Source: Terriglobia bacterium (GTDB taxonomy: Bacteria; Acidobacteriota; Terriglobia; Terriglobales; Acidobacteriaceae). Taken from it: a DNA stretch of 64,000 bases. Of the stretch, positions 1-64,000 are shown piece after piece. The stretch's first letter is position 1, and each line of letters starts with the position of its first letter. The position numbers and the translations under genes are program-made. Under the pieces are notes generated by a model. It had not been told where the DNA came from. It saw only the letters and a list, made by a program, of their open reading frames with translations, and did not search any database. The stretch spans positions 1 through 64,000 of the forward strand of contig JAIQFP010000007.1 of the NCBI GenBank assembly GCA_020073165.1, in the 5' to 3' direction.

Positions 1-1057
<1,057 letters not shown>

Positions 1058-1087
1058 AACTTGCTCCGTACTTTCGAAAAGTTACTC

Positions 1088-3172
1088 TTACTTGTTGCCC
1101 TGGACGCGCGCGATAATCTCGTCTGCAGTCCCGCGCGGCACTTCTTCATACCGTGCAAAGTGCATGGAGTACTCGGCGCGGCCCTGGGTGTTGGAACGCA
1201 TCTCCGTGGCGTAGCCGAACATCTCCGCCAGGGGAACAATCGCCTTGATGACCTGCGAACCGGCGCGGTGTTCCATGCCTTCGATGCGTCCACGCCGCGA
1301 ACTCAAATCACCCATGATGACGCCGGCATAGTCTTCCGGAGTCACCACTTCCACCGACATCACCGGTTCCAGCAGCACAGGTGACGACTTGCGCGCAGCT
1401 TCCTTGAAGGCCATGGAACCGGCGATCTTGAACGCCATTTCGTTAGAATCCACTTCGTGGTAACTGCCGTCGTACAGAGTGGCCTTCACATCCACCATGG
1501 GATAACCGGCCAGGATGCCGCCTTCCATGGCCTCCTTGATCCCCTGATCGATGGGCTTGATAAATTCCTTGGGCACGGAGCCACCCACGATGTCGTTGAT
1601 GAATTCGTAACCCTTGCCCGGCTCGTTCGGTTCCAGGCGAATCTTGGCGTGGCCGTACTGGCCGCGGCCACCGGTCTGGCGGATGTACTTGCCTTCCGCT
1701 TCCGATCTCCTGCGGATGGTCTCGCGGTAGGCGACTTGCGGCTTGCCCACGTTGGCTTCGACCTTGTACTCGCGCATCATGCGGTCCACGATGATTTCCA
1801 GATGCAACTCGCCCATGCCGCTGATGATGGTTTGTCCGCTGTCGGGGTCGGTGTGAACTTTGAAGGTGGGATCTTCCTGGGCCAGCTTGGAGAGAGCCAT
1901 GCCCATTTTTTCCTGATCGGCCTTGGTTTTGGGCTCGACCGCTACCGAGATCACGGGGACGGCAAATTCGATGGACTCGAGCGCGATGGGATGCCTTTCG
2001 TCGCAAATCGTGTCGCCGGTGCTGACGTTTTTCAGGCCGACGGCGGCGCAAATATCCCCTGCCAGGATTTCGTTGATGTCTTCGCGCTTGTTGGCGTGCA
2101 TCTTGAGCAAACGGCCAATACGCTCGGTGCGTCCGCGGCCGGCGTTGAGCACCGAGTCACCCGACTTGAGCTGGCCCGAATAGACACGAATAAAGGTCAA
2201 CTGGCCGACAAACGGATCAGCCATGATCTTGAAGGCCAGCGCGGAAAACGGATCGTCATCGGACGGATGGCGAGTGACCACTTCGCCGTTGTCGGGGTTG
2301 ATGCCTTTCACTTCGCCCGCATCCAGCGGGGAGGGCAGATAGTCCACCACCGCGTCCAGCAGCGGCTGCACGCCCTTGTTCTTGAAGGCCGTGCCCACCA
2401 CTACCGGAAACACCTTCAGGGCGATGGTTGACTGGCGCAGAGAAGCCCGCAGTTCCCCGGGGGAAATGGTCTCGCCTTCCAGGAACTTGTGCAGCATGGC
2501 GTCGTCGTTCTCGGCCACCGCCTCGACTAACTTGTTGTGAAAGGCTTCGGCTTTCTTCTGCAGTTCGGCGGGGATCTCACCGGTCAGATATTCCGCCCCG
2601 ATGGTGTCATCCTGCCAGATGATGGATTTCATTTCGATGAGATCCACCACCCCTTTGAACTTGTCTTCCTGGCCGATGGGAATCTGGATTGCGACGGGCT
2701 TGGCATTGAGGCGCTTGCGGATCGTATCGACGGCGTGTTCAAAATCGGCGCCCATCTTGTCGATCTTATTAATGAAGCAAATTCGCGGGACTCCGTACTT
2801 GTCGGCCTGCCGCCAGACTTTTTCCGACTGCGGCTGCACTCCGTGGACGGCGTCAAATACCGCGACCGCGCCGTCGAGGACCCGCAACGAGCGCTCCACT
2901 TCGGCGGTGAAATCCACGTGGCCGGGGGTATCAATAATGTTGATACGAATATCGCGCCAGGTGCAGGTCGTAGCCGCGGAGGTGATGGTGATGCCGCGCT
3001 CCTGTTCCTGCTCCATCCAGTCCATGATGGCCGTGCCATCGTGGACTTCTCCCATGCGGTGCGTCTTCCCGGTATAGAAAAGAATGCGTTCGGTCGTAGT
3101 GGTCTTGCCGGCATCGATGTGGGCCATGATGCCGATGTTCCTGCACCGTTCTAATGGGACCTGCCTGGACAC
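1088..3172 (-). CDS. fusA: Elongation factor G
   Basis: Translocase GTPase of protein synthesis. The P-loop [13 protein letters not shown], the DTPGHVDF switch II motif and NKIDKMG are visible, followed by the EF-G domains II-V. I place the start at the GTG at 3170-3172: from there the protein begins [14 protein letters not shown], which matches the spacing of the usual EF-G N-terminus (Met, Arg, Pro, then RNIG) and gives 694 residues, the normal family length. The frame stays open for 27 more codons to a TTG at 3253 just after rpsG. That extension is not typical of EF-G and more likely represents an 87-nt spacer with a purine-rich ribosome-binding region. It sits between rpsG and tuf in the str operon. 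Confidence 0.96.
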
Positions 3173-3259
3173 AGCTTTCTTTCTCTCTTCCTTCCGGACC
3201 TCGTTCACGCCGCTAGCGGTACCCGCCAAGTCTTCACCCGTCTCAATCTTCAAAGATTC

Positions 3260-3730
<471 letters not shown>

Positions 3731-3748
3731 TTAGCTTCTTGCTCCGTA

Positions 3749-3770
3749 GAGACGTTGCATGCAACGTCTC
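3749..3770. repeat. Perfect 22-bp palindrome between rpsL and rpsG
   Basis: GAGACGTTGC, a central AT, then GCAACGTCTC: the two 10-base arms are exact reverse complements. It is followed at 3773-3794 by a second hairpin starting with the same GAGACG word (GAGACGC, 8-nt loop, GCGTCTC). I recall very similar gagacgttgcatgcaacgtctc elements dispersed in other bacterial genomes, notably cyanobacteria. That is from memory and unchecked. There is no U-tract, so it is not an obvious intrinsic terminator. Confidence 0.85.
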
Positions 3771-3809
3771 CTGAGACGCAGCAAGCCGCGTCTCGACAGA
3801 AATTTGTCT

Positions 3810-4181
3810 TTATTTAGGCCGCTTCGCTCCGTACTTCGACCGGCTCTGTTTGCGGTTCGCGACGCCTACTGCGTCCAGCGTCCCGCGGATCACGTGATAG
3901 CGCACGCCCGGCAGGTCCTTCACGCGGCCGCCGCGGATCAGCACAATCGAGTGCTCCTGCAGGTTGTGGCCCACGCCGGGAATATAGGTCGTGACTTCAA
4001 TCCCGTTGGTCAGCCGCACCCGGGCCACTTTGCGCAGCGCCGAGTTCGGCTTCTTGGGGGTCTGCGTATACACGCGGGTGCAGACCCCGCGCTTCTGCGG
4101 ACATCCCTGCAGCGCCGGGCTCGCCGTCTTGTAGCGCGGCCGCTTGCGGCCGGCTTTCACCAGTTGATTGAAGGTAGGCAC
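3810..4181 (-). CDS. rpsL: 30S ribosomal protein S12
   Basis: Decoding-centre protein and classical streptomycin target. The product is 123 residues, standard length, starting [13 protein letters not shown]. The [17 protein letters not shown] loop carries the lysines whose mutation gives streptomycin resistance elsewhere, and both look wild type here ([10 protein letters not shown] and [10 protein letters not shown]). It is the first gene of the visible str operon. The only good promoter match upstream is at 4668-4697, giving an inferred leader of about 480 nt. Confidence 0.97.
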
Positions 4182-4661
4182 TCTTTGGCTGCTCCCTCAG
4201 CCGCATCTTCCCGCCCAACACCGCCGTCTAGGCATCCCAAGGCGAGACAACGCCGCTTCTGCTTTTTTCCCCTGATTCAGGGGCTGGATGGCCGACCCGC
4301 CAACCATGCTTCCCGCCGCACCAACCTCAGGCGAGAGATTTCCGCTTCCCGGTCAGACTAAGGCTGACGACGGTGGCACCAGGCCCGGTACATTGTCCGG
4401 GAGGTGCTCCGTTTCGTCCGCTCCTGCCCTGCATACCCTTCCGCAGCTCCTGGCGGCGCCGGAAAGTGCAAGCGCACCAGGGACCCTTTGACAGGGCGGA
4501 AGGTAGCGCAGGGCGTTTCAGCGAGGGCGTTTCCGGATCAGCTTGCTCCCGGAAACGTGTTTCTTCTAAAGCTTAGCTGCGTTTTTTCGGGGCTTTCGCA
4601 CGCACACACCTGGCGTGCGGCAACCGCCGCCTACAGACAAGCCAGACTTAACTCGCGGAAC
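4182..4661 (-). other. Long untranslated leader of the str operon (inferred)
   Basis: No convincing coding region lies between rpsL and the promoter at 4668-4697. The leader is rich in short GC stems, for example CCCCTGA-A-TCAGGGG (plus strand 4269-4283) and CCCGG...CCGGG around 4384-4402. I do not recognise a known riboswitch or ribosomal-protein leader. An open plus-strand frame crosses the region but lacks coding character and is treated as an upstream extension of the lipoprotein frame. Confidence 0.4.
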
Positions 4662-4667
4662 CGTACA

Positions 4668-4697
4668 ACTATAGCAACTGACCTCACACATCGTCAA
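4668..4697 (-). promoter_or_regulatory. Sigma70-like promoter for rpsL-rpsG-fusA-tuf
   Basis: Read on the minus strand: TTGACG (4692-4697), an 18-nt spacer, then TATAGT (4668-4673). Five of six bases match in each consensus hexamer. It points toward rpsL and is the best match in the upstream gap. Confidence 0.6.
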
Positions 4698-4741
4698 CCG
4701 GGCTCCCCCGCATCTCACTCCCGAGTGCGCGCCCCGAACCC

Positions 4742-4770
4742 TTGCTCAAAAGAATGCCAACCTCTACACT
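4742..4770 (+). promoter_or_regulatory. Sigma70-like promoter for the 4833 lipoprotein gene
   Basis: TTGCTC (4742-4747), a 17-nt spacer, then TACACT (4765-4770). It points at the lipoprotein gene and predicts a leader of about 55 nt. It is divergent from the str operon promoter 45 bp away. Confidence 0.5.
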
Positions 4771-4832
4771 GGAAATTTTCCGCCACAAGGCTGGCTCGCC
4801 CCCGAAGGCCAACCTTGGGGCGGGGAGGGTGC

Positions 4833-7268
4833 ATGAATAGGTCGGTTCTCCTCGTTTTTGCCGTTCTCATGACTCTGGCGTTGACCGTCGGCTTGGCTGG
4901 CTGCAGCAGCAGCAGCGTCAGGGCGACCACTTTCCCAGTCCCCGCCAACGTGACGCTCTCGCCTTCGGCCAGTGTGTCCCTCGACTTGGGCGGAACTCAG
5001 GCTTTTTCGGGCTCGGCGCATAACCCCCAGGGCGGCATCATAATCGAGCCCATTTCCTATAGCTCCAGCAACACCGCCGTGGTGACGATAGCCAGTAACG
5101 GTCTGGCCTGTGCCGGCACCTGGGATTCCCTGACCGCTCCCGCCGTGTGTACCCCCGGTGCGGTGGGCACTGCCCAAATCACGGCCACCGCCCAGGGAGT
5201 CAGCAGTCCGCCCACTACCGTCTACGTGCATCAACACATTGACAGTATTGTGGTACAAGCAGTTCCCACCGACCCTCCGAACACCAATCCCTGCCTTTCC
5301 AAGGATCTGACTGCCGATTACGAGGCGATCGCGTATGGCCGCGGCGCCGACATCACTTCGACCGTGGGACAGTTCACCTGGTCCGCTGTGACGCCGCAGG
5401 TTGTGTCACTGGATACGACGAAGATCGGGTTGGCGCTCAACCAAGCCGAGGCCAAAGCTCTGGCTCCCGGCATCTCCCAGATCTCTGCCAGCGTCGGTGG
5501 GACCAACAGCTTGCCCTTCGATTTCATCGCCTGCCCGGTGCAATCCATCTCGCTGGTAGTTACCGACACCAACAGTGATTCGTTTACCGTCACCACGGGC
5601 AGTTCCAAGAGCATTACCTCCACCGTGCTGGACAGTCTCGGTGTCAAGATTACCGGGGTTAACCTCACATATTGTTCTTCCCAGCCCGCTACCGCGGTGG
5701 TGGGAAGCTCGAATTGCACCACCAGCATCACCGGCACCGTCTCCGTGAGCACCTCCCAACCGGGGGCGGCCACCATCATCGCGTCGTGTACTCCACCGAC
5801 CTGTAACATTGGATTCTCGCCCACCATTCCCATTTACCCCTCCAACGTCATTAAGGGGCTGGTTACCCGGACATCCAGTGGAACCGCTCCCACCGGAACG
5901 CTGTACGTCTCCAGCACCGGTTGCGGCATTATCGACGGCTGCATCAGTACTATCGTCCCGGTAGCATTTCCCAGCAACGCCGTTGGCCCCCAGATCGGCT
6001 TGCCCGCGACTCCCAATTCCCTGGTCTTTGGCCCCAATGGAGCAAAGGTCTACCTGGGCACGGACTTTGGGCTACAGGGCACCCGCGGCCTTATGGTGGT
6101 GACGATCCAGTCGACCACGACATTGGTGCAACAATTCGCTGCCGTGACCGGTAAAGTGTTGGCCGTTTCTCCCAACGGAAACAAGGTGATCGTCTCCGAC
6201 ACCCACCTGACCCCCAACCAGGTGTTTGTCTTCGATAGCACCAACAACAGCAGCGTGGCGTTGCAGATCACAGGAGCCACCGCAGCTGACTTTTCTCCGG
6301 ATAGCCTCAAGGCCTACATCGTGGGAAGCGCGGGCGGAAGCTGCCCCGCTCCCTCTCCCGCCTGTCTGTACGTCTACTCGACCGTGGTCACCGCACAGAC
6401 CATTCCGCTCGATGCTCCAGTCAACGACCTCACATTCCTTTCCGAGGGGGCGTTTGCGTATCTTGCGGGGGGATCATCGAACGCGGTGACCGTGCGCACA
6501 ACGTGCACGAACGAACTGACCGACACAATCGGCACCGCAGCGGCCCCAGCCTTCATCAAGACTCTTCCCAACGCTACTCAGGTTTTGGCGGTGAACCCGC
6601 CCAATCTCGATATCATCAACGTGACGGCGGCTCCCGTGGGCTGCCCCCCGACGGTCAGCAACACTGTGCAATCGGTGAATCTCGGTCAGGGCAACTTTGT
6701 GCCCACCCAGTTCATCATCTCCCCGGACAGCGCCAAAGCCTACGTGATCTCCAGCACACTTTCCAGCATCCTGGTGTTCGACATTGCCTCGCAGACTACT
6801 TCGGCCATCCAATTGGCCGGCAATGCGACTCCGGTCCGGGCTTCTTTGACCCCTGAAGGCACGCTGCTGTATGTGGCCGCCAGCGACAACATGCTGCATG
6901 CGCTGGATACCGTGGTCAACAGCGACTTCCAACAGATTACATTTCCCACAAACCCTGCCAACCAGCAGGGAGCATTTTGCGACGCAGTGACATTTCAAAC
7001 TGTAACCAGCATTACGGCGGCCTCGCAGAGCGGTTCCGACACTACTTATACCTACACGCTGACCTCCGGCCCAGACCTCCAAATCGGCACGAGCGTGACC
7101 ATCACCGGTATGGCGGATACTGGAAATAACGGGACCTTCACTGTTACTGTGGTGGGCAGTGGGACATTCACGGTGGCAAACCCTTCCGGGGTCACGGCCA
7201 GCGCTCAGAGCGGGATGGGGACCGTAGACCTCGTCTGTAACGCGAACTTGATCGCGGTGAGGCCGTAA
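4833..7268 (+). CDS. Secreted lipoprotein with Ig-like and beta-propeller-like repeats
   Basis: An exported 811-residue protein of unknown function. The ATG at 4833 is preceded by GGGGAGGG and opens a lipoprotein signal with lipobox LAGC (Cys24), so it should be lipid-anchored. Residues about 40-350 are Ser/Thr/Val-rich beta modules of bacterial Ig-like (BIG) character with phrases such as SVSLDLGG and ITATAQG. Residues about 370-690 contain repeated units such as LVFGPNGAKVYLGT, FSPDSLKAYIVG and ISPDSAKAYVIS, typical of YVTN/Lp_2-type surface beta-propellers. A short beta module follows at the C-terminus. The same frame is open upstream to 4404, but the signal peptide and RBS decide the start. 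It probably acts at the cell surface in adhesion or scaffolding; the ligand cannot be inferred. Confidence 0.8.
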   Translation: MNRSVLLVFAVLMTLALTVGLAGCSSSSVRATTFPVPANVTLSPSASVSLDLGGTQAFSGSAHNPQGGIIIEPISYSSSNTAVVTIASNGLACAGTWDSLTAPAVCTPGAVGTAQITATAQGVSSPPTTVYVHQHIDSIVVQAVPTDPPNTNPCLSKDLTADYEAIAYGRGADITSTVGQFTWSAVTPQVVSLDTTKIGLALNQAEAKALAPGISQISASVGGTNSLPFDFIACPVQSISLVVTDTNSDSFTVTTGSSKSITSTVLDSLGVKITGVNLTYCSSQPATAVVGSSNCTTSITGTVSVSTSQPGAATIIASCTPPTCNIGFSPTIPIYPSNVIKGLVTRTSSGTAPTGTLYVSSTGCGIIDGCISTIVPVAFPSNAVGPQIGLPATPNSLVFGPNGAKVYLGTDFGLQGTRGLMVVTIQSTTTLVQQFAAVTGKVLAVSPNGNKVIVSDTHLTPNQVFVFDSTNNSSVALQITGATAADFSPDSLKAYIVGSAGGSCPAPSPACLYVYSTVVTAQTIPLDAPVNDLTFLSEGAFAYLAGGSSNAVTVRTTCTNELTDTIGTAAAPAFIKTLPNATQVLAVNPPNLDIINVTAAPVGCPPTVSNTVQSVNLGQGNFVPTQFIISPDSAKAYVISSTLSSILVFDIASQTTSAIQLAGNATPVRASLTPEGTLLYVAASDNMLHALDTVVNSDFQQITFPTNPANQQGAFCDAVTFQTVTSITAASQSGSDTTYTYTLTSGPDLQIGTSVTITGMADTGNNGTFTVTVVGSGTFTVANPSGVTASAQSGMGTVDLVCNANLIAVRP

Positions 7269-7277
7269 GGATTCCGG

Positions 7278-7316
7278 TCCGCAACTGAGAACGGGAACTG
7301 GGAACACAGAACTGCG
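7278..7316. repeat. Degenerate period-7 repeat (gagaact type)
   Basis: After the lipoprotein stop the sequence reads as imperfect 7-base units: actgaga, acgggaa, ctgggaa, cacagaa, ctg. The same word family recurs at 16247-16280 and 47100-47136, each time directly after a gene's 3' end. Confidence 0.55.
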
Positions 7317-7324
7317 ATTGACGA

Positions 7325-7741
7325 CTAAGAGGGCTTCTGCACTTCCCGCCCCACGCTGTCGAGCACCCCATTAATGAACTGCACCGACTCCGGACTGGAA
7401 AACTTGCGGGCAATTTCCAGGGCTTCGTTGATGACGACCGCGCGCGGCGTCGCAGGGAAGCCGAGCAACTCCGCCACCGCCGCCCGCAGCAGGTTGCGAT
7501 CGACCGCCGCCATGCGCTCCATGCGCCAGTGCTCGGCGTGACGTTCGATCAAGCCGTCAATCTCGGCGGTGCGGTCGCTGGCCACGCGAAAAAGATCGTC
7601 GGCAAAACTCCGGACATCGCCCGCGACCGAATCGCGTTCCTTCCAGAACGTACGCCGCACCTCGTCCGCGCTCTGCCGGCCCATATCAGCCTGAAACAGC
7701 ATCTGCAGCACCAGTTCGCGGGATTTGCGGCGGGTTCCCAT
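7325..7741 (-). CDS. nusB: Transcription antitermination protein NusB
   Basis: RNA-binding partner of NusE (S10) in rRNA antitermination. The product is 138 residues, typical length. Family features seen are the N-terminal RRKSRELVLQMLFQ helix, the central WRMERMAAVDRNLLRAAV segment (usual form W...R....D...LR.A..E), and PRAVVINEALEIARKFS near the C-terminus. It lies downstream of ribH, as in many bacteria, but separated by 95 nt of repeat-rich DNA, so co-transcription is likely but not assured. Confidence 0.95.
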   Translation of the reverse strand: MGTRRKSRELVLQMLFQADMGRQSADEVRRTFWKERDSVAGDVRSFADDLFRVASDRTAEIDGLIERHAEHWRMERMAAVDRNLLRAAVAELLGFPATPRAVVINEALEIARKFSSPESVQFINGVLDSVGREVQKPS

Positions 7742-7779
7742 GGATCAGGTCTCTGGTCTCAGGTGTCGGGTCTCAGGTC
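7742..7779. repeat. Degenerate period-7 repeat (ggtctca type), left arm
   Basis: Seven-base units ggtctct, ggtctca, ggtgtcg, ggtctca lie immediately upstream of nusB. The 16-mer GGTCTCAGGTGTCGGG at 7755-7770 has its reverse complement, with one unit expanded, at 7876-7898 inside the 3' end of ribH. The two clusters therefore form an inverted pair about 105 nt apart. Confidence 0.6.
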
Positions 7780-7836
7780 AGCCGCCTGATGTGACCGGCA
7801 CTCTGATTTGAGTCTACAAGAAATTAGGGAGCGGGC

Positions 7837-8784
7837 TTATCGCCGGGGCTTGCGAGATCGTGAAGGCTTGCCTTTCCCGACACCTGACACCTGAGACCTG
7901 CGACCTTTCTTGCCGACGACTGACGACTGACGACCGACGACTCGCTTCAGCGAAGCCATCTCCACCGCCGCCAGCGCCGCCTCGAACCCCTTGTTACCCA
8001 TCTTCAGGCCGGCGCGATCAATCGCTTGCTCCAGCGTGTCGCAGGTGAGAACGCCGAAGGCATGAGGAACTCCGGTCTCCTGCGCGGATTGGCCGATGCC
8101 ACGGGTGACTTCGTTCACGATCACATCGTAGTGGGCGGTGTCTCCGCGCAGCAGACAACCGAGGCAGATGATGGCGTCGTACTTTTTCGTCTCGGCGAGA
8201 GTGCGGGCGGCGGAGGGAATCTCGAAGCTTCCTGGAACTCGCATGATCTCTATGTCTTCGTTGCGGGCCCCGGTGCGGCGTAACCCATCCAGCGCCCCAG
8301 CGAGCAAGCGCTCGGTGATGAACGCGTTGAAGCGGCTGACCACAATGGCGAAACGTTTCCCGCCGCCATCCAGCTTGCCCTCGATCCCCGCCGTCGGCTG
8401 CTCCGGCGTTCCGTGCACGGTAACCACCATTTCGCCGGGAAGGTCGAGCGAGAAGCTACGTTCGCCGCTGGCCGGCGAAGCCGAATCCGCGAGAACCTTC
8501 AGCTTCATCTTTTGCGCGATAGCGAAAACGTCGTCGGGATTGGTGACTTCGAGGACGATCAGCCTGGCCACATCTTTGAGCCGATCCAGCACTTCCGGAG
8601 GGTACTGCGGTGAAAGTGCATTTACGCTCAGCATGCCCAGAGGCGCAGTCAGTACGGCCGAGTGCTGGTCCGAGCCGCTACCCGCTGCCACACGCTCGAA
8701 CCCGATGGCCTCAAAGAATTCCACCAGCTTGCGAAAATCCTCCGCCCGCGTGGCATAGCGGCCGATGTGGAGTGACTTGAGCAT
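7837..8784 (-). CDS. ribH: Fusion: VOC/glyoxalase-like domain + 6,7-dimethyl-8-ribityllumazine synthase
   Basis: The penultimate step of riboflavin synthesis joins an aminouracil to 3,4-dihydroxybutanone phosphate. The product is 315 residues, twice the usual RibH (about 155). Residues 1-126 resemble a VOC/glyoxalase fold (HIGRYATRAEDFRKLVEFFE, ending FSLDLPGEMVVTVHG). Residues about 133-280 are RibH: FAIVVSRFN, VPGSFEIP, CLLRGDTAHYDVI with the proton-shuttling His218, and MGNKGFEAA. Residues about 281-315 are a basic Ser/Gly/Lys-rich tail encoded by period-7 repeat DNA. The start ATG is 8782-8784. I know of no standard role for a VOC domain on RibH. It may be a divergent partner domain or a substrate/metal module. 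The RibH assignment is firm; the N-terminal function is unknown. Confidence 0.88.
   Translation of the reverse strand: MLKSLHIGRYATRAEDFRKLVEFFEAIGFERVAAGSGSDQHSAVLTAPLGMLSVNALSPQYPPEVLDRLKDVARLIVLEVTNPDDVFAIAQKMKLKVLADSASPASGERSFSLDLPGEMVVTVHGTPEQPTAGIEGKLDGGGKRFAIVVSRFNAFITERLLAGALDGLRRTGARNEDIEIMRVPGSFEIPSAARTLAETKKYDAIICLGCLLRGDTAHYDVIVNEVTRGIGQSAQETGVPHAFGVLTCDTLEQAIDRAGLKMGNKGFEAALAAVEMASLKRVVGRQSSVVGKKGRRSQVSGVGKGKPSRSRKPRR
7870..7948. repeat. Period-7 repeats inside the 3' end of ribH (right arm)
   Basis: Two blocks are seen: acacctg/acacctg/agacctg/cgacctt (7880-7906) and tgacgac/tgacgac/cgacgac (around 7918-7942). The first block is the inverse of the cluster beside nusB. Here the repeat is translated and forms the low-complexity C-terminal tail of the RibH fusion. 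Confidence 0.6.
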
Positions 8785-8794
8785 GGTCGCAGAG

Positions 8795-8911
8795 TGCAGA
8801 TTTCAGATTGTAGATTTCAGATTGCAGGCTGCTGCCCTGGCATCTTGACGACCGGATCTGGAGTGCGACGCTCCTGCAATTGAAATCTGCAATCTAAGAT
8901 CTGCAATCTTC
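8795..8911. repeat. Inverted pair of period-7 repeats (cagattt type)
   Basis: The left arm (8796-8827) consists of cagattt, cagattg, tagattt, cagattg units. The right arm (8873-8910) carries the inverted words (gaaatct, gcaatct, aagatct, gcaatct). The spacer is about 45 nt. It fills the gap between ribH and the enoyl-CoA hydratase gene. Confidence 0.6.
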
Positions 8912-9693
8912 TACTTTCCCCTGAACTGCGCCGCCCGCTTTTCCAGGAATGCCGTCGTGCCTTCCTTCTTGTCCTCGGTTGCGCAGCACACGCCGAACAG
9001 CACCGCCTCGAGATACAAACCTTCCTGCAAAGTCATCTCCATGCCCTTGTTCACCGCTTCCATGGCGTACTGCACAGCGAGCGGCGCATTGGCGATGATC
9101 TTCTGCGCGATGGCCTCCGCCCGCGGAATGAGCTCAGCCGCGGCAGTGACTTCATTCACCAGCCCGATGCGATGCGCTTCCTGCGCCGTAATCATCTCGC
9201 CGGTCAACACCTGCTGCATCGCGATCCCCTTGCCCACCAAGCGCGGCAAGCGCTGCGTGCCGCCGTAGCCGGGAATGATGCCCAGCTTCACCTCGGGCTG
9301 CCCGAACTTGGCATTCTCGCTGGCCAGGCGCATGGTACAGGCCATGGCGATCTCGCATCCCCCGCCCAGCGCGAAGCCGTTGATGCAGGCAATCACCGGC
9401 TTGCCCAGGTTCTCGATCAAATTGAGCACCGATTGGCCGCGGTGCGTGTACTCTTTGCCGGTGACCGCATCATGCTTTGCGAGTTCGCCGATGTCCGCCC
9501 CGGCGATGAACGCCTTCTCCCCCGCGCCGGTGAAAACCACCACGCGAATCGAGGCGTCATTCTTGATGTCGTGAAACGCCGCCCGCAACTCTTCCATGGT
9601 CGCCATGTTCAGCGCGTTGAGCACTTTGGGACGGTTGACGGTGACGTAAGCGATGGAGTTTTTCTTTTCGAGGAGAATATTGTCGAAGTTCAT
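8911..9693 (-). CDS. Enoyl-CoA hydratase / 3-hydroxybutyryl-CoA dehydratase (crotonase)
   Basis: Hydrates or dehydrates short-chain 2-enoyl-/3-hydroxyacyl-CoA in the cytoplasm. The product is 260 residues, normal for the family. Visible features are AYVTVNRPKVLNALN, the oxyanion-hole segment AFIAGADIGEL, the signature IACINGFALGGGCEIAMACTMRLA, and catalytic-type glutamates in FGQPEVKLGIIPGYGG (both Glu positions of active hydratases are kept). It is followed upstream by a 3-hydroxyacyl-CoA dehydrogenase gene (37-nt gap) and a thiolase. Together these cover the reversible conversion of acetyl-CoA to crotonyl-CoA, or short-chain beta-oxidation. Direction cannot be decided from sequence. Confidence 0.92.
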   Translation of the reverse strand: MNFDNILLEKKNSIAYVTVNRPKVLNALNMATMEELRAAFHDIKNDASIRVVVFTGAGEKAFIAGADIGELAKHDAVTGKEYTHRGQSVLNLIENLGKPVIACINGFALGGGCEIAMACTMRLASENAKFGQPEVKLGIIPGYGGTQRLPRLVGKGIAMQQVLTGEMITAQEAHRIGLVNEVTAAAELIPRAEAIAQKIIANAPLAVQYAMEAVNKGMEMTLQEGLYLEAVLFGVCCATEDKKEGTTAFLEKRAAQFRGK

Positions 9694-9730
9694 AAAATTG
9701 ACTCACCACAGAGACACAGAGCTAACCCCG

Positions 9731-10609
9731 TTAGAGCTTTTGCGCTTTCGGATTCGCCGGGTCCGAATAATCGTAAAATCCTTTCCCCGACTTCCGCCCA
9801 TACCACCCCGCCATCACCAGCCGCTTCAGCAATGGAGGTGACGCGAAACGCCGCTCCTTGAACTCGTCGTACATCACGTGGGTGATGTAATAGGTCGTGT
9901 CGAGCCCGACGAAATCGAGCAGCGTGAACGGCCCCATGGGATAGCCGCAGCCCAGCTTCATCGCCTGATCAATGTCCTCGATCGAGCCCACGCCTTCTTC
10001 ATACGCCCGGATGGCATCGAGCAGATACGGCACCAGCAGCCGGTTCACGATGAACCCGGTCTTGTCGCTGGTGCGCACCGGAACCTTACCCAGCTTCTTA
10101 CCGAACTCGTAGGCGGTCTCGTAGACGTCGTCAGCAGTGGCGATGGTGCGCACGACCTCAACCAGCTTCATCAGGGGCACGGGATTAAAAAAGTGCAGTC
10201 CGATAAACCGCTCAGGACGCTTGGTCGCGGTCAGAAGCTCCGTGATCGAAATGGACGAAGTATTCGAAGCGAAGATGCAGTCTTTCTTGACGATCGCATC
10301 CAGCGCCGAGTACATCTTCTTCTTTTCCTCGACGTTCTCAATCACCGCTTCCACAATGATGTCGCAACCGGCCAGGTCTTCTTTCTTCGTCGTGCCCTTC
10401 AGCCGCGCGCGGATTGCCTGGGGCGTCTCCTTAATCGTGCCCTTCTCGGCAAACTTGGCCAGTGACTTTTCGATCCCGGCAAATCCCTTGTCGAGAAATT
10501 TCTGCTCAACCTCGAGGCTGGTAACGTCGAAACCGGCCATGGCCGCGACTTGCGCGATGCCGGAACCCATCAGTCCACAACCCAGAACACCGACTTTCTT
10601 GATTTCCAT
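9731..10609 (-). CDS. 3-hydroxybutyryl-CoA dehydrogenase
   Basis: NAD(P)-dependent oxidation of 3-hydroxyacyl-CoA or reduction of acetoacetyl-CoA. The product is 292 residues, the length of single-domain HBD enzymes. The Rossmann motif KVGVLGCGLMGSGIAQVAA is at the N-terminus. Also seen are FASNTSSISIT, the catalytic His segment RFIGLHFFNPVPLMKLVEVV, and GFIVNRLLVPYLLDAIRAYE. It sits between the crotonase (37 nt) and the thiolase (171 nt with an inverted repeat). The family often prefers NADPH or NADH; the choice is not predictable here. Confidence 0.94.
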   Translation of the reverse strand: MEIKKVGVLGCGLMGSGIAQVAAMAGFDVTSLEVEQKFLDKGFAGIEKSLAKFAEKGTIKETPQAIRARLKGTTKKEDLAGCDIIVEAVIENVEEKKKMYSALDAIVKKDCIFASNTSSISITELLTATKRPERFIGLHFFNPVPLMKLVEVVRTIATADDVYETAYEFGKKLGKVPVRTSDKTGFIVNRLLVPYLLDAIRAYEEGVGSIEDIDQAMKLGCGYPMGPFTLLDFVGLDTTYYITHVMYDEFKERRFASPPLLKRLVMAGWYGRKSGKGFYDYSDPANPKAQKL

Positions 10610-10650
10610 GACGCATTCCTCTTCTGCCGTTTGGTCACCACTAACCCTGA

Positions 10651-10746
10651 CGTCATCCTGAGCCGGGCGTCCGGCCGGCTAAGGACCTCGCGCGCGCCAC
10701 CACAATGCCGCCGCGCGCCAGATCCTTCGCTTCGCTCAGGATGACG
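10651..10746. repeat. Inverted repeat with 13-bp arms (cgtcatcctgagc)
   Basis: CGTCATCCTGAGC at 10651-10663 is mirrored exactly by GCTCAGGATGACG at 10734-10746. The intervening DNA is very GC-rich. I recall 'tcatcctgagcgaagcgaagga' words dispersed in acidobacterial intergenic DNA; the right arm here (gatccttcgcttcgctcaggatgac) fits that memory. It could fold into a large stem between thiolase and HBD genes. Confidence 0.7.
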
Positions 10747-10780
10747 CCTTCTTAAGCAGTTGTGCCTCAGCGCGAAGCTT

Positions 10781-11980
10781 CTAGTTCAGGCTCTCCACAA
10801 TCATCGCAATCCCCTGCCCGCCGCCAATACACGCCGTACCCAGCCCGTACTTCTTCTTCCGCCGCCGCAGTTCGTAGAGCAGAGTGATGATCAGCCGCGT
10901 TCCTGTCGCTCCGAGGGGATGCCCCAGAGCAATCGCTCCGCCATTCACGTTCACCTTCTCGCGGTCCAGCCCCAACTCTTTCTCTACCGCCAGGTACTGC
11001 GCCGCGAAGGCTTCGTTGACTTCGATCAAGTCAATGTAATCCAGCGTCAGCGCGGCTTTTTGCAGCGCGATCTTGGTCGCCGGAACCGGCCCCCGCCCCA
11101 TCACCTTGGGTTCCACCCCCGCAATTCCCCAGCTCACGATTCGTCCCAGCGGCTTGAGACCTCGCTTTGAAGCTTCCTCCAGCGACATCATCACCACCGC
11201 CGCGCCGCCATCCACAATGCCGCTGGCGTTGCCGGCGGTCACCGTGCCGTTCTTGCCGAATGCGGGCTTGAGCTTGGCCAGCCCTTCCATGGTGGTTTGC
11301 GCGCGCCGGTGATCGTCTTCCGTGAACATCTCGCCGCTCGGCTCACCCTTGCGGTCTTTGAGCGGCACCGGCACCAACTCCTCCTGCAAATGTCCGGCCT
11401 TATACGCGGCGTCGGCACACTGCTGCGAGCGCAACGCGAACTCGTCCTGCATCTGGCGGGTGATACCTTGCTGTTCAGCGTAAAGCTCGGCGGTATTGGC
11501 CATGTACAGCCCGCAGTAGGTGTCGAGCAAGGCGACCATGAGGGAATCTTCCAGCTTGCCGCCCGGCGCAAGCGTGAATCCATCGCGTCCGCGGATCACA
11601 AACGGCGCCTGCGACATGGCTTCCATACCCCCGGCGAGCACGACGTTGGCCTCGCCCACCATGATCATCTGGGCCGCGCTGACCATTGCCTGCATGCCCG
11701 ACCCGCAAAGACGATTCACCGTCAGCGCGGGTGTCTCGATGGTCAGGCCCGCCCGCAGCCCGACGTGGCGCGCGCCGTACAGCGCGTCGCCCGAAGTCTG
11801 CTGCGCATTGCCGAATACGCTGTGGTCGAATTCCTTGGGATCGATGCCCGAGCGCTCGATCGCTCCTTTGCTCGCGACAGCGCCCAGTTCCATCGCCGAA
11901 AAGTCCTTCAGCTTGCCGCAATATCGTCCAAAGGGCGTACGTGCCCCGCTTACGATGGCAATATCACCTGGTTTCAACAT
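10781..11980 (-). CDS. Acetyl-CoA acetyltransferase (thiolase)
   Basis: Condenses two acetyl-CoA or thiolytically cleaves 3-ketoacyl-CoA. The product is 399 residues, typical. The acyl-accepting Cys lies in [20 protein letters not shown], the catalytic His in [17 protein letters not shown], and the second Cys in [11 protein letters not shown]. Start ATG is 11978-11980. It is the first gene of a three-gene minus-strand set with HBD and crotonase. A 171-nt gap with an inverted repeat separates it from HBD, so separate transcription or processing is possible. Confidence 0.95.
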
Positions 11981-12065
11981 TGAAGTCCTGGGATCAGAAA
12001 GGTTCTGAATGGATCGCCAAACTGGTCAGTGTAACAGTGGGAAAGGGAATTGTGCCAGAAGGCGA

Positions 12066-12152
12066 GACTGAATCATCGGGTCATTGAATCATTGGATCAT
12101 TGACGGCGCAATCCAGAATGACTCAATGACCCGATGATTCAATGATTCAATT
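12066..12152. repeat. 19-bp inverted repeat built of period-8 units
   Basis: TGAATCATCGGGTCATTGA at 12069-12087 is perfectly mirrored at 12123-12141. Each arm continues as imperfect 8-base units (attgaatc, attggatc). The 35-nt centre reads tcattggatcattgacgg and onward. It lies in the gap between the TPR-GAF-GGDEF gene and the thiolase gene and could act as a bidirectional hairpin. Confidence 0.75.
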
Positions 12153-12163
12153 CTTCTGGACTC

Positions 12164-14749
12164 TTACGCGACGGCCGCGGCCGTTAACGCCGCCGCCTGG
12201 GCAACGACTTTTCCGGCGCCTTGCGCAAGCGCTGTGTCCAGGGCCTGCTCGGCGCGATTGATGACTTCGGTGACCATGTCCGCGGGATCGTACTGCGGCC
12301 GCACCACCGCTTCTGCCAGTCCTGCACTGAACGGGATGGCTTCCTCTTTTTCCGGCATGTGCACCTCGGTCAGCAGCTTGCGCAGCTTCTCCACCGCCAG
12401 CAGCGCTTCCGTCTCCGCGGTTTCGCCCAGCATGATCGCCACCGTGGTGGTGCCGTAGCGGAATGCGAGATCGTTTTGCCGGATATTGGCCGCAATCAGT
12501 TGCCCGGCACGCTGCATGGCCTCTTCCACCGCCGCTTCCCCGAATTCCTTTATCATGGCGGCGCTCTTGCCGAACTGCATCAGCAGCACGGTCAACGGCG
12601 TGGCCTGCTGCACCGCGCGGCGCGTCTCCGCCATCAGCAGGTCGAGATAAGATGCACGCTTCAGCAGCCCCGATTTCTCATCGGTGACAGAGAGATTTTT
12701 CACCAGGCGTCGCAGCCCGGCATTGTTGAGGGCGATGACAATCTGTTCGCTGATGGTTTTCAGCACCACGATGTCACCGGAATGCCAGCCGCGTGGGGCC
12801 GTGTTCGTCAGGATCAACACGCCCACGTGGTCGGTGCCATCACTGAGCGGCAGCGCCAACAGCGAGGACACCGCCAGACTGGCCACAGCTTCGCCTGCGG
12901 CTTGCAACTCAGGCGCTGCTCCCACATCCGCGATGGTGAGGGTCCCACGGGCAACCGCCAGGTCCTGCACCGCCGCCACGACCTTGGCCAGCGCCCCAGC
13001 GTCTCCCGCCGCGATGCCCTCCCCGCAGAACTCTTTCACTGCCGTGGGGGGCAGCCCGGGTTTGCGCATGGCTACTACGCACCGGCTCACCTTCCATTGC
13101 GCTCCAATTTCATTCGCCCCCGTGGACATCACTGCATCCGCATTGCCTTGGCGGTAGAGCTTGCGGGTGATTTCGGCAACCCGGGTGAAGCTGCGCACAT
13201 CGGCGGCCTCGCTCGGCGCTGGCGCCGGCGCAGCCTGCGGCACTGACGGGGCGGCCACCGGTGCACTCACCGCGGGTGCAGGGGGCGGCGCCGCCTCGTC
13301 GGCGTACCGCGACGTCATGCCCGCAGCCATGTACAGGCGCTGCAAATCCTGGTTGCGCTCCTCCTCGTGCGGAAACAGTTCCTGGATCCGTTGCAACCGC
13401 TCAATCGCCTTGGATCGCATGCCGTATTGCACCAGGATTTCCGCCTGCAACATCAGGTCCTGCAGGGTCGCAGACCCCTGCGTGGGCGATTCGCTGCGTG
13501 ATACCTCCGGCACCGATTTGTTCATGGTGGTGAAGCGCGAGGCGATCACTTTGAAGCGGCTGTCGTCAATCTTGCCGCGCAGCATTTCCAGCCGCTTCTG
13601 GTGCCCCGGCTCGTAGGCATCCACCTCCGCCGCCCGGTCCAGGCACTCGGCGGCCTTGGGATAGTTGCCCATGCCGTAGTGGAGATCGAACAACTTGAGC
13701 AGAGTCTGGCAGTAGTCCGCCTCGCGGTTGGAGGAGTTGAACAACTCGCTCATAAACTCCAGCACGTCGGGCGAGGCGCGGTGGCTGGAGGCCATGTCCT
13801 GCATCAGCGAGACAAAGGCGCGGCGCTCGCCGCGGCGCCGTTGGAACTGCTCCAGCTTGCGCGCCAGGGCCACCGCTTCTGCATCCTGCTGCGCATCAAT
13901 CAGCAAACCGATCAGGTTGGTCACATCCGGCACGCGCGAAGGATTCTGCTCAAACAGCTGCCACACCAGAGGCTCAGCCTCGCTCAGCCGGTTGGCCGCG
14001 ATCAGGGCCTTGGCATAGGTATCGGCCAGTTCCACAGAGGCCGATCCCGCTTGCGCCAGGGGCTCCAGAACAAAGATGGCGGCTCCCACCTGGCCTTGCG
14101 CCATCAGACTCTTGCCGTAAGCCAGGGCAATCCGTGCGTCGCTGGAGTCTTCCCCGTAGGCTCGCTCGAACCATTGCGCCGCGTTCCCTCCAGAGGCCTG
14201 GGTCGCCTCGGCCAGTTGCAGGAAGGCCGTGGCGGCCTCTTTCTTTTCGCCTACTTCCGAAGCGAGTTCTCCCAAGCGCAGAAGGTTTCGTTCGCTGGCT
14301 TCGAGCGTCACAATGCGCTTCAGCACCGTGAGCGAGTCCGGCTTCCGTCCCTGTCTAGTGACCTCTTCCAGCGCAGTTTCGTAGGTCTCAACCGCCAGCT
14401 TGCGGTTGGTGTTCTCCAGGATTTGCCCGAAACGCACCTTCTGGTGCCAGGTGGGATTCACATAGCGGGACAACTTCTTGTACGTAAGGCTGGCGCGGAT
14501 GGCGTCGTCATATTCGACCTGCCGCTCGAACAACTCGCCCAAGAGTTTGACCGCCTCCGAGGTGCGTTGCAGCGACAGGCAAAGGTCGGCGGCCATTTGG
14601 CGTACCGTGTCGTTGTCCGCATCGGTCTGCAGAATTTCCAGGTACTCGTCCAGAGCCTCGGAAGTCTTGCCTTTCTGCAGCAGCCTTTCCGCACGCTCCA
14701 CGCGTTTGGCGATCTCGGCTCGGTCCACTCGGTTGGGCGTGTCTGACAT
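12164..14749 (-). CDS. TPR-GAF protein with degenerate GGDEF domain
   Basis: A predicted cytoplasmic 861-residue signalling protein with no signal peptide. The N-terminal ~470 residues are TPR-like helical pairs (LLQKGKTSEALDEYLEILQ, ALAYGKSLMAQGQVGAAIFVLEPL). A Pro/Ala-rich linker follows at about 475-510, then a GAF-like domain (about 520-670, VLILTNTAPRGWHSGDIVVLKTISEQIVIALN is its end). The last domain (about 675-845) has GGDEF topology (DEKSGLLKRASYLDLLMAETRRA, FSAGLAEA), but the active loop reads YGTTT around residues 765-769 instead of GGDEF, so cyclase activity is unlikely. I use the ATG at 14749; a GTG nine codons upstream is possible. It may be a c-di-GMP-independent scaffold. Confidence 0.75.
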   Translation of the reverse strand: MSDTPNRVDRAEIAKRVERAERLLQKGKTSEALDEYLEILQTDADNDTVRQMAADLCLSLQRTSEAVKLLGELFERQVEYDDAIRASLTYKKLSRYVNPTWHQKVRFGQILENTNRKLAVETYETALEEVTRQGRKPDSLTVLKRIVTLEASERNLLRLGELASEVGEKKEAATAFLQLAEATQASGGNAAQWFERAYGEDSSDARIALAYGKSLMAQGQVGAAIFVLEPLAQAGSASVELADTYAKALIAANRLSEAEPLVWQLFEQNPSRVPDVTNLIGLLIDAQQDAEAVALARKLEQFQRRRGERRAFVSLMQDMASSHRASPDVLEFMSELFNSSNREADYCQTLLKLFDLHYGMGNYPKAAECLDRAAEVDAYEPGHQKRLEMLRGKIDDSRFKVIASRFTTMNKSVPEVSRSESPTQGSATLQDLMLQAEILVQYGMRSKAIERLQRIQELFPHEEERNQDLQRLYMAAGMTSRYADEAAPPPAPAVSAPVAAPSVPQAAPAPAPSEAADVRSFTRVAEITRKLYRQGNADAVMSTGANEIGAQWKVSRCVVAMRKPGLPPTAVKEFCGEGIAAGDAGALAKVVAAVQDLAVARGTLTIADVGAAPELQAAGEAVASLAVSSLLALPLSDGTDHVGVLILTNTAPRGWHSGDIVVLKTISEQIVIALNNAGLRRLVKNLSVTDEKSGLLKRASYLDLLMAETRRAVQQATPLTVLLMQFGKSAAMIKEFGEAAVEEAMQRAGQLIAANIRQNDLAFRYGTTTVAIMLGETAETEALLAVEKLRKLLTEVHMPEKEEAIPFSAGLAEAVVRPQYDPADMVTEVINRAEQALDTALAQGAGKVVAQAAALTAAAVA

Positions 14750-14892
14750 GAGAGATGTAGGTGCGGAGTAACCCACTGAAATTATCAGCGGTGGTTACCC
14801 ACCCGGCAACGAAGTAACGCCCAACCCCGATTACGAAGGTCATCCCCACAATAACCCTTTGGGAATAAATCAGTTTCTGGTATAGGTGCCGC

Positions 14893-16260
14893 ATGCCCGT
14901 GGCCCGCCAAGCCGACCAGGAACAGGGACTCCGCCACCAGCTCAGCGCCGGTCAAATGGCGATGGTCGCGGTCGGTGGCTCCATCGGCACCGGCCTTCTG
15001 CTGGGCTCCGCTGCGGCCCTGGAAATCGCCGGCCCGGGCGTCATCCTCAGCTACGCCTTGGCAGCTTTCATCAATTTCACGGTCGCTATGGCGTTCGGCG
15101 AACTGTCCAGCATGCACCCGGCCGCGGGTTCCTTCGGGGTTTACGGCGAGCTTTATCTCAATGCCTGGGCGGGATTCGTCTCGCGCGCGGGATACTGGGC
15201 CGCCATTGCCATGTCAGTGGGCGTGGACCTGGTCGCTTCCGCCACCTATATGGCGTACTGGTTCCCGGCAGTGCCCGCGCTGGTGTGGGTAGTGGCCTTC
15301 TCTGCTCTGTTGCTGCTGATCAACCTGCGCAGCGTCGGCTCCTACGGACGATTCGAGTACTGGTTCGCCATGATCAAGGTCGTGACCATCCTGGCCTTCA
15401 TCGTCATCGGAGCGGGGTTCTTGCTCAGCCGCCAGGTGGCGCCGCAATACACTGCCCAGGGCGGCTTTTTCCCCAAGGGAGCGTTCGCCCCGCTGCTCGC
15501 CATGTCCTTCGCCCTGTACACCTTCGGCGGGGTTGAGATGGTCGCGATTACCACCGGGGAATCGCGCTCCGCTGGGGAAATTCCCCGCGCCGTGCGCCTC
15601 ACCTTCGGAATCCTCACCTTTGTCTATTTAGGAGCCATCACCGTGTTGGTTGGAGTGATGCCCTGGAACCGCGCCGGCGTCACTGAGAGCCCCTTCGTTA
15701 GCGTCTTTCGCCATGCCAACCTTCCCGCAGCCCCGCACCTGATGAATTTCGTGGTCCTGACTGCGGCCCTGTCCGGTTCCAATGCGGCGCTCTACGTCGC
15801 CTCTCGCATGCTGTTTTCGCTCGCTCGGCGCGGCTGGGCTCCGGCCGCACTCGGCCGTTTGAATGCCGCAGGATCGCCCACGTTTGCGCTGCTGGCCTCG
15901 TCCTACGGAATCGTCGTCGCCCTGGTGCTGGAGAAATGGGCTCCCAAGGACGCCTTCGTCTACATCCTCGGTGCCGCCTTGTGTGGCCTGATGCTGTCCT
16001 GGCTGGTGTCCCTCGCCGCTCACGTCGTGTTCCGCCGACGTCTCACCTCGGAGGAAGTGCGCAAACTTCCTATGCGCTCGCCGGGTGGGGCCTGGCTCTC
16101 GATCGTCGGCCTCATCCTGGTGGGCATCGCCATGGCTGAAACCTGGTCCGGTTCGCATCTCGCCCTGCTCAGCGGGGCGGTTTATCTGGTTGTGCTCACG
16201 GCTGCCTACCTGCTGATCCGGAAGCGTACCACCGAAGCCTTGCCGAAAACTGAGAGCTGA
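14893..16260 (+). CDS. Amino acid permease, APC superfamily
   Basis: Inner-membrane transporter of 455 residues with about 12 hydrophobic segments. The first helix carries the APC substrate-binding signature GGSIGTGLLLGSAAAL after the LSAGQMAMVAVGG lead-in. FGELSSMHPAAGSFGVYGELY and a helix-6-like FALYTFGGVEMVAITTGES follow, as in the AAT/GABA-permease branch. The substrate cannot be assigned. It starts 144 nt from the divergent TPR-GAF gene and stands alone, with a period-7 repeat right after the stop. Confidence 0.88.
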   Translation: MPVARQADQEQGLRHQLSAGQMAMVAVGGSIGTGLLLGSAAALEIAGPGVILSYALAAFINFTVAMAFGELSSMHPAAGSFGVYGELYLNAWAGFVSRAGYWAAIAMSVGVDLVASATYMAYWFPAVPALVWVVAFSALLLLINLRSVGSYGRFEYWFAMIKVVTILAFIVIGAGFLLSRQVAPQYTAQGGFFPKGAFAPLLAMSFALYTFGGVEMVAITTGESRSAGEIPRAVRLTFGILTFVYLGAITVLVGVMPWNRAGVTESPFVSVFRHANLPAAPHLMNFVVLTAALSGSNAALYVASRMLFSLARRGWAPAALGRLNAAGSPTFALLASSYGIVVALVLEKWAPKDAFVYILGAALCGLMLSWLVSLAAHVVFRRRLTSEEVRKLPMRSPGGAWLSIVGLILVGIAMAETWSGSHLALLSGAVYLVVLTAAYLLIRKRTTEALPKTES

Positions 16261-16280
16261 GAACCAGGAACTGATACTGA
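16247..16280. repeat. Degenerate period-7 repeat (gagaact type)
   Basis: Units gagagct, gagaacc, aggaact, gatactg straddle the permease stop codon. Same word family as 7278-7316 and 47100-47136. Confidence 0.5.
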
Positions 16281-16654
16281 TTTTATTGGCGAAAGACCGA
16301 GGGAACTCCCGCTGATACACGTCCCCCGATTCGCCCTTCCCAGACCGACAATGAAGCGAGATCAAGCACCCGGCTTGACGGGTTCACCGAAACAGCCGCA
16401 CATTCCTGCCTCGCTCGCCGTTTCGCCTCCCGGGCGGGGGCAATAGGCCTGAACCAAATTTGCATCTCGCATAGGGGCTGTTCCCAAAGCCGGAACCTCT
16501 CACGTGGCGACGTGACCGGAATCACAACCTTCCCCCCCCGTACTGACTAGCATGGTGCTGCAAGACTTTATTGCTCTCGCCAGGTCTTGCACACTCTATA
16601 ATTGCAAATAGCAACAATACTCTTAACCAAATCGTAAGTCTGTAGGAGGACAGC
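16281..16654. other. Non-coding gap upstream of the beta-barrel gene
   Basis: No credible gene is seen. It contains a short inverted repeat TCACGT-ggcg-ACGTGA at 16500-16515, a run of eight C at about 16533-16540, a TATAAT at 16597-16602 directed at the downstream gene (no good -35 seen), and a strong AGGAGG at 16644-16649. Confidence 0.5.
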
Positions 16655-17185
16655 ATGTTACGCTTCCTGGGTCTGGTTACTTCTATACTGTTGGTTTTGT
16701 CGTGCATGGCCGTCGCGCAGGACAATCCTAAGGTGGAGATCTTTGGCGGCTACCAGTACACCCGCGTAAATCCTGGACAGGGGATAAGCGGCGTCAACCT
16801 GAACGGCTGGAATGCCTCACTCAGCGGGTATTTTACCAAGTACGTGGGAATTAGCGGCGATTTCAGCGGCGCCTATGGTAGCCCGTTCGGAGTCGGCATA
16901 AAGGTGCACACCTTCATGTTTGGACCCATCGTGCACTTCCCCAATAGCTCCAAGATCACACCGTTCGCACATGCGCTGTTTGGTGGTGCAAACGCCAACG
17001 CTTCGGCGTTTGGGCAGAGCGCTGGGCAAACCAAGTTTGCCTGGGCGGCTGGTGGCGGGCTCGACTATAGCGTCAACCACAGGTTCAGCGTGCGCCTGGC
17101 GCAGTTTGATTTTTTGCAGACGCGCTTCGTCACCCTCACTCAGAACAATTTCCGGTACTCCGCCGGAATCGTATTCAAGTTCTGA
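16655..17185 (+). CDS. Small outer-membrane beta-barrel protein
   Basis: 176 residues with a signal peptide ending VAQ/DNP (MLRFLGLVTSILLVLSCMAV) and alternating amphipathic strands: VEIFGGYQYTRVN, LNGWNASLSGYFTKYVGISGDFSGAY, FAWAAGGGLDYSVNHRFSVRL. It ends YSAGIVFKF with the terminal Phe used by outer-membrane insertion machinery. This is the eight-stranded OmpA/OprF-like barrel type common in Acidobacteriota. AGGAGG lies six bases before the ATG. Function beyond an outer-membrane location is unknown. Confidence 0.85.
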   Translation: MLRFLGLVTSILLVLSCMAVAQDNPKVEIFGGYQYTRVNPGQGISGVNLNGWNASLSGYFTKYVGISGDFSGAYGSPFGVGIKVHTFMFGPIVHFPNSSKITPFAHALFGGANANASAFGQSAGQTKFAWAAGGGLDYSVNHRFSVRLAQFDFLQTRFVTLTQNNFRYSAGIVFKF

Positions 17186-17570
17186 AGGCATGAACAGGGC
17201 GGGTGACCCACCCGTGCAGCCGGAGTTGCATCTGCCCTGCTTTCGCTAGCGAGCCGTCAGGATGGGGACGGCTTTAGGGCTCCAAGCAGGTTCCAGTAGT
17301 GGTTACGCTTGCTTTGACTGCGGGCGGAGGATGTAGGTCGCCCCGCCCCGCGTCACCACAAGACATCACGCCTGATTTGTGTGCCCACAATCTCCCAAGC
17401 CCCGGAGAAATGCCAAATCCCTCGCCTGCAAGAGATTAGCGCCCCCTCCTTCTAGGCTCTCGTTTGACTTGAGCGTGAAACTGGCCGGACCATATCCTGG
17501 CATCCTGGAGCCGAGGATAACGGCGTAACCTTTCTCGCCTTCTGCCAGTTTATATAGAAGAGAAAGCCAG
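17186..17570. other. Non-coding gap before the ECF sigma gene
   Basis: No gene seen. A small GC hairpin CGGGTG-acc-CACCCG lies just after the beta-barrel stop (about 17199-17213) without a U-tract. TTTGACTTGAGCG at about 17463 could be a -35, but no -10 lies at the right distance. A TATATA lies 17 nt upstream of the sigma gene start. Confidence 0.4.
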
Positions 17571-18128
17571 ATGGTAGCCGGAAAACCTGCATCGAAGGGG
17601 TCGCGGGCCGAGGCGCGGGAACGCCTCTTGGTGGAGGCTGCTCAAAAAGACCCCAGCCGGTTTGCCGAGCTCTACGAGAACAATTTTGAGCGGGTGTATG
17701 CCTTCATCGCCCGCCGCGTCCGTGACCGTGATGTGGCCGAGGATCTGACTTCCGACGTATTCCACAAAGCGCTGGCCAATCTGGCAGGCTTCGATTGGCG
17801 CGGCAGCCCCTTCGCCGCATGGCTGTTCAGGATCGCCGCCAACGTGGTAGCCGACCGGTGGAAACGCGCAGGGAAAGAGGTAGCGGGGGACCCACCAGAG
17901 CAGAGCACGGAAATCGACCTGGAAGAACTGGAGCAACGCGGGCGGCTGTTTCGTGCAGTGGAAGGGCTTCCCGCTGACCAGCGGCGGGTGATTGGCATGC
18001 GATTCGCCGAGGGCAAGAGTATCCGCGAAATTTCGCAAGAACTCCACAAGACGGAAGGCGCGGTAAAGCAGTTGCAATTCCGCGGGCTGGAGAAATTGCG
18101 GGTGCAGTTGGGTGAGCAGAATGGCTAA
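17571..18128 (+). CDS. ECF-family RNA polymerase sigma factor
   Basis: 185-residue group IV sigma factor. Region 2 is visible in FAELYENNFERVYAFIARRV-RDRDVAEDLTSDVFHKAL followed by FAAWLFRIAANVVADRWKR. Region 4 is visible as LPADQRRVIGMRFAEGKSIREISQEL with the HTH KTEGAVKQLQFRGLEKLR. The gene overlaps the next ORF by 8 nt (ATG at 18121 inside the sigma stop region), so the two are translationally coupled. In such ECF loci the coupled gene is usually the regulator; here the partner is a VOC protein with a short N-terminal extension rather than a membrane anti-sigma factor. Confidence 0.93.
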   Translation: MVAGKPASKGSRAEARERLLVEAAQKDPSRFAELYENNFERVYAFIARRVRDRDVAEDLTSDVFHKALANLAGFDWRGSPFAAWLFRIAANVVADRWKRAGKEVAGDPPEQSTEIDLEELEQRGRLFRAVEGLPADQRRVIGMRFAEGKSIREISQELHKTEGAVKQLQFRGLEKLRVQLGEQNG

Positions 18129-19089
18129 GCACAGCCGGTTCGAACAACTCGATCAAGCGGTGCAGGCGATGCTGGCGCGTCCCGACGCCAGGCTTGTGGA
18201 CGTAGACCCGGCGCTGGCTCCGCTGCTGCGGGTGGCAGCCGAACTGCGCGATCTGCCGCGCCCAGAGTTCAAAGAGCGTTTGAAAGCTGACTTACAAAGG
18301 AGAGCATCTGTGGCTACGACAACGGTAAGTTTCATTCCCGCGGGCTATCGCACCATCACCCCGTATCTCACGGTGCGCGACCCAGCCGGACTGATTGATT
18401 TTGTAAAGCAGGCGTTCGGTGCGGAAGAACGTTTCCGCGGGACCGGGGGCGCGGGCGGCATCCACTGCGAAGTGCGGATTGACGACGCCATGCTGATGAT
18501 TGGCGGAGGCGGGAAATGGGAAGGGACACCGATGCCGACCTCGCTCCACCTGTATGTGAAGGACGCAGACGCCGTGTACCAGCGTGCGCTGGACGCTGGT
18601 GCAATCTCGGTTCAGCCGCCAACCGACCAATTCTACGGCGATCGCGAGGCCGGGGTGAAGGACCTGGCCGGCAACGACTGGTATATCGCAACCAACAAGG
18701 CGACTGGGCACGTGCCGGAGGGCTCGAATACGTTGATGCCCTTTCTGCATCCCAAGGGCGCGGACAAACTGATCGAGTTCCTGAAGCGGGGCTTGGGAGC
18801 GGAAGAGATGCAGCGGTCGCAGTCTCCCGAAGGCGTAATCCAGCACGCCGCGCTCAAGATCGGAACCTCCGTCATCGAAATGGGCGAGGCCCACGGAGAG
18901 TACCAGCCCATGCCGGCCATGTTCTATTTGTATGTCGAAAGCTGCGATGCCATGTACGAGCGTGCGTTGCAGGCTGGCGCAACCTCAATCTCCCCGCCCA
19001 CCGACCAGTCCTATGGCGACCGCAGCGCCGGGGTCACGGACCCGTTCGGCAACCAGTGGTACTTTGCCACGCACATCAAGGACGTTTAA
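18121..19089 (+). CDS. Two-VOC-domain protein with anti-sigma-like N-terminus
   Basis: A 322-residue soluble protein. Residues about 1-65 are a charged helical segment ([34 protein letters not shown]) like the head of soluble ECF-partner proteins. Two PhnB/glyoxalase-like VOC repeats follow (about 75-195 and 200-320), each ending in a similar phrase: [22 protein letters not shown] and [22 protein letters not shown], so the protein arose by internal duplication. The start is ATG 18121, overlapping the sigma gene; a GTG nine nt earlier is also possible. By position it probably modulates the sigma factor, or is a sensor or detoxification enzyme controlled by it. No transmembrane helix is present. 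Confidence 0.8.
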
Positions 19090-19107
19090 GGAGTGGAGGA
19101 GCGGGGT

Positions 19108-19113
19108 TATAAT
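19108..19113 (+). promoter_or_regulatory. Possible -10 element of the DUF1175-A2M operon
   Basis: TATAAT 14 nt before the ATG at 19127. A -35 is weak (TTTAAG at 19085-19090). A start site here would leave a leader of only about 7 nt. Confidence 0.35.
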
Positions 19114-19126
19114 CCAGCGACTCGGG

Positions 19127-19966
19127 ATGACCCTGCTATCCTCAAAGCTTCCCGCACAGGCACGGTTTGTGCCGCTGTTCTTCACGCTCCTGGTAGCGGC
19201 CCTTGGAATGGCTCGCCTGGGCCGTACTCATCCCACAAGCCTCCCGGCAGCCACGCTTAGGCCGGACGTTCCCCCCTCCTACGAGGACCGATTTCACGAC
19301 GGCACGCCGGACTTTCTGCGATTGACTGATACGGCCGACCGCGATGCGTTTCGCCGCTGGTTCACGCTGCTCGTGGACTACGAATCGCTGCTGCCCGCAG
19401 ACGAGCGACCGGCAGAAATCAGTGACTGCGCCGCTCTCATCCGCTTTGCTTATCGCGGGGCGTTGCATGGGCATGACGCGGGATGGATGGTTGAGACCGG
19501 ACTGGAGTCGCTGCCCAGCGTGCCTTCCGTGCAGAAGTACCGATATCCCTACACTCCTTTGGGTGCGGGCCTGCTGCGAGTAAAGTCCGGGGCATTCGCA
19601 GCGGAGGACGTGAGCAACGGCGCATTTGCCCAGTTTGCCGACGCGAGAAATCTTCGCCAGTTGAACACCCACTTCATCAGCCGGGATATTCGACAAGCGC
19701 GGCCCGGAGACCTGCTGTTCTACCGGCAACTGGAGCAGAACGAGCCGTATCACTCCATGATTTTCGTGGGCCGAAGCCAGTTCGATGGGGACCAGGCCCC
19801 TCTCGTGATCTATCACACCGGGCCGATCGGCAAGGAAAAGGGCGAGATTCGGCGGGTGCGTGTGGATGATCTCTTGCAACATCCTTCACCCCGCTGGCGG
19901 CCGATTCCGGGGAACAGCAATTTCCTGGGGGTGTACCGTTGGAACATCTTGCGGGAAACAGAGTGA
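19127..19966 (+). CDS. DUF1175 family protein
   Basis: 279 residues with an N-terminal hydrophobic segment ([19 protein letters not shown]) that should export or anchor it. It has a papain/NlpC-like look: [19 protein letters not shown] carries a Cys in a C-A-A-L-I-R-F-A-Y context, and the later [10 protein letters not shown]...[11 protein letters not shown] supplies a His, as in amidase-type cysteine peptidases. DUF1175 (E. coli YfaT) is known as a neighbour of the alpha-2-macroglobulin YfaS. The stop overlaps the A2M start (TGATG), so the two are coupled. A peptidoglycan or peptide amidase role is inference from motif order. The frame is open upstream to 18932 inside the VOC gene, but the signal peptide sets the start. 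Confidence 0.82.
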
Positions 19967-22900
19967 TGAGCAGCCATCTGAGACTACGACTCTGCACTAC
20001 GTTGCTCCTCTTGTTTGCGGCGCTGCCCGCGATGGCGCGTGAGCCCTATTTTTCCCTCAGCAGCGATCGCAGCTACATGCCCGGCGAAAAGCCGGTGGTG
20101 AACGTGTATTCCTCCGGGGTCGAGACCTTGGAGTTCCGCGTTTACCGCGTCAACGATCCGCTGCAGTTTTTTCAGAAGTTGGATGACGTCCACAGCTTTG
20201 GCCACGTATCCCCCAAAGAGCAGATCGAACAGCGCACCTGGCTGGAGCGTTTCCACGACTGGAAGCACAACCTCTGGGTGCGGCTGCGGGATTTTATTCG
20301 CGAGCAATTCTCTGCGCAGGCGCGTGCCGAGATTCGCCAGGCACAGGCAGCCCGCAACAAAGTCACCGGTGAAGCGGTGTTTGCCCAGGTTCCGCTGCTG
20401 AACTCCAGGCAGTTGGTGGCGCGCTGGCGCCAGGCGATGGGTTCGCAGCTTCTCTCTGAGAACCTGCCGGTGCCGCTGGATGCTCTCAATTCCGGTGTGT
20501 ACGTGGTCGAGGCCACCGAAGGAACTCTGCGCGCCTACACAGTAATCCTGGTCAGCGAGATGGCCATGGTCACCAAGTCGGCGCCGGGACAGGTGCTGGC
20601 CTACGTGGTCGATCGCCGCAGCGGCCAGCCGGTTCCCAATGCTTCGATCGTGGTCTGGGCGAACAGGAAAGAGTTAGCCCGCATGCAGACCGACGCGCAG
20701 GGTCTGGCGCAGACCTCCGTCAAGTACGAACGACCTGGCCTAAACGAAGAAGGAGCATGGCTGGAGAACGTCTGGATCCTGGCGCAGCACGGGGACGATC
20801 CCGCCATCGTTGCACCGTATTCGTTTAACTTGAGCAGCAATCCCAGCGAGGATTGGGTCGGGTACATCTACACCGACCGCCCGGTGTACCGGCCTGGACA
20901 CACCGTGCACTTCAAAGGGATCGTGCGCAATCACAATGGGGAACGCTATGCGGTTCCAGCGGGAACCAAGGTCCAGGCTCAGATCACCGATCAGAACGGC
21001 AAGCAGCTGTTCCAGCAGGATCTGACGCTCTCGCCCTTTGGCACGGTGCATGGTGACTTTGACGTTCCGCAAGCGGCGGCCCTGGGCTACTACTCGATTA
21101 CTCTGCGGCACGAGCAGGCTGTGATGGCGGGCGGCTTCAACGTGGAGGAGTACAAGAAGCCCGAGTACCAGGTCAAAGTTACGCCGGAGAAAGCGCGTGT
21201 GCTCCAAGGCGACATCATCAAGGCCACCATCGAGGCGCGCTACTACTTTGGCGAGCCGGTGGCGAGCGGCAAAGTGAAGTACGTGGTTCACACCATGCCG
21301 TACTGGTCGGGGTTTGCGGAGCAGGACGAGGAAGACTCCGGCAACTCTGCCGGCGAGGGCGAGGAAGGCGAAGACGAAAGCTACTACGGCGGCGAGCAGG
21401 AATCCGAGCAGAGCGGCACGCTCGACGCCAATGGCCGGCTGACGATCACGGTTCCCACCAAGCCCAGCCCCAACAAGCGCGACTTGCGCTATCGCATTGA
21501 AGCCCGCGTGATGGATGCCAGCAACCGCGAAATTTCCGGCTACAACTACGTGCTGGCCACCTACGGAAGTTTCCAGATCGCGGTGCGCGGCCAGAGCTAC
21601 CTCTACCGCAAGGGCGACACCGCGCAGTTCACGGTGGAAGCGCGCGACTACGACAACAACCCGGTGCAAACCGCGGTCCACGTGGAATTGGTTCGCCACT
21701 TCTGGCAGCGGCCGGGTTCCAGGGATGTTGTCCTGCTGGCGCAGGATGTACAGACGGCCGCCGACGGCACGGCACGAGTCGGCGTTCCATTGAACGAGAC
21801 TGGCGATCTGCTGGTACGGGCGACAGCAAGAACTTCCGAGAGCCGCGAGGTCTCCGCTACGACCTATGTCTGGGTGCCCGGCGCAGAAGAGAGCTGGTAC
21901 GGCGGGGCCCAGCGGGAGATCAAGATCATTCCCGACAAGAAGTCCTACAGTGTGGGCGACACCGCCAAGTTGCTGCTGCTCACGGGCGTTCCGGAGTCAT
22001 ACATTCTGGTCACCACCGAAGCTCGCACTTTGCAGACGAAACAGGTGATCAAGGCCACCGGGCCAAGCGTGACGGTTGAGATTCCAATCGGCGCCGATGA
22101 TCAGCCCAACGTCTACGTTAGCGCGACGTTCATTCGTGACAACGCGCTGTACCAGTCATCGAAGAATCTCAAGGTTCCGGCCGTGCAGCAGGTTCTCAAC
22201 GTGGCTGTGGAGCCCAGCAAGAAGCAATTTCAGCCCGGCGAACCCGCCACGTATAACATCACGGCGAAGGACGCGAGCGGGAAGGCGGTAAGCGGTGAGT
22301 TCAGCGTCGGCGTGGTAGATGAAGCCATCTACGCTATTCATCCCGACCTCACCCAGAGCATTGCGACTTTCTTTTACGGCGACACTTACAACCGTGTGTA
22401 CACCGACTCTTCGCTTAGTTTTTATTTCCACGGCGAGGCCGGCAAGCGGCAAATGCAACTGGCGGGCAAGCTGGCGTACCGGCCGCTGGCGCAGCTAAAG
22501 CCCAGCGAAGCCCTGGTGCAGCCCAATATCCGCAAGGCTTTTCCCGACACCGCACTGTGGCTCGCCAATGTCACCACCAACGCCCAGGGACAGGCGCAAG
22601 CCAAGCTGGAGTTTCCTGATTCACTGACGACTTGGCGCACCACGGTTCGCGGGGTCACGCTTGATACCAAAGTTGGCAGCGCCGTGGACCGCGTGATCGT
22701 GCGCAAGAATCTGATGGTGCGCCTGTCGGTGCCGCGCTTCTTCCGCCAGGGAGATGAGATTACGGTCTCCGCACTGGTGCACAACTACCTGGAGAACACC
22801 AAGACGGTGCAGGTTTCAATGGACTTGACCGGCCTGGAAGTGATCGAAGGCGCCAGCAGGCAAATCACGGTGCCGAACCGCGGCGAAGCACAAGCCGACT

Positions 22901-24636
22901 GGCGCGTGCGCGTGCAGAACGTCCGCGAGGCCACCCTGCTGGCCAAGGCGCTGACCAACGAAGAGTCCGATGCGATGGAGCTCACTCTTCCTGTCGTGCC
23001 GTTCGGGGTGAAGCTGGCAGATGCCAAGGCGGGATCGATCTCCGACAACAACGGCCAGGCGGAGGAGACAATCACGTTCCCGGCCGGCACAGAGCCATCG
23101 TCACACAGCCTCGATATCACTGTTACGCCTTCAGTCGCCGGAACCATCCTGAGCGCGCTGCAATACCTGACCACCTATCCCTACGGCTGCACCGAGCAGA
23201 CCATGTCCAGCTTCCTGCCCAATATCATCGTGGCCAAGACGCTGTCTGATCTGCACATCGAGTACAAGGGCGACAAAACCGAACTCGAGAAGAAGATTCG
23301 CGCCGGCCTGGGCCGCCTCTACGACTACCAGCATGAAGATGGTGGCTGGGGCTGGTGGAAGGACGACGAAAGCCAGGTCTTTATGACTGCCTATGTCGTA
23401 TCCGGCCTGGCACAGTCAAATGCCGCTGGATATGAGGTGAAGCCCGACGTCCTGGCCAAGGCAAAACAGTTCTTACAGGGCGCATTGCAGAAGTATCCGC
23501 GGATGCGGGCGGATCTCCGAGCCTATGTGGTTTACGCGCTGTCGCAGAGCGGCACTCGCGATGCCGCGACGCTGGAGCGCGCCTGGCAAGACCGCGACAA
23601 GATGTCAGCACAAGGGCTGGCACTGCTCGGGATGATCCTGGTTTGGCAAAGCGACAGCCGCGCGGGAGAGATCGCGAGCAGCCTGGAGAAGTTGGCCAAG
23701 GTGGATGACGCGCAGGCGTACTGGCCTTCGCAGTACGACTATCTGATGGAGTTTGAGTTCGACGATGCCCCGGAGACCACCGCCCTGGCAGTGAAGCTGA
23801 TCAGCCAGGTACATCCCCAGAGCCCGCTTTTGCCGAAGGCTGCGTTGTGGCTGGTAGACCATCGCGACGATGGCGAGTACTGGTACTCCACCAAGCAGAC
23901 CGCAATGGTAATTTTTGGGCTCACGGAATATCTGAAAACCAGCCACGAGCTGGAGGCTGACTTTACCGCCGATGTGCTGGTGAATGGCAAGCCGGTGCTC
24001 ACCCGCAAGTTCACCAAGGCAGACACCATGACCGCCGCGGCCGCGGTCATCCACCTCACGCCGGATCAGCTTGCCGCCGGCGAGAACAAGCTTCAAGTCC
24101 GTAAGAGCGGCGTGGGGCGGCTCTACTACTCGGCGCGCGAAGAGTACTACTCCACCGAGAAGAAGCTGTTCCAGAGCAACCAGCTTTCGTTGAACATTAC
24201 GCGTGACTACTTCCGGCTGGTGCCAGGCACGGAGAAAGGCAGCGAAGGCGAAAAGATTGTCTATCATCTCGAGCCGCTCAGCGGCACGCTGGCTCCCGGC
24301 GATGTGGTCGCAGTGCGGCTGACCGTAGGCGGTGGCGAGTGGCGGTACCTGATGATCGAAGACCCGATCCCCGCAGGCGCCGAGTTCCTGGAGCGCGACG
24401 ACCTCTACGAGATCAAGGACCGCCCCGCCTGGTGGGGATACTGGTTCTCACGCCGCGAGTTCCATGATGACCGCGCCGCCGCCTTCCAGACCTGGTTCAA
24501 CCAGCGGCAGACCTATTTCTATCTGATGAAGATTGTGAACCCGGGCAAGTTCCGGGTCAGCCCGGCGCTGGTGGAGCCGATGTATCAGCCGTCGGTACTC
24601 TCGACTACCGATGCCCTCACCGTGGAGGTGAAGTGA
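19966..24636 (+). CDS. Bacterial alpha-2-macroglobulin (YfaS type)
   Basis: 1556 residues with a signal peptide (TTLLLLFAALPAMA) and no lipobox. It contains A2M MG-type modules (GYIYTDRPVYRPGHTVHFKG is the MG2 hallmark), an acidic Gly/Glu insert around residues 458-485, the bait/ANA region (FPDTALWLANVTTNAQG, FPDSLTTWRTTVRG) and the thioester-domain sequence YPYGCTEQ. The Cys1075-x-x-Gln1078 pair needed for an internal thioester is kept. Periplasmic A2Ms trap attacking proteases and usually pair with PBP1C (PbpC) to protect or repair peptidoglycan. Here the partners are DUF1175 upstream (TGATG overlap), a membrane protein downstream (ATG overlap of 1 nt), and convergent SpoIID and PBP genes. 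Confidence 0.93.
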   Translation: MSSHLRLRLCTTLLLLFAALPAMAREPYFSLSSDRSYMPGEKPVVNVYSSGVETLEFRVYRVNDPLQFFQKLDDVHSFGHVSPKEQIEQRTWLERFHDWKHNLWVRLRDFIREQFSAQARAEIRQAQAARNKVTGEAVFAQVPLLNSRQLVARWRQAMGSQLLSENLPVPLDALNSGVYVVEATEGTLRAYTVILVSEMAMVTKSAPGQVLAYVVDRRSGQPVPNASIVVWANRKELARMQTDAQGLAQTSVKYERPGLNEEGAWLENVWILAQHGDDPAIVAPYSFNLSSNPSEDWVGYIYTDRPVYRPGHTVHFKGIVRNHNGERYAVPAGTKVQAQITDQNGKQLFQQDLTLSPFGTVHGDFDVPQAAALGYYSITLRHEQAVMAGGFNVEEYKKPEYQVKVTPEKARVLQGDIIKATIEARYYFGEPVASGKVKYVVHTMPYWSGFAEQDEEDSGNSAGEGEEGEDESYYGGEQESEQSGTLDANGRLTITVPTKPSPNKRDLRYRIEARVMDASNREISGYNYVLATYGSFQIAVRGQSYLYRKGDTAQFTVEARDYDNNPVQTAVHVELVRHFWQRPGSRDVVLLAQDVQTAADGTARVGVPLNETGDLLVRATARTSESREVSATTYVWVPGAEESWYGGAQREIKIIPDKKSYSVGDTAKLLLLTGVPESYILVTTEARTLQTKQVIKATGPSVTVEIPIGADDQPNVYVSATFIRDNALYQSSKNLKVPAVQQVLNVAVEPSKKQFQPGEPATYNITAKDASGKAVSGEFSVGVVDEAIYAIHPDLTQSIATFFYGDTYNRVYTDSSLSFYFHGEAGKRQMQLAGKLAYRPLAQLKPSEALVQPNIRKAFPDTALWLANVTTNAQGQAQAKLEFPDSLTTWRTTVRGVTLDTKVGSAVDRVIVRKNLMVRLSVPRFFRQGDEITVSALVHNYLENTKTVQVSMDLTGLEVIEGASRQITVPNRGEAQADWRVRVQNVREATLLAKALTNEESDAMELTLPVVPFGVKLADAKAGSISDNNGQAEETITFPAGTEPSSHSLDITVTPSVAGTILSALQYLTTYPYGCTEQTMSSFLPNIIVAKTLSDLHIEYKGDKTELEKKIRAGLGRLYDYQHEDGGWGWWKDDESQVFMTAYVVSGLAQSNAAGYEVKPDVLAKAKQFLQGALQKYPRMRADLRAYVVYALSQSGTRDAATLERAWQDRDKMSAQGLALLGMILVWQSDSRAGEIASSLEKLAKVDDAQAYWPSQYDYLMEFEFDDAPETTALAVKLISQVHPQSPLLPKAALWLVDHRDDGEYWYSTKQTAMVIFGLTEYLKTSHELEADFTADVLVNGKPVLTRKFTKADTMTAAAAVIHLTPDQLAAGENKLQVRKSGVGRLYYSAREEYYSTEKKLFQSNQLSLNITRDYFRLVPGTEKGSEGEKIVYHLEPLSGTLAPGDVVAVRLTVGGGEWRYLMIEDPIPAGAEFLERDDLYEIKDRPAWWGYWFSRREFHDDRAAAFQTWFNQRQTYFYLMKIVNPGKFRVSPALVEPMYQPSVLSTTDALTVEVK

Positions 24637-25421
24637 TGAACACTCTGCGGGAAGCCATGGCAATGGCGTGGTCGAGCAAACGGGTCTGGCTATTGCAGTT
24701 CCTGCTCAATCCCGTGCTGTTCGCGCTCGGGGTGTGGTGGCTCACCATTCCTGAGGCGCGCATCTGGCAGCTGGGGTTGAGCGCGTTGCTGGCGTTAGTG
24801 GTGGTCGTGGGCGCGCTGTGGCTGCAGGCGGGAACTCTGGTGTACTTCGCAGGCGAACAGGAGCCCGGTGCGGCATTTCGCTGGGTGGAACGGACGTTGG
24901 TAGCATTCGCCGCGTGGGTCCTGGTGGCGGGGGTGTGCTTGTGCCTGGTCGAAAGTTGGAGCCACCAGACTTATCAGTATGCCAGCTATTTCCGCTCCAT
25001 CCTGCCCATGGGTGTTCGACGGTACGTCAGCGACCCGCAGCTGGTTTTGTCTATGAACCTGTTGTTCTGGGTCCTATTCTGGGTCATCACCCCCGGTCTG
25101 CTTCTGCCGCTGGGCCTGCAAATGGCGAAGCGCGGATTTCGAGGACTTGGAAAAGATGGCTGGCGAGTTTGGGCGCGAACAGTTCGCGTGCGTCAGTATT
25201 GGGCGGTCTTAATGGCGCTGGCACTGTTAGGTGTCCGCCTGCCACAGGGGTTTATCGGCTGGGTGCCGAAGATAGCGTCTGTCAGCGGCCAGACGGCCAG
25301 CATGGTTCTGCGTTTCCTGGTCGCCTGGACCATTGCCGTCACAGCGTGGGTCGTACTGGCCTCAGTGGTGGGCAGGTTCGGCCGCGAGGGCAGCCAGGTT
25401 GGCGGGGAGTCCGCGAGCTAG
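24636..25421 (+). CDS. Integral membrane protein of the A2M operon
   Basis: 261 residues with about six hydrophobic segments (LQFLLNPVLFALGVWWL, LLALVVVVGALWLQAG, FAAWVLVAGVCLCLVES, LLFWVLFWVITPGLLLPLG, WAVLMALALLGVRL, FLVAWTIAVTAWVVLASVVG). ATG 24636 overlaps the A2M stop by one base. No family is recognised. Size and layout recall the membrane protein at 47142, but similarity is not evident from reading. The last 60 bp overlap the 3' end of the convergent SpoIID gene. A role in anchoring or exporting the A2M/DUF1175 pair is an inference from the operon alone. Confidence 0.8.
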   Translation: MNTLREAMAMAWSSKRVWLLQFLLNPVLFALGVWWLTIPEARIWQLGLSALLALVVVVGALWLQAGTLVYFAGEQEPGAAFRWVERTLVAFAAWVLVAGVCLCLVESWSHQTYQYASYFRSILPMGVRRYVSDPQLVLSMNLLFWVLFWVITPGLLLPLGLQMAKRGFRGLGKDGWRVWARTVRVRQYWAVLMALALLGVRLPQGFIGWVPKIASVSGQTASMVLRFLVAWTIAVTAWVVLASVVGRFGREGSQVGGESAS

Positions 25422-27101
25422 CCAGCTGGTGACTGTGTCTTTGCCATTCTGCTGAACCAAAGCTGCCACTCGCGCGCGCGCCGCGGCGTAGGCCTGTTCC
25501 ATCTGCCCTCGGTCTTCGGCGTGTTGAAACATTTTCTCCAGGTTCTGACTCGCCGGCGGATCGGTGTGACCCGCCGCCGCAGGATCCGAAAGATAGAGCA
25601 CGATACCTTCACGGAACCACAGCGGCAGTCCACGCCGGGCGTGCGCTTCGACTAGTAGATGGATGAACTCGTGGCGCAATGTACTATCGAGTGCCGAATG
25701 AGCACGCAAGAGCGCCGCCGGTTGCATGCGGACCGTGTGCCCCCGCGTGCTCGCTGCCACCCACCCCGGCTCTCCAGTCGAATCGCGGTAGGTATCGAGC
25801 GAAGGATAGACCTTGAGCCGTGGCCGGAAGTCGAAGCGCAGTCCGGTCGCGCTCTCAGCTTCGCGCATCAGTTTCTCTCCGGCCGCGATGAGCAGCACGT
25901 CTTCCCTACCCTGGGTCGTGACCAGTTCCAGTCGTTCGCTGCTTTGCGATTCCCATGCCAGCCCTTGGGAGGTGACGCCGAGACTGGTCCCCGGGTAGTA
26001 GAACGCGAGGATTTCATGGTAGGTTTTTCCCTCTCTTCCCATTTCTTCCGCACCGGCCTGGCAGAGTCCCACGCCGTGCCCGGAGCCGCGCCCAATGAAG
26101 GTGATTTGGTCGCCTGAGTTGCGCAGGTCGTAGAGGTCGCTGCGGATCTGGTTCCAGCCCAGGGCGCGATCCACGGCGAATCGGAAACTGGAAGCAGACA
26201 TGGTCGCATTCGTATCCGCCGTCCCGGTGAAGTGCAGTTTGAGCGCACGTCCCGCAGCCGTCCGTGACTTGACTTCCAAGGCTTTCCACCCGGCGGGCGG
26301 ACGCAGTCCTGCCACAACCAGGGCCGTCTCCAACTCAGCCTTCGCGAAGCTCGAGTGCCACTGGCTGCCGTTGCTGCGCGAGCAATAAGGATCGGTGTGT
26401 TCCCGGAGATAGGGCAACTTGTGACCGGGCCAGACGTCGGCTGCATCCGCTGTGGTGCCACCGCAGTTCTGATGATAGTAGGTGGCCGCCGGACGACCCT
26501 CGTACCAGAGCAACTCGCCCTCCGTGGCCTCCACTGCGGCCCGAATGCGGTCGTTGATGGCGCTGAAACGAAAGTCCTGACAGTGGGTGGTATCGCAAAA
26601 ATCGAAAGCCTCGGTCTTGTGGCGCCCGCGGAAATGCACGGCGAACGTCCGCGCCGCCACCGCCATGGCCTGCAAAGACTGATCGGATTGTTGATTGCCG
26701 CTCTCGGCCGCCAGCACCGCCGCAACATAGTCTTCCAACGGCAAGCGGAGCGTGAGCAATAGCCAGGGGCCGCGGGCGCGAATCTCCAGGGGAAACGCAG
26801 CCTCGAATACCGGGTGTTGAAAACCAGCCAGCCGGTAGGCACCGGTAATCAGGATCGACGCGTAATTCTGCGATTGCCCGGCAATATGCAGGCGGCCGTC
26901 GGCCGCATCAATCTGCAGACTGTCGCGCAGGGTTGAATCGTGGCAAGTCGCGCAGGCCCTCCACCGCACAGCGCCACTTGTAGGTGAAATCGTGAGACTG
27001 GAGGGAGGCAGTAGCGAGTAGAGGCGAACCTTAATTTCCGTCGCCTGCGCCGCAGCCGGCACCGGCGCCAGCAGCATTGCCAGCAGGAGTACCCGTCTCA
27101 T
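25362..27101 (-). CDS. SpoIID/LytB-domain protein fused to HExxH metallopeptidase-like domain
   Basis: 579 residues with signal peptide MRRVLLLAMLLAPVPAAAQA. SpoIID proteins are lytic transglycosylases of denuded glycan. The core is seen in LRLPLEDYVAAVLAAESG with the expected catalytic Glu133, AMAVAARTFAV, FCDTTHCQDF (Cys169/His173/Cys174) and ATYYHQNCGGTT, then IGRGSGHGVGLCQAGAEEM. The C-terminal ~190 residues carry LRHEFIHLLVE (H477-E-x-x-H481) followed by LPLWFREGI, the layout of gluzincin peptidase-MA domains. An unusual CATCH (C50-x-x-C53-H) sits just after the signal peptide. The start codon overlaps the PBP stop upstream (ATGA), so the two are co-translated. It probably remodels periplasmic peptidoglycan. 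Confidence 0.88.
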   Translation of the reverse strand: MRRVLLLAMLLAPVPAAAQATEIKVRLYSLLPPSSLTISPTSGAVRWRACATCHDSTLRDSLQIDAADGRLHIAGQSQNYASILITGAYRLAGFQHPVFEAAFPLEIRARGPWLLLTLRLPLEDYVAAVLAAESGNQQSDQSLQAMAVAARTFAVHFRGRHKTEAFDFCDTTHCQDFRFSAINDRIRAAVEATEGELLWYEGRPAATYYHQNCGGTTADAADVWPGHKLPYLREHTDPYCSRSNGSQWHSSFAKAELETALVVAGLRPPAGWKALEVKSRTAAGRALKLHFTGTADTNATMSASSFRFAVDRALGWNQIRSDLYDLRNSGDQITFIGRGSGHGVGLCQAGAEEMGREGKTYHEILAFYYPGTSLGVTSQGLAWESQSSERLELVTTQGREDVLLIAAGEKLMREAESATGLRFDFRPRLKVYPSLDTYRDSTGEPGWVAASTRGHTVRMQPAALLRAHSALDSTLRHEFIHLLVEAHARRGLPLWFREGIVLYLSDPAAAGHTDPPASQNLEKMFQHAEDRGQMEQAYAAARARVAALVQQNGKDTVTSWLARGLPANLAALAAEPAHH

Positions 27102-28021
27102 CGCTCACCTCGCGCCTGCTGGTAGGTGGTGAAAATTCTGCGGGCCAGGGCAGCAGCGTCCCTGCCGCGCGCATGCTCCAGATAAACCACCAGCACAATT
27201 TCGGGATGATCTGCCGGAGCGTAGCCAGCGAACCAACCGTGCGTGAGCGGCGAGGTCGCTGACCGCGCAGTTCCGGTCTTACCGGCTACGACCATCCCGT
27301 CGGGCTGAGCCGGATGGGCCATCCCATACTCGGTAGAGTTCTTCAACCCTTGTGAGACGACTTCCCAGGCTGCATCGGAACTGCGGCTCACGTCTTGCCG
27401 CAACGCCAGTCCCCGGTAGGCATTCAGCAACCCAAGCGGCGTGACTGCAATTCCCTCTTCTCCCAGCGCGAGCAACTGAAGCTGCTCCCGGCTCTCGGGA
27501 TTACGCATGCCGCCCACGGCTTCCCGGGCAGCGATGCCGGTCGGCGACAGCAGTCCTGCTCGCTGAAATTCTCCGCGGAGGTTTTCTCCCGTGAGATGCG
27601 TGGCGAACGCCGCAAAGTACGAATTACAGGAATAGGCCAGCGCCTCGGACGCGTCGAAGCCGGCGGGAATCTCCGGATGCGTGCAATCCATCGTTTGAGC
27701 CGCGATCCGCAGCTTGCGGCGGCAATAGAAGCGCTCCTGCGGATCGAAATGACCGGAGTCCAAAAGCGCGAGCAGGGTAAAGGGCTTGATGGCAGAGCCG
27801 GGAGCCGCCAGGCGCTGCGCGGCCACATCAAGACGGTGCTGCGCCAGAACCCTCCTCGACCCGACCTCCAGGACGACGGCAGTCCCGGACTGACCGGCCA
27901 TGGCGTGATCGACAGTCGACTGCAGTGCGTGCTGAAGACTCTGTGCCGTAGCCCAGCCGCTCGCGAGCATGACAACAGCGCCAGCCGTCCGGGCGAACCA
28001 GGGTTGATGAGGGCGAAGCAC
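27098..28021 (-). CDS. Transpeptidase-only penicillin-binding protein
   Basis: 307 residues with an N-terminal signal/anchor (AGAVVMLASGWATA). The three serine-acyltransferase motifs are all present: S76-A-I-K79 (PGSAIKP), S131-C-N133 (YSCNSYFA) and K248-T-G250 (AGKTGTAR). There is no glycosyltransferase or dimerisation domain, so it is much shorter than class B PBPs and resembles their isolated transpeptidase domain or a class D beta-lactamase-like enzyme. The start is a GTG at 28021 without a clear RBS. Coupled by 4-nt overlap to the SpoIID gene and convergent with the A2M operon, it may be this organism's counterpart of the PBP that accompanies A2M elsewhere. Lactamase versus transpeptidase activity is undecided. 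Confidence 0.88.
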   Translation of the reverse strand: MLRPHQPWFARTAGAVVMLASGWATAQSLQHALQSTVDHAMAGQSGTAVVLEVGSRRVLAQHRLDVAAQRLAAPGSAIKPFTLLALLDSGHFDPQERFYCRRKLRIAAQTMDCTHPEIPAGFDASEALAYSCNSYFAAFATHLTGENLRGEFQRAGLLSPTGIAAREAVGGMRNPESREQLQLLALGEEGIAVTPLGLLNAYRGLALRQDVSRSSDAAWEVVSQGLKNSTEYGMAHPAQPDGMVVAGKTGTARSATSPLTHGWFAGYAPADHPEIVLVVYLEHARGRDAAALARRIFTTYQQARGER

Positions 28022-28100
28022 TGGGAAAGGTTACACCGAGTCGGGCAAAATGGGATGGGCGTAAATCTCAAGCCAGGCCCATTCCCAAGGAACTCCGCAC

Positions 28101-28442
28101 TCAGTGGCGGCGCTGGGTTTCGCGCAGGATGGTGGCAAAGCTGCGGCCGCCAAAGCTGAATCCCTGCTCGATCGTCCCAGTCACTGCGACCCTGGCGCCG
28201 TTGCCCGGCACACCATAATTCTGGCTGTAAACCCACATCCGCCCGGTGCCGTCGTCGATCTCAAAAACACCCGTGCCCAGCGCGCCGAAGGAACCGGAAA
28301 CCGTCCCGGCGATGGTGACTTCCTTCCCGGCGAAATGGCCTGGGTCATTGTTGATTTTGGCGATGGTGGTGCGCTGCGGGCACCCCGCCAGGCAGAGGCC
28401 GCAAACCGCAACCACCAGTGCGGAAACAATTCTGCTGCGCAT
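28101..28442 (-). CDS. Small lipoprotein with OB-fold-like domain
   Basis: 114 residues beginning MRSRIVSALVVAVCGLCLAGC, with lipobox LAGC at Cys21. The mature part (KINNDPGHFAGKEVTIAGTV, GTGVFEIDDGTGRMWVYSQ, GARVAVTGTIEQGF) looks like a small OB/NirD-like beta-barrel seen in exported bacterial proteins that begin with 'I..I..nP..f.gk.V.v.G.V'. A GTG at 28451, three codons upstream, has GGAGG at better spacing (5 nt) and may be the true start. It stands alone upstream of the PBP gene (79-nt gap). Function unknown; possibly nucleic-acid or glycan binding by fold. Confidence 0.75.
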   Translation of the reverse strand: MRSRIVSALVVAVCGLCLAGCPQRTTIAKINNDPGHFAGKEVTIAGTVSGSFGALGTGVFEIDDGTGRMWVYSQNYGVPGNGARVAVTGTIEQGFSFGGRSFATILRETQRRH

Positions 28443-28546
28443 TGTGAGCACACAATCCTCCGATGACCGCAAGGATAACAACTTCGCAATGTTAATCCAT
28501 GTCGGATGCATGTGTGAACCCTGGAGATGGCCACGTTCTGAGGGAG

Positions 28547-28552
28547 TATAAT
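28547..28552 (+). promoter_or_regulatory. -10 element just before a terminator hairpin
   Basis: TATAAT, plus strand. The -35 region is poor. A transcript from here would begin at about 28559 and meet the hairpin at 28566-28590 almost at once. Confidence 0.4.
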
Positions 28553-28565
28553 CACCGCGAATCAC

Positions 28566-28600
28566 AGGAGCGCCTATCGAAGGCGCTCCTTTGGTTTTTT
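28566..28600 (+). terminator. Strong intrinsic terminator or attenuator
   Basis: Perfect 10-bp stem AGGAGCGCCT / AGGCGCTCCT (28566-28575 with 28581-28590), loop ATCGA, then TTGGTTTTTT. No plus-strand gene precedes it, and the DinB gene begins 68 nt downstream, so it looks like an attenuator or the end of a tiny RNA rather than the end of an operon. Confidence 0.8.
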
Positions 28601-28667
28601 GAGGCGTGGCTCAACAGCTTTTGGGTGTCTGTTCAGACCTGAATCGCACCGAAATGAGGAGGATAGG

Positions 28668-29186
28668 ATGCAGGAAACTCCGCAGCAGTACACGCAGCGT
28701 ATCCTGGGCTATAGCGAGGGAAAACAGCCCTTGCGCGTGCAGCAGGCCACCGCAAGAAAACTCAGCGCGCTGACCAGGCGGCTGAACAAGAAACAACTCA
28801 CGCGGCGGCCGGCGCCTGGGAAATGGTCGATTGCCGAGATCCTGGCGCACCTTGCCGACGCGGAACTCGTGGGGGGATGGCGCCTGCGGCTGATCCTGGG
28901 CAGCAGCGGTACGCCCATTCAAGCCTTCGATCAGGAAGTTTGGGCGCAAACCTTCAACTACAGCCGGCGCAATCCCAAAGCTTCACTGGAGATGTTCCGC
29001 GTTTTGCGGGAAAACAATGTGGCGCTCTTGAAATCAGTTCCGAAGGGCCTGTGGGACAACTATGGCATGCACGCCGAGCGGGGGAAGGAAACCATCACGC
29101 ACATCGTTCGCATGTTTGCCGGACACGATCTAAACCATCTGCAGCAGGTAGAAAGGATCGTGAAAGGGAGCCGACAACAATCCTGA
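28668..29186 (+). CDS. DinB family protein
   Basis: 172 residues, four-helix DinB/YfiT-like putative metalloenzyme. The conserved histidines appear in WSIAEILAHLADAEL and FAGHDLNHLQQVERI (HxxxH), with W in APGKWSI. The ATG at 28668 is chosen for the AGGAGG eight bases upstream; the frame is open earlier but has no other RBS. DinB proteins include thiol-dependent transferases (bacillithiol/mycothiol) and many of unknown role. A second DinB gene lies at 44147. The upstream hairpin may attenuate its transcription. Confidence 0.85.
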   Translation: MQETPQQYTQRILGYSEGKQPLRVQQATARKLSALTRRLNKKQLTRRPAPGKWSIAEILAHLADAELVGGWRLRLILGSSGTPIQAFDQEVWAQTFNYSRRNPKASLEMFRVLRENNVALLKSVPKGLWDNYGMHAERGKETITHIVRMFAGHDLNHLQQVERIVKGSRQQS

Positions 29187-29279
29187 AACGCAGGGGGACA
29201 CGGAGATTTCACCGCGCCGAGAGATTCCAGTTAGTTGTTCTCTGCGTTCTCTGCGGACGTTCTCGGCAAACTCTGAGGT
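29187..29279. other. Short gap with repeat-like words
   Basis: Between two convergent genes. It contains cgcagggggacacggag and ttctctgcgttctctgcgga, resembling degenerate acidobacterial spacer repeats (compare caccacagagacacagag at 9702-9720). No terminator with a clear U-tract is seen. Confidence 0.35.
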
Positions 29280-31226
29280 TCAAGGTTTTTCTGGTTTGGC
29301 TCGCAAGGACTTCGCGTGGATCGCGGCTTGCTGCGCCTCTTCGCTTTTCCCCAGCCCTTTGTACGCCTGTGCGAGCAGTTCGAACACGTCTGCATTCCCA
29401 GCCTGCGTCTTGGAAAGCGGTTCGAGCTGCTGCACCGCGTCCGCAAAGCTTCCTTCTGCGATCTGCGCCTTGGCCACCCCCAGCTGGGCTTCCACGCTAT
29501 CGGGCTGCACCAGAAGCGCAGCTTCGAACTGGTCCTCGGCCGCCTTGGGATCTTTCAGGCCTAGATAAACCTGGCCCAGCAGCAGGCGCGCGGGGAGTTG
29601 TCCGGGCGTTAGCTTGAGACTTGCTTCCAATGCGTCTCGTGCCCCCGCCAGGTCCCCCATCTTTTCCCGGGCCTGGCCCTCGTAGAACGCTGCTGTGGAA
29701 TCGTCGGGACGAGCCTCGCGTGCGCCTTTCAGATGATCGGCAGCTTTGACGTAGTCGCCCGCGTGCAGCTCAAGTTCTCCCAGTTGCCGCAGCGCGGTCG
29801 GAGACTTGGGATCGATCTGCAGGACCTTCTCCAGAGCGCTGCGCGCATCGGCCGGACGGTCGTCGTCCGTGGCCAGCATGGCCGTATGCAACAGGTTCTG
29901 CTCTTCGATCTTGTCCTTGGGATCGGGCAAGGCCTCGGGATTGGCCCCGCCAGCCGCGTTCGATCCGCTCACGTAGCCCAGCGCCTGAAGGTTGTTTCCC
30001 TGGGTGTCGGCTGCGCCTGAGGCCGTCTCTCCGGATGCCCTTGGCTTGAGTGGTGCGAGCAGGCCGCGGAGCTTCTGCGCGGTCGCGTTCGCCGGTTCGT
30101 ACCCGTTCTTCAGTTCTCCGGGATCCGCGCGCAGGTCGTAAAGCTCCGGGCGCGGCGCTTCAATGAACTTGAATCCCTCGGCCCGCACTGAGCGAAGCGG
30201 CGCCCATCCGAAGCGCAGCGGGTAGTCAGTTTCGCCGATTGCAGTGCGGTCCGCGGTCTCCCCGGTCGCGAAGTACGGCTTCAATGATTTCCCATCTAGC
30301 CGCCCTGGAAGCCCAATCTGCAGCACATCGAGAACAGTAGGCAGGATGTCGGTGGTGCGCACCTGCGCATCGACGGTTTTTCCCGCATTCGCGAAGGGCA
30401 GTTTCACGATCAGCGGCACATGCGTGGTCGAGTCATAGAGAAAGATGCCGTGCGTGTCCTCGTGGTGCTCGCCCAGGCCTTCGCCGTGGTCTCCGACTAC
30501 GATCACGACTGAGTTCTCGTACCAGCCGTGCTTTTTCAAATAGCCAAGAAAATTCGCCAAAACCGAGTCGGCATAAGCGATCTCGCCGTCGTACAACCGA
30601 TCTTTATAGGTCTCAGAGTAAGGTGCCGGCGGCTCATAAGGATCATGCGGATCGTACAGATGCACCCAGACAAAGTGCGGCCCCGCGGGGTGAGCGGTAA
30701 GCCAGGTTTCCGCATGCTGCACCACCTCAGCGCCGCGCCGTTCCACCCGCCCCCACCGTGACTTGGTCTGCGAGTGCTCAGGGAAGTTATCGTAAAAGTC
30801 GAACCCACGATCGAGTCCCGGGGCCAAGGACTTGCTGTCCAGAATCACCGCCCCAATGAACGCAGCCGTGTGATACCCCTTGGGCTTCAGCAATTCGGCC
30901 CAGGTGAGATGAGTTGCTGCCAGCGGCACCGCAAAATCCGTAACCCCGTGGGAACTGGGCAGCAGGCCTGTCAGGATCGTCGTGTGCGAGGTGTTAGTGA
31001 TGGGGCTGGGCGTAAAGGCCTCGGCGAAGCGAATCCCGTCCTTCGCCAGGCTATCCAGGGCCGGGGTCTGAATCGCTTCGTCGCCGTAGCAGTGGACATG
31101 GTCGGCACGCAGCGTATCAATGGTGACCAGAAACACGTCGGGCGGAGACGGCTTCTTCTGGGGCGGCAGGGCGCCGAAACCGGCGGTGGCCAGCCAGCCA
31201 ATCATCAGGATTCTCGCGGCCTTCAT
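29280..31226 (-). CDS. Sulfatase-fold (alkaline phosphatase superfamily) protein with C-terminal TPRs
   Basis: 648 residues. An N-terminal hydrophobic segment (ARILMIGWLATAGFGAL) suggests export. Residues about 30-330 form the sulfatase fold: VFLVTIDTLRADHVHCYG with the metal Asp, WVHLYDPHDPYEPP, and VVGDHGEGLGEHHEDTHG with the DH metal pair. At the nucleophile site, where sulfatases have CxPSR, this protein has T77-N-T-S-H, so there is no formylglycine Cys. The C-terminal ~200 residues are TPRs (ALEKVLQIDPKSPTALRQLGEL and similar). Thr at this site is used by phospho-/phosphoglycerol-transferase and phosphodiesterase members. It is divergent from two paralogs that start 77 nt away. Confidence 0.88.
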   Translation of the reverse strand: MKAARILMIGWLATAGFGALPPQKKPSPPDVFLVTIDTLRADHVHCYGDEAIQTPALDSLAKDGIRFAEAFTPSPITNTSHTTILTGLLPSSHGVTDFAVPLAATHLTWAELLKPKGYHTAAFIGAVILDSKSLAPGLDRGFDFYDNFPEHSQTKSRWGRVERRGAEVVQHAETWLTAHPAGPHFVWVHLYDPHDPYEPPAPYSETYKDRLYDGEIAYADSVLANFLGYLKKHGWYENSVVIVVGDHGEGLGEHHEDTHGIFLYDSTTHVPLIVKLPFANAGKTVDAQVRTTDILPTVLDVLQIGLPGRLDGKSLKPYFATGETADRTAIGETDYPLRFGWAPLRSVRAEGFKFIEAPRPELYDLRADPGELKNGYEPANATAQKLRGLLAPLKPRASGETASGAADTQGNNLQALGYVSGSNAAGGANPEALPDPKDKIEEQNLLHTAMLATDDDRPADARSALEKVLQIDPKSPTALRQLGELELHAGDYVKAADHLKGAREARPDDSTAAFYEGQAREKMGDLAGARDALEASLKLTPGQLPARLLLGQVYLGLKDPKAAEDQFEAALLVQPDSVEAQLGVAKAQIAEGSFADAVQQLEPLSKTQAGNADVFELLAQAYKGLGKSEEAQQAAIHAKSLRAKPEKP

Positions 31227-31285
31227 GGCAATTCAGACTAGCATATTCACGCGAAACCTCCGCGGGAACCGCTGGCGCGATGCGA

Positions 31286-31291
31286 TATAAT
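31286..31291 (+). promoter_or_regulatory. -10 element for the plus-strand sulfatase/TPR pair
   Basis: TATAAT in the 77-bp divergent spacer, 13 nt before the preferred ATG at 31304. It overlaps the alternative ATG at 31280, which argues against that earlier start. Confidence 0.5.
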
Positions 31292-31303
31292 TTCTTCTAT
31301 CCC

Positions 31304-33259
31304 ATGGTTTCCTCCCGCTGTTTTGCATTCCTGCTGCTTGCCGGCTTGCTGGTGTCGGTGCCCGCGGCCTGGGCCGCCCCGAATCCCGTGCCCAACGTGG
31401 TGTTTATCACCATTGACACGCTGCGCGCCGACCATCTCGGCTGCTATGGCTACAAGCAGATCCGCACCCCGAATATCGATGCCCTGGCCGCAGACGGCGT
31501 GCGCTTCGAGCGCGCTTACACTCCGGTTCCGGTAACCCTGCCTTCGCATAGCGTGATCTTCACCGGCACCTATCCCTTGCTCAGCGGCATGCACGACTTC
31601 GCCGTCAACACTCTGAATCCCACCCAGCCCACCCTTGCGTCGGTGCTGAAGGAGCAGGGATACAACACCGGCGCGGTGATCGCCGCGGCGGTGCTGGACT
31701 CGCGCTTTGGCTTGAACCACGGGTTCGACTTCTACTATGACCACTTTGACTTCAACCGCCTGGATGAAGCGAACCTCGACGAGATGGAGCGTCCCGGAAA
31801 CCTGGTGGCCGACCAGGTGTTGGAGTGGCTGGGCCAGAACTCTCAGAAGAAGTTTTTCCTGTGGATGCATCTGTACGACCCCCACTCTCCCTACCGCCCA
31901 CCCGCGCCATATAGCGAGGAGTACAAAGACCGTCCCTATGACGGTGAAATCGCCTTCGCCGACGCGCAAGTCGGACGCCTGATAGATTTTCTGAAGGCCA
32001 AAGCGCTCTATCAAAACACCATCATCGTGTTGACCGGCGACCACGGCGAGAGCCTGGGGGAACATGGCGAGAAAACTCATGGATTTTTCATCTACAACGC
32101 GACCTTGCACGTGCCGGTCATTATTCGTCTGCCGGGCGGCGCATCGGCGAAAACCGTGCCTGAGTTAATCAGCCTGGCGGACCTGATGCCCACCGTGCTG
32201 CAAGCGTTGAAAGTGGATGTCCCTGCCCAGGTGCAGGGCCGCAGCCTGCTCCCGCTCATGGCTCCGAAGAACGAAGAAGAAGCGCGCAGCCTGTACGCGG
32301 AGACCTTCATGCCGCGCTTGCACTTCAACTGGAGCGAACTGCGCGCGGTTGAGACCGAAAACTACCATTTCATCGATGCGCCTAAGCCCGAACTCTACGA
32401 CTTGAAAAAGGACCCCGGTGAGACCCAGAACCTGTATCCGCAGAAGAAGGCAGTGGCGGAGGAGATGCACGCCAAGCTCGCCACGCTGATCCGCGAATAC
32501 AGCGCCGGGCAGGAACTCGCAGAAAAGACCGGGCTCGATCCCGCGCTGATGGAGCGCCTGAAATCCCTTGGCTATGCGGGCTTCTCCGGCGGAGGCGCGC
32601 CCACCATCACGGACCGCGACCTGCCGGATCCCAAGGACCGCATCGAGACGTACGAGTTGATTTCGGATGCGATCGCTGCCAGTCAGCACGGACAGTACGC
32701 GCAGTCGGTGGAGAAACTGAACGCCGCGCTTAAGACGGAACCAGCTTCGGTGCCCGTGCACTACCTGCAGGGTTTGAACTATTACCGGCTGGGTGAGTTC
32801 GCGAAGTCCGTGGATGAGTTTCAGCAAGTCCTGAAGGCGAGTCCGGATTATGCGCTCGCTGCTTTTCACCTCGGCTTGGCTTATGCCCGAACCGGACAGG
32901 TGGATGATGCCATTGCCACATATAAGCGGACGCTGGAGTTGGATTCAACCAATTTCACCGCCGCCTACGACCTAGGGGTAGTGTACCTGCAGAAGAATAT
33001 GACGAAAGAAGCTGGCGATGCCTTCCTTCAGTCCGTGACGATCGCAGACGCCTACGCACCCGGGCATAGCGCATTAGGTCAAGTGCTCTTGTCGGAAGGG
33101 CGAGTGGACGATGCGATCGCTGAGCTGCGTAAAGCCGCTGAACTGGCCCCACAAGATCCCGGCACTCACGTTGCACTTGCCAAAGCATTGACAGCAAAAG
33201 GGTTAACTACAGAGGCGCAGGAAGAGATGCGCAAGGCGCAGGAAGCTCGCCCCCAATGA
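31304..33259 (+). CDS. Sulfatase-fold protein with C-terminal TPRs (paralog 2)
   Basis: 651 residues with a clear signal peptide (FAFLLLAGLLVSVPAAWAA). The sulfatase fold carries VVFITIDTLRADHLGCYGY, FFLWMHLYDPHSPYRPP and LTGDHGESLGEHGEKTHG. The nucleophile segment reads T78-L-P-S-H instead of CxPSR. TPRs occupy about 430-650 (PVHYLQGLNYYRLGEFAKSV, AAFHLGLAYARTGQVDDAI). The stop overlaps the next start by 4 nt (ATGA), so the two are coupled. An ATG at 31280 would add eight residues but coincides with the probable -10. Probably a periplasmic phosphodiester- or sulfoester-acting enzyme; substrate unknown. Confidence 0.9.
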   Translation: MVSSRCFAFLLLAGLLVSVPAAWAAPNPVPNVVFITIDTLRADHLGCYGYKQIRTPNIDALAADGVRFERAYTPVPVTLPSHSVIFTGTYPLLSGMHDFAVNTLNPTQPTLASVLKEQGYNTGAVIAAAVLDSRFGLNHGFDFYYDHFDFNRLDEANLDEMERPGNLVADQVLEWLGQNSQKKFFLWMHLYDPHSPYRPPAPYSEEYKDRPYDGEIAFADAQVGRLIDFLKAKALYQNTIIVLTGDHGESLGEHGEKTHGFFIYNATLHVPVIIRLPGGASAKTVPELISLADLMPTVLQALKVDVPAQVQGRSLLPLMAPKNEEEARSLYAETFMPRLHFNWSELRAVETENYHFIDAPKPELYDLKKDPGETQNLYPQKKAVAEEMHAKLATLIREYSAGQELAEKTGLDPALMERLKSLGYAGFSGGGAPTITDRDLPDPKDRIETYELISDAIAASQHGQYAQSVEKLNAALKTEPASVPVHYLQGLNYYRLGEFAKSVDEFQQVLKASPDYALAAFHLGLAYARTGQVDDAIATYKRTLELDSTNFTAAYDLGVVYLQKNMTKEAGDAFLQSVTIADAYAPGHSALGQVLLSEGRVDDAIAELRKAAELAPQDPGTHVALAKALTAKGLTTEAQEEMRKAQEARPQ

Positions 33260-35364
33260 TCCGGTCACGCTGTGTCGGGTTTCTGCGTGCCACCTATCCA
33301 TTATTAGTGAGCATTCTTGTCTTCGCGACCTGCGCGTTCGCGAGCCAGACCCCAGTCCGCAAGGCTCCCGTCAACATAATTCTCATCACCATAGACACGG
33401 TGCGTTCCGATCACCTCGGTTGCTATGGTGACCGGCAGATTCAGACGCCCACACTCGACGCTCTCGCTCACGACGGTGTCGTGTTTGACCGGGCCGTCGC
33501 GCAAGTTCCGCTCACTTGGCCTTCTCACGCCGTGATACTGACTGGGACTTATCCCTTTCAGAATGGCGTGCAGGATTTCACCGGCACGCCGCTCAACCCG
33601 CGGTTCCGCTCGGTTGCGCAGGCTTTCCACCAGCGAGGCTATTCCACGGGGGCGGTCGTCAGTGCCTTCGTGCTCGACCGTAGTTGGGGACTGGCGCGTG
33701 GTTTCGATTTTTACGACGACACCTTCTCGGCGGTGACCTTCCGGCAAAAAGACATCGGACTGGTGGATCGGAGAGCTGACGAGAGCGTGCGCCGTGCCAT
33801 CAACTGGCTCAAAAGCGCCCGTCGGCCATTCTTTTTCTGGCTCCACCTGTATGACCCTCACAGTCCGTACGATCCGCCGGAGCCATATCGCACCCAGTAT
33901 CAAGGCCATCTCTACGACGGAGAGATCGCCTACGCCGATCACGAACTCGGACGCCTGATCGCCTGGTTGAAACAAAACCAGCTTTATGACCGTACCGCGA
34001 TTGTGTTCCTCAGCGACCACGGTGAATCTCTGGGCGAGCATGGCGAGCAGGAGCACGGTTTCTTTGTTTATAACTCGACCGTCCACATTCCACTTATCGT
34101 GAAACCGCCTGCTGGGAGCGGCATCCAGCCCGGCCACGTGGCGCGGCCGGTCGAGACCACCGCGGTTGCTCCAACTCTGCTGCATCTCGCCGGGGTGAAG
34201 GACATCATCACGCAACAGTTCAACTCGCATGGACTGTTGGGGGCAGCGGCGGAGAAAGAGGACGATGCGTACAGCGAGACATTCTATCCCTTCAGCTCGT
34301 TCGGATGGAGCCCGCTCCATGCCGTAGAGACTCCTCGCTATCATTACATCGACGCCCCGATTGCCGAACTCTACGACCTCGTGGCTGATCCGGCGGAGAA
34401 AAATAATGTTGCATCGCAACAAGGCGGCACGGTAGCGGTCTTCAAAGACAAACTGCAATCTCTCCTGCGGAAAAACCCCTTCACGTCCAGCGAAGCAAAG
34501 TCTTCCGGACTGGGCCCTGACGCAGCCGAGAAACTTCGCGCCCTGGGTTACGTGGCATACCGGTCCCCGGTGTCCGCGGAGGCGTTGGCTGCCGGCCTTC
34601 CTGACCCCAAGGACAAGCTAGGGGAGTTCAATTCCATCCTGAGGGCACAGGACGCATTCCAGGCGGGAGACTTCGATACCGGGAAGCAATTGCTCGACAG
34701 AGTGCGGCAACAGGATCCGCAAATCTACACTGTGCCATTCATGCTGGCAGAGGCGGCGATGCGGCAGCAGAAATGGGACGAAGCTGCCGCGCATTTCCGC
34801 CAATGCCTTGAACTCAATCCCAACTTCGATCAGGCAATGACCGGCCTGGCTCATGCCCTCACGGGGCAAGGCAAGGTCGAGGAAGCCCGGCCGTGGATCG
34901 AGAAGGCGTTGCAGTTCAATCCCCAGAATTATCGTGCCTGGTACGACTTGGGAACGCTTGACGTGAAGGCGGACCGCGCCGCCGCTGCGTCTGACTACGC
35001 AAAAGCGCTCGCGATACAGCCCAACTTCGCGCCGCTGCGGCGTGATTTCGGCATGCTCCAGTTCGAGCAGAAGAACTATGCGGAAGCCGCAAAGCACCTG
35101 GCCAAGGCAATTGAGCTAGGACTGAGCGATGCCAAGACTTACAACTTCCTGGGGATCTCCTATAGCCAGACCGGGCAATTGCAACAGGCCGTGGACAGTT
35201 ACGCAAAAGCTCTGAAGCTCAACCCGGACCTGGCGGAAACGCACCTCAACCTGGCCTATGCTTATCAGCGGATGAATCGCCCCAAGGCGGCTCAGGAAGA
35301 GTACGGCGCGGCCTGCAAGCTGGAGCAAAAGTTTTGCCAATTTGTTCCAAGGCGCCAACCGTAA
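33256..35364 (+). CDS. Sulfatase-fold protein with C-terminal TPRs (paralog 3)
   Basis: 702 residues with signal peptide-like start (LLVSILVFATCAFA). Core motifs are IILITIDTVRSDHLGCYGD, FFFWLHLYDPHSPYDPP and FLSDHGESLGEHGEQEHG. The nucleophile site is T87-W-P-S-H. About eight TPR-like units follow from residue 455 (ALQFNPQNYRAWYDLGTLDV, SYAKALKLNPDLAETHLNLA). It overlaps paralog 2 by 4 nt and ends 18 nt before the convergent TPR gene. All three paralogs share the same architecture and the same Thr substitution, which suggests a distinct subfamily rather than decayed sulfatases. Confidence 0.9.
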   Translation: MIRSRCVGFLRATYPLLVSILVFATCAFASQTPVRKAPVNIILITIDTVRSDHLGCYGDRQIQTPTLDALAHDGVVFDRAVAQVPLTWPSHAVILTGTYPFQNGVQDFTGTPLNPRFRSVAQAFHQRGYSTGAVVSAFVLDRSWGLARGFDFYDDTFSAVTFRQKDIGLVDRRADESVRRAINWLKSARRPFFFWLHLYDPHSPYDPPEPYRTQYQGHLYDGEIAYADHELGRLIAWLKQNQLYDRTAIVFLSDHGESLGEHGEQEHGFFVYNSTVHIPLIVKPPAGSGIQPGHVARPVETTAVAPTLLHLAGVKDIITQQFNSHGLLGAAAEKEDDAYSETFYPFSSFGWSPLHAVETPRYHYIDAPIAELYDLVADPAEKNNVASQQGGTVAVFKDKLQSLLRKNPFTSSEAKSSGLGPDAAEKLRALGYVAYRSPVSAEALAAGLPDPKDKLGEFNSILRAQDAFQAGDFDTGKQLLDRVRQQDPQIYTVPFMLAEAAMRQQKWDEAAAHFRQCLELNPNFDQAMTGLAHALTGQGKVEEARPWIEKALQFNPQNYRAWYDLGTLDVKADRAAAASDYAKALAIQPNFAPLRRDFGMLQFEQKNYAEAAKHLAKAIELGLSDAKTYNFLGISYSQTGQLQQAVDSYAKALKLNPDLAETHLNLAYAYQRMNRPKAAQEEYGAACKLEQKFCQFVPRRQP

Positions 35365-35382
35365 CTTATTTTGAGGAAGCAC

Positions 35383-36417
35383 TCAATTGCGGTTCGCCCC
35401 CTCCGCCTTGACCTCCGCTTTGCCCTCCAGCCTTTCCAGCACACCCTTTGCCTTGGGGGCAAACTCATCGTTCGGGAACAACCTGAGGAAGGTCCGGAGC
35501 TCAGCAGCCGCGTCGTTGCTTCGTCGCTGCTGCAGATACAGGTTAACCATTTGCAGGTAAACCCGCGACATCGTGGGATCGAGTTGCACAGCATCGTTAA
35601 GGTTGCGTTCTGCCTCGCCTCCTCTTCCCGTACGGCTATACAGGGAGCCCAGCAAGAAGTGGCCCAGTGCTGAGTCTGGCTGCTTCTGCAAGCCTTGCTG
35701 CAACACCTTCTCGGCTTCGGCAAATCGCTTGGTGAGCGTGTATACATCCCCCAGGTTGAAGTATGCCTGGGAATCATTCTGGTTGACCCGGAGCACTTCC
35801 TTGAATTGTTGCTCCGCGCCCGCATAGTCCGCCTTGCTCAGGTAGTCTGACCCCAGGTTGTTATGCGCAGGATAAAAGTCCGGAGCGAGCGAGATCGACT
35901 TCTCATAATGCCGGATCGCATCATCACGATTCTGACGCCTGTCCGCCTCGACGCCCTTGTCGAATTCCTTGACCGCATTCTTGGGGAAATTTCGCCGGTA
36001 CTCCGCCGGATCAACCAGGTTAGGATTGCTCCCTGGCTCACGATTCGGCAGCGGTTCCTTCTTAACCGGCCCACGGGGGACCAAGTATATCTGTGCCATT
36101 GCCACTGTATAAATGGAAGTATCGAGGACAACCAGCTGATCAACCGGGTAGAAACGCTCGTCGTGAATCACCACGTGGTAGGGATTGCTCCCCAGACCAT
36201 AGAATCCGAATTTTCCTTCCTCATCACTGTATGCGCTGGCAAGGGTGGCGCCCCGCAACTGCAGCTCTATAAATATCCGGCCCGCGAAATCACCCCTGCT
36301 CAGGTGCAACTCGCCAACAACGCTGCCCACACCTCCCTGCTGCGCCCGAAGCGCCGAAGCCGAAATGAGCAGAAAGACCAGGCAGGAAAGGATTAGACTG
36401 CGGCGGCGGCACGGCAT
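35383..36417 (-). CDS. Exported TPR protein with N-terminal carboxypeptidase-regulatory-like domain
   Basis: 344 residues from the ATG at 36417, which has GGAG at good spacing; the frame continues 20 codons upstream but without an RBS. Signal peptide RRSLILSCLVFLLISASALRA. Residues about 30-110 form a beta-sandwich of the CarboxypepD_reg type (GGVGSVVGELHLSRGDFAG, SDEEGKFGFYGLG). Five or so TPRs run from 140 to 325 (AIRHYEKSISLAPDFYPAHN). It follows the Oar-like receptor gene on the same strand with a hairpin terminator between, so some read-through expression is plausible. It may help assemble or monitor outer-membrane substrates; specific role unknown. Confidence 0.82.
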   Translation of the reverse strand: MPCRRRSLILSCLVFLLISASALRAQQGGVGSVVGELHLSRGDFAGRIFIELQLRGATLASAYSDEEGKFGFYGLGSNPYHVVIHDERFYPVDQLVVLDTSIYTVAMAQIYLVPRGPVKKEPLPNREPGSNPNLVDPAEYRRNFPKNAVKEFDKGVEADRRQNRDDAIRHYEKSISLAPDFYPAHNNLGSDYLSKADYAGAEQQFKEVLRVNQNDSQAYFNLGDVYTLTKRFAEAEKVLQQGLQKQPDSALGHFLLGSLYSRTGRGGEAERNLNDAVQLDPTMSRVYLQMVNLYLQQRRSNDAAAELRTFLRLFPNDEFAPKAKGVLERLEGKAEVKAEGANRN

Positions 36418-36425
36418 GGCCCTAC

Positions 36426-36475
36426 TCCATAAAAAGGAAGAGGGCCTGCCCTCACCAGAGTGAGAACAAGCCCTC
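36426..36475 (-). terminator. Hairpin terminator/attenuator after the Oar-like gene
   Basis: Read on the minus strand: GAGGGC (36470-36475), inner stem CTCAC/GTGAG (36460-36464 with 36451-36455), GCCCTC (36440-36445), then TTCCTTTTT. It starts 14 nt after the receptor stop and ends just upstream of the RBS of the TPR gene. Confidence 0.65.
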
Positions 36476-36489
36476 AAGGTTACTGCGGT

Positions 36490-39400
36490 CTAGAAGCTCA
36501 CCTTCAACCCAAACTGCAGGTTACGTGGGTTCAAAGTGCCGCCGGCCTGGCCGAAGTTGCCAATGGGGAACTGGTTGTGAGTAGTCTCCAGGGCAGCTTG
36601 ACCCGGTTCCGCCAGGACAAAGTTGGTGTGGTTGAAGATGTTGAACGACTCGGCGCGGAACTGCAGACCGACCCTCTCAGTGATCTGGAAGTTCTTGATG
36701 AGGGACATATCTGCATACCACTGGCCGGGTCCGACGAAGGTGTTGCGACCGAGGTCGCCCGCGCAGCCCAGGCACGGGGTGCTGAAGATACCGGCGTTGG
36801 GACCCCACTGCGGACCCCAGCCGTTGGCCCACATGTCGTGGGTAGCGCCGCTGAAGCCTGCAATGGTGGAATTCGGCCGGTTGTTTCTGGAGTGGCTGTT
36901 TGTCGTGTTGAGCAGGTAGGCGCCACCAATGTTCTGGCAATTTCCCGTGTTCACGTCATCGGCCGTGCAGGCAACCGTCGGGTCCGAAATCTCTACCAGA
37001 TTTGCGGAGCGGCGGTCGTACGGAGACCAGTGCGCCCCGGTCTGGAAGGACCAGATGCCGTTATACTGCCACCCGTCAAGCACCGCCTTCAGGACTCCGC
37101 TGTGCTTTCCGAACGGCAACTCCCACACGTAGTTGAACACCAGCCGGTGACGGATGTCGAAGATGGAATTGCTCCGGTCGAGCCCCGGGTTGGTCCAATC
37201 TGTTGTGAAGCCGTCGCCCGCTGCGTCGCCATTGGCAGTGGTGGCGCCGCTGTGCCAGGTGGAGCCGTCATCAATGCTGTGGCTCCAGGTGTAGTTCAGG
37301 TTGAACATCAGGCCGTGGCTCACTTGTTTCTTGACCGCGACCTGCAGAGAGTTGTAACTGGAGTTGGCGGCGTTTTCCCAGACCCGCAGCGTGCCATAGT
37401 TGCCGTTGAGCCGGCCGCTGGGGCTGCCGCAGAGTTCGCGCCCGAAGTTATCGGTGACACAACTCCCGTCCGGCAGGTGGCCGCCGGGCAGACGGTTGAC
37501 GTCATCGGCGCGGAACAGCTTGTGGCCCGTCGTCCCGACGTAATCCACCTCCACCGACAGCTTCGGCATGATCTCACGCTGTAAGCTGAGATAGTAGTTG
37601 TAGACATACGGGTCGCGGATACCCTGCGGGAAGATGATGCCCGTCAGGAACGCAGTTTGCGGGTTGGCGGCCGCCCAACCCGAGAGATTGCCCACGGCCT
37701 GCGCGCCAGCGCCCTGGCCGGGGTTCGTGGGTGGGCCGAAGAAGGTCGGCGTGGCGCCACTCGGGCTGCAAACCGTACCGTCCGAATTGCAGGTGGTTGG
37801 GCCGTAAACGACGACCGAGTCGCCGCCGTCCAGCGCCGCACTGTCCGCCAGGTTGAAGGAGTAGTACGGCGGATTCCAGCGCGAATTGGAAAGCGGGTTG
37901 TAGAGGGTGGATTCGTAGGAGACGCCGAATCCGCCGCGCAATGACGTCTTGCCGTCGCCGAACATGTCCCAGGCGAAGCCGACGCGAGGACTGAAGTTGT
38001 TGTGATCGCCTTTGCCGAGCGAGCTCGATGGGGCGAAACCGCCAGGACCGCATACGCCCGCCACGGTTGCCTGCGGGTCGGAGCAATCGGCGTTGGCGCC
38101 TCGTATTTGGCCGGCTCCGGTGGTGATGTTATCGATCAGGTTCTGGCCCGGACCGGGGAGGAATGTGGTGGCCAGGTTGTTCAGTTCGTTGTGGCGGGTG
38201 AACAGGTCGTACCGCACACCCAGGTTCAGGGTCAGGCGGCGGGTAATCTTCCAGTCGTCCTGAAAGTAGGCTCCAAATTCGAGATTGCGCCAGTGCCGGA
38301 TATTGCTGGCCAGTTGGGCGGGATTGCCGGAAATGAACCCCGGATCCACGCCGGCAACCTCAAGGTAAGGAGCGTCCGCCGCGAAGAAGATAGTGTCGGC
38401 AAACTCGTACGACGGGCGGGCCACGTTGAACTCGCTGTTCTCGATGTTACGCTTGATGTCCGCGCCGATCTTGATGTTATGGGCGCCGTGGCTGATCGAG
38501 ATCATGTCGCCGTAACTGTACTGGTGCTCCTTGAACGTCTGCGGATAGCCGTTGTAGGAACCGAACCCCGAGGCCCCATCATCCATGACGATGGACGGTA
38601 CACCCGGTAAACCAGTGCCAATCAATTGATAGAAACCCGTGTACCCGACGCGGGCCTCATTGATTATGCTTGGGGTAAAGGTGTGGTCCCAGGTAATCGT
38701 GCCCGTGGGGTAAACGTTGTGGGTGGGGTTGGTGAAACCGCGGGTGCAGGCCGGAGTGCAAGGTCCGAAGTTGTCGCTGTTTCGCAGCCAGTTGAAGTTG
38801 ACGAAGAAGCGGTTCTTTTCGTTGGGATCGTAATCAATTCTACCCGACGCCTCTTTGCCCTGGAACAGGTTCCCGAAGGTTTGCGTCTGCTGTCCAAAGA
38901 CCGCGATGCTTTTACAGAGTAACGGAGTGACACCGGGCTCCAACAATGGCGACGCATCGAGGGCAGCGAAAGCCGAATCTATGTAGGGAATCCCGGTAAC
39001 CCCCTCTGTCGCCACTGCGCCTTCCCAGGTAACAACGCCGTTGTGGGTAATGTCACAGTCGCCATTTACCGCAGGTGCAAAGTTCTTAAAGAGCAGCGCC
39101 GCGGTGGAGTTCGGCAACTGGTCAATCACGGCCTGCCGGAACTGTGGTGACTCCACCAGGATCGGTACTGGAGGCGCTTGGGTGTTGAAGTGGTCCTGCT
39201 GGTAGGACACAAAGAAGAACAGCTTGTCCTTGATGATTGGGCCGCCGAAGGTGCCGCCAAACTGGTTGAAGCGCAACTGCTGCTTGGCCAGGCCGACATA
39301 GTTGTTGAAGAAATAGTTGGCGTCCAGCTTGTCGTTGCGCAGGAACTCCCAGCCGCTGCCATGCCAGCTATTGGTGCCGGACTTGGTGACCAGGTTAGTG

Positions 39401-40095
39401 ATGGAGCCGGCGCTGCTGCCATACTGGGCGGAGTTGTTCAGACCGAGTTGCTGGAATTCTTCGACGGTGTCTTGGATCGGGACATTGTTGACGCCGCCGC
39501 TGAGGCCCTTGTTAGACGTGCCGTTGATCAGGAAGCCGTTGAAGTCTTCGCGCAGGCCGTTGACCACCGTACCGTGGCCATTCTCGAAGTCAACGCCGTT
39601 TACATTGACCGCGCCCGGCGCCATCTGGATAAGGTCGTAAACATTGCGCCCGTTGAGGGGCAGGCCGGCCACTTGCGCGCCACTCACGATCTGCGACAAC
39701 TGCGAGCTTTCAGTGTCAACCGCGGGAGCGGCGCCGGTGACCTCCACTACCTCGCTCGTAGAGCCCACCTGCATCTTGAAATCCGAGTGAGTGATCGAGC
39801 CGGGATCCACTACCAGGTTGGTATGGGTTTCAGACTTGAAGTTCTGAGCCGTCACCGTCACCGAGTAAGTACCAACGGCCACCTGGTTGAACACAAAGTG
39901 ACCCTGCTGGTTGCTCGATGCCGTGGTGGTCAATTGCGTGGCTTGATTCTTAATCACTACTTTCGCGCCGGTAATGGCCGCGCCGGATGGGTCGGTGATG
40001 TCTCCGGTAAGCTGGCCATTCTGAATTTGCGCCGCTGTGCTTAATGCCAGCAACAGCACGGAAAACAACACGAGGCAGAACTGCAGCTTCTTCAT
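36490..40095 (-). CDS. Oar-like TonB-dependent outer-membrane receptor
   Basis: 1201 residues. From ATG 40095 it has a signal peptide (CLVLFSVLLLALSTAAQ), then a carboxypeptidase-regulatory-like domain at about 25-110 (GQLTGDITDPSGAAITGAKVVIKN, QVAVGTYSVTVTAQNFK), a plug domain (AGLPLNGRNVYDLIQMAPGA, FLINGTSNKG), and a long beta-barrel ending FGLKVSF with the terminal Phe. This is the Oar/CirA-type receptor abundant in Acidobacteriota, thought to import oligosaccharides or siderophores. The frame is open another 24 codons upstream, but the signal peptide decides the start. The upstream gap holds an operator-like inverted repeat. The ligand is unknown; neighbours (TPR, UnbV proteins) give no clear hint. 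Confidence 0.92.
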   Translation of the reverse strand: MKKLQFCLVLFSVLLLALSTAAQIQNGQLTGDITDPSGAAITGAKVVIKNQATQLTTTASSNQQGHFVFNQVAVGTYSVTVTAQNFKSETHTNLVVDPGSITHSDFKMQVGSTSEVVEVTGAAPAVDTESSQLSQIVSGAQVAGLPLNGRNVYDLIQMAPGAVNVNGVDFENGHGTVVNGLREDFNGFLINGTSNKGLSGGVNNVPIQDTVEEFQQLGLNNSAQYGSSAGSITNLVTKSGTNSWHGSGWEFLRNDKLDANYFFNNYVGLAKQQLRFNQFGGTFGGPIIKDKLFFFVSYQQDHFNTQAPPVPILVESPQFRQAVIDQLPNSTAALLFKNFAPAVNGDCDITHNGVVTWEGAVATEGVTGIPYIDSAFAALDASPLLEPGVTPLLCKSIAVFGQQTQTFGNLFQGKEASGRIDYDPNEKNRFFVNFNWLRNSDNFGPCTPACTRGFTNPTHNVYPTGTITWDHTFTPSIINEARVGYTGFYQLIGTGLPGVPSIVMDDGASGFGSYNGYPQTFKEHQYSYGDMISISHGAHNIKIGADIKRNIENSEFNVARPSYEFADTIFFAADAPYLEVAGVDPGFISGNPAQLASNIRHWRNLEFGAYFQDDWKITRRLTLNLGVRYDLFTRHNELNNLATTFLPGPGQNLIDNITTGAGQIRGANADCSDPQATVAGVCGPGGFAPSSSLGKGDHNNFSPRVGFAWDMFGDGKTSLRGGFGVSYESTLYNPLSNSRWNPPYYSFNLADSAALDGGDSVVVYGPTTCNSDGTVCSPSGATPTFFGPPTNPGQGAGAQAVGNLSGWAAANPQTAFLTGIIFPQGIRDPYVYNYYLSLQREIMPKLSVEVDYVGTTGHKLFRADDVNRLPGGHLPDGSCVTDNFGRELCGSPSGRLNGNYGTLRVWENAANSSYNSLQVAVKKQVSHGLMFNLNYTWSHSIDDGSTWHSGATTANGDAAGDGFTTDWTNPGLDRSNSIFDIRHRLVFNYVWELPFGKHSGVLKAVLDGWQYNGIWSFQTGAHWSPYDRRSANLVEISDPTVACTADDVNTGNCQNIGGAYLLNTTNSHSRNNRPNSTIAGFSGATHDMWANGWGPQWGPNAGIFSTPCLGCAGDLGRNTFVGPGQWYADMSLIKNFQITERVGLQFRAESFNIFNHTNFVLAEPGQAALETTHNQFPIGNFGQAGGTLNPRNLQFGLKVSF

Positions 40096-40494
40096 GGACC
40101 TACCCTCTCGCACTGTGGGATGTTTTTTCAACGGAGACGTCTTAATCCCCGCACACCTGAAAATCACGTTGTGATGTAAGCGGCATCACGCCAGACTGTG
40201 AAGTGCGCAGCATTTTGCACCCCACCCAGTCCGTCTGTCAAGCTATCTTGCTGATTGCTTTGGAAAAAACCCCTGAGGCACCGCGCAGCAGACACATCAC
40301 CCCGCCGTGCCGGCAAAACTATCGGGGGTAAGCGGCGCACGTAGCTCTCCAAAACACACGTACAGTGGGATCAATGACTTACGGGAATCAGACATGCCTA
40401 TACTATGATCAAGCGGAGACCGACCCCTACAGCGCTCCGTAATTTGGAAGAATTGTCACACGACAGCATGCGTCCGATCACAGAATGGTGTGAT
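40096..40494. promoter_or_regulatory. Gap upstream of the Oar-like gene with stacked inverted repeats
   Basis: No gene seen. At 40163-40189 there are overlapping palindromes: ATCAC-gtt-GTGAT and GTGATG-taagcgg-CATCAC, i.e. three GTGAT-type half sites in 27 bp, about 70 nt before the receptor ATG. This is the layout of a repressor or activator operator. The spacing does not match a CRP site. A TATACT at about 40395 is unassigned. Confidence 0.5.
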
Positions 40495-42330
40495 TCAGTG
40501 TGGCTTGTCACTGGTCTCCTTCGCTGACTTCCCAGGGCTTCCGGGCCGGGCCGAAACTGCGGGATTGCGCCCGGTTACACCCCGCCCTTCCTCGACCACC
40601 AACTCCTGGTCGGCGGCCTCGGCTCCCAGCGTTTCCACCTTGCCGGACGGCCAGCGCACCACCATGGAGTCCACTCGCGTGGCGGCCCCGAGTCCGAAGT
40701 GCAGCCGGGGATCGCTGGCTGACTCAAAGCTGCTGTTGGCGCGCACCTCGGCGGCCTGAGTGAGGCCTCCCGCTTTGACCTCCACCCGGACACCGAAGCC
40801 GTCGCGGTTGGAACGCGTCCCCACAGCTTTGAGCCGCAGCCAGTGGCCAGGTTGGGGCGCCCGGTTCCGCAACAGCACCGGCGAGCCGTCGAGCACGCTG
40901 ATCAAGAGGTCCTCCGCGCCCGAGTTCAAAAAGTCCGCGACGGCTGCACCCCGGGCTACGTAACGTCGGCTCAGGGGAGCGCCGGCGCCTGTCCCCACTT
41001 CCTCGAACTTGCCGGCCTGCAGATTGTGGAAGAGCAACGGGCGCTCAGCGTACGTCACGCCGAAGGAATGCTGGTCTACCTGCGGGTTGACGTGGCCGTT
41101 GGCCACAAAGATCTCCGGCCAGCCGTCGTTGTCGAGGTCCACAAACTTCACCCCAAAAGCGAGGAAAGGAATGCTGATTGGCCCAAACCCGGCTGCACCA
41201 GCCAGGTCGGTGAACTGGCCGTTGCCGTCGTTGTGATAGAGATTGTTGGTGTCGTCAGAGAAATTGGTTTTGACCACGTCGGGCCAGCCGTCATTGTCAT
41301 AATCGGCGGAGTCGATGCCCATGCCCGCCTGCTCCCGTCCATCAGCGCTGTACGCCACACCCGCCTCCGCGCCCACCTCGGTGAATCCGCCCTTGCAGTC
41401 GTTGTGGTAGAGCAGGCTGGGTGAAGAATCGTTGGCCACATAGAGATCGAGGCAGCCATCCTTGTCGTAGTCCAGCCACAGCACGCCCAGACCGTAATAG
41501 CCGCCCGGATCGATGTTCAATTTTTCAGTGACGTCGGTGAACGTGCCATCGCCGTTGTTGTGATACAGGCGGTCGCGAGAGCCTTTCAGGCCGCGAGGCC
41601 CACAGGAGACGGGGATTCCGCGGTACTGGCAGAAGGGGCCTTGCCCGAATTCGGGCAGGTGGTCGAGGTCGAGATCCACATAGTTGGCGATATACAAATC
41701 CAGGTAGCCGTCGTTGTCGTAGTCGCCGAATGCTGTGCTGGTGCCCCAGCGTCCTGGATTGCCCACGCCGGCTTTGGCGGTGACATCGGTAAATGTGCCG
41801 TTACCGTTGTTGTGATACAGCACTCCCCCATTTAGGTAAGTGAGGTAGAGATCCTCCCAGCCATCGTTGTCGTAATCGCCGACCGCCACCCCGAATCCCC
41901 AGCCGCAATGCGTGAGTCCTGACTTGGCAGTGACGTCCGTAAACGTTCCGTCGTGATTATTGCGGTAAAGCTTGCCGGGATGGCAGCGGTCGGAGCGCAG
42001 GTCCGCGAGCGTAGAACCGTCCACCAGGTAGATATCCATCCAGCCGTCGCTGTCGTAGTCGAAGACTGCGACGCCTCCGCACATGGAATCCATGATGTAG
42101 CGCTTGTCCGCGCTGCCGCAGGTGAGGTGGAAGTCAATGCCCGCAGCCCGAGTGACGTCCACAAAAGAAAGGCTTGCGCCGGATGACGCTTTCTTCGGGG
42201 CGCGTGCCGGCGGGGAAGCCTGGTGATTCCGGCTCGGCTGCGGGGACGCTGCCGAACTAAGCAGCAGCGCAGTGCCCATCAGGCCTGCGCTCAAGACTAA
42301 GATCTGCCGGGAAGATCGGAAGGTGAGCAT
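40495..42330 (-). CDS. FG-GAP repeat protein with C-terminal ASPIC/UnbV domain
   Basis: 611 residues, signal peptide (ILVLSAGLMGTALLLSSAAS). Several FG-GAP/VCBS blades carry calcium-binding D-x-D-x-D-G loops (FDYDSDGWMDIY, GDYDNDGWEDLY, LDYDKDGCLDLY, VDLDNDGWPEIF). The C-terminal ~100 residues are the ASPIC/UnbV domain (NRDGFGVRVEVKAGG, WPSGKVETLG). Such CRTAC1-like proteins are extracellular or surface beta-propellers. The ATG at 42330 overlaps the TPR gene stop by one base (TGATG), so the pair is co-translated. In this phylum UnbV proteins are often found beside TPR proteins; the ligand is unknown. Confidence 0.9.
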   Translation of the reverse strand: MLTFRSSRQILVLSAGLMGTALLLSSAASPQPSRNHQASPPARAPKKASSGASLSFVDVTRAAGIDFHLTCGSADKRYIMDSMCGGVAVFDYDSDGWMDIYLVDGSTLADLRSDRCHPGKLYRNNHDGTFTDVTAKSGLTHCGWGFGVAVGDYDNDGWEDLYLTYLNGGVLYHNNGNGTFTDVTAKAGVGNPGRWGTSTAFGDYDNDGYLDLYIANYVDLDLDHLPEFGQGPFCQYRGIPVSCGPRGLKGSRDRLYHNNGDGTFTDVTEKLNIDPGGYYGLGVLWLDYDKDGCLDLYVANDSSPSLLYHNDCKGGFTEVGAEAGVAYSADGREQAGMGIDSADYDNDGWPDVVKTNFSDDTNNLYHNDGNGQFTDLAGAAGFGPISIPFLAFGVKFVDLDNDGWPEIFVANGHVNPQVDQHSFGVTYAERPLLFHNLQAGKFEEVGTGAGAPLSRRYVARGAAVADFLNSGAEDLLISVLDGSPVLLRNRAPQPGHWLRLKAVGTRSNRDGFGVRVEVKAGGLTQAAEVRANSSFESASDPRLHFGLGAATRVDSMVVRWPSGKVETLGAEAADQELVVEEGRGVTGRNPAVSARPGSPGKSAKETSDKPH

Positions 42331-43460
42331 CACTGGACTCGCCCGGTGGCCATTCCTCCCGTCTGCGGCTGTGCTCTCTTGAGTTCGGCGAAGCGTTGCC
42401 GCTCCTGCCGGGCTTCCTCGCCTTGGCCGGTCTTCTCCAGGGCTCGCGCCAGTTGGTAGTGCGGACTGGGGTCGGTGGGATTCAACTCGATGGAGCGGCG
42501 CAGCGCGACCATTGCGCCCTCCACGTCGCCTTCCAGAAGCAGGGCCTTACCCAGATCGTAGAATGCGTCCGCATTCTGAGGCGCCAGATCCGTGGCCTGT
42601 TTCAAGTGCGCAATGGCCGGCTTCCAATCACCGGTTTCCAACAGGCAATGCCCCAGTTGATAGAGCACTTCCGGATTGCGGGGCTTACCGGCCGCGAGTT
42701 CTCTTTCATACTCAGCAATCGCTTCCCGGTTGTGGCCGAGGCTGCCATAGGCGAAGCCCAGGTGATAGTGGCCCAGCGGCAGGTTGGGATCCAGTCGCAG
42801 TGCGGTCTGAAACTGTTCGATGGCCTGCAGGGTGCGATTGGAATTTTGGTAGGCGCGGCCCAGCAGCACGTGGGCCAACGCATTCGACGGCTCCAGGCTG
42901 AGCGCCTTCTCCAACTCGTCGGCCGCCGGCGAATATTGCTTCTGCGTCAGCCACACCAGCGCTATATCAAAGTGAATGCCGAATTGAGCGCTGTCCAGTT
43001 TCTCGCTCCGCCGCAGGGCTTCCAGCGCCTCTGCATTCTGGCCTTGTTTGAAATAGACGAGCCCCAGCCAGTGTTGCAGTTGGCCATCCTGCGGCCAACG
43101 AGCCACCGCCGTGCGCCCCACCGCTTCAGCCTCAGCGAGTCGCCCCGTCTGCAAGTAACCGAGCACTAAACCGCGGTTCACCTCCAGGTTGTCGGGCGCC
43201 AACCGCTGCGCCTTTTCGAAATCCGCTGTGGCCCGGTCAAACTGGCCGGCATCCAACGCGGCCTGCCCGCTGCGCACCAAGGTCTGAACATTCGGAGACT
43301 GGCCTGCTGCCAGCGACCGCGCCAGCAGAACCGCACTGGGCAGAAGCAGCAGCCAGCAAAGCCGCTGCCGGGCAAAGTGTGCCCACCACTTGCTGGCCGG
43401 CTTGTGCGCTATTAGAAATGTTCGCCGGGAAACGGGCCGCATGGGACTGCTCTGCTGCAT
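42330..43460 (-). CDS. TPR protein coupled to the UnbV protein
   Basis: 376 residues with an N-terminal hydrophobic helix (LCWLLLLPSAVLLARSLAAG) after a basic leader, so exported or anchored. From residue 60 it is almost entirely TPR, about nine units (ATADFEKAQRLAPDNLEVNR, AIEQFQTALRLDPNLPLGHY, AMVALRRSIELNPTDPSPHY). Upstream of and overlapping the UnbV gene. Probably a protein-interaction scaffold for the secreted propeller. No enzymatic domain is seen. Confidence 0.87.
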   Translation of the reverse strand: MQQSSPMRPVSRRTFLIAHKPASKWWAHFARQRLCWLLLLPSAVLLARSLAAGQSPNVQTLVRSGQAALDAGQFDRATADFEKAQRLAPDNLEVNRGLVLGYLQTGRLAEAEAVGRTAVARWPQDGQLQHWLGLVYFKQGQNAEALEALRRSEKLDSAQFGIHFDIALVWLTQKQYSPAADELEKALSLEPSNALAHVLLGRAYQNSNRTLQAIEQFQTALRLDPNLPLGHYHLGFAYGSLGHNREAIAEYERELAAGKPRNPEVLYQLGHCLLETGDWKPAIAHLKQATDLAPQNADAFYDLGKALLLEGDVEGAMVALRRSIELNPTDPSPHYQLARALEKTGQGEEARQERQRFAELKRAQPQTGGMATGRVQ

Positions 43461-43665
43461 CCTAACGTGCCACGGCGGAACGGCGCAATTCGCGCCTCCT
43501 CAGCACCTTGCCAGCGCCGCGCGCAGACAGAGGATGAGAGCTGTCTCCGGTTGGAAAATCCTAACCCTGGCGCTGCGAGCCTGGCCTCTGAGTTGCCTTT
43601 GCCAGACACAGTCGATGCCGCTGGGTTCCAACTTTGATTCGCGGCATCGCCCGGGAGAAACCTTA

Positions 43666-43977
43666 ATGATGATCAACCCAAACTCATTGCCTCACCTCCG
43701 GGTGCCGTTCCCGCAATACGGGCAAACCGACCCCGGCCAGATCAGGCGCTACATCACCGAGAATAGCGGCCTGCAACAGGACCTGCAGGAAGTGCAGGGC
43801 CATTTCCGTGTGCGCCACGATGACCTGTTCCGCATGAGCATCACCGAGAGTGGCACCCCTTCAGGCGCGAAACCGGCGCTGGACGATGCTGGCAAGGTCC
43901 AGACGGACATCCGCGGCGACTTGAAGAACATGTGTGCCACCAATCAGGCTCCCAGACCGGTTGATGTGACTGCCTGA
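43666..43977 (+). CDS. Small hypothetical protein
   Basis: 103 residues, starting at ATG 43666 with GGGAGAAA nine bases upstream. Soluble, polar, no signal peptide or Cys pair (PHLRVPFPQYGQTDPGQIRR, LQQDLQEVQGHFRVRHDDLF). I do not recognise the family. Support for a real gene: RBS, a sequence lacking frame-shadow composition, and an intrinsic terminator 24 nt after the stop, which makes it a monocistronic unit. The frame is open upstream to 43390 without signs of coding. Confidence 0.6.
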   Translation: MMINPNSLPHLRVPFPQYGQTDPGQIRRYITENSGLQQDLQEVQGHFRVRHDDLFRMSITESGTPSGAKPALDDAGKVQTDIRGDLKNMCATNQAPRPVDVTA

Positions 43978-44001
43978 TCGAGTCTGGCTGGCCGTTCTTG
44001 T

Positions 44002-44036
44002 GGTTCCGCAGTCGATCGCGGAACCCCTCTTTATTT
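44002..44036 (+). terminator. Intrinsic terminator of the 43666 gene
   Basis: Stem GGTTCCGC (44002-44009) with GCGGAACC (44018-44025), 8-nt loop, followed by CCTCTTTATTT. Confidence 0.75.
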
Positions 44037-44146
44037 GGGCACCCAGCGCGATGGAGCGCACGCGTTTCGGCTCTGTTGCGGTCCCTTCGCCCGCGCCATT
44101 ACAGTAATTGTTTCAGCGCACCGCAATTCTGCCGGAGTTTTATCGC

Positions 44147-44620
44147 ATGAGCAGCATGAGGGAACACCTTGGCCGCTTGTTCGCTTACGACGACTGGGCC
44201 AACCGCGAAGTGTTGGCAACACTCAACCAGACCGGCGGGCGGCCGCCGCGGTCCGTCCAACTCATGGCCCACATCTTTTCCGCCCAAAGGTTGTGGTTGG
44301 AGCGTCTGCAGTCACAGAAACAAAGTCTTCCGGTTTGGCCTGATTTCAGCCTGGACGAGTGTGAGGCGCAAGCCGCCGAACTTCCCAGGCTATGGAAGAA
44401 CTATCTGGCCCAAGCTGAGAATGTGGATCGCCCCATCGTGTACAAGAACAGCAAAGGCGAAAGCTGGGTGAGCCAATCAGAAGATGTCCTGCTGCATGTG
44501 GTCATGCACTCCGTTTATCATCGCGGCCAGATCGCAACCGACATGCGGGCGGCAGGGTTTCCTCCCGCCTACACCGATTTCATTCACGCGGTGCGACAGG
44601 GTTTTGTGGAAGAGGTCTGA
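44147..44620 (+). CDS. DinB family protein
   Basis: 157 residues, DinB/YfiT-like four-helix bundle. The putative metal-binding histidines are in LMAHIFSAQRLWLERL and VLLHVVMHSVYHRGQIATDM, the latter with the classical H-x-x-x-H-R-G-Q motif. The start at ATG 44147 has CGGAG nine bases upstream; the frame is open to 44108. The stop is one base before the ICMT-like gene, so the two form an operon. Thiol-S-transferase-like activity is possible but unproven for this branch. Confidence 0.88.
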   Translation: MSSMREHLGRLFAYDDWANREVLATLNQTGGRPPRSVQLMAHIFSAQRLWLERLQSQKQSLPVWPDFSLDECEAQAAELPRLWKNYLAQAENVDRPIVYKNSKGESWVSQSEDVLLHVVMHSVYHRGQIATDMRAAGFPPAYTDFIHAVRQGFVEEV

Positions 44621-44621
44621 G

Positions 44622-45047
44622 ATGCCGATTGCCAAGTCTGCTTTTCACATGGTCCCCCAGGTCATCGCCACCGCGATTCTGATGGCCTTGATCGTCTCTT
44701 TTCAAGGTCCCTGGAACGCCATGCGCTGCCTCGGCCTCGCGATTACCGTGCTCGCAGCCACAGCGTTTCTTGCCGCCCGCTATCAGCTGGGCAGGTCATT
44801 TTCGGTGAGCGCACAAGCCAAACAACTAGTGACTTGCGGAATCTACTCCCGCGTTCGCAATCCCCTGTACGTATTCAGCACGCTGATGATTCTGGGCGCG
44901 GTGATTGCTTATCAACGGCCGGTTTTCTTATTGATTCCCGCTGCGCTGGTGGTAATCCAAGTGATCCGCGCGCACCGTGAAGCTCAAGTCTTGGAGGCCG
45001 CATTCGGGGACGCGTACCGCGAGTACCGCAAGCAGACGTGGTTCTGA
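44622..45047 (+). CDS. Isoprenylcysteine methyltransferase-like membrane protein
   Basis: 141 residues with four hydrophobic helices. The C-terminal half has the ICMT/PEMT/NnrU-like signature GIYSRVRNPLYVFSTLMILG and EAQVLEAAFGDAYREYRKQTWF, which in characterised homologs binds S-adenosylmethionine. Bacterial members methylate unknown acceptors or lipids. The ATG is one base after the DinB stop, and GAGG from the end of that gene can serve as RBS. Substrate unknown. Confidence 0.88.
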   Translation: MPIAKSAFHMVPQVIATAILMALIVSFQGPWNAMRCLGLAITVLAATAFLAARYQLGRSFSVSAQAKQLVTCGIYSRVRNPLYVFSTLMILGAVIAYQRPVFLLIPAALVVIQVIRAHREAQVLEAAFGDAYREYRKQTWF

Positions 45048-45137
45048 AACTGACCTGCGACCTTCCACCGACTACAAAGTCAGGTGTAAGCTTCGCAGTC
45101 TACCTGGCAAAATCCGGCCGGTTCGAGGAAACCTGAG

Positions 45138-47096
45138 ATGAGGCGTTGCACGCCCGCACGATTCGCCGCCGTCGCCCTCTTTCTCACTGGGGCGTGCCCT
45201 GGCACCCATGCCCTGGCAGCGACCGGGTCAGTCACTGCCGCCGCGCCTAAGCCCTTATCCGAGCGGGTTGTGGACTACCAAATCGATGCCCGAGTCGATG
45301 CCCGGAAGAAAACCATTGACGCCGTCGAAATCCTCACCTACCGCAACCTGACCGGCCAGCCGCAGGACACCTTCCCTTTCCATCTTTATCTCAACGCGTT
45401 TCAGCCCACCTCGACGGCCGCCCGTGAGTTTCGCCGAGACAACGAGGACTTTGAATGGAAAGGCAAGAACTTCGCCTCGGCAGAGATCAAGTCGCTCGAA
45501 GTCGCGGGCATGGGCGACCTGACCTCGCAGATAAGCTTCATCGCACCCGACGATGGCAATCCGGACGACCGCACTGTCTTCCAGGTAAAGCTGCCACGCC
45601 CTGTGCCAGCGGGCGAGTCAGTGCAATTCAAGATCGCCTTCCACGATCAACTGGGCGAAGTGCTCGCCCGCACAGGATACAAACGGAACTTCATCATGGG
45701 AGCACAGTGGTTTCCAAAAGTTGGAGTGTGGTGGCAGGGTGGGTGGAACTGCCACCAGTTCCACGCCGACACCGAGTTTTTCGCCGACTTCGGAACCTTT
45801 AACGTGCGCCTCACGCTGCCGCAGAACGAAGTCGTGGGTGCCAGCGGCGAAGAAGTTTCCAGTGTGAACCATCCCGACGGCACCAAGACTGTTTCCTTTC
45901 ACGGTGAGGACATCCACGATTTCGCCTGGACGGCCGAGCCGGAATTCCGCGTGTTCACCGACTACTTCACCGGCAGCGCAGGCATGGTGAAGATCCGCCT
46001 GCTCACTCAACCCGGGCACGTGGCCATGGCCGAACGCAACATCCGGATCCTGAAAGAGACGATGAAGCGCTTCGACCAGTGGTACGGACCATATCCCTAC
46101 AAGCAGATCACCCTGGTTGACCCGCCCCATGGCGGCCTGGGCGCCAGCGGCATGGAGTATCCGACGCTGATCACCGGTCTCACTCTCTGGTGGATGCCCA
46201 AAGGTTGGTACCTGCTGGAGGAAACCGTGTCGCACGAGTTCGGGCACCAGTACTGGTACGGCATGGTGGCCACCAACGAGTTCGAGGATGCCTGGCTCGA
46301 CGAAGGCATCAACAGCTACACCGAAATGAAGGTGATGGACGACCTCTATGGCAAGGATCGCTCTGATACCGACCTCTGGGGCATGCACGACGGAGAACGC
46401 TCTTACCAGCGTCTGGGATACATCCGGTCGGCCGATAGAGATCCCATGGCTCGCTTCGGCTACCAATACATGGACCGACGGTCCTACGGCGACATCACCT
46501 ACAACAAGAGCGTAGCCGTGCTGCTTACTCTGGAAAAGATCATCGGTGAAACCGCCATGCGGCGAGCGCTGCGTACCTATTTCGAGCGCTACCGCTTCAC
46601 CCATCCCACGAAGGAAGATTTCTTGAAAACCGTGGAGGAAGTCTCCGGCCAGGACCTTCGCTGGTATTTCAACCAGGCAGTGTATGGAACGCAGGTGCTC
46701 GACTACGAAATCCTGAGGGCCGCCTCCGACCCAGCGGACTGGTTTGTTAAGGATGCTCCCGAGGAGAAGAAAGGTGAGACGCTCTATCACACTACCGTGC
46801 TCGTGCACCGCAAAGGCGACTTTGTTTTCCCCGTGGACGTGCTGGTGAAGTTCGACAATGGCGAGCAGGTCCGCGAACACTGGGACGGCCGCGATCGTTG
46901 GGTGCGCTACAGCTACGACAAGAGAGCCAGTCTGGTGTCGGCCGAGATTGATCCCGAGCAGGCTGTCTGGCTGGACAAGGATTTCTATAACAATAGCTAC
47001 GTGGCGGCCCCCATGAGCGGTGCCCGCCGCAAGCTGTCGGCCTACTGGCTGCTGTTCACGCAATTTCTAGCACAGTGGCTGGCGTGGCTGGTGTGA
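45138..47096 (+). CDS. M1-family aminopeptidase-like metallopeptidase
   Basis: 652 residues with signal peptide (FAAVALFLTGACPGTHALA), so periplasmic or surface-located. The N-terminal beta domain (VDYQIDARVDARKKTIDAVEI) precedes the gluzincin core. The zinc site is H366-E367-F-G-H370 with the third ligand Glu389 in NEFEDAWLDEG, and an exopeptidase-type loop GLGASGMEYPT in place of GAMEN. The C-terminal half is alpha/beta rather than the full ERAP fold, as in the shorter M1 members of Bacteroidota and Acidobacteriota. It is followed 45 nt later by a membrane protein gene; a period-7 repeat lies between. Confidence 0.92.
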   Translation: MRRCTPARFAAVALFLTGACPGTHALAATGSVTAAAPKPLSERVVDYQIDARVDARKKTIDAVEILTYRNLTGQPQDTFPFHLYLNAFQPTSTAAREFRRDNEDFEWKGKNFASAEIKSLEVAGMGDLTSQISFIAPDDGNPDDRTVFQVKLPRPVPAGESVQFKIAFHDQLGEVLARTGYKRNFIMGAQWFPKVGVWWQGGWNCHQFHADTEFFADFGTFNVRLTLPQNEVVGASGEEVSSVNHPDGTKTVSFHGEDIHDFAWTAEPEFRVFTDYFTGSAGMVKIRLLTQPGHVAMAERNIRILKETMKRFDQWYGPYPYKQITLVDPPHGGLGASGMEYPTLITGLTLWWMPKGWYLLEETVSHEFGHQYWYGMVATNEFEDAWLDEGINSYTEMKVMDDLYGKDRSDTDLWGMHDGERSYQRLGYIRSADRDPMARFGYQYMDRRSYGDITYNKSVAVLLTLEKIIGETAMRRALRTYFERYRFTHPTKEDFLKTVEEVSGQDLRWYFNQAVYGTQVLDYEILRAASDPADWFVKDAPEEKKGETLYHTTVLVHRKGDFVFPVDVLVKFDNGEQVREHWDGRDRWVRYSYDKRASLVSAEIDPEQAVWLDKDFYNNSYVAAPMSGARRKLSAYWLLFTQFLAQWLAWLV

Positions 47097-47099
47097 TCC

Positions 47100-47136
47100 A
47101 ACTGAGAACTCAGAGCTGAGAACCGAGAACTGTTCT
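47100..47136. repeat. Degenerate period-7 repeat (gagaact type)
   Basis: Units actgaga/actcaga/gctgaga/accgaga/actgttc fill the gap after the M1 peptidase stop. Same family as 7278-7316 and 16247-16280. Confidence 0.6.
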
Positions 47137-47141
47137 TACTT

Positions 47142-48080
47142 ATGGTGCAACAAACTGGAATCCTCTCCGAAGGTGCGCGCCGCGTGTGGCGGCATCAACG
47201 CGTGCTGCGGTGGTTTTTTATTGCGAACTTTGTGCTGGCGGCGTTTGCTACGGTGCCCGTAGACAGGGCAGTGGGACGGGTCGCGGACCACAGCCTCTAT
47301 TCCCAGCGCTTGTATCAGGGATTTGATCTGTCAGCCTTCTCCGAACTGGCGGCAAATCCGGAAGTCGCGCTGTGGTCAAAGTTTCCCGGTTCGGTGCTGT
47401 TTGCTTTGATCTTCTTTGTGTTCGCGCTGTTTCTCACCGGCGGGATTCTCGAGACCTATCGCACCGACCGCAAGCTGGTGACCGCTGATTTTTTTCATGC
47501 CTGTGGCGCATGCTTCTGGCGCTGGGTAAGGCTACTGGTCGTGTTGCTGATCGTGCTGGTACCCATCACCATCGCTGCCTCTGGCCTCAGCACATGGTCC
47601 GACTCGCTTTCCCACGACGCGTCCCAGGAGAGACTCGGTTTCTGGGTAGAAGTGGCTGCTTTGCTGTTCGTGACGTTGCTGCTGATGGCCGTTCGCCTCT
47701 GGTTCGACATGGCACAAGTGCACGCCGTCGCCGAGGACGAGCGAGCGATGCTGCGAGCCGTGTTGTACTCCTTCCGGCTCACCTGCAAGAACTTCAGATC
47801 GTTGTACTGGATGTATTTCCGCATCAGCTTTCTGGCCTGGCTGGGTCTGGCGGCGGCCCTGCTGATCTGGATCAAGATTCCGTCGCAGCGCATTGGCCTG
47901 TCGTTCTCTGTCCTGGAGATTGCACTGCTTTGGTGGACTGGGACCCGGCTCTGGCAGCGGGCAAGCGAGACCGTCTGGTATGAGCGGCGATCCCCGGCCC
48001 CAGCGATGACGACGGCGTGGCCCGAACCTTACGTTTACGCCCCGCCCGCGCCTGCGGCATCGTCCGAGGACCAGATATGA
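47142..48080 (+). CDS. Integral membrane protein of unknown function
   Basis: 312 residues, about five to six hydrophobic segments (VLRWFFIANFVLAAFATVPV, FPGSVLFALIFFVFALFLTGGIL, LLVVLLIVLVPITIAASGL, VAALLFVTLLLMAVRLWF, WLGLAAALLIWIKIP) and a Pro-rich cytosolic tail. No family recognised. Placed 45 nt after the M1 peptidase, so probably co-transcribed. It resembles the A2M-operon membrane protein in size only. Confidence 0.82.
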   Translation: MVQQTGILSEGARRVWRHQRVLRWFFIANFVLAAFATVPVDRAVGRVADHSLYSQRLYQGFDLSAFSELAANPEVALWSKFPGSVLFALIFFVFALFLTGGILETYRTDRKLVTADFFHACGACFWRWVRLLVVLLIVLVPITIAASGLSTWSDSLSHDASQERLGFWVEVAALLFVTLLLMAVRLWFDMAQVHAVAEDERAMLRAVLYSFRLTCKNFRSLYWMYFRISFLAWLGLAAALLIWIKIPSQRIGLSFSVLEIALLWWTGTRLWQRASETVWYERRSPAPAMTTAWPEPYVYAPPAPAASSEDQI

Positions 48081-48112
48081 ATTTTCGGTCGCCCTCCTTA
48101 ATATTGGAACCG

Positions 48113-49159
48113 ATGAGAATCCTCCGCGTATCTTTCTTGCTTGCTCTTTCCGGTAACCTCCTTTGGGCAGCTGAGCCCAAAATGCAGCCGCTGCCTGCTC
48201 CCCTCTCCAACAACGCGGTCGCCAGCCTCAAGGCTCGCGGCGGACTCCGCCTCTACTCCCTCATGGGGATCGGGCCCAAGAAGAAGTGGGATGCCGTGAG
48301 CAACGCAGTGTACGCCCTGGACCCGGACACAGGAGAATGGACTGAACTTCGCCCCGTCCCCGGAACCGCCGGCCGCATTGCTGCCGCCGCTGCGGGCGCC
48401 CGCGACCACGTTTTCCTCTTCGGCGGCTACGTGCTGGATGCGCAGGGCGGGGAAACCACCGTGCCCGATGTCTCCGTTTACGATCCGCTCTCAGACCGCT
48501 GGTCCCGCGCCAGCGACACGCCCGTTCCAGTGGATGATTCCGTAATTGGCGTCTATCAGGACCGTTACATTTACCTGGTCAGCGGCTGGTCGAACAACGA
48601 CGCCGTCCGCAACGTTCAGGTGTACGATGGCGCGAAGGACAAGTGGCTGCAGGCCACGCCCATTCCCGGTACTCCGATCTTCGGCCACGCCGGCGCGCTG
48701 GTCAATGACACCATCATTTACGTGGATGGCGCCCACCGGAATCCCGCCGGCAGTCAGCCGAAGTACGTCGCCTCCGACGAGTGCTGGATGGGCAAGATCG
48801 ACCACCATGATCCCGCGAAAATCCAGTGGAGCAAGCTGCCCAGTCATCCCGGCAATGCCCGCTACCGGATTGCCGCGGGAGGCTCGGAGAAGGACCAGAA
48901 GATCTTCTTTTCCGGCGGCACCGACAATCCCTACAACTACGACGGCGTCGGCTACGACGGACACCTGTCTGAGCCGGTGGCCGTGACCTTTGCCTTCAAC
49001 CTGCGCACCGGCAAGTGGGAAACCCTTAATGACAAGACTCCCAACCCAACCATGGACCACCGGGGATTGCTGGTTGCGCCGCATGGACTGGTGACCATCG
49101 GCGGCATGGAACAGGGCCAGCGGGTGACCTCGCGCGTGACGGTGCTGCCACGCAAGTGA
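48113..49159 (+). CDS. Exported kelch-repeat beta-propeller protein
   Basis: 348 residues. I prefer ATG 48113 because it opens a signal peptide (ILRVSFLLALSGNLLWAAE); an ATG at 48077 overlaps the preceding stop (ATGA) and would add 12 residues, so coupling to the membrane protein is possible. Kelch units are seen as AGRIAAAAAGARDHVFLFGG, VYDPLSDRWSRASDTPVP, YIYLVSGWSNNDAVRNVQVY and KIFFSGGTDNPY. Sialic-acid mutarotase (NanM) and sugar oxidases share this fold, but no catalytic residues can be assigned. Likely a periplasmic carbohydrate-related or scaffold protein. Confidence 0.82.
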   Translation: MRILRVSFLLALSGNLLWAAEPKMQPLPAPLSNNAVASLKARGGLRLYSLMGIGPKKKWDAVSNAVYALDPDTGEWTELRPVPGTAGRIAAAAAGARDHVFLFGGYVLDAQGGETTVPDVSVYDPLSDRWSRASDTPVPVDDSVIGVYQDRYIYLVSGWSNNDAVRNVQVYDGAKDKWLQATPIPGTPIFGHAGALVNDTIIYVDGAHRNPAGSQPKYVASDECWMGKIDHHDPAKIQWSKLPSHPGNARYRIAAGGSEKDQKIFFSGGTDNPYNYDGVGYDGHLSEPVAVTFAFNLRTGKWETLNDKTPNPTMDHRGLLVAPHGLVTIGGMEQGQRVTSRVTVLPRK

Positions 49160-49186
49160 GCGCAAACCGCGCCGTCCCAGAGAGAA

Positions 49187-49381
49187 TCAGTAGAAATCCG
49201 AGCAACTCAGATAAAAACCGCATTGCGGGCAACTCAACTTGCAACGATGCTCCTTGAGCTGGGTCGAGCAGTTGGGACAAAAGCGGGAAGGATTGCGGGA
49301 ATCGGATCCGGGCGTACGAACGCCCTCGCGTGCCTGGCTAGTGCCCGATCCCGCTTCATTGTCGCGCCGCGACTGCATCAT
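49187..49381 (-). CDS. Small zinc-ribbon protein
   Basis: 64 residues; start at ATG 49381 with GGGAGA upstream (a frame to 49444 is open but lies inside the SnoaL gene). The C-terminal half has four-plus cysteines in ribbon layout: FCPNCSTQLKEHRC, then LSCPQCGFYLSCSDFY at the very end. The LSCPxCGFYLSCSDFY ending looks like a conserved small family of this phylum (memory, unchecked). It begins 11 nt after the SnoaL-like gene stop and is probably co-transcribed. Role unknown; zinc binding expected. Confidence 0.75.
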   Translation of the reverse strand: MMQSRRDNEAGSGTSQAREGVRTPGSDSRNPSRFCPNCSTQLKEHRCKLSCPQCGFYLSCSDFY

Positions 49382-49392
49382 TCTCCCGCGGA

Positions 49393-49824
49393 CTAACTCG
49401 CAGGTGGCAAGTCGCTGTTCCAGCAAGCGGCCACCATCATCCACACGCCCAGGCGACGCCAGGCATGAATGAACTTGCCGCGATCGGCCAGAGTGGTACC
49501 GTTTCCCTGCCGGACCGCAACCGTGTAGCGGCCAATTTCGATGGCCATGTCGCCCGTGTTGTCCACCCGCGTGGTTTCCAGGCGCAAATCCTGGTATCCC
49601 TTCTCACCGTGATCCCGCAGGACCTGCTCGATCGCCTTCGGTCCCTGGGCGGCTTCGCGATGCGGAGGCATGAAGAGTCCGTCGGAGGTGAACAATTCTG
49701 CCACCTGCTCGTAGTTGCCGGTGTTGAATGCGGTGCTGTAATCCTGGGTCAGGCCACGAATCGTAGATTCGACATCGATGAAGAGACTCTGAGAGTGGGC
49801 ACCACTGCTAAATGGCCGGTACAT
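49393..49824 (-). CDS. SnoaL/NTF2-like (DUF4440-type) protein
   Basis: 143 residues of cone-shaped alpha+beta fold: STIRGLTQDYSTAFNTGNYEQVAELFTSDGLFMPP is the typical opening, then GRYTVAVRQGNGTTLADRGKFIHAWRRLGVWMMVAACWNSDLP. AGGAGG lies seven bases before the ATG. Members are small-molecule-binding or isomerase-like proteins; the ligand is unknown. It is divergent from the MBL-rhodanese gene and upstream of the zinc-ribbon gene. Confidence 0.87.
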   Translation of the reverse strand: MYRPFSSGAHSQSLFIDVESTIRGLTQDYSTAFNTGNYEQVAELFTSDGLFMPPHREAAQGPKAIEQVLRDHGEKGYQDLRLETTRVDNTGDMAIEIGRYTVAVRQGNGTTLADRGKFIHAWRRLGVWMMVAACWNSDLPPAS

Positions 49825-50023
49825 CGAGCTACCTCCTGGGGGAAGGACTTAGGTTGCGCGCGCGTTCACTTCGGCCAAAGCGACTGGCGCAATCAATTCG
49901 GGGAGCATTCTAACCCAAAACCAGGCCGATAGGCGGAGGAGTTTGCCGGTGACCGCGATTTTAAGGGTATGATAAATGTCCCTAAAGAGCTGTTACAGGC
50001 TCCGGTAAGCGGGAGGGCGGACC

Positions 50024-51412
50024 ATGCACTTCGAGCAGTTCTACCTGGGCTGTCTGGCCCACGCTTCTTACTTGCTGGGATCGGAGGGCGAAGCCGTAGT
50101 GGTTGATCCCCAGCGCGACGTCGAAATCTACCTGAAAGCCGCGCAAGAGCAGGGGCTCACCATTCGTCATATTTTTGAAACTCACCTGCACGCCGATTTT
50201 GTTTCCGGACACAAGGAACTTGCGGCCCGCACCGGCGCGAAAATCTACATCGGCGCCAAAGCTGGGGCGGCATTTCCTCATGTGGATGTTCAGGACGGCT
50301 TCGCATTGAATGTGGGGAAGATCCGGGTGAGTGTCCTCGAAACCCCCGGCCACACGCCGGAGGGCATTTGCCTGGTCATTGCCGACTTGGAGAAATCACC
50401 TGAGCCGTGGGCGGTGCTGACGGGAGACACCCTCTTTATCGGCGATGTGGGACGGCCAGACCTGTCGAAAACCCACACTCCCGGGGAACTGGCGGCCCTG
50501 CTGTACGACAGCCTGCACAACAAACTCATGAAGCTCGCGGATCACGTGTTGGTATATCCGGCGCACGGCGCGGGCTCGCTCTGCGGGCGCAACATGCGCG
50601 CCGAGCGTGCCTCTACTATCGGGACCGAGCGCCTCACCAACTACGCATTGCAGATCAGGAGCAAGCAGGAATTCGTGACGCAGTTGACCAGCAACTTGCC
50701 CACGCGTCCGGAGTACTTCCTGGCGGATGCCGAGATCAACCGTGAAGGCGCCGCCCCACTCGCGGAGTTGCCCGAACTGCCGGAGATCCCCGCGCCAGAG
50801 TTGAAGCGCATGCTGGAGCAGGGCGTGATCGCGTTGGACGTGCGCCCCGGCGATCAGTTTGCTTCCGGCCATGTGCCGGGCTCCATCAATATTGCCTTAT
50901 CGGGACAGTTTGCCTCGTGGGCGGGAACCATTCTGGGCCTGGGGTCTCGGCCCGTGTTGATCGCCGACTCGACGGAACAATTGACGGAGGCGCGCTTGCG
51001 CCTGGCGCGAGTCGGTATTGAAGATGTCCGGGGATTTCTGCCAGAGGGCGTCGTGGGATGGACGCGGGCGGGATTCACACTGGCCGAGTTGCCGCAGATC
51101 ACGGTGCAGGATCTGGGCGAGCGTCTGCATGATCGGCCTGTCCACGTCCTCGATGTGCGCCGGGAAGCCGAGTGGCAGGCCGGCCACATCGCGGGCGCGC
51201 ACTGGTGGCCCTTGGACAGATTTCGATCTGAACTGCCGCCGATCGACGAAAAAACCGTGGCCGTCCACTGTAAGAGCGGCTACCGCAGCATGATCGCCTG
51301 CAGCCTGCTGCAGCGGGCCGGGCACCCCAACGTCGTCAACGTAGTGGGCGGATTCGACGCCTGGCAGCAGGCGCGATTGCCTTCCGTCACCGGGGCGCCC
51401 GTCGAAGCGTGA
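50024..51412 (+). CDS. MBL-fold hydrolase with two rhodanese domains (persulfide dioxygenase-like)
   Basis: 462 residues. Residues 1-230 are an ETHE1/glyoxalase II-like metallo-beta-lactamase domain (THLHADFVSGH, ETPGHTPEGICL, LTGDTLFIGDVGRPDL, YPAHGAGSLCG). Two rhodanese modules follow. The first (about 265-350, DVRPGDQFASGHVPGSINIAL) has lost its Cys (ADSTEQ in the loop). The second (about 365-455) keeps the active loop CKSGYRS with its Cys. Homologs oxidise glutathione persulfide to sulfite and pass sulfur through the rhodanese, so a cytoplasmic sulfide/persulfide detoxification role is likely. The RBS is GGGAGGGCGG just before the ATG; a TATGAT at 49970 may be the -10. Confidence 0.9.
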   Translation: MHFEQFYLGCLAHASYLLGSEGEAVVVDPQRDVEIYLKAAQEQGLTIRHIFETHLHADFVSGHKELAARTGAKIYIGAKAGAAFPHVDVQDGFALNVGKIRVSVLETPGHTPEGICLVIADLEKSPEPWAVLTGDTLFIGDVGRPDLSKTHTPGELAALLYDSLHNKLMKLADHVLVYPAHGAGSLCGRNMRAERASTIGTERLTNYALQIRSKQEFVTQLTSNLPTRPEYFLADAEINREGAAPLAELPELPEIPAPELKRMLEQGVIALDVRPGDQFASGHVPGSINIALSGQFASWAGTILGLGSRPVLIADSTEQLTEARLRLARVGIEDVRGFLPEGVVGWTRAGFTLAELPQITVQDLGERLHDRPVHVLDVRREAEWQAGHIAGAHWWPLDRFRSELPPIDEKTVAVHCKSGYRSMIACSLLQRAGHPNVVNVVGGFDAWQQARLPSVTGAPVEA

Positions 51413-51481
51413 CCCAGGGCTCGTTCCACCCCCGGCACCATCGGCTCATAGAGTCACTCGGTCTGGTAAGGAGTAAACACG

Positions 51482-53023
51482 ATGAAGCGCACTCTTGCCT
51501 TGTTCTCATCCCTCTTGGCCGTTGCGGCAATTCTGATCTTCTGGCACGCGGGAGACGTGGCTGCGGTCCATGCCCAGACCAATCCCGACTGGCCGCAATG
51601 GGCCAACACTCCTCAGCATACCGGCGCCAGCTCCGCCGTGGGACAAGACCCGAACCAGCAGCTTGCTGACATCACCTACGACCCCTTCACCGCTCAGGAG
51701 ATGGCAGAGAGCGGCGGCGACTTGCTCGCCCATTACCAGTCTCCTTTGATTGATGGCAATACTGTTTTCAGCGAATACAAAACGGGAACCTACGTCTCTT
51801 GCCACCCGCCGGGATCAGGACATCCCTTCCCTTGCGGTCCGGATGCGTGGAGCTCCCAAATTTGGAACGAAAGAGCGTTCACCTGGCAGGGCGGCTCGCT
51901 GGTGGAGTCCTGGAACTTTCAAAGTGATTGGAAGCCGGAACCGAATGGCGGCTTCGCCGGCCCGAGCGGCTGGGAGCCGGTCTTTCACGCGGCGGTGTCC
52001 AAGGGCTTTGTATTCGTCCCCGGCGCCTCCGGATCGGTCTACAAGCTGAACGAGTCGGATGGCACCCAAGTGGCCCACTTCCGGCCCTTCGGCCCGGTGG
52101 ACGATCCCAACAAGTTTGTTTCGGGTCCCCTGACGGTAGATCCCAGCGGGAACGTCTACTACAACGTGATCGCCCTGCACAGCAAGAATCCCTGGGCGAC
52201 GGATGTGCGCGGCGCGTGGCTCGTCCGCGTGACTCCGCAGGGTAGGGTCGCCAAGGTCAGCTATTCCACCCTGGTGCCGAATGCGCCTACGACCTGCAAC
52301 GGCGCTCCCTGTGGCGCACAGCGTCCGGGGTTGAATGTGGCTCCGGCAGTCTCTGCGGATGGCAGAACCATCTACACCGCCAGCCGCGCCCACTTCTTCT
52401 CCGACTATGGCTACATGGTGGCCGTAAACGCCAACCTTACTCCGCGCTGGCAGACCTCTCTGCGCGACCTCATCGGTCTCGGCATAGCCGGCGTGATCGA
52501 GGATCAGTCCTCCTCGACACCGGTCGTGGCGCCCGACGGCAGCATACTTTACGGAGTAGTGAATGCGATTGACAGCCGCGGGGACCTCCTGAAACTCAAC
52601 TCCTCCGGCCAGTACCTCACCAAGTACGGCTTCGGTTGGGACATCACGCCTGCCATCTACCCACACGACAGTACCTACTCGGTGATCCTCAAGGACAATC
52701 ATTACGACACCGGTGGTCCCTACTTCATCACGCAACTGAGTGCCGACCTGGTTCCGGAGTGGCAATTCAAGAACACCACCATTGATGGCGGCCACCCCAA
52801 CGGGTATGAATGGTGCGTGAACGCGCCGGCTGTCGACGCTAATGGGACGGTGTACGTCAACAGCGAGGACGGAAGCGCCTACGTCATTCAGCAAGGCGGA
52901 ACCCTTCAAGGCAAACTCTTCCTGCGCCGGGCCGTGGGCGCGGCGTACACCCCCATCGCCATCGGGCAAGACGGAAAGATCTACACCGAGAATGATGGGG
53001 ACATGTTTGTGCTCGGGCAATGA
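51482..53023 (+). CDS. Exported PQQ-like beta-propeller protein
   Basis: 513 residues, signal peptide (LFSSLLAVAAILIFWHAGDVAAVHAQ), RBS GGAG well placed. Begins DWPQWANTPQHTG, the usual opening of PQQ-like/outer-membrane propellers (W..W....H.G). Blades are visible in GFVFVPGASGSVYKLNESDGTQ, SGNVYYNVIALHSKN, DGRTIYTASRAHFF, DGSILYGVVNAIDSRG and DGSAYVIQQGGTLQG. Eight or so cysteines suggest disulfides. No quinone-binding or catalytic residues can be assigned. It is the last core-genome gene before the island. Confidence 0.82.
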   Translation: MKRTLALFSSLLAVAAILIFWHAGDVAAVHAQTNPDWPQWANTPQHTGASSAVGQDPNQQLADITYDPFTAQEMAESGGDLLAHYQSPLIDGNTVFSEYKTGTYVSCHPPGSGHPFPCGPDAWSSQIWNERAFTWQGGSLVESWNFQSDWKPEPNGGFAGPSGWEPVFHAAVSKGFVFVPGASGSVYKLNESDGTQVAHFRPFGPVDDPNKFVSGPLTVDPSGNVYYNVIALHSKNPWATDVRGAWLVRVTPQGRVAKVSYSTLVPNAPTTCNGAPCGAQRPGLNVAPAVSADGRTIYTASRAHFFSDYGYMVAVNANLTPRWQTSLRDLIGLGIAGVIEDQSSSTPVVAPDGSILYGVVNAIDSRGDLLKLNSSGQYLTKYGFGWDITPAIYPHDSTYSVILKDNHYDTGGPYFITQLSADLVPEWQFKNTTIDGGHPNGYEWCVNAPAVDANGTVYVNSEDGSAYVIQQGGTLQGKLFLRRAVGAAYTPIAIGQDGKIYTENDGDMFVLGQ

Positions 53024-53149
53024 CCTCCCGGGGAAACAATCCGGGAAGGGAGTTTGGCGCAAGCCCCAGCTCACTGCTCAGGGTTGCCGCTCTCATAGCG
53101 GTTTTTAGCGCGTGCTTCTACTATGCTAACCTGTGACTGCCCACCCTCA

Positions 53150-53189
53150 GCCGGGATGGCGGAACTGGCAGACGCAGCGGACTCAAAAT
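53150..53189 (+). tRNA. tRNA-Leu(CAA), 5' half only; cut in the anticodon loop
   Basis: GCCGGGA acceptor strand, TG at positions 8-9, a D arm GGCGGAACTGGCAGACGC, then anticodon stem GCGGA and loop ctCAAaa. The sequence after the loop (taccctgtga) does not complement GCGGA; no variable arm, T arm or acceptor 3' strand follows in the next kilobase. The gene is therefore interrupted exactly in the anticodon loop, a known target of tyrosine-recombinase elements. Confidence 0.8.
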
Positions 53190-53371
53190 ACCCTGTGACT
53201 CTCTCGTAAGTATCTCTCCTCCAATGACTTCAACAACATACGTTGCGGAGTGACCCGCAGGCTGTGCCATTTTGCACAGGCTGTATCAAGCTGTTGGTCA
53301 CAGTTTGGGCACAAACTGGTGGGGTGAACCGCCGATATTCCGGGTTTTGGGAGACGTTGGTTCGAGTTGGC

Positions 53372-53584
53372 TCACAGCACTCGCCGACTGCGCTCGATAT
53401 AGGCGTCGAGGTCTCGAACGTCAAAGCGCCATGGGCTAGTGCCGCCGCCGTCCTCGATGTACGGAATCAAACCCTGCTGCACGAGATTGCGGAGCTTCCA
53501 TTGGCTGATCGCCAGATACTCGGCGGCTTCCTTGGTTTTCACGAGCCTCGGAGCGATGGGAGCCTGTTTCGGTGATCTGTTCAT
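53372..53584 (-). CDS. Excisionase/AlpA-like HTH DNA-binding protein
   Basis: 70 residues. A MerR-like winged-helix (HTH_17) pattern: LVKTKEAAEYLAISQWKLRNLVQQGLIPYI followed by SPWRFDVRDLDAYIERSR. This is the standard layout of excisionase-type proteins that bind att sites or activate integrase genes. It is the gene nearest the tRNA-Leu junction and is transcribed toward it. An integrase would normally follow downstream, but only non-coding DNA is found. Confidence 0.85.
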   Translation of the reverse strand: MNRSPKQAPIAPRLVKTKEAAEYLAISQWKLRNLVQQGLIPYIEDGGGTSPWRFDVRDLDAYIERSRRVL

Positions 53585-53677
53585 GCGCTACGATGATATA
53601 GGGGTATTTCGCTTACGCCCTGAAGAAGACGATCAAGGGTTCAGCCGCCAATGGTTTTTCGAGGCCCTGTCCGCGCC

Positions 53678-54091
53678 TTAAGCTCGCACGCTCGACCACT
53701 GCCCGACGTTCGTGACGCGCACGCTCCCGTCCGGCTGTCCACGCACCGAGACCCTGTCCAGCCGTGCAGCCGCATACAATCCTGAGCGAAATCGGTTGCG
53801 GCTCCTCTCGTCTGTACCGACGCCCGGAACGTCGAAGTGCTGACCAACTTTCAGCCTGTGGACACGGTCGGCGATCTTGCGGTACTTGCGGGGTTGTTCA
53901 ACTCGTGGACGAAGATAAGAGTGTCGCAGCGCGATGCAGTGTCTATTGCCGCATGAGGCATTGACAACTTGGCCGGGAGGGACGGAGCCGTGGGCGTCAA
54001 TCCAGTTGCGCCGTCGCCGACCGTAGGCGGTGGACGGGTTAGCGATCTCCTCACAGCCGCCGCGCAGTTTTGTTGGCGAGAACTTCCCCAT
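53678..54091 (-). CDS. Small HNH-like protein with C-terminal DNA-binding-like region
   Basis: 137 residues from ATG 54091 (frame open upstream to 54163, overlapping the next gene). The centre reads HGSVPPGQVVNASCGNRHCIALRHSYLRPR, which follows the HNH_3 pattern 'G.IP.G..V.H.C.n..C..P.H', but the first His of H-x-C is replaced (NAS-C), so nuclease activity may be lost. The C-terminal half (LKVGQHFDVPGV, RNRFRSGLYAAARLD, DGSVRVTNVG) resembles a small helical DNA-contact module. It begins 10 nt after the basic-repeat gene and is co-oriented with it. Assignment is motif-based. Confidence 0.55.
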   Translation of the reverse strand: MGKFSPTKLRGGCEEIANPSTAYGRRRRNWIDAHGSVPPGQVVNASCGNRHCIALRHSYLRPRVEQPRKYRKIADRVHRLKVGQHFDVPGVGTDERSRNRFRSGLYAAARLDRVSVRGQPDGSVRVTNVGQWSSVRA

Positions 54092-54101
54092 TGTGCCGTT
54101 C

Positions 54102-54440
54102 TTACGCGGACTTTTTCTGTGCAGCCTTGACCTTCGCCCACCGCGCCCGTTGAGCAGCGGCAATTTTCCTTCGAGCGGCGGCTGACATCTTTCTCTTCTT
54201 GGGCATGCTCACAACGTTTTGTTTCTGCCCGCCGTTCCTCCGCACCTTTGCCCATCGTGCTCTCTGTGCAGCCGCGATCCTCGCCCTTCCTGCCGCTGAT
54301 ATCTTCCGACGAACGGCTGTCCTTCTGCCGAATGAGCCGCCATTGAGTGCGGCGAGTGCTGCGTCAAGGCTTTCGACCGTTCTTGCCGCGTGATCCCGCT
54401 CTTTCTTCAATTGCTGGACAACACCAGCCAAGTTAGCCAT
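54102..54440 (-). CDS. Coiled-coil protein with two basic Ala-rich repeats
   Basis: 112 residues. Residues 1-35 form a short coiled coil (LAGVVQQLKKERDHAARTVE, SLDAALAALNG). Residues 47-66 and 85-104 are a near-perfect tandem duplication ISAAGRARIAAAQRARWAKV / MSAAARRKIAAAQRARWAKV, strongly basic and probably DNA-binding. The end is Lys-rich. Proteins of this layout are common on integrated elements of soil bacteria (memory). The start has GGGGGAT near the ATG inside a small hairpin, and a TACAAT -10 at 54460-54465. Function unknown. Confidence 0.72.
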   Translation of the reverse strand: MANLAGVVQQLKKERDHAARTVESLDAALAALNGGSFGRRTAVRRKISAAGRARIAAAQRARWAKVRRNGGQKQNVVSMPKKRKMSAAARRKIAAAQRARWAKVKAAQKKSA

Positions 54441-54465
54441 GAAATCCCCCTCGGCGGGGATTGTA
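54438..54465 (-). promoter_or_regulatory. Promoter/RBS module of the basic-repeat gene
   Basis: On the minus strand: TACAATCC (-10, 54458-54465), GCCG, then a G-rich RBS, ttc and ATGGC. AATCCCC/GGGGATT (54443-54464) can pair and would cover the RBS. The same module, in the same order and spacing, occurs at 57903-57931. Confidence 0.55.
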
Positions 54466-54668
54466 CCAAGACGCCGCTAGTAAGGCCGATTCTGAGCGTT
54501 TTGGTCGCCGGGAGGGGTTCCGGTCGGGTCAGGCGTCTCGTTAGTGCGGAAGGGGTTTGTAACCAGTCCAGCGAAGCTGTCCGCACGTAGTCTCGGTCTT
54601 GAGATACCCCCTCTTTCGGGATAAGACTGCTGCCTCTGCCGCGCATGGCGAACAAATAGCGAAAGTGC

Positions 54669-54674
54669 TAGACT
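54669..54674 (+). promoter_or_regulatory. -10 element suggesting a leaderless start
   Basis: TAGACT; a transcript would begin at about 54681, exactly on the GTG start codon of the 63-residue gene. Confidence 0.35.
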
Positions 54675-54680
54675 GTCCCT

Positions 54681-54872
54681 GTGGACGAAGGCCGCAAGCG
54701 CGTGCTGTTGATCGCCGCCTCGATCCTCGCAGCCCGAAAGCTCGCTCAGTATGACAGCGGAGCACGGGTACCTGCGACGGTGAGCGCCATTGCTGATGCT
54801 ATCCGATGGGCTGAGCGGATCATGGAGGAGATTGATCGGCGGTGGCCTGACGCGAGGAACAGGACTGTGTAG
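54681..54872 (+). CDS. Small conserved-looking helical protein
   Basis: 63 residues, GTG start. RKRVLLIAASILAARKLAQY and TVSAIADAIRWAERIMEEID form two amphipathic helices joined by a DSGARVPAT loop, ending in RRWPDARNRTV. No RBS is visible, and a -10-like TAGACT is placed for leaderless transcription. I recall similar short proteins on integrated elements of soil bacteria but cannot name the family. It is the first of a plus-strand run of genes (54681-57084). Function unknown. Confidence 0.55.
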   Translation: MDEGRKRVLLIAASILAARKLAQYDSGARVPATVSAIADAIRWAERIMEEIDRRWPDARNRTV

Positions 54873-54913
54873 CCGGAAGGCTCCAATTTTAGCGTGGGAC
54901 GGAATAGAAAAAG

Positions 54914-55924
54914 ATGTCGGTCAACATAATTGCTGCTTGGCCAATCGCAATCGTTGGGGTTTCCGACCGACGCCTCACCGGGTTTGTCTCAGGAAAGATG
55001 CACACGAATCGTTCGACAAAGATGACGGTTTTCGGATGTGCGGACGCGCACGGAGTCGTCGTGTACAACGGGATCGGGATGGATGACCAAGGGTTGACAC
55101 CGGGTGACTGGCTGATGGAACTCGGGGAGCAGAAGGTCTTTGATTCTGATATTCAACAGGTGCTGGAATCGGTCAGAACGGATTTGGAGGGTCGGCTCCA
55201 AAAGCTCCGTGAGGTATACGGCCCGAAAAAGGCCCGACATACTTTCACTTTCGCCGTTTGGCGCAACGACCAGACAGAAATCCACAACCTCACGAACTAC
55301 GAATCGTTCGATGGGGGCGAGAACCTAGCAGAGGGCAGTGACAGGGTAAAGCTGATTCCGTCTTTTCCGACCCCGCAGGCCAAAGTCGGAATATTAGTAA
55401 CCGGCACAATGCCTCCAATAGCTGACGTGAAGGCGATTCGGCAAGTGATTGCAGCGAAGCCCGTCAATTACGTATTGGCTCGCTGCATCAAGGTGGTAAG
55501 AGATGTCGCCTATAGGCGCGGCAATGCGCGAGGAGCAGTTGGTTCTGCTGCTCAGTGGGCAGTTGTCGGCCCGCAGCGCGAAGATATTCACTGTGGTCTT
55601 GATGTTGTTGGTGGACGGGTCGCGCAAGAACCACCAAACATGATTAACGTCCACGCAAAATCGCATGTGGCAGGAACGAGGTCAGTGGGTTTTGGGAGTG
55701 CCGGAGCCGGAATGCTGATCAAGGACGCATATGCATATGCCGTTGCAGAAGACGGAAGCCGCATAGACATTGCTCATTACGACCCAGATCAGAAAGGGGT
55801 GCTCTTCAGTGAGCCTAAGTGCGGAGTCTGTGGTTCGCCGTGGCCTGCATCTCATCGGTTCTGCGAGGTGTGTCTACATGACGAGCATCACGCCCGTGGG
55901 AAGAAGCAACGCCGAAGAAGATGA
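54914..55924 (+). CDS. Candidate proteasome/HslV-type Ntn hydrolase with C-terminal zinc ribbon
   Basis: 336 residues, ATG 54914. If Met1 is removed (next residue Ser, normally permissive), the mature protein starts SVNIIAAWPIAIVGVSDRRL and has Ser1, Asp17, Arg19 and Thr21. That is the register of proteasome beta subunits (Thr1, Asp17, Arg19, Thr21). A Lys at mature 35 (STKMTVFGC) may replace Lys33 with a two-residue longer loop, and VVVYNGIGMDD recalls the glycine-rich turn near residue 47. The body is longer than HslV or 20S subunits (about 180-240). The C-terminus adds C303-G-V-C306...C317-E-V-C320, a zinc ribbon, and a basic tail KKQRRRR. The neighbours are a DUF5677 gene and defence genes. 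The fold is inferred from motif spacing; Ser instead of Thr is unusual for proteasomes but usual in other Ntn enzymes. No signal peptide. Confidence 0.6.
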   Translation: MSVNIIAAWPIAIVGVSDRRLTGFVSGKMHTNRSTKMTVFGCADAHGVVVYNGIGMDDQGLTPGDWLMELGEQKVFDSDIQQVLESVRTDLEGRLQKLREVYGPKKARHTFTFAVWRNDQTEIHNLTNYESFDGGENLAEGSDRVKLIPSFPTPQAKVGILVTGTMPPIADVKAIRQVIAAKPVNYVLARCIKVVRDVAYRRGNARGAVGSAAQWAVVGPQREDIHCGLDVVGGRVAQEPPNMINVHAKSHVAGTRSVGFGSAGAGMLIKDAYAYAVAEDGSRIDIAHYDPDQKGVLFSEPKCGVCGSPWPASHRFCEVCLHDEHHARGKKQRRRR

Positions 55925-55982
55925 AGGCTCGTGCGTGTTGGTTGCGTTGTTCTGGGATTGGTCATTTGGAGGGAAATATCGA

Positions 55983-56816
55983 ATGCCAGACACGATGGGA
56001 CAGAGATTCAGTTGCGGATTCCCAGAGGAGTGGGAGGATTTTGCAAAGAGGCACCGTTTGTTTCTTGAGCGGTTTCCTAACCTTGTCGCGGCTTTGAACA
56101 CTGCATTCATCAGAAGGGCAACCCTGTCAGAGCATATCGACAAGTTCATCTTCTTCTACGGAAGGCTTTGTTGCGAAGATTTCTTTGAAGTCGGGTTGTG
56201 CTGTGGCAACGGGTATGGGGCTGCCGCTATGAAACTCGTCCGGAGCCTGTACGAGAGAGCAGTCACATTGCGGTATTTGCACGAGCACCCAGAAGAGTTG
56301 ACCGATTTCTGGGATTATCACCATGTCTCCTCGTACAAGCTCATGGTTCCAGTGGACGAGACGCTAGGCACGAAAACTGTACCGGAAGAGATGCGTGCGA
56401 AGCTGAAAACAGATTTTGAAAGAGTCAAAGAACGGTTTATGGTGACCGCCTGTGATGAGTGCGGGACAAAGCGCCTGAATCACACGTGGAGCAAGCTCGA
56501 TTTTGTTTCGATGTCCAAAAAGACGGGCGTCATCGGCAAGCTGGTTGTCCCCGGCTACTACTGGCCGCTGCGTCACGCTCACGCAACGGTCGGTGCGCTG
56601 CTATCGAGATTAGAAGACAGTGAAGTTGAAGGAATTTCCTTTGCACCAACTGCACAGAGAAAAGAGGCCGACGACGCTCTGATGACGGCGCAGAATATCA
56701 TCGTCGATGTTTTGAACGTCCAAGACGAGCGATTCAAGATTCCGGGGCTGAGTGAACAGATTCAGCATGTGATCGATGATTTTGGCGAGATGTACGCAAA
56801 GCCTGCGAAGGATTGA
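55983..56816 (+). CDS. DUF5677-like protein
   Basis: 277 residues from ATG 55983, which has GGAGGG nine bases upstream; the frame is open into the previous gene. The core MKLVRSLYERAVTLRYLHEHPEELTDFWDYHHVSSYKLM is the characteristic DUF5677 helix pair (R-S-L-x-E, then H...F..Y). A CDECGTKR sequence, W-SKLDFVSMSKKTG and PLRHAHATVGALLSRLED follow. DUF5677 proteins are found in defence islands and some have been proposed to be HEPN-related; no biochemical role is known to me. The stop overlaps the next small gene start (TGATG). Confidence 0.7.
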   Translation: MPDTMGQRFSCGFPEEWEDFAKRHRLFLERFPNLVAALNTAFIRRATLSEHIDKFIFFYGRLCCEDFFEVGLCCGNGYGAAAMKLVRSLYERAVTLRYLHEHPEELTDFWDYHHVSSYKLMVPVDETLGTKTVPEEMRAKLKTDFERVKERFMVTACDECGTKRLNHTWSKLDFVSMSKKTGVIGKLVVPGYYWPLRHAHATVGALLSRLEDSEVEGISFAPTAQRKEADDALMTAQNIIVDVLNVQDERFKIPGLSEQIQHVIDDFGEMYAKPAKD

Positions 56817-57084
56817 TGGTGTATTCGGATGTGTCACGGAGACTCGAAATGACCTTGGACAACTTCCGTCAATCCCTCACAGCGAACGAGCCGCCTCCGG
56901 GACTCACATTTGCCCTCTCCGGTCTATGGTGGGACGCCAAGGGCGATTGGACGCGGGCTCACGAATCTGCTCAGCAGAACGATGGCAGTGACGGGTCTTG
57001 GGTGCACGCCTACTTCATCGCAAGGAAGGCGATCAGGACAACGCGGCTTATTTGTACCCTACTGCACGCCTGATGTTTTCCTGA
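56816..57084 (+). pseudogene. Small conserved gene with an apparent one-base frameshift
   Basis: As written the frame gives an 85-residue product to 57073 starting MVYSDVSRRLEMTLDNFRQS. The middle PPPGLTFALSGLWWDAKGDW-TRAHESAQQNDGSDGSWVHAY matches a small family I recall (ALWWDAKGDW..AH..aq....AWVHAYLHRKEGD..NA.YWY.RA). Here the sequence turns into FIARKAIRTTRL. Moving to the +2 frame at about 57012-57016 gives HRKEGDQDNAAYLYPTARLMFS and a stop at 57082-57084, restoring the family ending. A one-base deletion or a sequencing error fits. ATG 56816 overlaps the DUF5677 stop by one base. Confidence 0.65.
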
Positions 57085-57796
57085 TGTTCGCAAGTTCTCT
57101 TGTCCGCAACTCTTTGGCTAACCAACCGACAAGAGTAATAGACGCCTCGACAGCCTTGTTCAACTGCTCTCGGCTGACGCTCACTTCTGCTCCAATGTTG
57201 TCCCCTGAAACGTAGTCGGGGTATTTCTCAGAAAATGAGCAATCCAAGAAAGCTGTGACGCCCTCATTCCAATCTACGTCGTCATTGAACTTGAACGTGT
57301 TTGCCTCAGCACCTTCATGGACAATCTGGTTCCGCACCACGCGCATCGTCTCAACAAACTCGATACGGTCTGCGTTGGCACTGAAGTCGATCCCGAACCG
57401 CTCGGTATATTCGAGCCAAAGGCGGTTGAACTCGCTCATGTTCTTCTTACCGTATCGCCTTCTCCGTGGGCTAAACGACTCCGCTGACTTAGACATGTTA
57501 CGTAGGGCGTGCGTTAGACGGGACGCCAGTGCCACGAGTGCCATGTTCCTCAAGAACCGTTCCTGCCTGCTGTTTGTTTCGAGAACATCGACATGCTCAT
57601 CAATCAAGTGTTGCTGATATTCATCATCGTGAGACTTTTCAAGTGCTGCTTTTATTTCCGCCAAATCAGTATCGGTGTTTGTGTTGAGATACCGAACGCT
57701 GGCATCCAGCGTGCCTTTAATCAGAATGTGAACGTCCCACTGAAACTGCTGGTACTCGTCATCGTAAAAATCCATATCCGACAGGAGTTCATTCAT
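57059..57796 (-). CDS. HEPN-motif protein of unknown family
   Basis: 245 residues from ATG 57796. The all-helical, acidic sequence contains FVETMRVVRNQIVHEGAEA; R155-N156-x-x-x-H160 is the R-N-x-x-x-H (R-x4-H) motif of HEPN ribonucleases. Other helices are FLRNMALVALASRLTHALRN and ALEKSHDDEYQQHLIDEH. No Cys-rich or membrane region. It is transcribed toward the frameshifted gene (3' ends overlap by 26 bp) and away from hsdR. The start overlaps an upstream 38-codon ORF by 8 nt. A toxin or abortive-infection role is an inference from the motif and the location. Confidence 0.6.
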   Translation of the reverse strand: MNELLSDMDFYDDEYQQFQWDVHILIKGTLDASVRYLNTNTDTDLAEIKAALEKSHDDEYQQHLIDEHVDVLETNSRQERFLRNMALVALASRLTHALRNMSKSAESFSPRRRRYGKKNMSEFNRLWLEYTERFGIDFSANADRIEFVETMRVVRNQIVHEGAEANTFKFNDDVDWNEGVTAFLDCSFSEKYPDYVSGDNIGAEVSVSREQLNKAVEASITLVGWLAKELRTRELANIRKTSGVQ

Positions 57797-57905
57797 AACG
57801 CACCCGTCGTAGGGTGAGTTGCTCTGACGCTGGAGAGGGCACTGCCAGAATGGTATCGAGGGTTCGAGCAAAAGGCATGGTCGCGAGTCCCTTTAGATTT
57901 GCCAT
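57789..57905 (-). CDS. 38-residue leader ORF overlapping the HEPN-motif gene
   Basis: Too short for standard gene calls. ATG 57905 has an excellent GGGGAGG six bases upstream and a TACAAT -10 at 57926-57931. It encodes MANLKGLATMPFARTLDTIL and continues to VRYE. Its TGA lies inside ATGAATGA, 8 nt beyond the HEPN-gene ATG, so ribosomes ending here could restart on that gene, which has no RBS of its own as strong. The promoter, RBS and first codons (ATGGCAAAT) match those of the basic-repeat gene at 54440. Confidence 0.5.
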   Translation of the reverse strand: MANLKGLATMPFARTLDTILAVPSPASEQLTLRRVRYE

Positions 57906-57931
57906 GAATTCCTCCCCGGCAAAGGATTGTA
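57903..57931 (-). promoter_or_regulatory. Second copy of the TACAATCC...GCCG...RBS module
   Basis: Minus strand: TACAATCC, TTT, GCCGGGG, AGGAATTC, ATGGC. Distance from -10 to ATG is 20 nt here and 19 nt at the first copy (54438-54465). Confidence 0.55.
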
Positions 57932-57986
57932 ATGGATCGGCTCCGTTTCCTGAGCGAGTGGTGCCGTGCCCCGCGAATGCACTGGG

Positions 57987-57992
57987 TATAAT
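57987..57992 (+). promoter_or_regulatory. -10 element of the hsdRMS operon
   Basis: TATAAT 23 nt before the hsdR GTG start codon. No good -35 is seen at 17 nt; divergent from the leader-ORF promoter 55 bp away. Confidence 0.45.
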
Positions 57993-58015
57993 GCAGTTTC
58001 TCGCTATTCGCGCCT

Positions 58016-60706
58016 GTGAAACCGTCTGAAAGCAATTCCGAGTGGCTTACGCGCAAGCGGCTGATCGACCCGAAGCTGAAAGCAGCGGGCTGGCGAATTG
58101 TTCCGTTCAGCCCCGACACGCCGCTCAGGTCCTATGACCGTTGTGCTGTTGAGGAGTTTGAGACTGAACACGGCCCCGCCGACTATGCCCTCTGCGTGGC
58201 TGGTCAGGTTCTAGGAATTGTCGAAGCCAAGAAACTGACCCTTGGCCCGCAGAGCGTTCTAACGCAGGCTGAAAGATATTCCAAAGGTGCTACTAGCAGT
58301 CCACTCAACTTTCGCGGGTATCGAGTTCCGTTTCTGTATTCGACCAATGGCGAGGTCATTTGGCATCACGACATACGAAACGCTCTCAGTCGCTCGCACA
58401 CAATCGCACAGTTTCACACTCCAGACGCCCTAGCCGAACAGCTTGCCAAGGACTTCGACGTATCCTGTCAGGCGCTTCTCCAAACACCTAACGATCATCC
58501 CCGCCTCCGCGAATATCAGCGGCAGGCAAACGCAGCCGTCGAAAAGGCAATCGTTGACCGCAAGCATCAGATGCTCGTGGCGATGGCAACCGGAACGGGC
58601 AAGACCTTCACGATGGTCAATCAGGTTTATAGGCTGATGAAGGCCGAGGTCGCTCTGCGGATTCTCTTCTTGGTTGATCGTCGCGCACTGGCTGCACAGG
58701 CGGTGCTGGCATTCGCGTCCTTCGAGCCGGAGCCGGGACTGAAGTTCGACAGAATCTACGAAGTCTACAGCCAGCGATTCCAGCGAGGAGATTTCGACGA
58801 GGACGAGAAGTTCGACCCAAGAGTTTTGCCAAGCTCCTATTTGACTGACCCTCAACCGGGGCATGCCTTCGTCTACGTGAGCACGATCCAGCGGATGACC
58901 ATCAACCTTTTCGGGCGGGACGCAATCGTGGCCTCTGGCGACGAAGAAGTCGATGAAGATGCCAGCCAGCTAAACATCCCAATCCATGCGTTCGATCTGA
59001 TAATCGCCGATGAGTGCCACAGAGGATATTCAACTCAAGAAAGCGCAATCTGGAGGAAAACCCTCGATCACTTCGATTGCGTCAAGGTCGGTCTGACCGC
59101 AACACCCGCCGCCCACACGATGGCCTATTTCAAGGACATCATCTATCGGTACGAGTACGAGCGGGCTGTGCGGGAGGGATTCCTCGTTGACTACGATGTG
59201 GTTGCGGTCAAGTCCAACGTTCGCATGAATGGCATTTTCTTGAACGAGGGAGAGCAGGTCGAGGTCGTCAATCCTATCTCTGGTGCTAAGCAACTCGACT
59301 TGCTGGAGGACGAGCGCCAGTTCGATAGCGCCAAGATCGAGCATGACATCACGTCGCCCGACTCAAATCGAAAGATTCTCGAAGAGGTCAAGAAGTGGAT
59401 GCTGGAGCACGAGCAGCGGTATGGTCGCTTGCCGAAAACGCTCATTTTTGCCAGCAACGATCTCCCGCACACGTCGCACGCCGACCAGTTGGTTGACCTT
59501 GCTCGCGACATCTTCGGTCGAGGCGATTCATTCGCTCAAAAAATCACGGGTAGGGTGGATCGTCCCCTTCAGCATATTCGCGAGTTCCGCAATCGCCCAG
59601 CGCCGACTATTGCCGTGACGGTTGATCTGCTGACCACTGGTGTCGATATTCCCGATCTGGAAGGCATCGTCTTCCTGCGCCCCGTGAAGTCCCGAATATT
59701 GTTCGAGCAGATGCTCGGACGAGGCACTCGCAAGGGTGAACACTTCCCAGACAAGTCCCACTTCGTGGTGTTCGACTGCTTCGACGGAACGCTGCTGGAG
59801 TACTTCAAGAATGCAACGGCGATCACCGCTGAACCGCCGGAGCGCGAGCCGTGCACAATCGTCGAGATCATCGAAGACATCTGGAGCAACCGAGATCGCG
59901 ATTACAACATCCGCAGGCTTGTCAAACGTCTCCAACGCATCGAGAAAGAGATGTCGGGCGAGGCACGGGACATGTTCGCTGCCCACATTCAGGGTGGTGA
60001 TGTTGGAAAGTACTCCAGCGATCTCCCGCGCAGGCTGGGCCACGACTTCGTGGATACGATGAGCCTGCTCCGGGACAAAGTATTCCAAGACCTGTTGATG
60101 AATTATCCCCGCAAGGAGCGCAGGTTCATCGTTGCCTACGAGACACAGGATACGGTCACTTCATCATGGCTCGTGCGCGGGATCGACGGCAAGGAATACA
60201 AGCCCGACGACTACCTCACCGCGTTCGCTCAGTTCGTCCGTGAGAATCCACAGCAGATTGAGGCAATCCGAATCCTGTTGCAACGCCCCAAGGACTGGAG
60301 CACGAAAGCATTGAGCGACTTGCAGCAAAAGCTCGCGGCAACACCGCAGCGGTTCAACAAAGAGAATCTTCAGAGGGCGCACGAACTGCACTACCAGAAG
60401 GCGCTCGTGGACATCATTTCGATGGTCAAGCACGCCGCCAACGAGCAACAACCCCTGTACACTGCTGAAGAACGAGTCAAGCTCGCCATGGCGAAGATCA
60501 CGTCAGGCAAGAACTTCACGCCCGAACAGGTGCAGTGGCTTGATCGGATCGAGGGGCACTTGTCCGCAAACCTGACCATCGACTCCAGCGACTTCGACGC
60601 TTTGCCAGTATTCAACCGGGTCGGCGGCTGGGGTCGCGCAAACAAGGCTTTCGCAGGCCAACTTCCTCAACTCATCCACCAATTCAATGAGGCCGTAGCG
60701 TTATGA
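58016..60706 (+). CDS. hsdR: Type I restriction enzyme R subunit (EcoEI/HsdR type)
   Basis: 896 residues, GTG start. The N-terminal PD-(D/E)xK nuclease is seen in GPADYALCVAGQVLGIVEAKK. The helicase core has Walker A ATGTGK196T, Asp-Glu box D332-E-C-H, SAT-like GLTATPAAH and motif VI-like FEQMLGRGTRKG. The C-terminal ~300 residues are the EcoEI_R_C coupling region. The subunit translocates DNA and cleaves it when the HsdM/HsdS complex meets unmethylated sites. The stop overlaps the hsdM start (ATGA). No RBS of note; the start follows a TATAAT. Confidence 0.95.
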   Translation: MKPSESNSEWLTRKRLIDPKLKAAGWRIVPFSPDTPLRSYDRCAVEEFETEHGPADYALCVAGQVLGIVEAKKLTLGPQSVLTQAERYSKGATSSPLNFRGYRVPFLYSTNGEVIWHHDIRNALSRSHTIAQFHTPDALAEQLAKDFDVSCQALLQTPNDHPRLREYQRQANAAVEKAIVDRKHQMLVAMATGTGKTFTMVNQVYRLMKAEVALRILFLVDRRALAAQAVLAFASFEPEPGLKFDRIYEVYSQRFQRGDFDEDEKFDPRVLPSSYLTDPQPGHAFVYVSTIQRMTINLFGRDAIVASGDEEVDEDASQLNIPIHAFDLIIADECHRGYSTQESAIWRKTLDHFDCVKVGLTATPAAHTMAYFKDIIYRYEYERAVREGFLVDYDVVAVKSNVRMNGIFLNEGEQVEVVNPISGAKQLDLLEDERQFDSAKIEHDITSPDSNRKILEEVKKWMLEHEQRYGRLPKTLIFASNDLPHTSHADQLVDLARDIFGRGDSFAQKITGRVDRPLQHIREFRNRPAPTIAVTVDLLTTGVDIPDLEGIVFLRPVKSRILFEQMLGRGTRKGEHFPDKSHFVVFDCFDGTLLEYFKNATAITAEPPEREPCTIVEIIEDIWSNRDRDYNIRRLVKRLQRIEKEMSGEARDMFAAHIQGGDVGKYSSDLPRRLGHDFVDTMSLLRDKVFQDLLMNYPRKERRFIVAYETQDTVTSSWLVRGIDGKEYKPDDYLTAFAQFVRENPQQIEAIRILLQRPKDWSTKALSDLQQKLAATPQRFNKENLQRAHELHYQKALVDIISMVKHAANEQQPLYTAEERVKLAMAKITSGKNFTPEQVQWLDRIEGHLSANLTIDSSDFDALPVFNRVGGWGRANKAFAGQLPQLIHQFNEAVAL

Positions 60707-62163
60707 GCGATGTAGTCCAGCAACTCTGGGGTTTCTGTCACACACTTCGCCACGATGGGATCGACTATGGCGATTACATCGAGCAGCTAACCTATCTACT
60801 GTTCTTGAAGATGGCGGATGAACGCGACATCGAATTGCCGAAAGGCTGCGATTGGCCGAGCCTTGTCAATAGGTCCGGCACTGCTTTGCAGGATCATTAC
60901 ATCGATCTTCTGCGAAAACTCGGTCAGCAACGCGGGTTGCTCGGTGACATCTTCGCTGGCGCTCAGTCGAGGTTCAACAATCCAGTCAATCTTAAGAAGT
61001 TGCTTGGCTTGATTGACGACATCGAGTGGACTGCACTGGACATCGACATCAAGGCTGCTGCTTTCGAGGGGCTGCTTGAAAAAGCCGCGAGCGAAGGCAA
61101 GAAAGGGGCAGGTCAATACTTCACACCCCGCATCCTGATTAAGGCTCTCGTTCGGTGCATGAAGCCCGATCCGCGTGCTCACAAGGAATTCACCATGTGT
61201 GATCCCGCGTGCGGTACGGGCGGATTTCTTGTTTCATCCTACGAATGGCTAATCGAGGAAACTAAGGGCGGAGCACTGCCTCGCGATCTCGCCAAACGAT
61301 TGAGGTCCGACACCTATTTTGGGCAGGAACTTGTTCAACGTCCCCGTCGTTTGACCCTGATGAACCTATATCTGCACGGTCTGGAGCCTCATATCGCTTT
61401 CGGCGATTCGATCTACGAGATTCCGAGTGGTCAACGCTATGACGTGGTGATGACCAATCCACCATTCGGAACCAAGGGAGCAAATCAGGCACCAACCAGA
61501 GATGACTTCACCATTTCAACCAGCAACAAGCAGTTGAACTTCATCCAGCACGTGATGACGATCTTGAAGCCGGGTGGCCGGGCGGCGGTAGTTGTGCCGG
61601 ACAACTGTCTGTTCGCAGATCAGGCAGGCGAAGTTTTCAAGATTATCACCGAGGATTGCAACCTACACACTGTGCTCCGTCTTCCGAATGGTACTTTTAC
61701 GCCGTACAGCCCCGGCACCAAGACGAACGTGATCTTCTTCACCAAGGGTTACAAGACCGAGCACCTGTGGGTTTACGACGCTCGAAGCAATGTGCCCCAC
61801 ATCACAAAGAAAGATCGGCCCCTTACGCCGGAACACTTCGCAGAGTTCGAGAAGTGCTACGGTGCCGATCCGTATGGACGAGCAAGAAGGAACTCGGGCA
61901 ACTCCAAAGAAGATCGTTGGCGCACGTTTACCATTGATGAGATCAAGAACCGGAACTACAAGATTGACAGCCTCAAGTGGCTTAAGGATGAGTCGCTAGA
62001 TGATGGCGACAGTCTATTGGAGCCAGAAGAACTCGCAACCGATGCAATCGCTGAACTTCAGGCAGCAGTTGAGGAACTGACAACCATAGTGGCTCTTCTG
62101 GAAAACGGTACGGATGCAAACCACACGGAAAGAGCAACGGCCAAGAAATCAGTCTTGGCATAG
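60703..62163 (+). CDS. hsdM: Type I restriction-modification DNA methyltransferase subunit
   Basis: 486 residues, N6-adenine methyltransferase. The N-terminal helical HsdM_N domain (YGDYIEQLTYLLFLKMADER) precedes the SAM site D167-P-A-C-G-T-G-G and the catalytic N252-P-P-F in VVMTNPPFGTKG. KKGAGQYFTPR, the usual pre-motif, is intact. With two copies per HsdS it methylates and also forms part of the nuclease. Overlaps hsdR by 4 nt; hsdS begins 15 nt after the stop. All catalytic residues are present, so the system looks active. Confidence 0.96.
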   Translation: MSDVVQQLWGFCHTLRHDGIDYGDYIEQLTYLLFLKMADERDIELPKGCDWPSLVNRSGTALQDHYIDLLRKLGQQRGLLGDIFAGAQSRFNNPVNLKKLLGLIDDIEWTALDIDIKAAAFEGLLEKAASEGKKGAGQYFTPRILIKALVRCMKPDPRAHKEFTMCDPACGTGGFLVSSYEWLIEETKGGALPRDLAKRLRSDTYFGQELVQRPRRLTLMNLYLHGLEPHIAFGDSIYEIPSGQRYDVVMTNPPFGTKGANQAPTRDDFTISTSNKQLNFIQHVMTILKPGGRAAVVVPDNCLFADQAGEVFKIITEDCNLHTVLRLPNGTFTPYSPGTKTNVIFFTKGYKTEHLWVYDARSNVPHITKKDRPLTPEHFAEFEKCYGADPYGRARRNSGNSKEDRWRTFTIDEIKNRNYKIDSLKWLKDESLDDGDSLLEPEELATDAIAELQAAVEELTTIVALLENGTDANHTERATAKKSVLA

Positions 62164-62178
62164 AGAACACCTGCGATC

Positions 62179-63699
62179 ATGATCACAGAATTACCAGACG
62201 GCTGGTCGATCATTCGGGTTTCAGACTACTTTGATAGCTGGGGAGGGATGACGCCATCTACCAGTAACTCAAGCTATTGGGGCGGCAACGTGCCGTGGCT
62301 TTCGTCAAAGGACATCAAGACGCTGCGAATTACCGCTGGAGAGGAGTTCATCACTCGAAAAGCGTTGCAGGAGACCCGTCTGCGCCTCTGCCCAGCGGGT
62401 ACGGTCGTCATCGTGGTGCGAAGCGGTATCCTTGCGCATACCTTGCCTATTGCGGTCGTTGACGCTCCCGTTTCGATTAACCAAGACCTCAAAGCATTTC
62501 TTTCCCCGGACACTGGCCTAAATGAGTGGCTGGCTCTGGCCCTGCGAGCCTTATCCCCAGAAATCCTGTCGGAAAATCGTAAAGACGGCACAACCGTTCA
62601 AAGCATTCGTTACGAAGAACTCTGCGATCTCAAGATACCTGTACCACCACGCGGTGAACAGCGCAGGATTGCTGCTCGGGTTGTTCAGCTTAGCGAAAAA
62701 GTTGAGAACACGAAACAACGTCTTTCCCGAATCCCCGCGATCCTCAAACGCTTTCGGCAATCTATGTTGGCGGCAGCTTGTTCGGGGAGGCTCACCGCAG
62801 ACTGGCGTGAACAACATCCGCAGGCGACAGTCGTGTTCGCCAAGAGTGACGGCCCCGCTAAGACTCGTCGTGGTGTACCTGCCAGAGTTGAGTGTCCGAA
62901 CGATCTGGCTGAGTTCGAAATACCTCCGTCTTGGGCACTCAAGTCGGTCGCCGATCTCTTGATGCTGGGCACTCTGAAGGACATAAAAGACGGAAATCAT
63001 GGTTCAAATCACCCTAAGACTGCGGAACTTGGAGACCACGGTCTACCATTCATAACGGCTGCTCAAGTCAAGAACTACAAAATCGACTACGAAAGTGCTC
63101 CGAAGATAACTGGGCAACCATTGAAACGCCTTAAAGTGGGATTTGCGGAAAAGGGAGATGTAATTCTCACTCACAAAGGCACGGTCGGGAGAGCAGCGGT
63201 CAACACGAAGCCTTGTGTTCTAACGCCCCAAACCACGTACTATCGATGTGATCCAGAAGTACTCGACCCGGCCTATTTGGTTCATCTCCTGAATTCTCCG
63301 TTCTTTTACTCCCAGCTTGCCGCCGTCATGTCGCAGACTACACGAGACTTCGTTCCTATCAGTGAGCAGTATCGTCTGTTCCTAATTCTTCCTCCGGTGG
63401 AGGAGCAGCGGGAAATTGGCCGTCGTCTCGGTCTCTTGTTAGATGCTGCCGACAAAGTGCAGCAGGCTTTTCAAGATGCCACAGCACGAACAGATCGCCT
63501 AACCCAATCTGTCCTCGCCAAAGCCTTCCGTGGCGAACTCGTCCCCACCGAAGCCGAACTTGCTCGGCGTGAAGGCCGTGAATATGAGCCCGCCTCGGTG
63601 CTGCTGGAGCGCATCCGTGCAGAGCGGGAAAATCAGGTGAAGTCCCTGCAGGTTTCGAAGCACAAGTCGAAGAGATCCACTACGCTCGTCGGAGCGTGA
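62179..63699 (+). CDS. hsdS: Type I restriction-modification specificity subunit
   Basis: 506 residues. Two target-recognition domains in the usual order: the first from LPDGWSIIRVSDYFDSWGG to VPPRGEQRRIAARV, a long conserved helix (EKVENTKQRLSRIPAILKRF), the second from IPPSWALKSVADLLMLGTL to LPPVEEQREIGRRLG, and a second helix (AADKVQQAFQDATARTDRLT, SVLAKAFRGELVPTEAEL). Each domain reads half of a bipartite site; the site itself cannot be predicted. Directly followed by another gene with no spacer. Confidence 0.95.
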   Translation: MITELPDGWSIIRVSDYFDSWGGMTPSTSNSSYWGGNVPWLSSKDIKTLRITAGEEFITRKALQETRLRLCPAGTVVIVVRSGILAHTLPIAVVDAPVSINQDLKAFLSPDTGLNEWLALALRALSPEILSENRKDGTTVQSIRYEELCDLKIPVPPRGEQRRIAARVVQLSEKVENTKQRLSRIPAILKRFRQSMLAAACSGRLTADWREQHPQATVVFAKSDGPAKTRRGVPARVECPNDLAEFEIPPSWALKSVADLLMLGTLKDIKDGNHGSNHPKTAELGDHGLPFITAAQVKNYKIDYESAPKITGQPLKRLKVGFAEKGDVILTHKGTVGRAAVNTKPCVLTPQTTYYRCDPEVLDPAYLVHLLNSPFFYSQLAAVMSQTTRDFVPISEQYRLFLILPPVEEQREIGRRLGLLLDAADKVQQAFQDATARTDRLTQSVLAKAFRGELVPTEAELARREGREYEPASVLLERIRAERENQVKSLQVSKHKSKRSTTLVGA

Positions 63700-64000
63700 A
63701 TGAGTTCAACAGAGATTCAACTCGTCTTCGAAGGATCAGCCGTTCAGTCCGGCATGATTGACGCTCGGATGTTTGCAGAATCTCTTGCAGGGTGCAGTGA
63801 AATCTTTCGGCGCACCAACGAGATTGCGAACGGCGAGGCCAGCGAAGCCGCTGTCTTGGTGGAATCCGAATTCAAAGCCGGATCATTTATTGCCGGACTG
63901 CAACTCGAACAGCACGTCATTGAGACCGCCAAGAACCTCATCACACACCACGAGTTTCTGACGGCAGGTGGACTGGCTGCGCTGATCGGGTTCATCAAGA
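63700..64000 (+). CDS. Gene in the hsd operon, 3' end cut by window edge
   Basis: The ATG at 63700 follows the hsdS stop directly. The first 100 residues are visible: IQLVFEGSAVQSGMIDARMF, AESLAGCSEIFRRTNEIANG, then SEAAVLVESEFKAGSFIAGL. The pattern 'G..v..G.ida..la..l.g....f..an....g......V...f..GSF' is one I recall from uncharacterised proteins near restriction systems, but I cannot name the family. Zero spacing suggests it is co-expressed with the RM system. Confidence 0.7.
   Translation, partial: MSSTEIQLVFEGSAVQSGMIDARMFAESLAGCSEIFRRTNEIANGEASEAAVLVESEFKAGSFIAGLQLEQHVIETAKNLITHHEFLTAGGLAALIGFIK

Follow-up and report, generated by a model that had tools for sequence, protein, structure and literature searches.

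REPs that carry a GTAG tag, and the dimers and heterodimers that they form, have been described previously (Di Nocera et al. 2013, PMC3733652). In subclass 2.4, comprising TnpAREP and double-foot REPs of Cyanobacteria, Bacteroidetes, and scattered other phyla, GTAG...CTAC marks both ends of the unit, and REPs are also found in frame within tnpAREP itself, between the HUH and Y motifs (Quentin et al. 2018, PMC6006769). A 2025 survey noted the "relatively low sequence similarity" that REP motifs show between genomes (PMC12306157). REP units are nonautonomous and are thought to be moved by RAYT (TnpAREP), a single-tyrosine HUH enzyme. This enzyme would read the GTAG guide and the hairpin on single-stranded DNA, cut the unit, and rejoin it elsewhere, mostly between genes.

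Here, we analyzed a palindromic element in the str operon of a Terriglobia bacterium of the family Acidobacteriaceae. The element lies in a stretch of 64,000 nt, the whole of which is referred to below as the window. In the literature searched, we found no description of a GAGACG REP family in the lineage to which the window belongs.

RESULTS

Two inverted hairpin units lie between rpsL and rpsG

The 79-nt spacer that separates rpsL from rpsG in the window is mostly taken up by a pair of hairpin units at 3746-3797. The features of the locus are as follows, with G001 denoting the sister genome.

1088-3253, minus strand: fusA, elongation factor G (TIGR00484)
3260-3730, minus strand: rpsG, 30S protein S7 (TIGR01029)
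3742-3745, minus strand: GGAG, the likely Shine-Dalgarno sequence of rpsG, 11 nt from the ATG (role judged from its sequence)
3746-3749, plus strand: GTAG tag (foot) of REP unit 1, whose last G is base 1 of the palindrome
3749-3770, plus strand: REP unit 1, TTGC-arm type, perfect 22-nt palindrome GAGACGTTGCATGCAACGTCTC
3771-3772, no strand: 2-nt linker CT of the head-to-head dimer, also 2 nt in G001
3773-3794, minus strand: REP unit 2, CAGC-arm type, GAGACGCAGCAAGCCGCGTCTC, with its orientation taken from its tag
3794-3797, minus strand: degenerate tag of unit 2, GTCG on the minus strand, an intact GTAG in G001
3810-4181, minus strand: rpsL, 30S protein S12 (TIGR00981)

Read on the plus strand, the element consists of GTAGAGACGTTGCATGCAACGTCTC (3746-3770), CT, GAGACGCAGCAAGCCGCGTCTC (3773-3794), and GAC. 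Therein, a GTAG-tagged perfect palindrome of 22 nt is followed, 2 nt on, by another 22-nt hairpin unit, which is oriented head to head with it. Unit 2 is 77% identical to unit 1; its arms are 90% complementary, and it contains one G-U pair on the mRNA strand. The original prediction had placed a perfect 22-bp palindrome and a related hairpin in this spacer, and both are indeed there; its span of 3749-3794 starts 3 nt inside the element, as the tag begins at 3746. In both units the tag is on the outer side only, rather than forming the GTAG...CTAC double foot of subclass 2.4. Two close inverted REPs joined by a 2-nt linker, the arrangement of a REPIN or BIME, are found in the window and in G001. 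The window copy is intergenic, and the GGAG before rpsG directly adjoins the REP tag and is left uncovered by the dimer. Diverging from the str operon, at 4404-7268 on the plus strand, is a 954-aa frame that has repeat-like domains and, some way into the frame, a lipoprotein-like start.

The unit is a dispersed and directional repeat in its own genome

The genome from which the window comes (G000; 4.6 Mb in 35 contigs) contains GAGACG-N7-14-CGTCTC at 42 places, compared with 5 for the reversed control pattern. A strict pattern of fixed length gave 34 copies and its control gave 1, and copies of unit 1 with one to three mismatches are present elsewhere in this genome. The enrichment belongs to the palindromic unit genome-wide; the word GAGACG by itself shows no enrichment in the window (36 observed versus 44.65 expected).

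From 38 loci around the pattern places, we counted 38 units, allowing up to two mismatches in the fixed positions. GTAG was present on exactly one side in 31 of these units, on both sides in 1, and on neither side in 6, and the unit consensus read from the tag is GTAGAGACGCAGCTTGCTGCGTCTC. Read in the same direction, the loop is TT in 20 of the 31 tagged units and AA in none, and in G001 it is TT in 16 of 18 units (16 loci examined). The bias toward TT and the absence of AA indicate that the unit is directional despite its nearly symmetric stem. Most copies are single units, with six close pairs no more than 24 nt apart; four of the five TTGC-arm units, including that of the window, are paired with a CAGC-arm unit and so form heterodimers. 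The repeat shows two features of GTAG-tagged REPs, a palindromic repeated unit of 20 to 40 nt and GTAG at one end.

The perfect dyad symmetry of unit 1 could also be that of a chance palindrome or of a binding site for a DNA-binding protein unrelated to REPs. Unit 1 is the longest loop-free perfect palindrome in the 64-kb window, with a stem of 11 compared with 8 for the next longest, and in 20 mononucleotide shuffles of the window the longest palindrome had a stem of 10 or less. Chance is thereby refuted. A one-sided GTAG tag and a directional loop would be unexpected in a symmetric operator, and the association with RAYT described below speaks against either origin, to which we give essentially no credence. 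The second-longest perfect palindrome of the window is TGCCCGAATTCGGGCA, at 41642-41657.

The dimer is shared by two genus members and absent from 28 other loci of the family

G001, the only other genus member reached, encodes an identical RpsG and has the same head-to-head heterodimer before rpsG, with the same 2-nt linker and both tags intact. The dimer is present at this site in both genus members and at none of 28 other loci in the family, a distribution that points to a lineage-specific insertion that arose before the two species diverged. The rpsL-rpsG spacers of the family range from 12 to 164 nt (26 of the 28 loci could be delimited). No precise empty site was readable in the family comparison because the spacers outside the genus do not align.

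The dimers of G000 and G001 differ at six positions in about 52 nt. We examined 16 sites in G001, namely rpsG and 15 others taken by contig order from a longer list. For 10 of them the repeat is present at the matching place in G000, and identity at the shared sites is mostly 84 to 91%. Three of the six nonshared sites were checked in G000, where two hold decayed copies and one holds none. Shared and decayed sites are more consistent with an old population that is mostly inherited than with active jumping.

Other repeats are also seen in these spacers. About 46 extra nt between the dimer and rpsL in G001 (L163) include CCCTTCGACTTCGCTCAGGG, an imperfect palindromic word, suggesting that this spacer took more than one insertion. 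Many family spacers (L165-L192) contain runs like GAGCTAGAAGCT or other palindromes, such as GGGGCTTTAGCCCC and ACGGCTTCAGCCGT in L192. It looks as though small repeats commonly land in the rpsL-rpsG spacer.

Possible roles of the dimer in the str mRNA

The mRNA strand of the dimer folds into two separate, strong hairpins of 9 to 10 bp (z -3.76). The REP pair might have been co-opted for mRNA stability or processing, separating the expression of rpsL from that of rpsG-fusA. REPs are able to stabilize mRNA (cited in PMC6006769). In addition, the dimer has been kept in both genus members, and both stem changes between G000 and G001 preserve pairing as G-U on the mRNA strand. Two stem changes, however, are too few for a test of pairing conservation, and the six differences in the dimer are of the same order as those at other shared sites, giving no sign of extra constraint. 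The REP unit also recurs at some 30 further sites across the genome, and stems of 9 to 10 bp are short as substrates for RNase III, which counts against a role in mRNA processing. We consider co-option unlikely.

The position of the dimer would also suit an autoregulatory operator of the str operon bound by uS7, as in the rpsL-rpsG spacer of Escherichia coli, where uS7 represses via the intercistronic region (PMC10931766). The dimer is nevertheless missing from the spacers of the 28 family loci, some of which are as short as 12 nt, and its sequence is that of a genome-wide repeat. Moreover, the uS7-binding structure of E. coli is described as not obviously conserved elsewhere (PMC10931766). 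An operator of this kind is very unlikely, and we rejected it on finding a conserved structure upstream of rpsG in 0 of the 28 other family loci and no Rfam match. The sole match in a search for Rfam elements was whalefall-1 (E value of 0.52; score of 14.3 versus a gathering threshold of 37), which was likewise rejected. Strong GC-rich hairpins could alternatively form an intrinsic terminator or attenuator within the operon. However, no terminator-like site was detected on either strand, and the mRNA continues past the hairpins as CUACGGAGCAAG, which lacks a U-tract, making such a function extremely improbable.

The original prediction had left two readings side by side, an insertion tolerated in the operon and a processing site. 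The former is borne out by the excess of strict copies over the control in the genome (34 versus 1) and by the restriction of the site to the genus. The latter gained no support from a dimer that lacks a terminator and an Rfam match, folds as two separate short hairpins, and is not conserved outside the genus.

A RAYT between REPs of the same architecture is found in a relative

G000 encodes 6 Y1_Tnp genes and G001 encodes 13. None of these (0/6 and 0/13) has a GAGACG REP within about 1.5 kb, and a REPtron of this family in the own genome was rejected. Other repeats accompany some of these genes. In G001, one RAYT (L215) forms a typical REPtron of another REP family: either side of it bears two GTAG-tagged hairpins of the CCCGGCG/CCCGCCA kind. 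Two Y1_Tnp genes of the own genome (L009 and L010) lie beside other palindromes (CGCAGCGCTTCAGCGCTGCG and GGCGCGCCTTCCAGGCGCGCC) in which the scan detected no GTAG tag.

We next considered RAYTs with a long linker, using a profile of nine aligned sequences (A1). All nine match NCBIfam REP_Tyr_transpos, with the one score given, 68.5 bits, falling below the cutoff of 80, and their closest solved chain is TnpArep (4er8). Pfam Y1_Tnp at an E value of 0.1 matches six of the nine, and the L157 protein has no Pfam match at 0.001. Because Pfam alone is thus a weak detector, our statements of absence are based on searches with the A1 profile. These searches revealed no full-length gene resembling subclass 2.4 in G000 or G001, where the profile gave short C-terminal matches only. 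Together with the decay of some copies, this result makes the REPs of the genus look orphaned.

Of 16 genomes searched, only that of the family member G029 has a full-length A1-type gene. This gene lies between two inverted copies of GTAGAGACGGGGCTTGCCCCGTCTC, one about 100 nt before the frame and the other 38 nt after it, and contains no internal REP. These flanking units fit the core GAGACGNNGCTTGCNNCGTCTC and have the same architecture as the family of the window, sharing its foot, length, GC-TT-GC loop, and tag and differing from it in the letters of the arms. An A1-type gene was detected at an E value of 1e-10 or better in 45 of 396 genomes sampled across the phylum; none of these 45 is from the family of the window, and the genomes listed do not include G029. 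In G151, from another family of the phylum, the A1-type gene is surrounded by GAGACG-type palindromes. The mobilizer of the REP pair is probably a RAYT that is now missing from the genus.

The same core occurs in distant phyla

The original prediction had described similar words as dispersed in distant phyla and proposed a search for the palindrome in the genome and in other phyla. The palindrome is present in both, and the likeness exceeds what had been claimed: at least 118 stretches from named genome records, with titles from 13 phyla, contain the exact 22-mer, compared with a chance expectation of about 0.015 in 257 billion bases. The largest groups among these records are Cyanobacteria including Melainabacteria (61), Bacteroidota (26), Chloroflexota (9), and Gammaproteobacteria (6). 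Ignavibacteria/Chlorobiota and Deltaproteobacteria in the old sense have 3 records each; Fibrobacterota, Actinobacteria, and Calditrichota have 2 each; and Gemmatimonadota, Planctomycetota, Spirochaetota, and Synergistota have 1 each. Phyla were assigned by record title, and since many of the records are MAGs, single phylum cases may be misassigned.

In these genomes, the 22-mer is mostly part of a 28-nt double-foot palindrome: among 125 copies, GTA and TAC flank both sides in 98, one side in 21, and neither side in 6. In 4 of 95 copies of the 28-mer (L157, L051, L096, and L155), the inverted repeat extends a further 9 to 11 nt into the flanks (about 0.1 expected with shuffled partners), which could reflect insertion into hairpin loops or inverted duplication. 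The 22-mer is sometimes found inside or beside RAYT/TnpAREP genes, with a RAYT frame in 7 of the 118 stretches listed. The tagged 25-mer was found in 5 stretches of viral contigs, and a search of plasmids with RAYT gave 2 records.

A first RAYT profile drew on 36 frames picked automatically, of which at least 4 (L214, L217, L233, and L235) are visibly not RAYTs, and its matches were checked by eye for the HUH and Y motifs. Such a gene is present in 133 of 296 Bacteroidota genomes. We read the RAYT frames at 30 loci, leaving out L239, L253, and L263, where the motif rule gave no frame. A palindrome with a stem of at least 8 follows the HUH motif in 21 of the 27 frames (0.88 expected from shuffles), and 2 have a palindrome in the 100 residues up to HUH; 9 palindromes among these frames are of the AGACG..CGTCT type. 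In a second 30-locus set, from which L318, L323, and L327 were left out, 13 of the 27 frames kept have a palindrome after HUH. Separately, GAGACG units with spacers that are in part repeated (AGATACAGTACTGCC) are clustered in a Deltaproteobacteria MAG (L145, 7439-7683), about 430 nt past a RAYT-like frame.

DISCUSSION

The element between rpsL and rpsG is very probably a GTAG-tagged REP heterodimer of the REPIN/BIME type, of the kind thought to be mobilized by RAYT, and a tolerated, vertically inherited insertion in the str operon. We infer that a RAYT cut and joined these units and was subsequently lost from the genus. The insertion would be tolerated because this spacer varies freely within the family in both length and sequence, with the likely Shine-Dalgarno sequence free and no U-tract following the hairpins. 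As a side effect, the transcript may be protected or weakened to a slight degree by the two hairpins, and they may have a regulatory side role in the str mRNA. Even the rpsL-rpsG spacer of the str operon, then, accepts REP dimers, and the REP family of this lineage is tied to a RAYT in the relative G029.

The identity of the core across 13 phylum labels makes it a good case for asking how REP populations arise and how long they outlast their transposase. As a tentative explanation, about which we remain doubtful, one REP core, identical over 22 to 28 nt, might have been spread across more than 10 phyla by a gene that carries an internal copy. Each horizontal transfer of the transposase gene would bring its own substrate and found a new REP population, a process that could be called self-seeding. 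The population would then outlive the gene, and the orphan copies in the genus of the window may be an example. REPs within the gene are already in print (Quentin et al. 2018, PMC6006769); the suggestion that self-seeding could account for the cross-phylum identity is ours.

The family resembles the REPs of Di Nocera et al. (2013, PMC3733652) in unit size, GTAG tag, short loop, and heterodimers, and the window copy, like those REPs, is intergenic. The dimers reported there are head-to-head and tail-to-tail, spaced by 1 to 5 or 20 to 100 bp, and the window dimer is alike. In contrast, the GAGACG family does not appear in the text of that article, in which Acidobacteria are represented only by TIR-flanked RAYTs. 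Like the REPIN/BIME elements (Bertels and Rainey 2011, PMC3116915; E. coli pairs as given in PMC6006769), the dimer consists of two inverted REPs, here of two arm types; unlike those elements as presented in these sources, it has a linker of just 2 nt, and single units predominate in its own genome. The 28-nt palindromes and RAYTs of other phyla match subclass 2.4 as outlined by Quentin et al. (2018, PMC6006769), whereas the units in the genus of the window have a one-sided tag, and neither G000 nor G001 yielded such a gene. Finally, the exact sharing of one core across phyla is an exception to the low similarity among REP motifs stated in the 2025 survey (PMC12306157).

Follow-up and report, generated by a model that had tools for sequence, protein, structure and literature searches.

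A predicted proteasome-like Ntn hydrolase in an island-like stretch of an acidobacterial genome, with relatives on phages and a plasmid

The window analyzed in the current study is a stretch of 64,000 nucleotides of contig JAIQFP010000007.1 from a Terriglobia bacterium. Reading of the sequence and comparison with relatives defined an ORF with an ATG start (54914..55924, plus strand), the 336-residue product of which begins MSVNIIAAWPIAIVGVSDRRLTGF and is predicted to be a proteasome-like Ntn hydrolase. An in-frame TAG is located three codons 5' of the ATG (54905..54907, plus strand), so that there is no earlier start and hence no room for a propeptide in the window ORF; the serine behind the initiator would thus be residue 1, provided that the methionine is removed. 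A small open frame of 63 codons (54681-54872), which lies on the same strand, stops 41 bases 5' of this start.

Downstream of the Ntn gene are a gene for a DUF5677 protein (55983..56816, plus strand; PF18928, E 2.4e-14), an ORF on the minus strand (57059..57871) with a weak Pfam match to HEPN_RiboL-PSP that is below cut-off, and the type I restriction-modification genes hsdR, hsdM and hsdS (58016..63699, plus strand). The GC content of about 0.60 drops to 0.51-0.56 near 55 kb and is low past the window end too, and the left flank can be followed collinearly in another genome of the genus, with 87% DNA identity, as far as window position 53023, where this collinearity ends. The stretch has the appearance of an acquired island, close to whose left edge the Ntn gene lies; the right edge of the island was not found. 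At locus L053 there is a second DUF5677 gene (2290-3165), 52% identical to the copy at 55983-56816, and this pair flanks the type I restriction-modification genes. L053 also contains, about 7 kb past the right end of the window, a gene (7039-7794) which on reading appears to be a serine recombinase of the resolvase type and is a candidate for moving the island.

A close relative of the window protein (L001, 48% identity) was found in one other Acidobacteriaceae genome. When 398 genomes of this family were searched with a profile, four divergent intact relatives (L023-L026) were detected, together with one truncated gene copy (L003, 1342-1770, minus strand), which has probably decayed. In a phylum-wide search, relatives were present in 2 of 396 genomes, and the more distant protein L034 (245 residues) was also found. 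Further relatives are encoded on a mobilizable plasmid of Mycobacterium marseillense (L029) and by the Gordonia phages Nymphadora (L030) and CarolAnn (L031). The phage genes, gp30 of Nymphadora (4001-4870) and gp36 of CarolAnn (4004-4984), are annotated as 'hypothetical protein' and encode proteasome-like Ntn homologs. Scans of viral collections gave nothing besides the Gordonia phages; the DNA pattern M-T-x...V-[SA]-D-R-R-x-T yielded two further relatives, on two viral-collection contigs (L050 and L052), together with one already-known repeat and two misses. Where identity was measured, the full-length relatives other than L001 share about 13-25% with the window protein, and the actinobacterial ones are below 20%. 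The Ntn gene is rare and patchy in its distribution.

Candidate G000:C33 (L004) lies opposite an M48-peptidase-like ORF, on the other strand, and was dropped as a chance match; G223 (L005) was dropped as an AAA ATPase. L027 and L028, in which the match is confined to the C-terminal half, were left out; L027 has a zinc ribbon of its own.

Only six columns are invariant in the alignment of 12 full-length sequences, which were drawn from Acidobacteria, the mycobacterial plasmid, the Gordonia phages and prophage contigs: M1, Ser/Thr2, D18, K36, G53 and G210. Columns 2, 18, 36 and 53 correspond to nucleophile 1, Asp17, Lys33 and the oxyanion Gly47 of the proteasome, and conservation of Thr/Ser1, Asp17, Lys33 and Gly47 is the hallmark of the proteasome-like family (Fuchs, Alva, Lupas 2021, PMC8665760). 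In the window (all plus strand) they are represented by Ser2, the predicted N-terminal nucleophile (54917..54919), Asp18 (54965..54967), Lys36 (55019..55021), with a loop two residues longer than in the proteasome, and Gly53 (55070..55072), for which the oxyanion role is taken from PMC8665760. Gly210 (55541..55543) opens the strand following H4 in the structure model. Arg20 and Thr22 (54971..54979), equivalent to proteasome residues 19 and 21, are common and variable, Arg20 occurring in 10 of 13 sequences and Thr22 in 11, with Ser in one more.

With the methionine gone, Ser2, Asp18, Arg20, Thr22 and Lys36 become residues 1, 17, 19, 21 and 35, and the window protein is in register with the HslV of the same genome (MTTVLCVRRNGNVVMAGDGQVT) without gaps through position 22. 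The residues and spacing on which an earlier, sequence-only reading had based its proteasome register were correct, and the Gly-rich turn which it described is G53/G55, the first of these being the invariant glycine. That reading had also staked its assignment on Ser, Thr or Cys at position 2 of the homologs; Ser or Thr is found there in every relative (13 of 13 sequences). Of the features whose conservation it proposed to check, Ser/Thr2 and D18 are invariant; Arg20 is not, and neither is the putative C-terminal zinc ribbon, which the window protein shares with L001 only. The window protein is 73% identical to L001 in residues 1-60 and 34-40% identical in residues 61-200, which fits the strongest constraint being on the active-site half. 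In L001 a GTG lies upstream at 4271, with a well placed GGAG, and would put five residues ahead of MS, so that exposure of the serine through methionine removal is uncertain in that protein.

The window protein is probably a catalytically competent enzyme. Proteasome alpha subunits are inactive and have the same fold (PMC8665760), which offers a precedent for a catalytically dead protein with a structural or regulatory function, but the nucleophile Ser/Thr, the Asp, the Lys and the Gly are invariant among sequences that are only ~13-50% identical to the window protein, making such a function highly improbable.

Direct sequence searches of Pfam, NCBIfam, PHROGs and the PDB assigned no family to the window protein, and in the Pfam search the ORF gave no match above the curated cut-off of PF00227 (Proteasome). 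The link to PF00227 that had been proposed from the sequence was thus not seen directly, but it did emerge from profile-profile and fold comparison. For the former, HslV and Anbu-like proteins encoded by related genomes, all of which match PF00227 except L041 (below cut-off), served as the comparison set. Compared by hhalign without the initiator methionine, the two groups aligned in exact active-site register (score 41.6, E 2.6e-5, probability 75%), against a maximum score of 16.0 in 60 column shuffles and 13.9 for the reversed alignment; a comparison that retained the methionine, with 100 shuffles, gave an agreeing outcome. Against the Anbu-like proteins alone, the alignment ran end to end (residues 1-225) and included the strand following G210, whereas the match to HslV alone was weak (E 0.02, probability 2%). 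L037, L038, L039, L040 and L041 are other divergent acidobacterial proteasome-like genes that encode about 260-320 residues with an M-T start; four of them exceed the PF00227 cut-off and L041 falls below it.

An AlphaFold2 model of residues 1-291 was obtained from seven sequences, half of the relatives being left out, with a pLDDT of 59.7 and a pTM of 0.67; a model from two sequences was discarded (pLDDT 34). In the better-modelled part, residues 1-231, the order of elements is that of a proteasome beta subunit. The predicted Ntn core (residues 1-232; 54914..55609, plus strand) reads S1 S2 S3 S4 H1 H2 S5 S6 S7 S8 H3 H4 S9/S10 S11, i.e. the S1-S11 beta core flanked by H1-H4 that is typical of the proteasome-like family, with H1 at 63-77 and H2 at 80-102. 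Foldseek gave 35 PDB matches with E<=0.001 (best E 3.3e-5, prob 1.00), and 50 of the 50 matches listed were proteasome or Anbu chains, the top matches having modest TM-scores (0.41-0.47, normalized to query length). In a fold search of a viral library, rank 1 was the Nymphadora protein, itself part of the model alignment, and rank 2 was a phage 'proteasome beta type-2 subunit' (E 7.7e-6). From sequence and model together, the window protein almost certainly has a proteasome-like Ntn fold, as the earlier reading had proposed. Its active site, its predicted fold and the profile-profile comparison class it as proteasome-like, and by the curated cut-off it lies outside PF00227.

The Ntn clan contains many small-molecule amidases, and a TANGO2-like viral protein appeared in the viral-library fold search (E 0.013), both of which would suit a small-molecule Ntn amidohydrolase or a non-proteasome Ntn branch, e.g. 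of the TANGO2/NRDE or acylase type. This assignment is unlikely, given that the PDB matches listed all belong to the proteasome or Anbu and that the register is that of proteasome, HslV and Anbu, including Lys33, which other Ntn branches are not known to have.

Like connectase, the window protein is a proteasome homolog with an extra C-terminal domain and a very narrow distribution. Connectase has ligase chemistry (PMC8665760), and a connectase-like protein ligase or transpeptidase would be acylated by a specific motif and transfer it to another N-terminus; that the relatives are accessory and sparse (phylum-wide) suggests a narrow specificity of this kind. However, H1-H2 are missing from connectase, which carries an insertion of two helices between S3 and S4 (PMC8665760), while in the window model H1 and H2 are present and the insertion is absent. 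The prediction of both helix pairs favours subunit contacts like those of proteasome, HslV and Anbu over the connectase design, and such a ligase is considered quite unlikely. A peptidase is somewhat more probable than a ligase and a small-molecule amidase taken together.

The Ntn genes of several relatives were found on mobile elements. A tyrosine integrase gene lies 0.5 kb from the L001 copy, the other genes there being unrelated, the gene in the Gordonia phages sits between tail genes and the integrase, and one relative lies on a prophage contig on which portal, terminase and integrase genes were recognized by reading. Other relatives, e.g. at L042 and L044, lie amid ordinary chromosomal genes, so that the status of mobile cargo is not universal. 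Near the L024 relative, locus L043 encodes a SIR2-like defence-type protein with a repeat-rich C-terminus (9753-11366, minus strand). A histone-like neighbour of the window gene had no counterpart on comparison with the relatives' loci.

The position of the window gene beside type I restriction-modification and DUF5677/HEPN-like genes, together with its phage and plasmid relatives, would be consistent with a role in anti-phage defence or counter-defence within a restriction-rich island. Neither hsd nor DUF5677 genes were present beside the relatives examined, and no recurrent partner gene was detected across their neighbourhoods, which leaves the association with restriction or DUF5677 genes, suggested by the earlier reading, unsupported. 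PADLOC gave no match, and among the relatives examined no defence partner was shared, the SIR2-like gene being seen at L043 only. A defence function is accordingly regarded as doubtful.

The earlier statement that no described system with this fusion is known was too strong, as the 2021 survey by Fuchs, Alva and Lupas lists 22 uncharacterized proteasome-like subfamilies, of which some occur in phages and some have additional domains at the C-terminus (PMC8665760). The survey reported no informative genomic context for these subfamilies and left their functions open (PMC8665760). One of them, DAH ('Distant Actinobacterial proteasome Homolog'), which has WP_085249540.1 as a representative, occurs in Actinobacteria, Proteobacteria, Cyanobacteria, other bacteria and phages, and has a C-terminal domain without known similarity (PMC8665760). 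Compared by description rather than by sequence, DAH resembles the relatives found here, which are actinobacterial, acidobacterial and phage-borne and have a C-terminal extension; its distribution and extra C-terminal domain make it the likeliest home of the window protein. Unlike DAH as described, the window protein has a zinc motif and an acidobacterial host, neither zinc motif nor Acidobacteria being named for it in the text of PMC8665760. A literature search for DAH function found nothing past that paper.

The window protein resembles Anbu in its fold (TM up to 0.47/0.56), in the lack of a propeptide, in the Thr/Ser behind the methionine and in the end-to-end profile alignment, but there was no significant direct sequence match, and the coiled-coil helix at the Anbu C-terminus is replaced by a low-confidence extension and a putative zinc ribbon. 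With HslV and proteasome beta subunits it shares the register of nucleophile, Asp17, Arg19, Thr21, Lys33 and Gly47 and the order of secondary structure; in contrast to these PF00227 members it is missed by the Pfam model and has a longer domain of about 290 residues. Unlike HslV, it has no cognate unfoldase adjoining its gene, and the genome's own HslV is encoded elsewhere (C7). This kind of protein was already established by the 2021 survey, and the window protein is a variant of it, not a new type of machine. What is reported as new here are the acidobacterial and plasmid members, the zinc-ribbon and SEC-C tails, neither of which is mentioned in the main text of PMC8665760, and the repeated mobile-element setting.

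The reading preferred here, to which a probability of about 0.62 is assigned, is that the window protein is a highly divergent proteasome-like Ntn hydrolase, often carried as accessory cargo of mobile DNA, which probably performs limited or targeted proteolysis. In the proposed mechanism, methionine aminopeptidase would take off Met1 and expose Ser1, as expected for a protein that has no propeptide and carries a small residue at position 2. Following the aligned proteasome site, Ser1 would then attack an amide bond with the assistance of Lys35 and Asp17, and the backbone of Gly52 would form the oxyanion hole. The predicted H1-H2 and H3-H4 pairs, which make subunit contacts in the proteasome, HslV and BPH, suggest that the protein is probably an oligomer. 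The putative zinc ribbon and basic tail would probably bring in a substrate or partner, the likeliest outcome being limited or targeted proteolysis.

The C-terminal part begins with an extension of low model confidence (residues 233-300; 55610..55813, plus strand), followed by the CxxC...CxxC motif and basic tail noted in the earlier reading. The two pairs (residues 303-306 and 317-320) form a CxxC-x10-CxxC putative zinc ribbon (residues 303-320; 55820..55873, plus strand), for which all Pfam zinc-ribbon matches were below cut-off. Identity to L001 is 65% in the ribbon region (300-322) and 21% in the poorly conserved basic tail (55880..55921, plus strand). Most relatives have no zinc ribbon, and L025 and L050 end in SEC-C metal-binding motifs, that of L025 matching PF02810 (E 5.6e-7) and that of L050 being assigned by reading. 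Putative zinc tails of two forms on one Ntn domain suggest a role of the tail in recruitment, not in catalysis.

A broader and rather unlikely extension would be that mobile elements carry self-contained proteasome-like enzymes whose zinc tails (the ribbon here, SEC-C in L025 and L050) select the target, i.e. single-gene, unfoldase-free proteolytic or ligating effectors in conflicts between element, phage and host. Since temperate phages and a plasmid carry copies, some proteasome-like enzymes may be cargo of mobile elements, a hint that can be tested. Its clean active site, lack of a propeptide and at least two forms of putative zinc-binding tail make the group a source of small, tractable candidates for studying proteasome-like function. 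It was also found that the L050 protein (6778-8097, minus strand) has more CxxC pairs beyond its SEC-C motif; the L025 gene spans 386-1369 on the minus strand.
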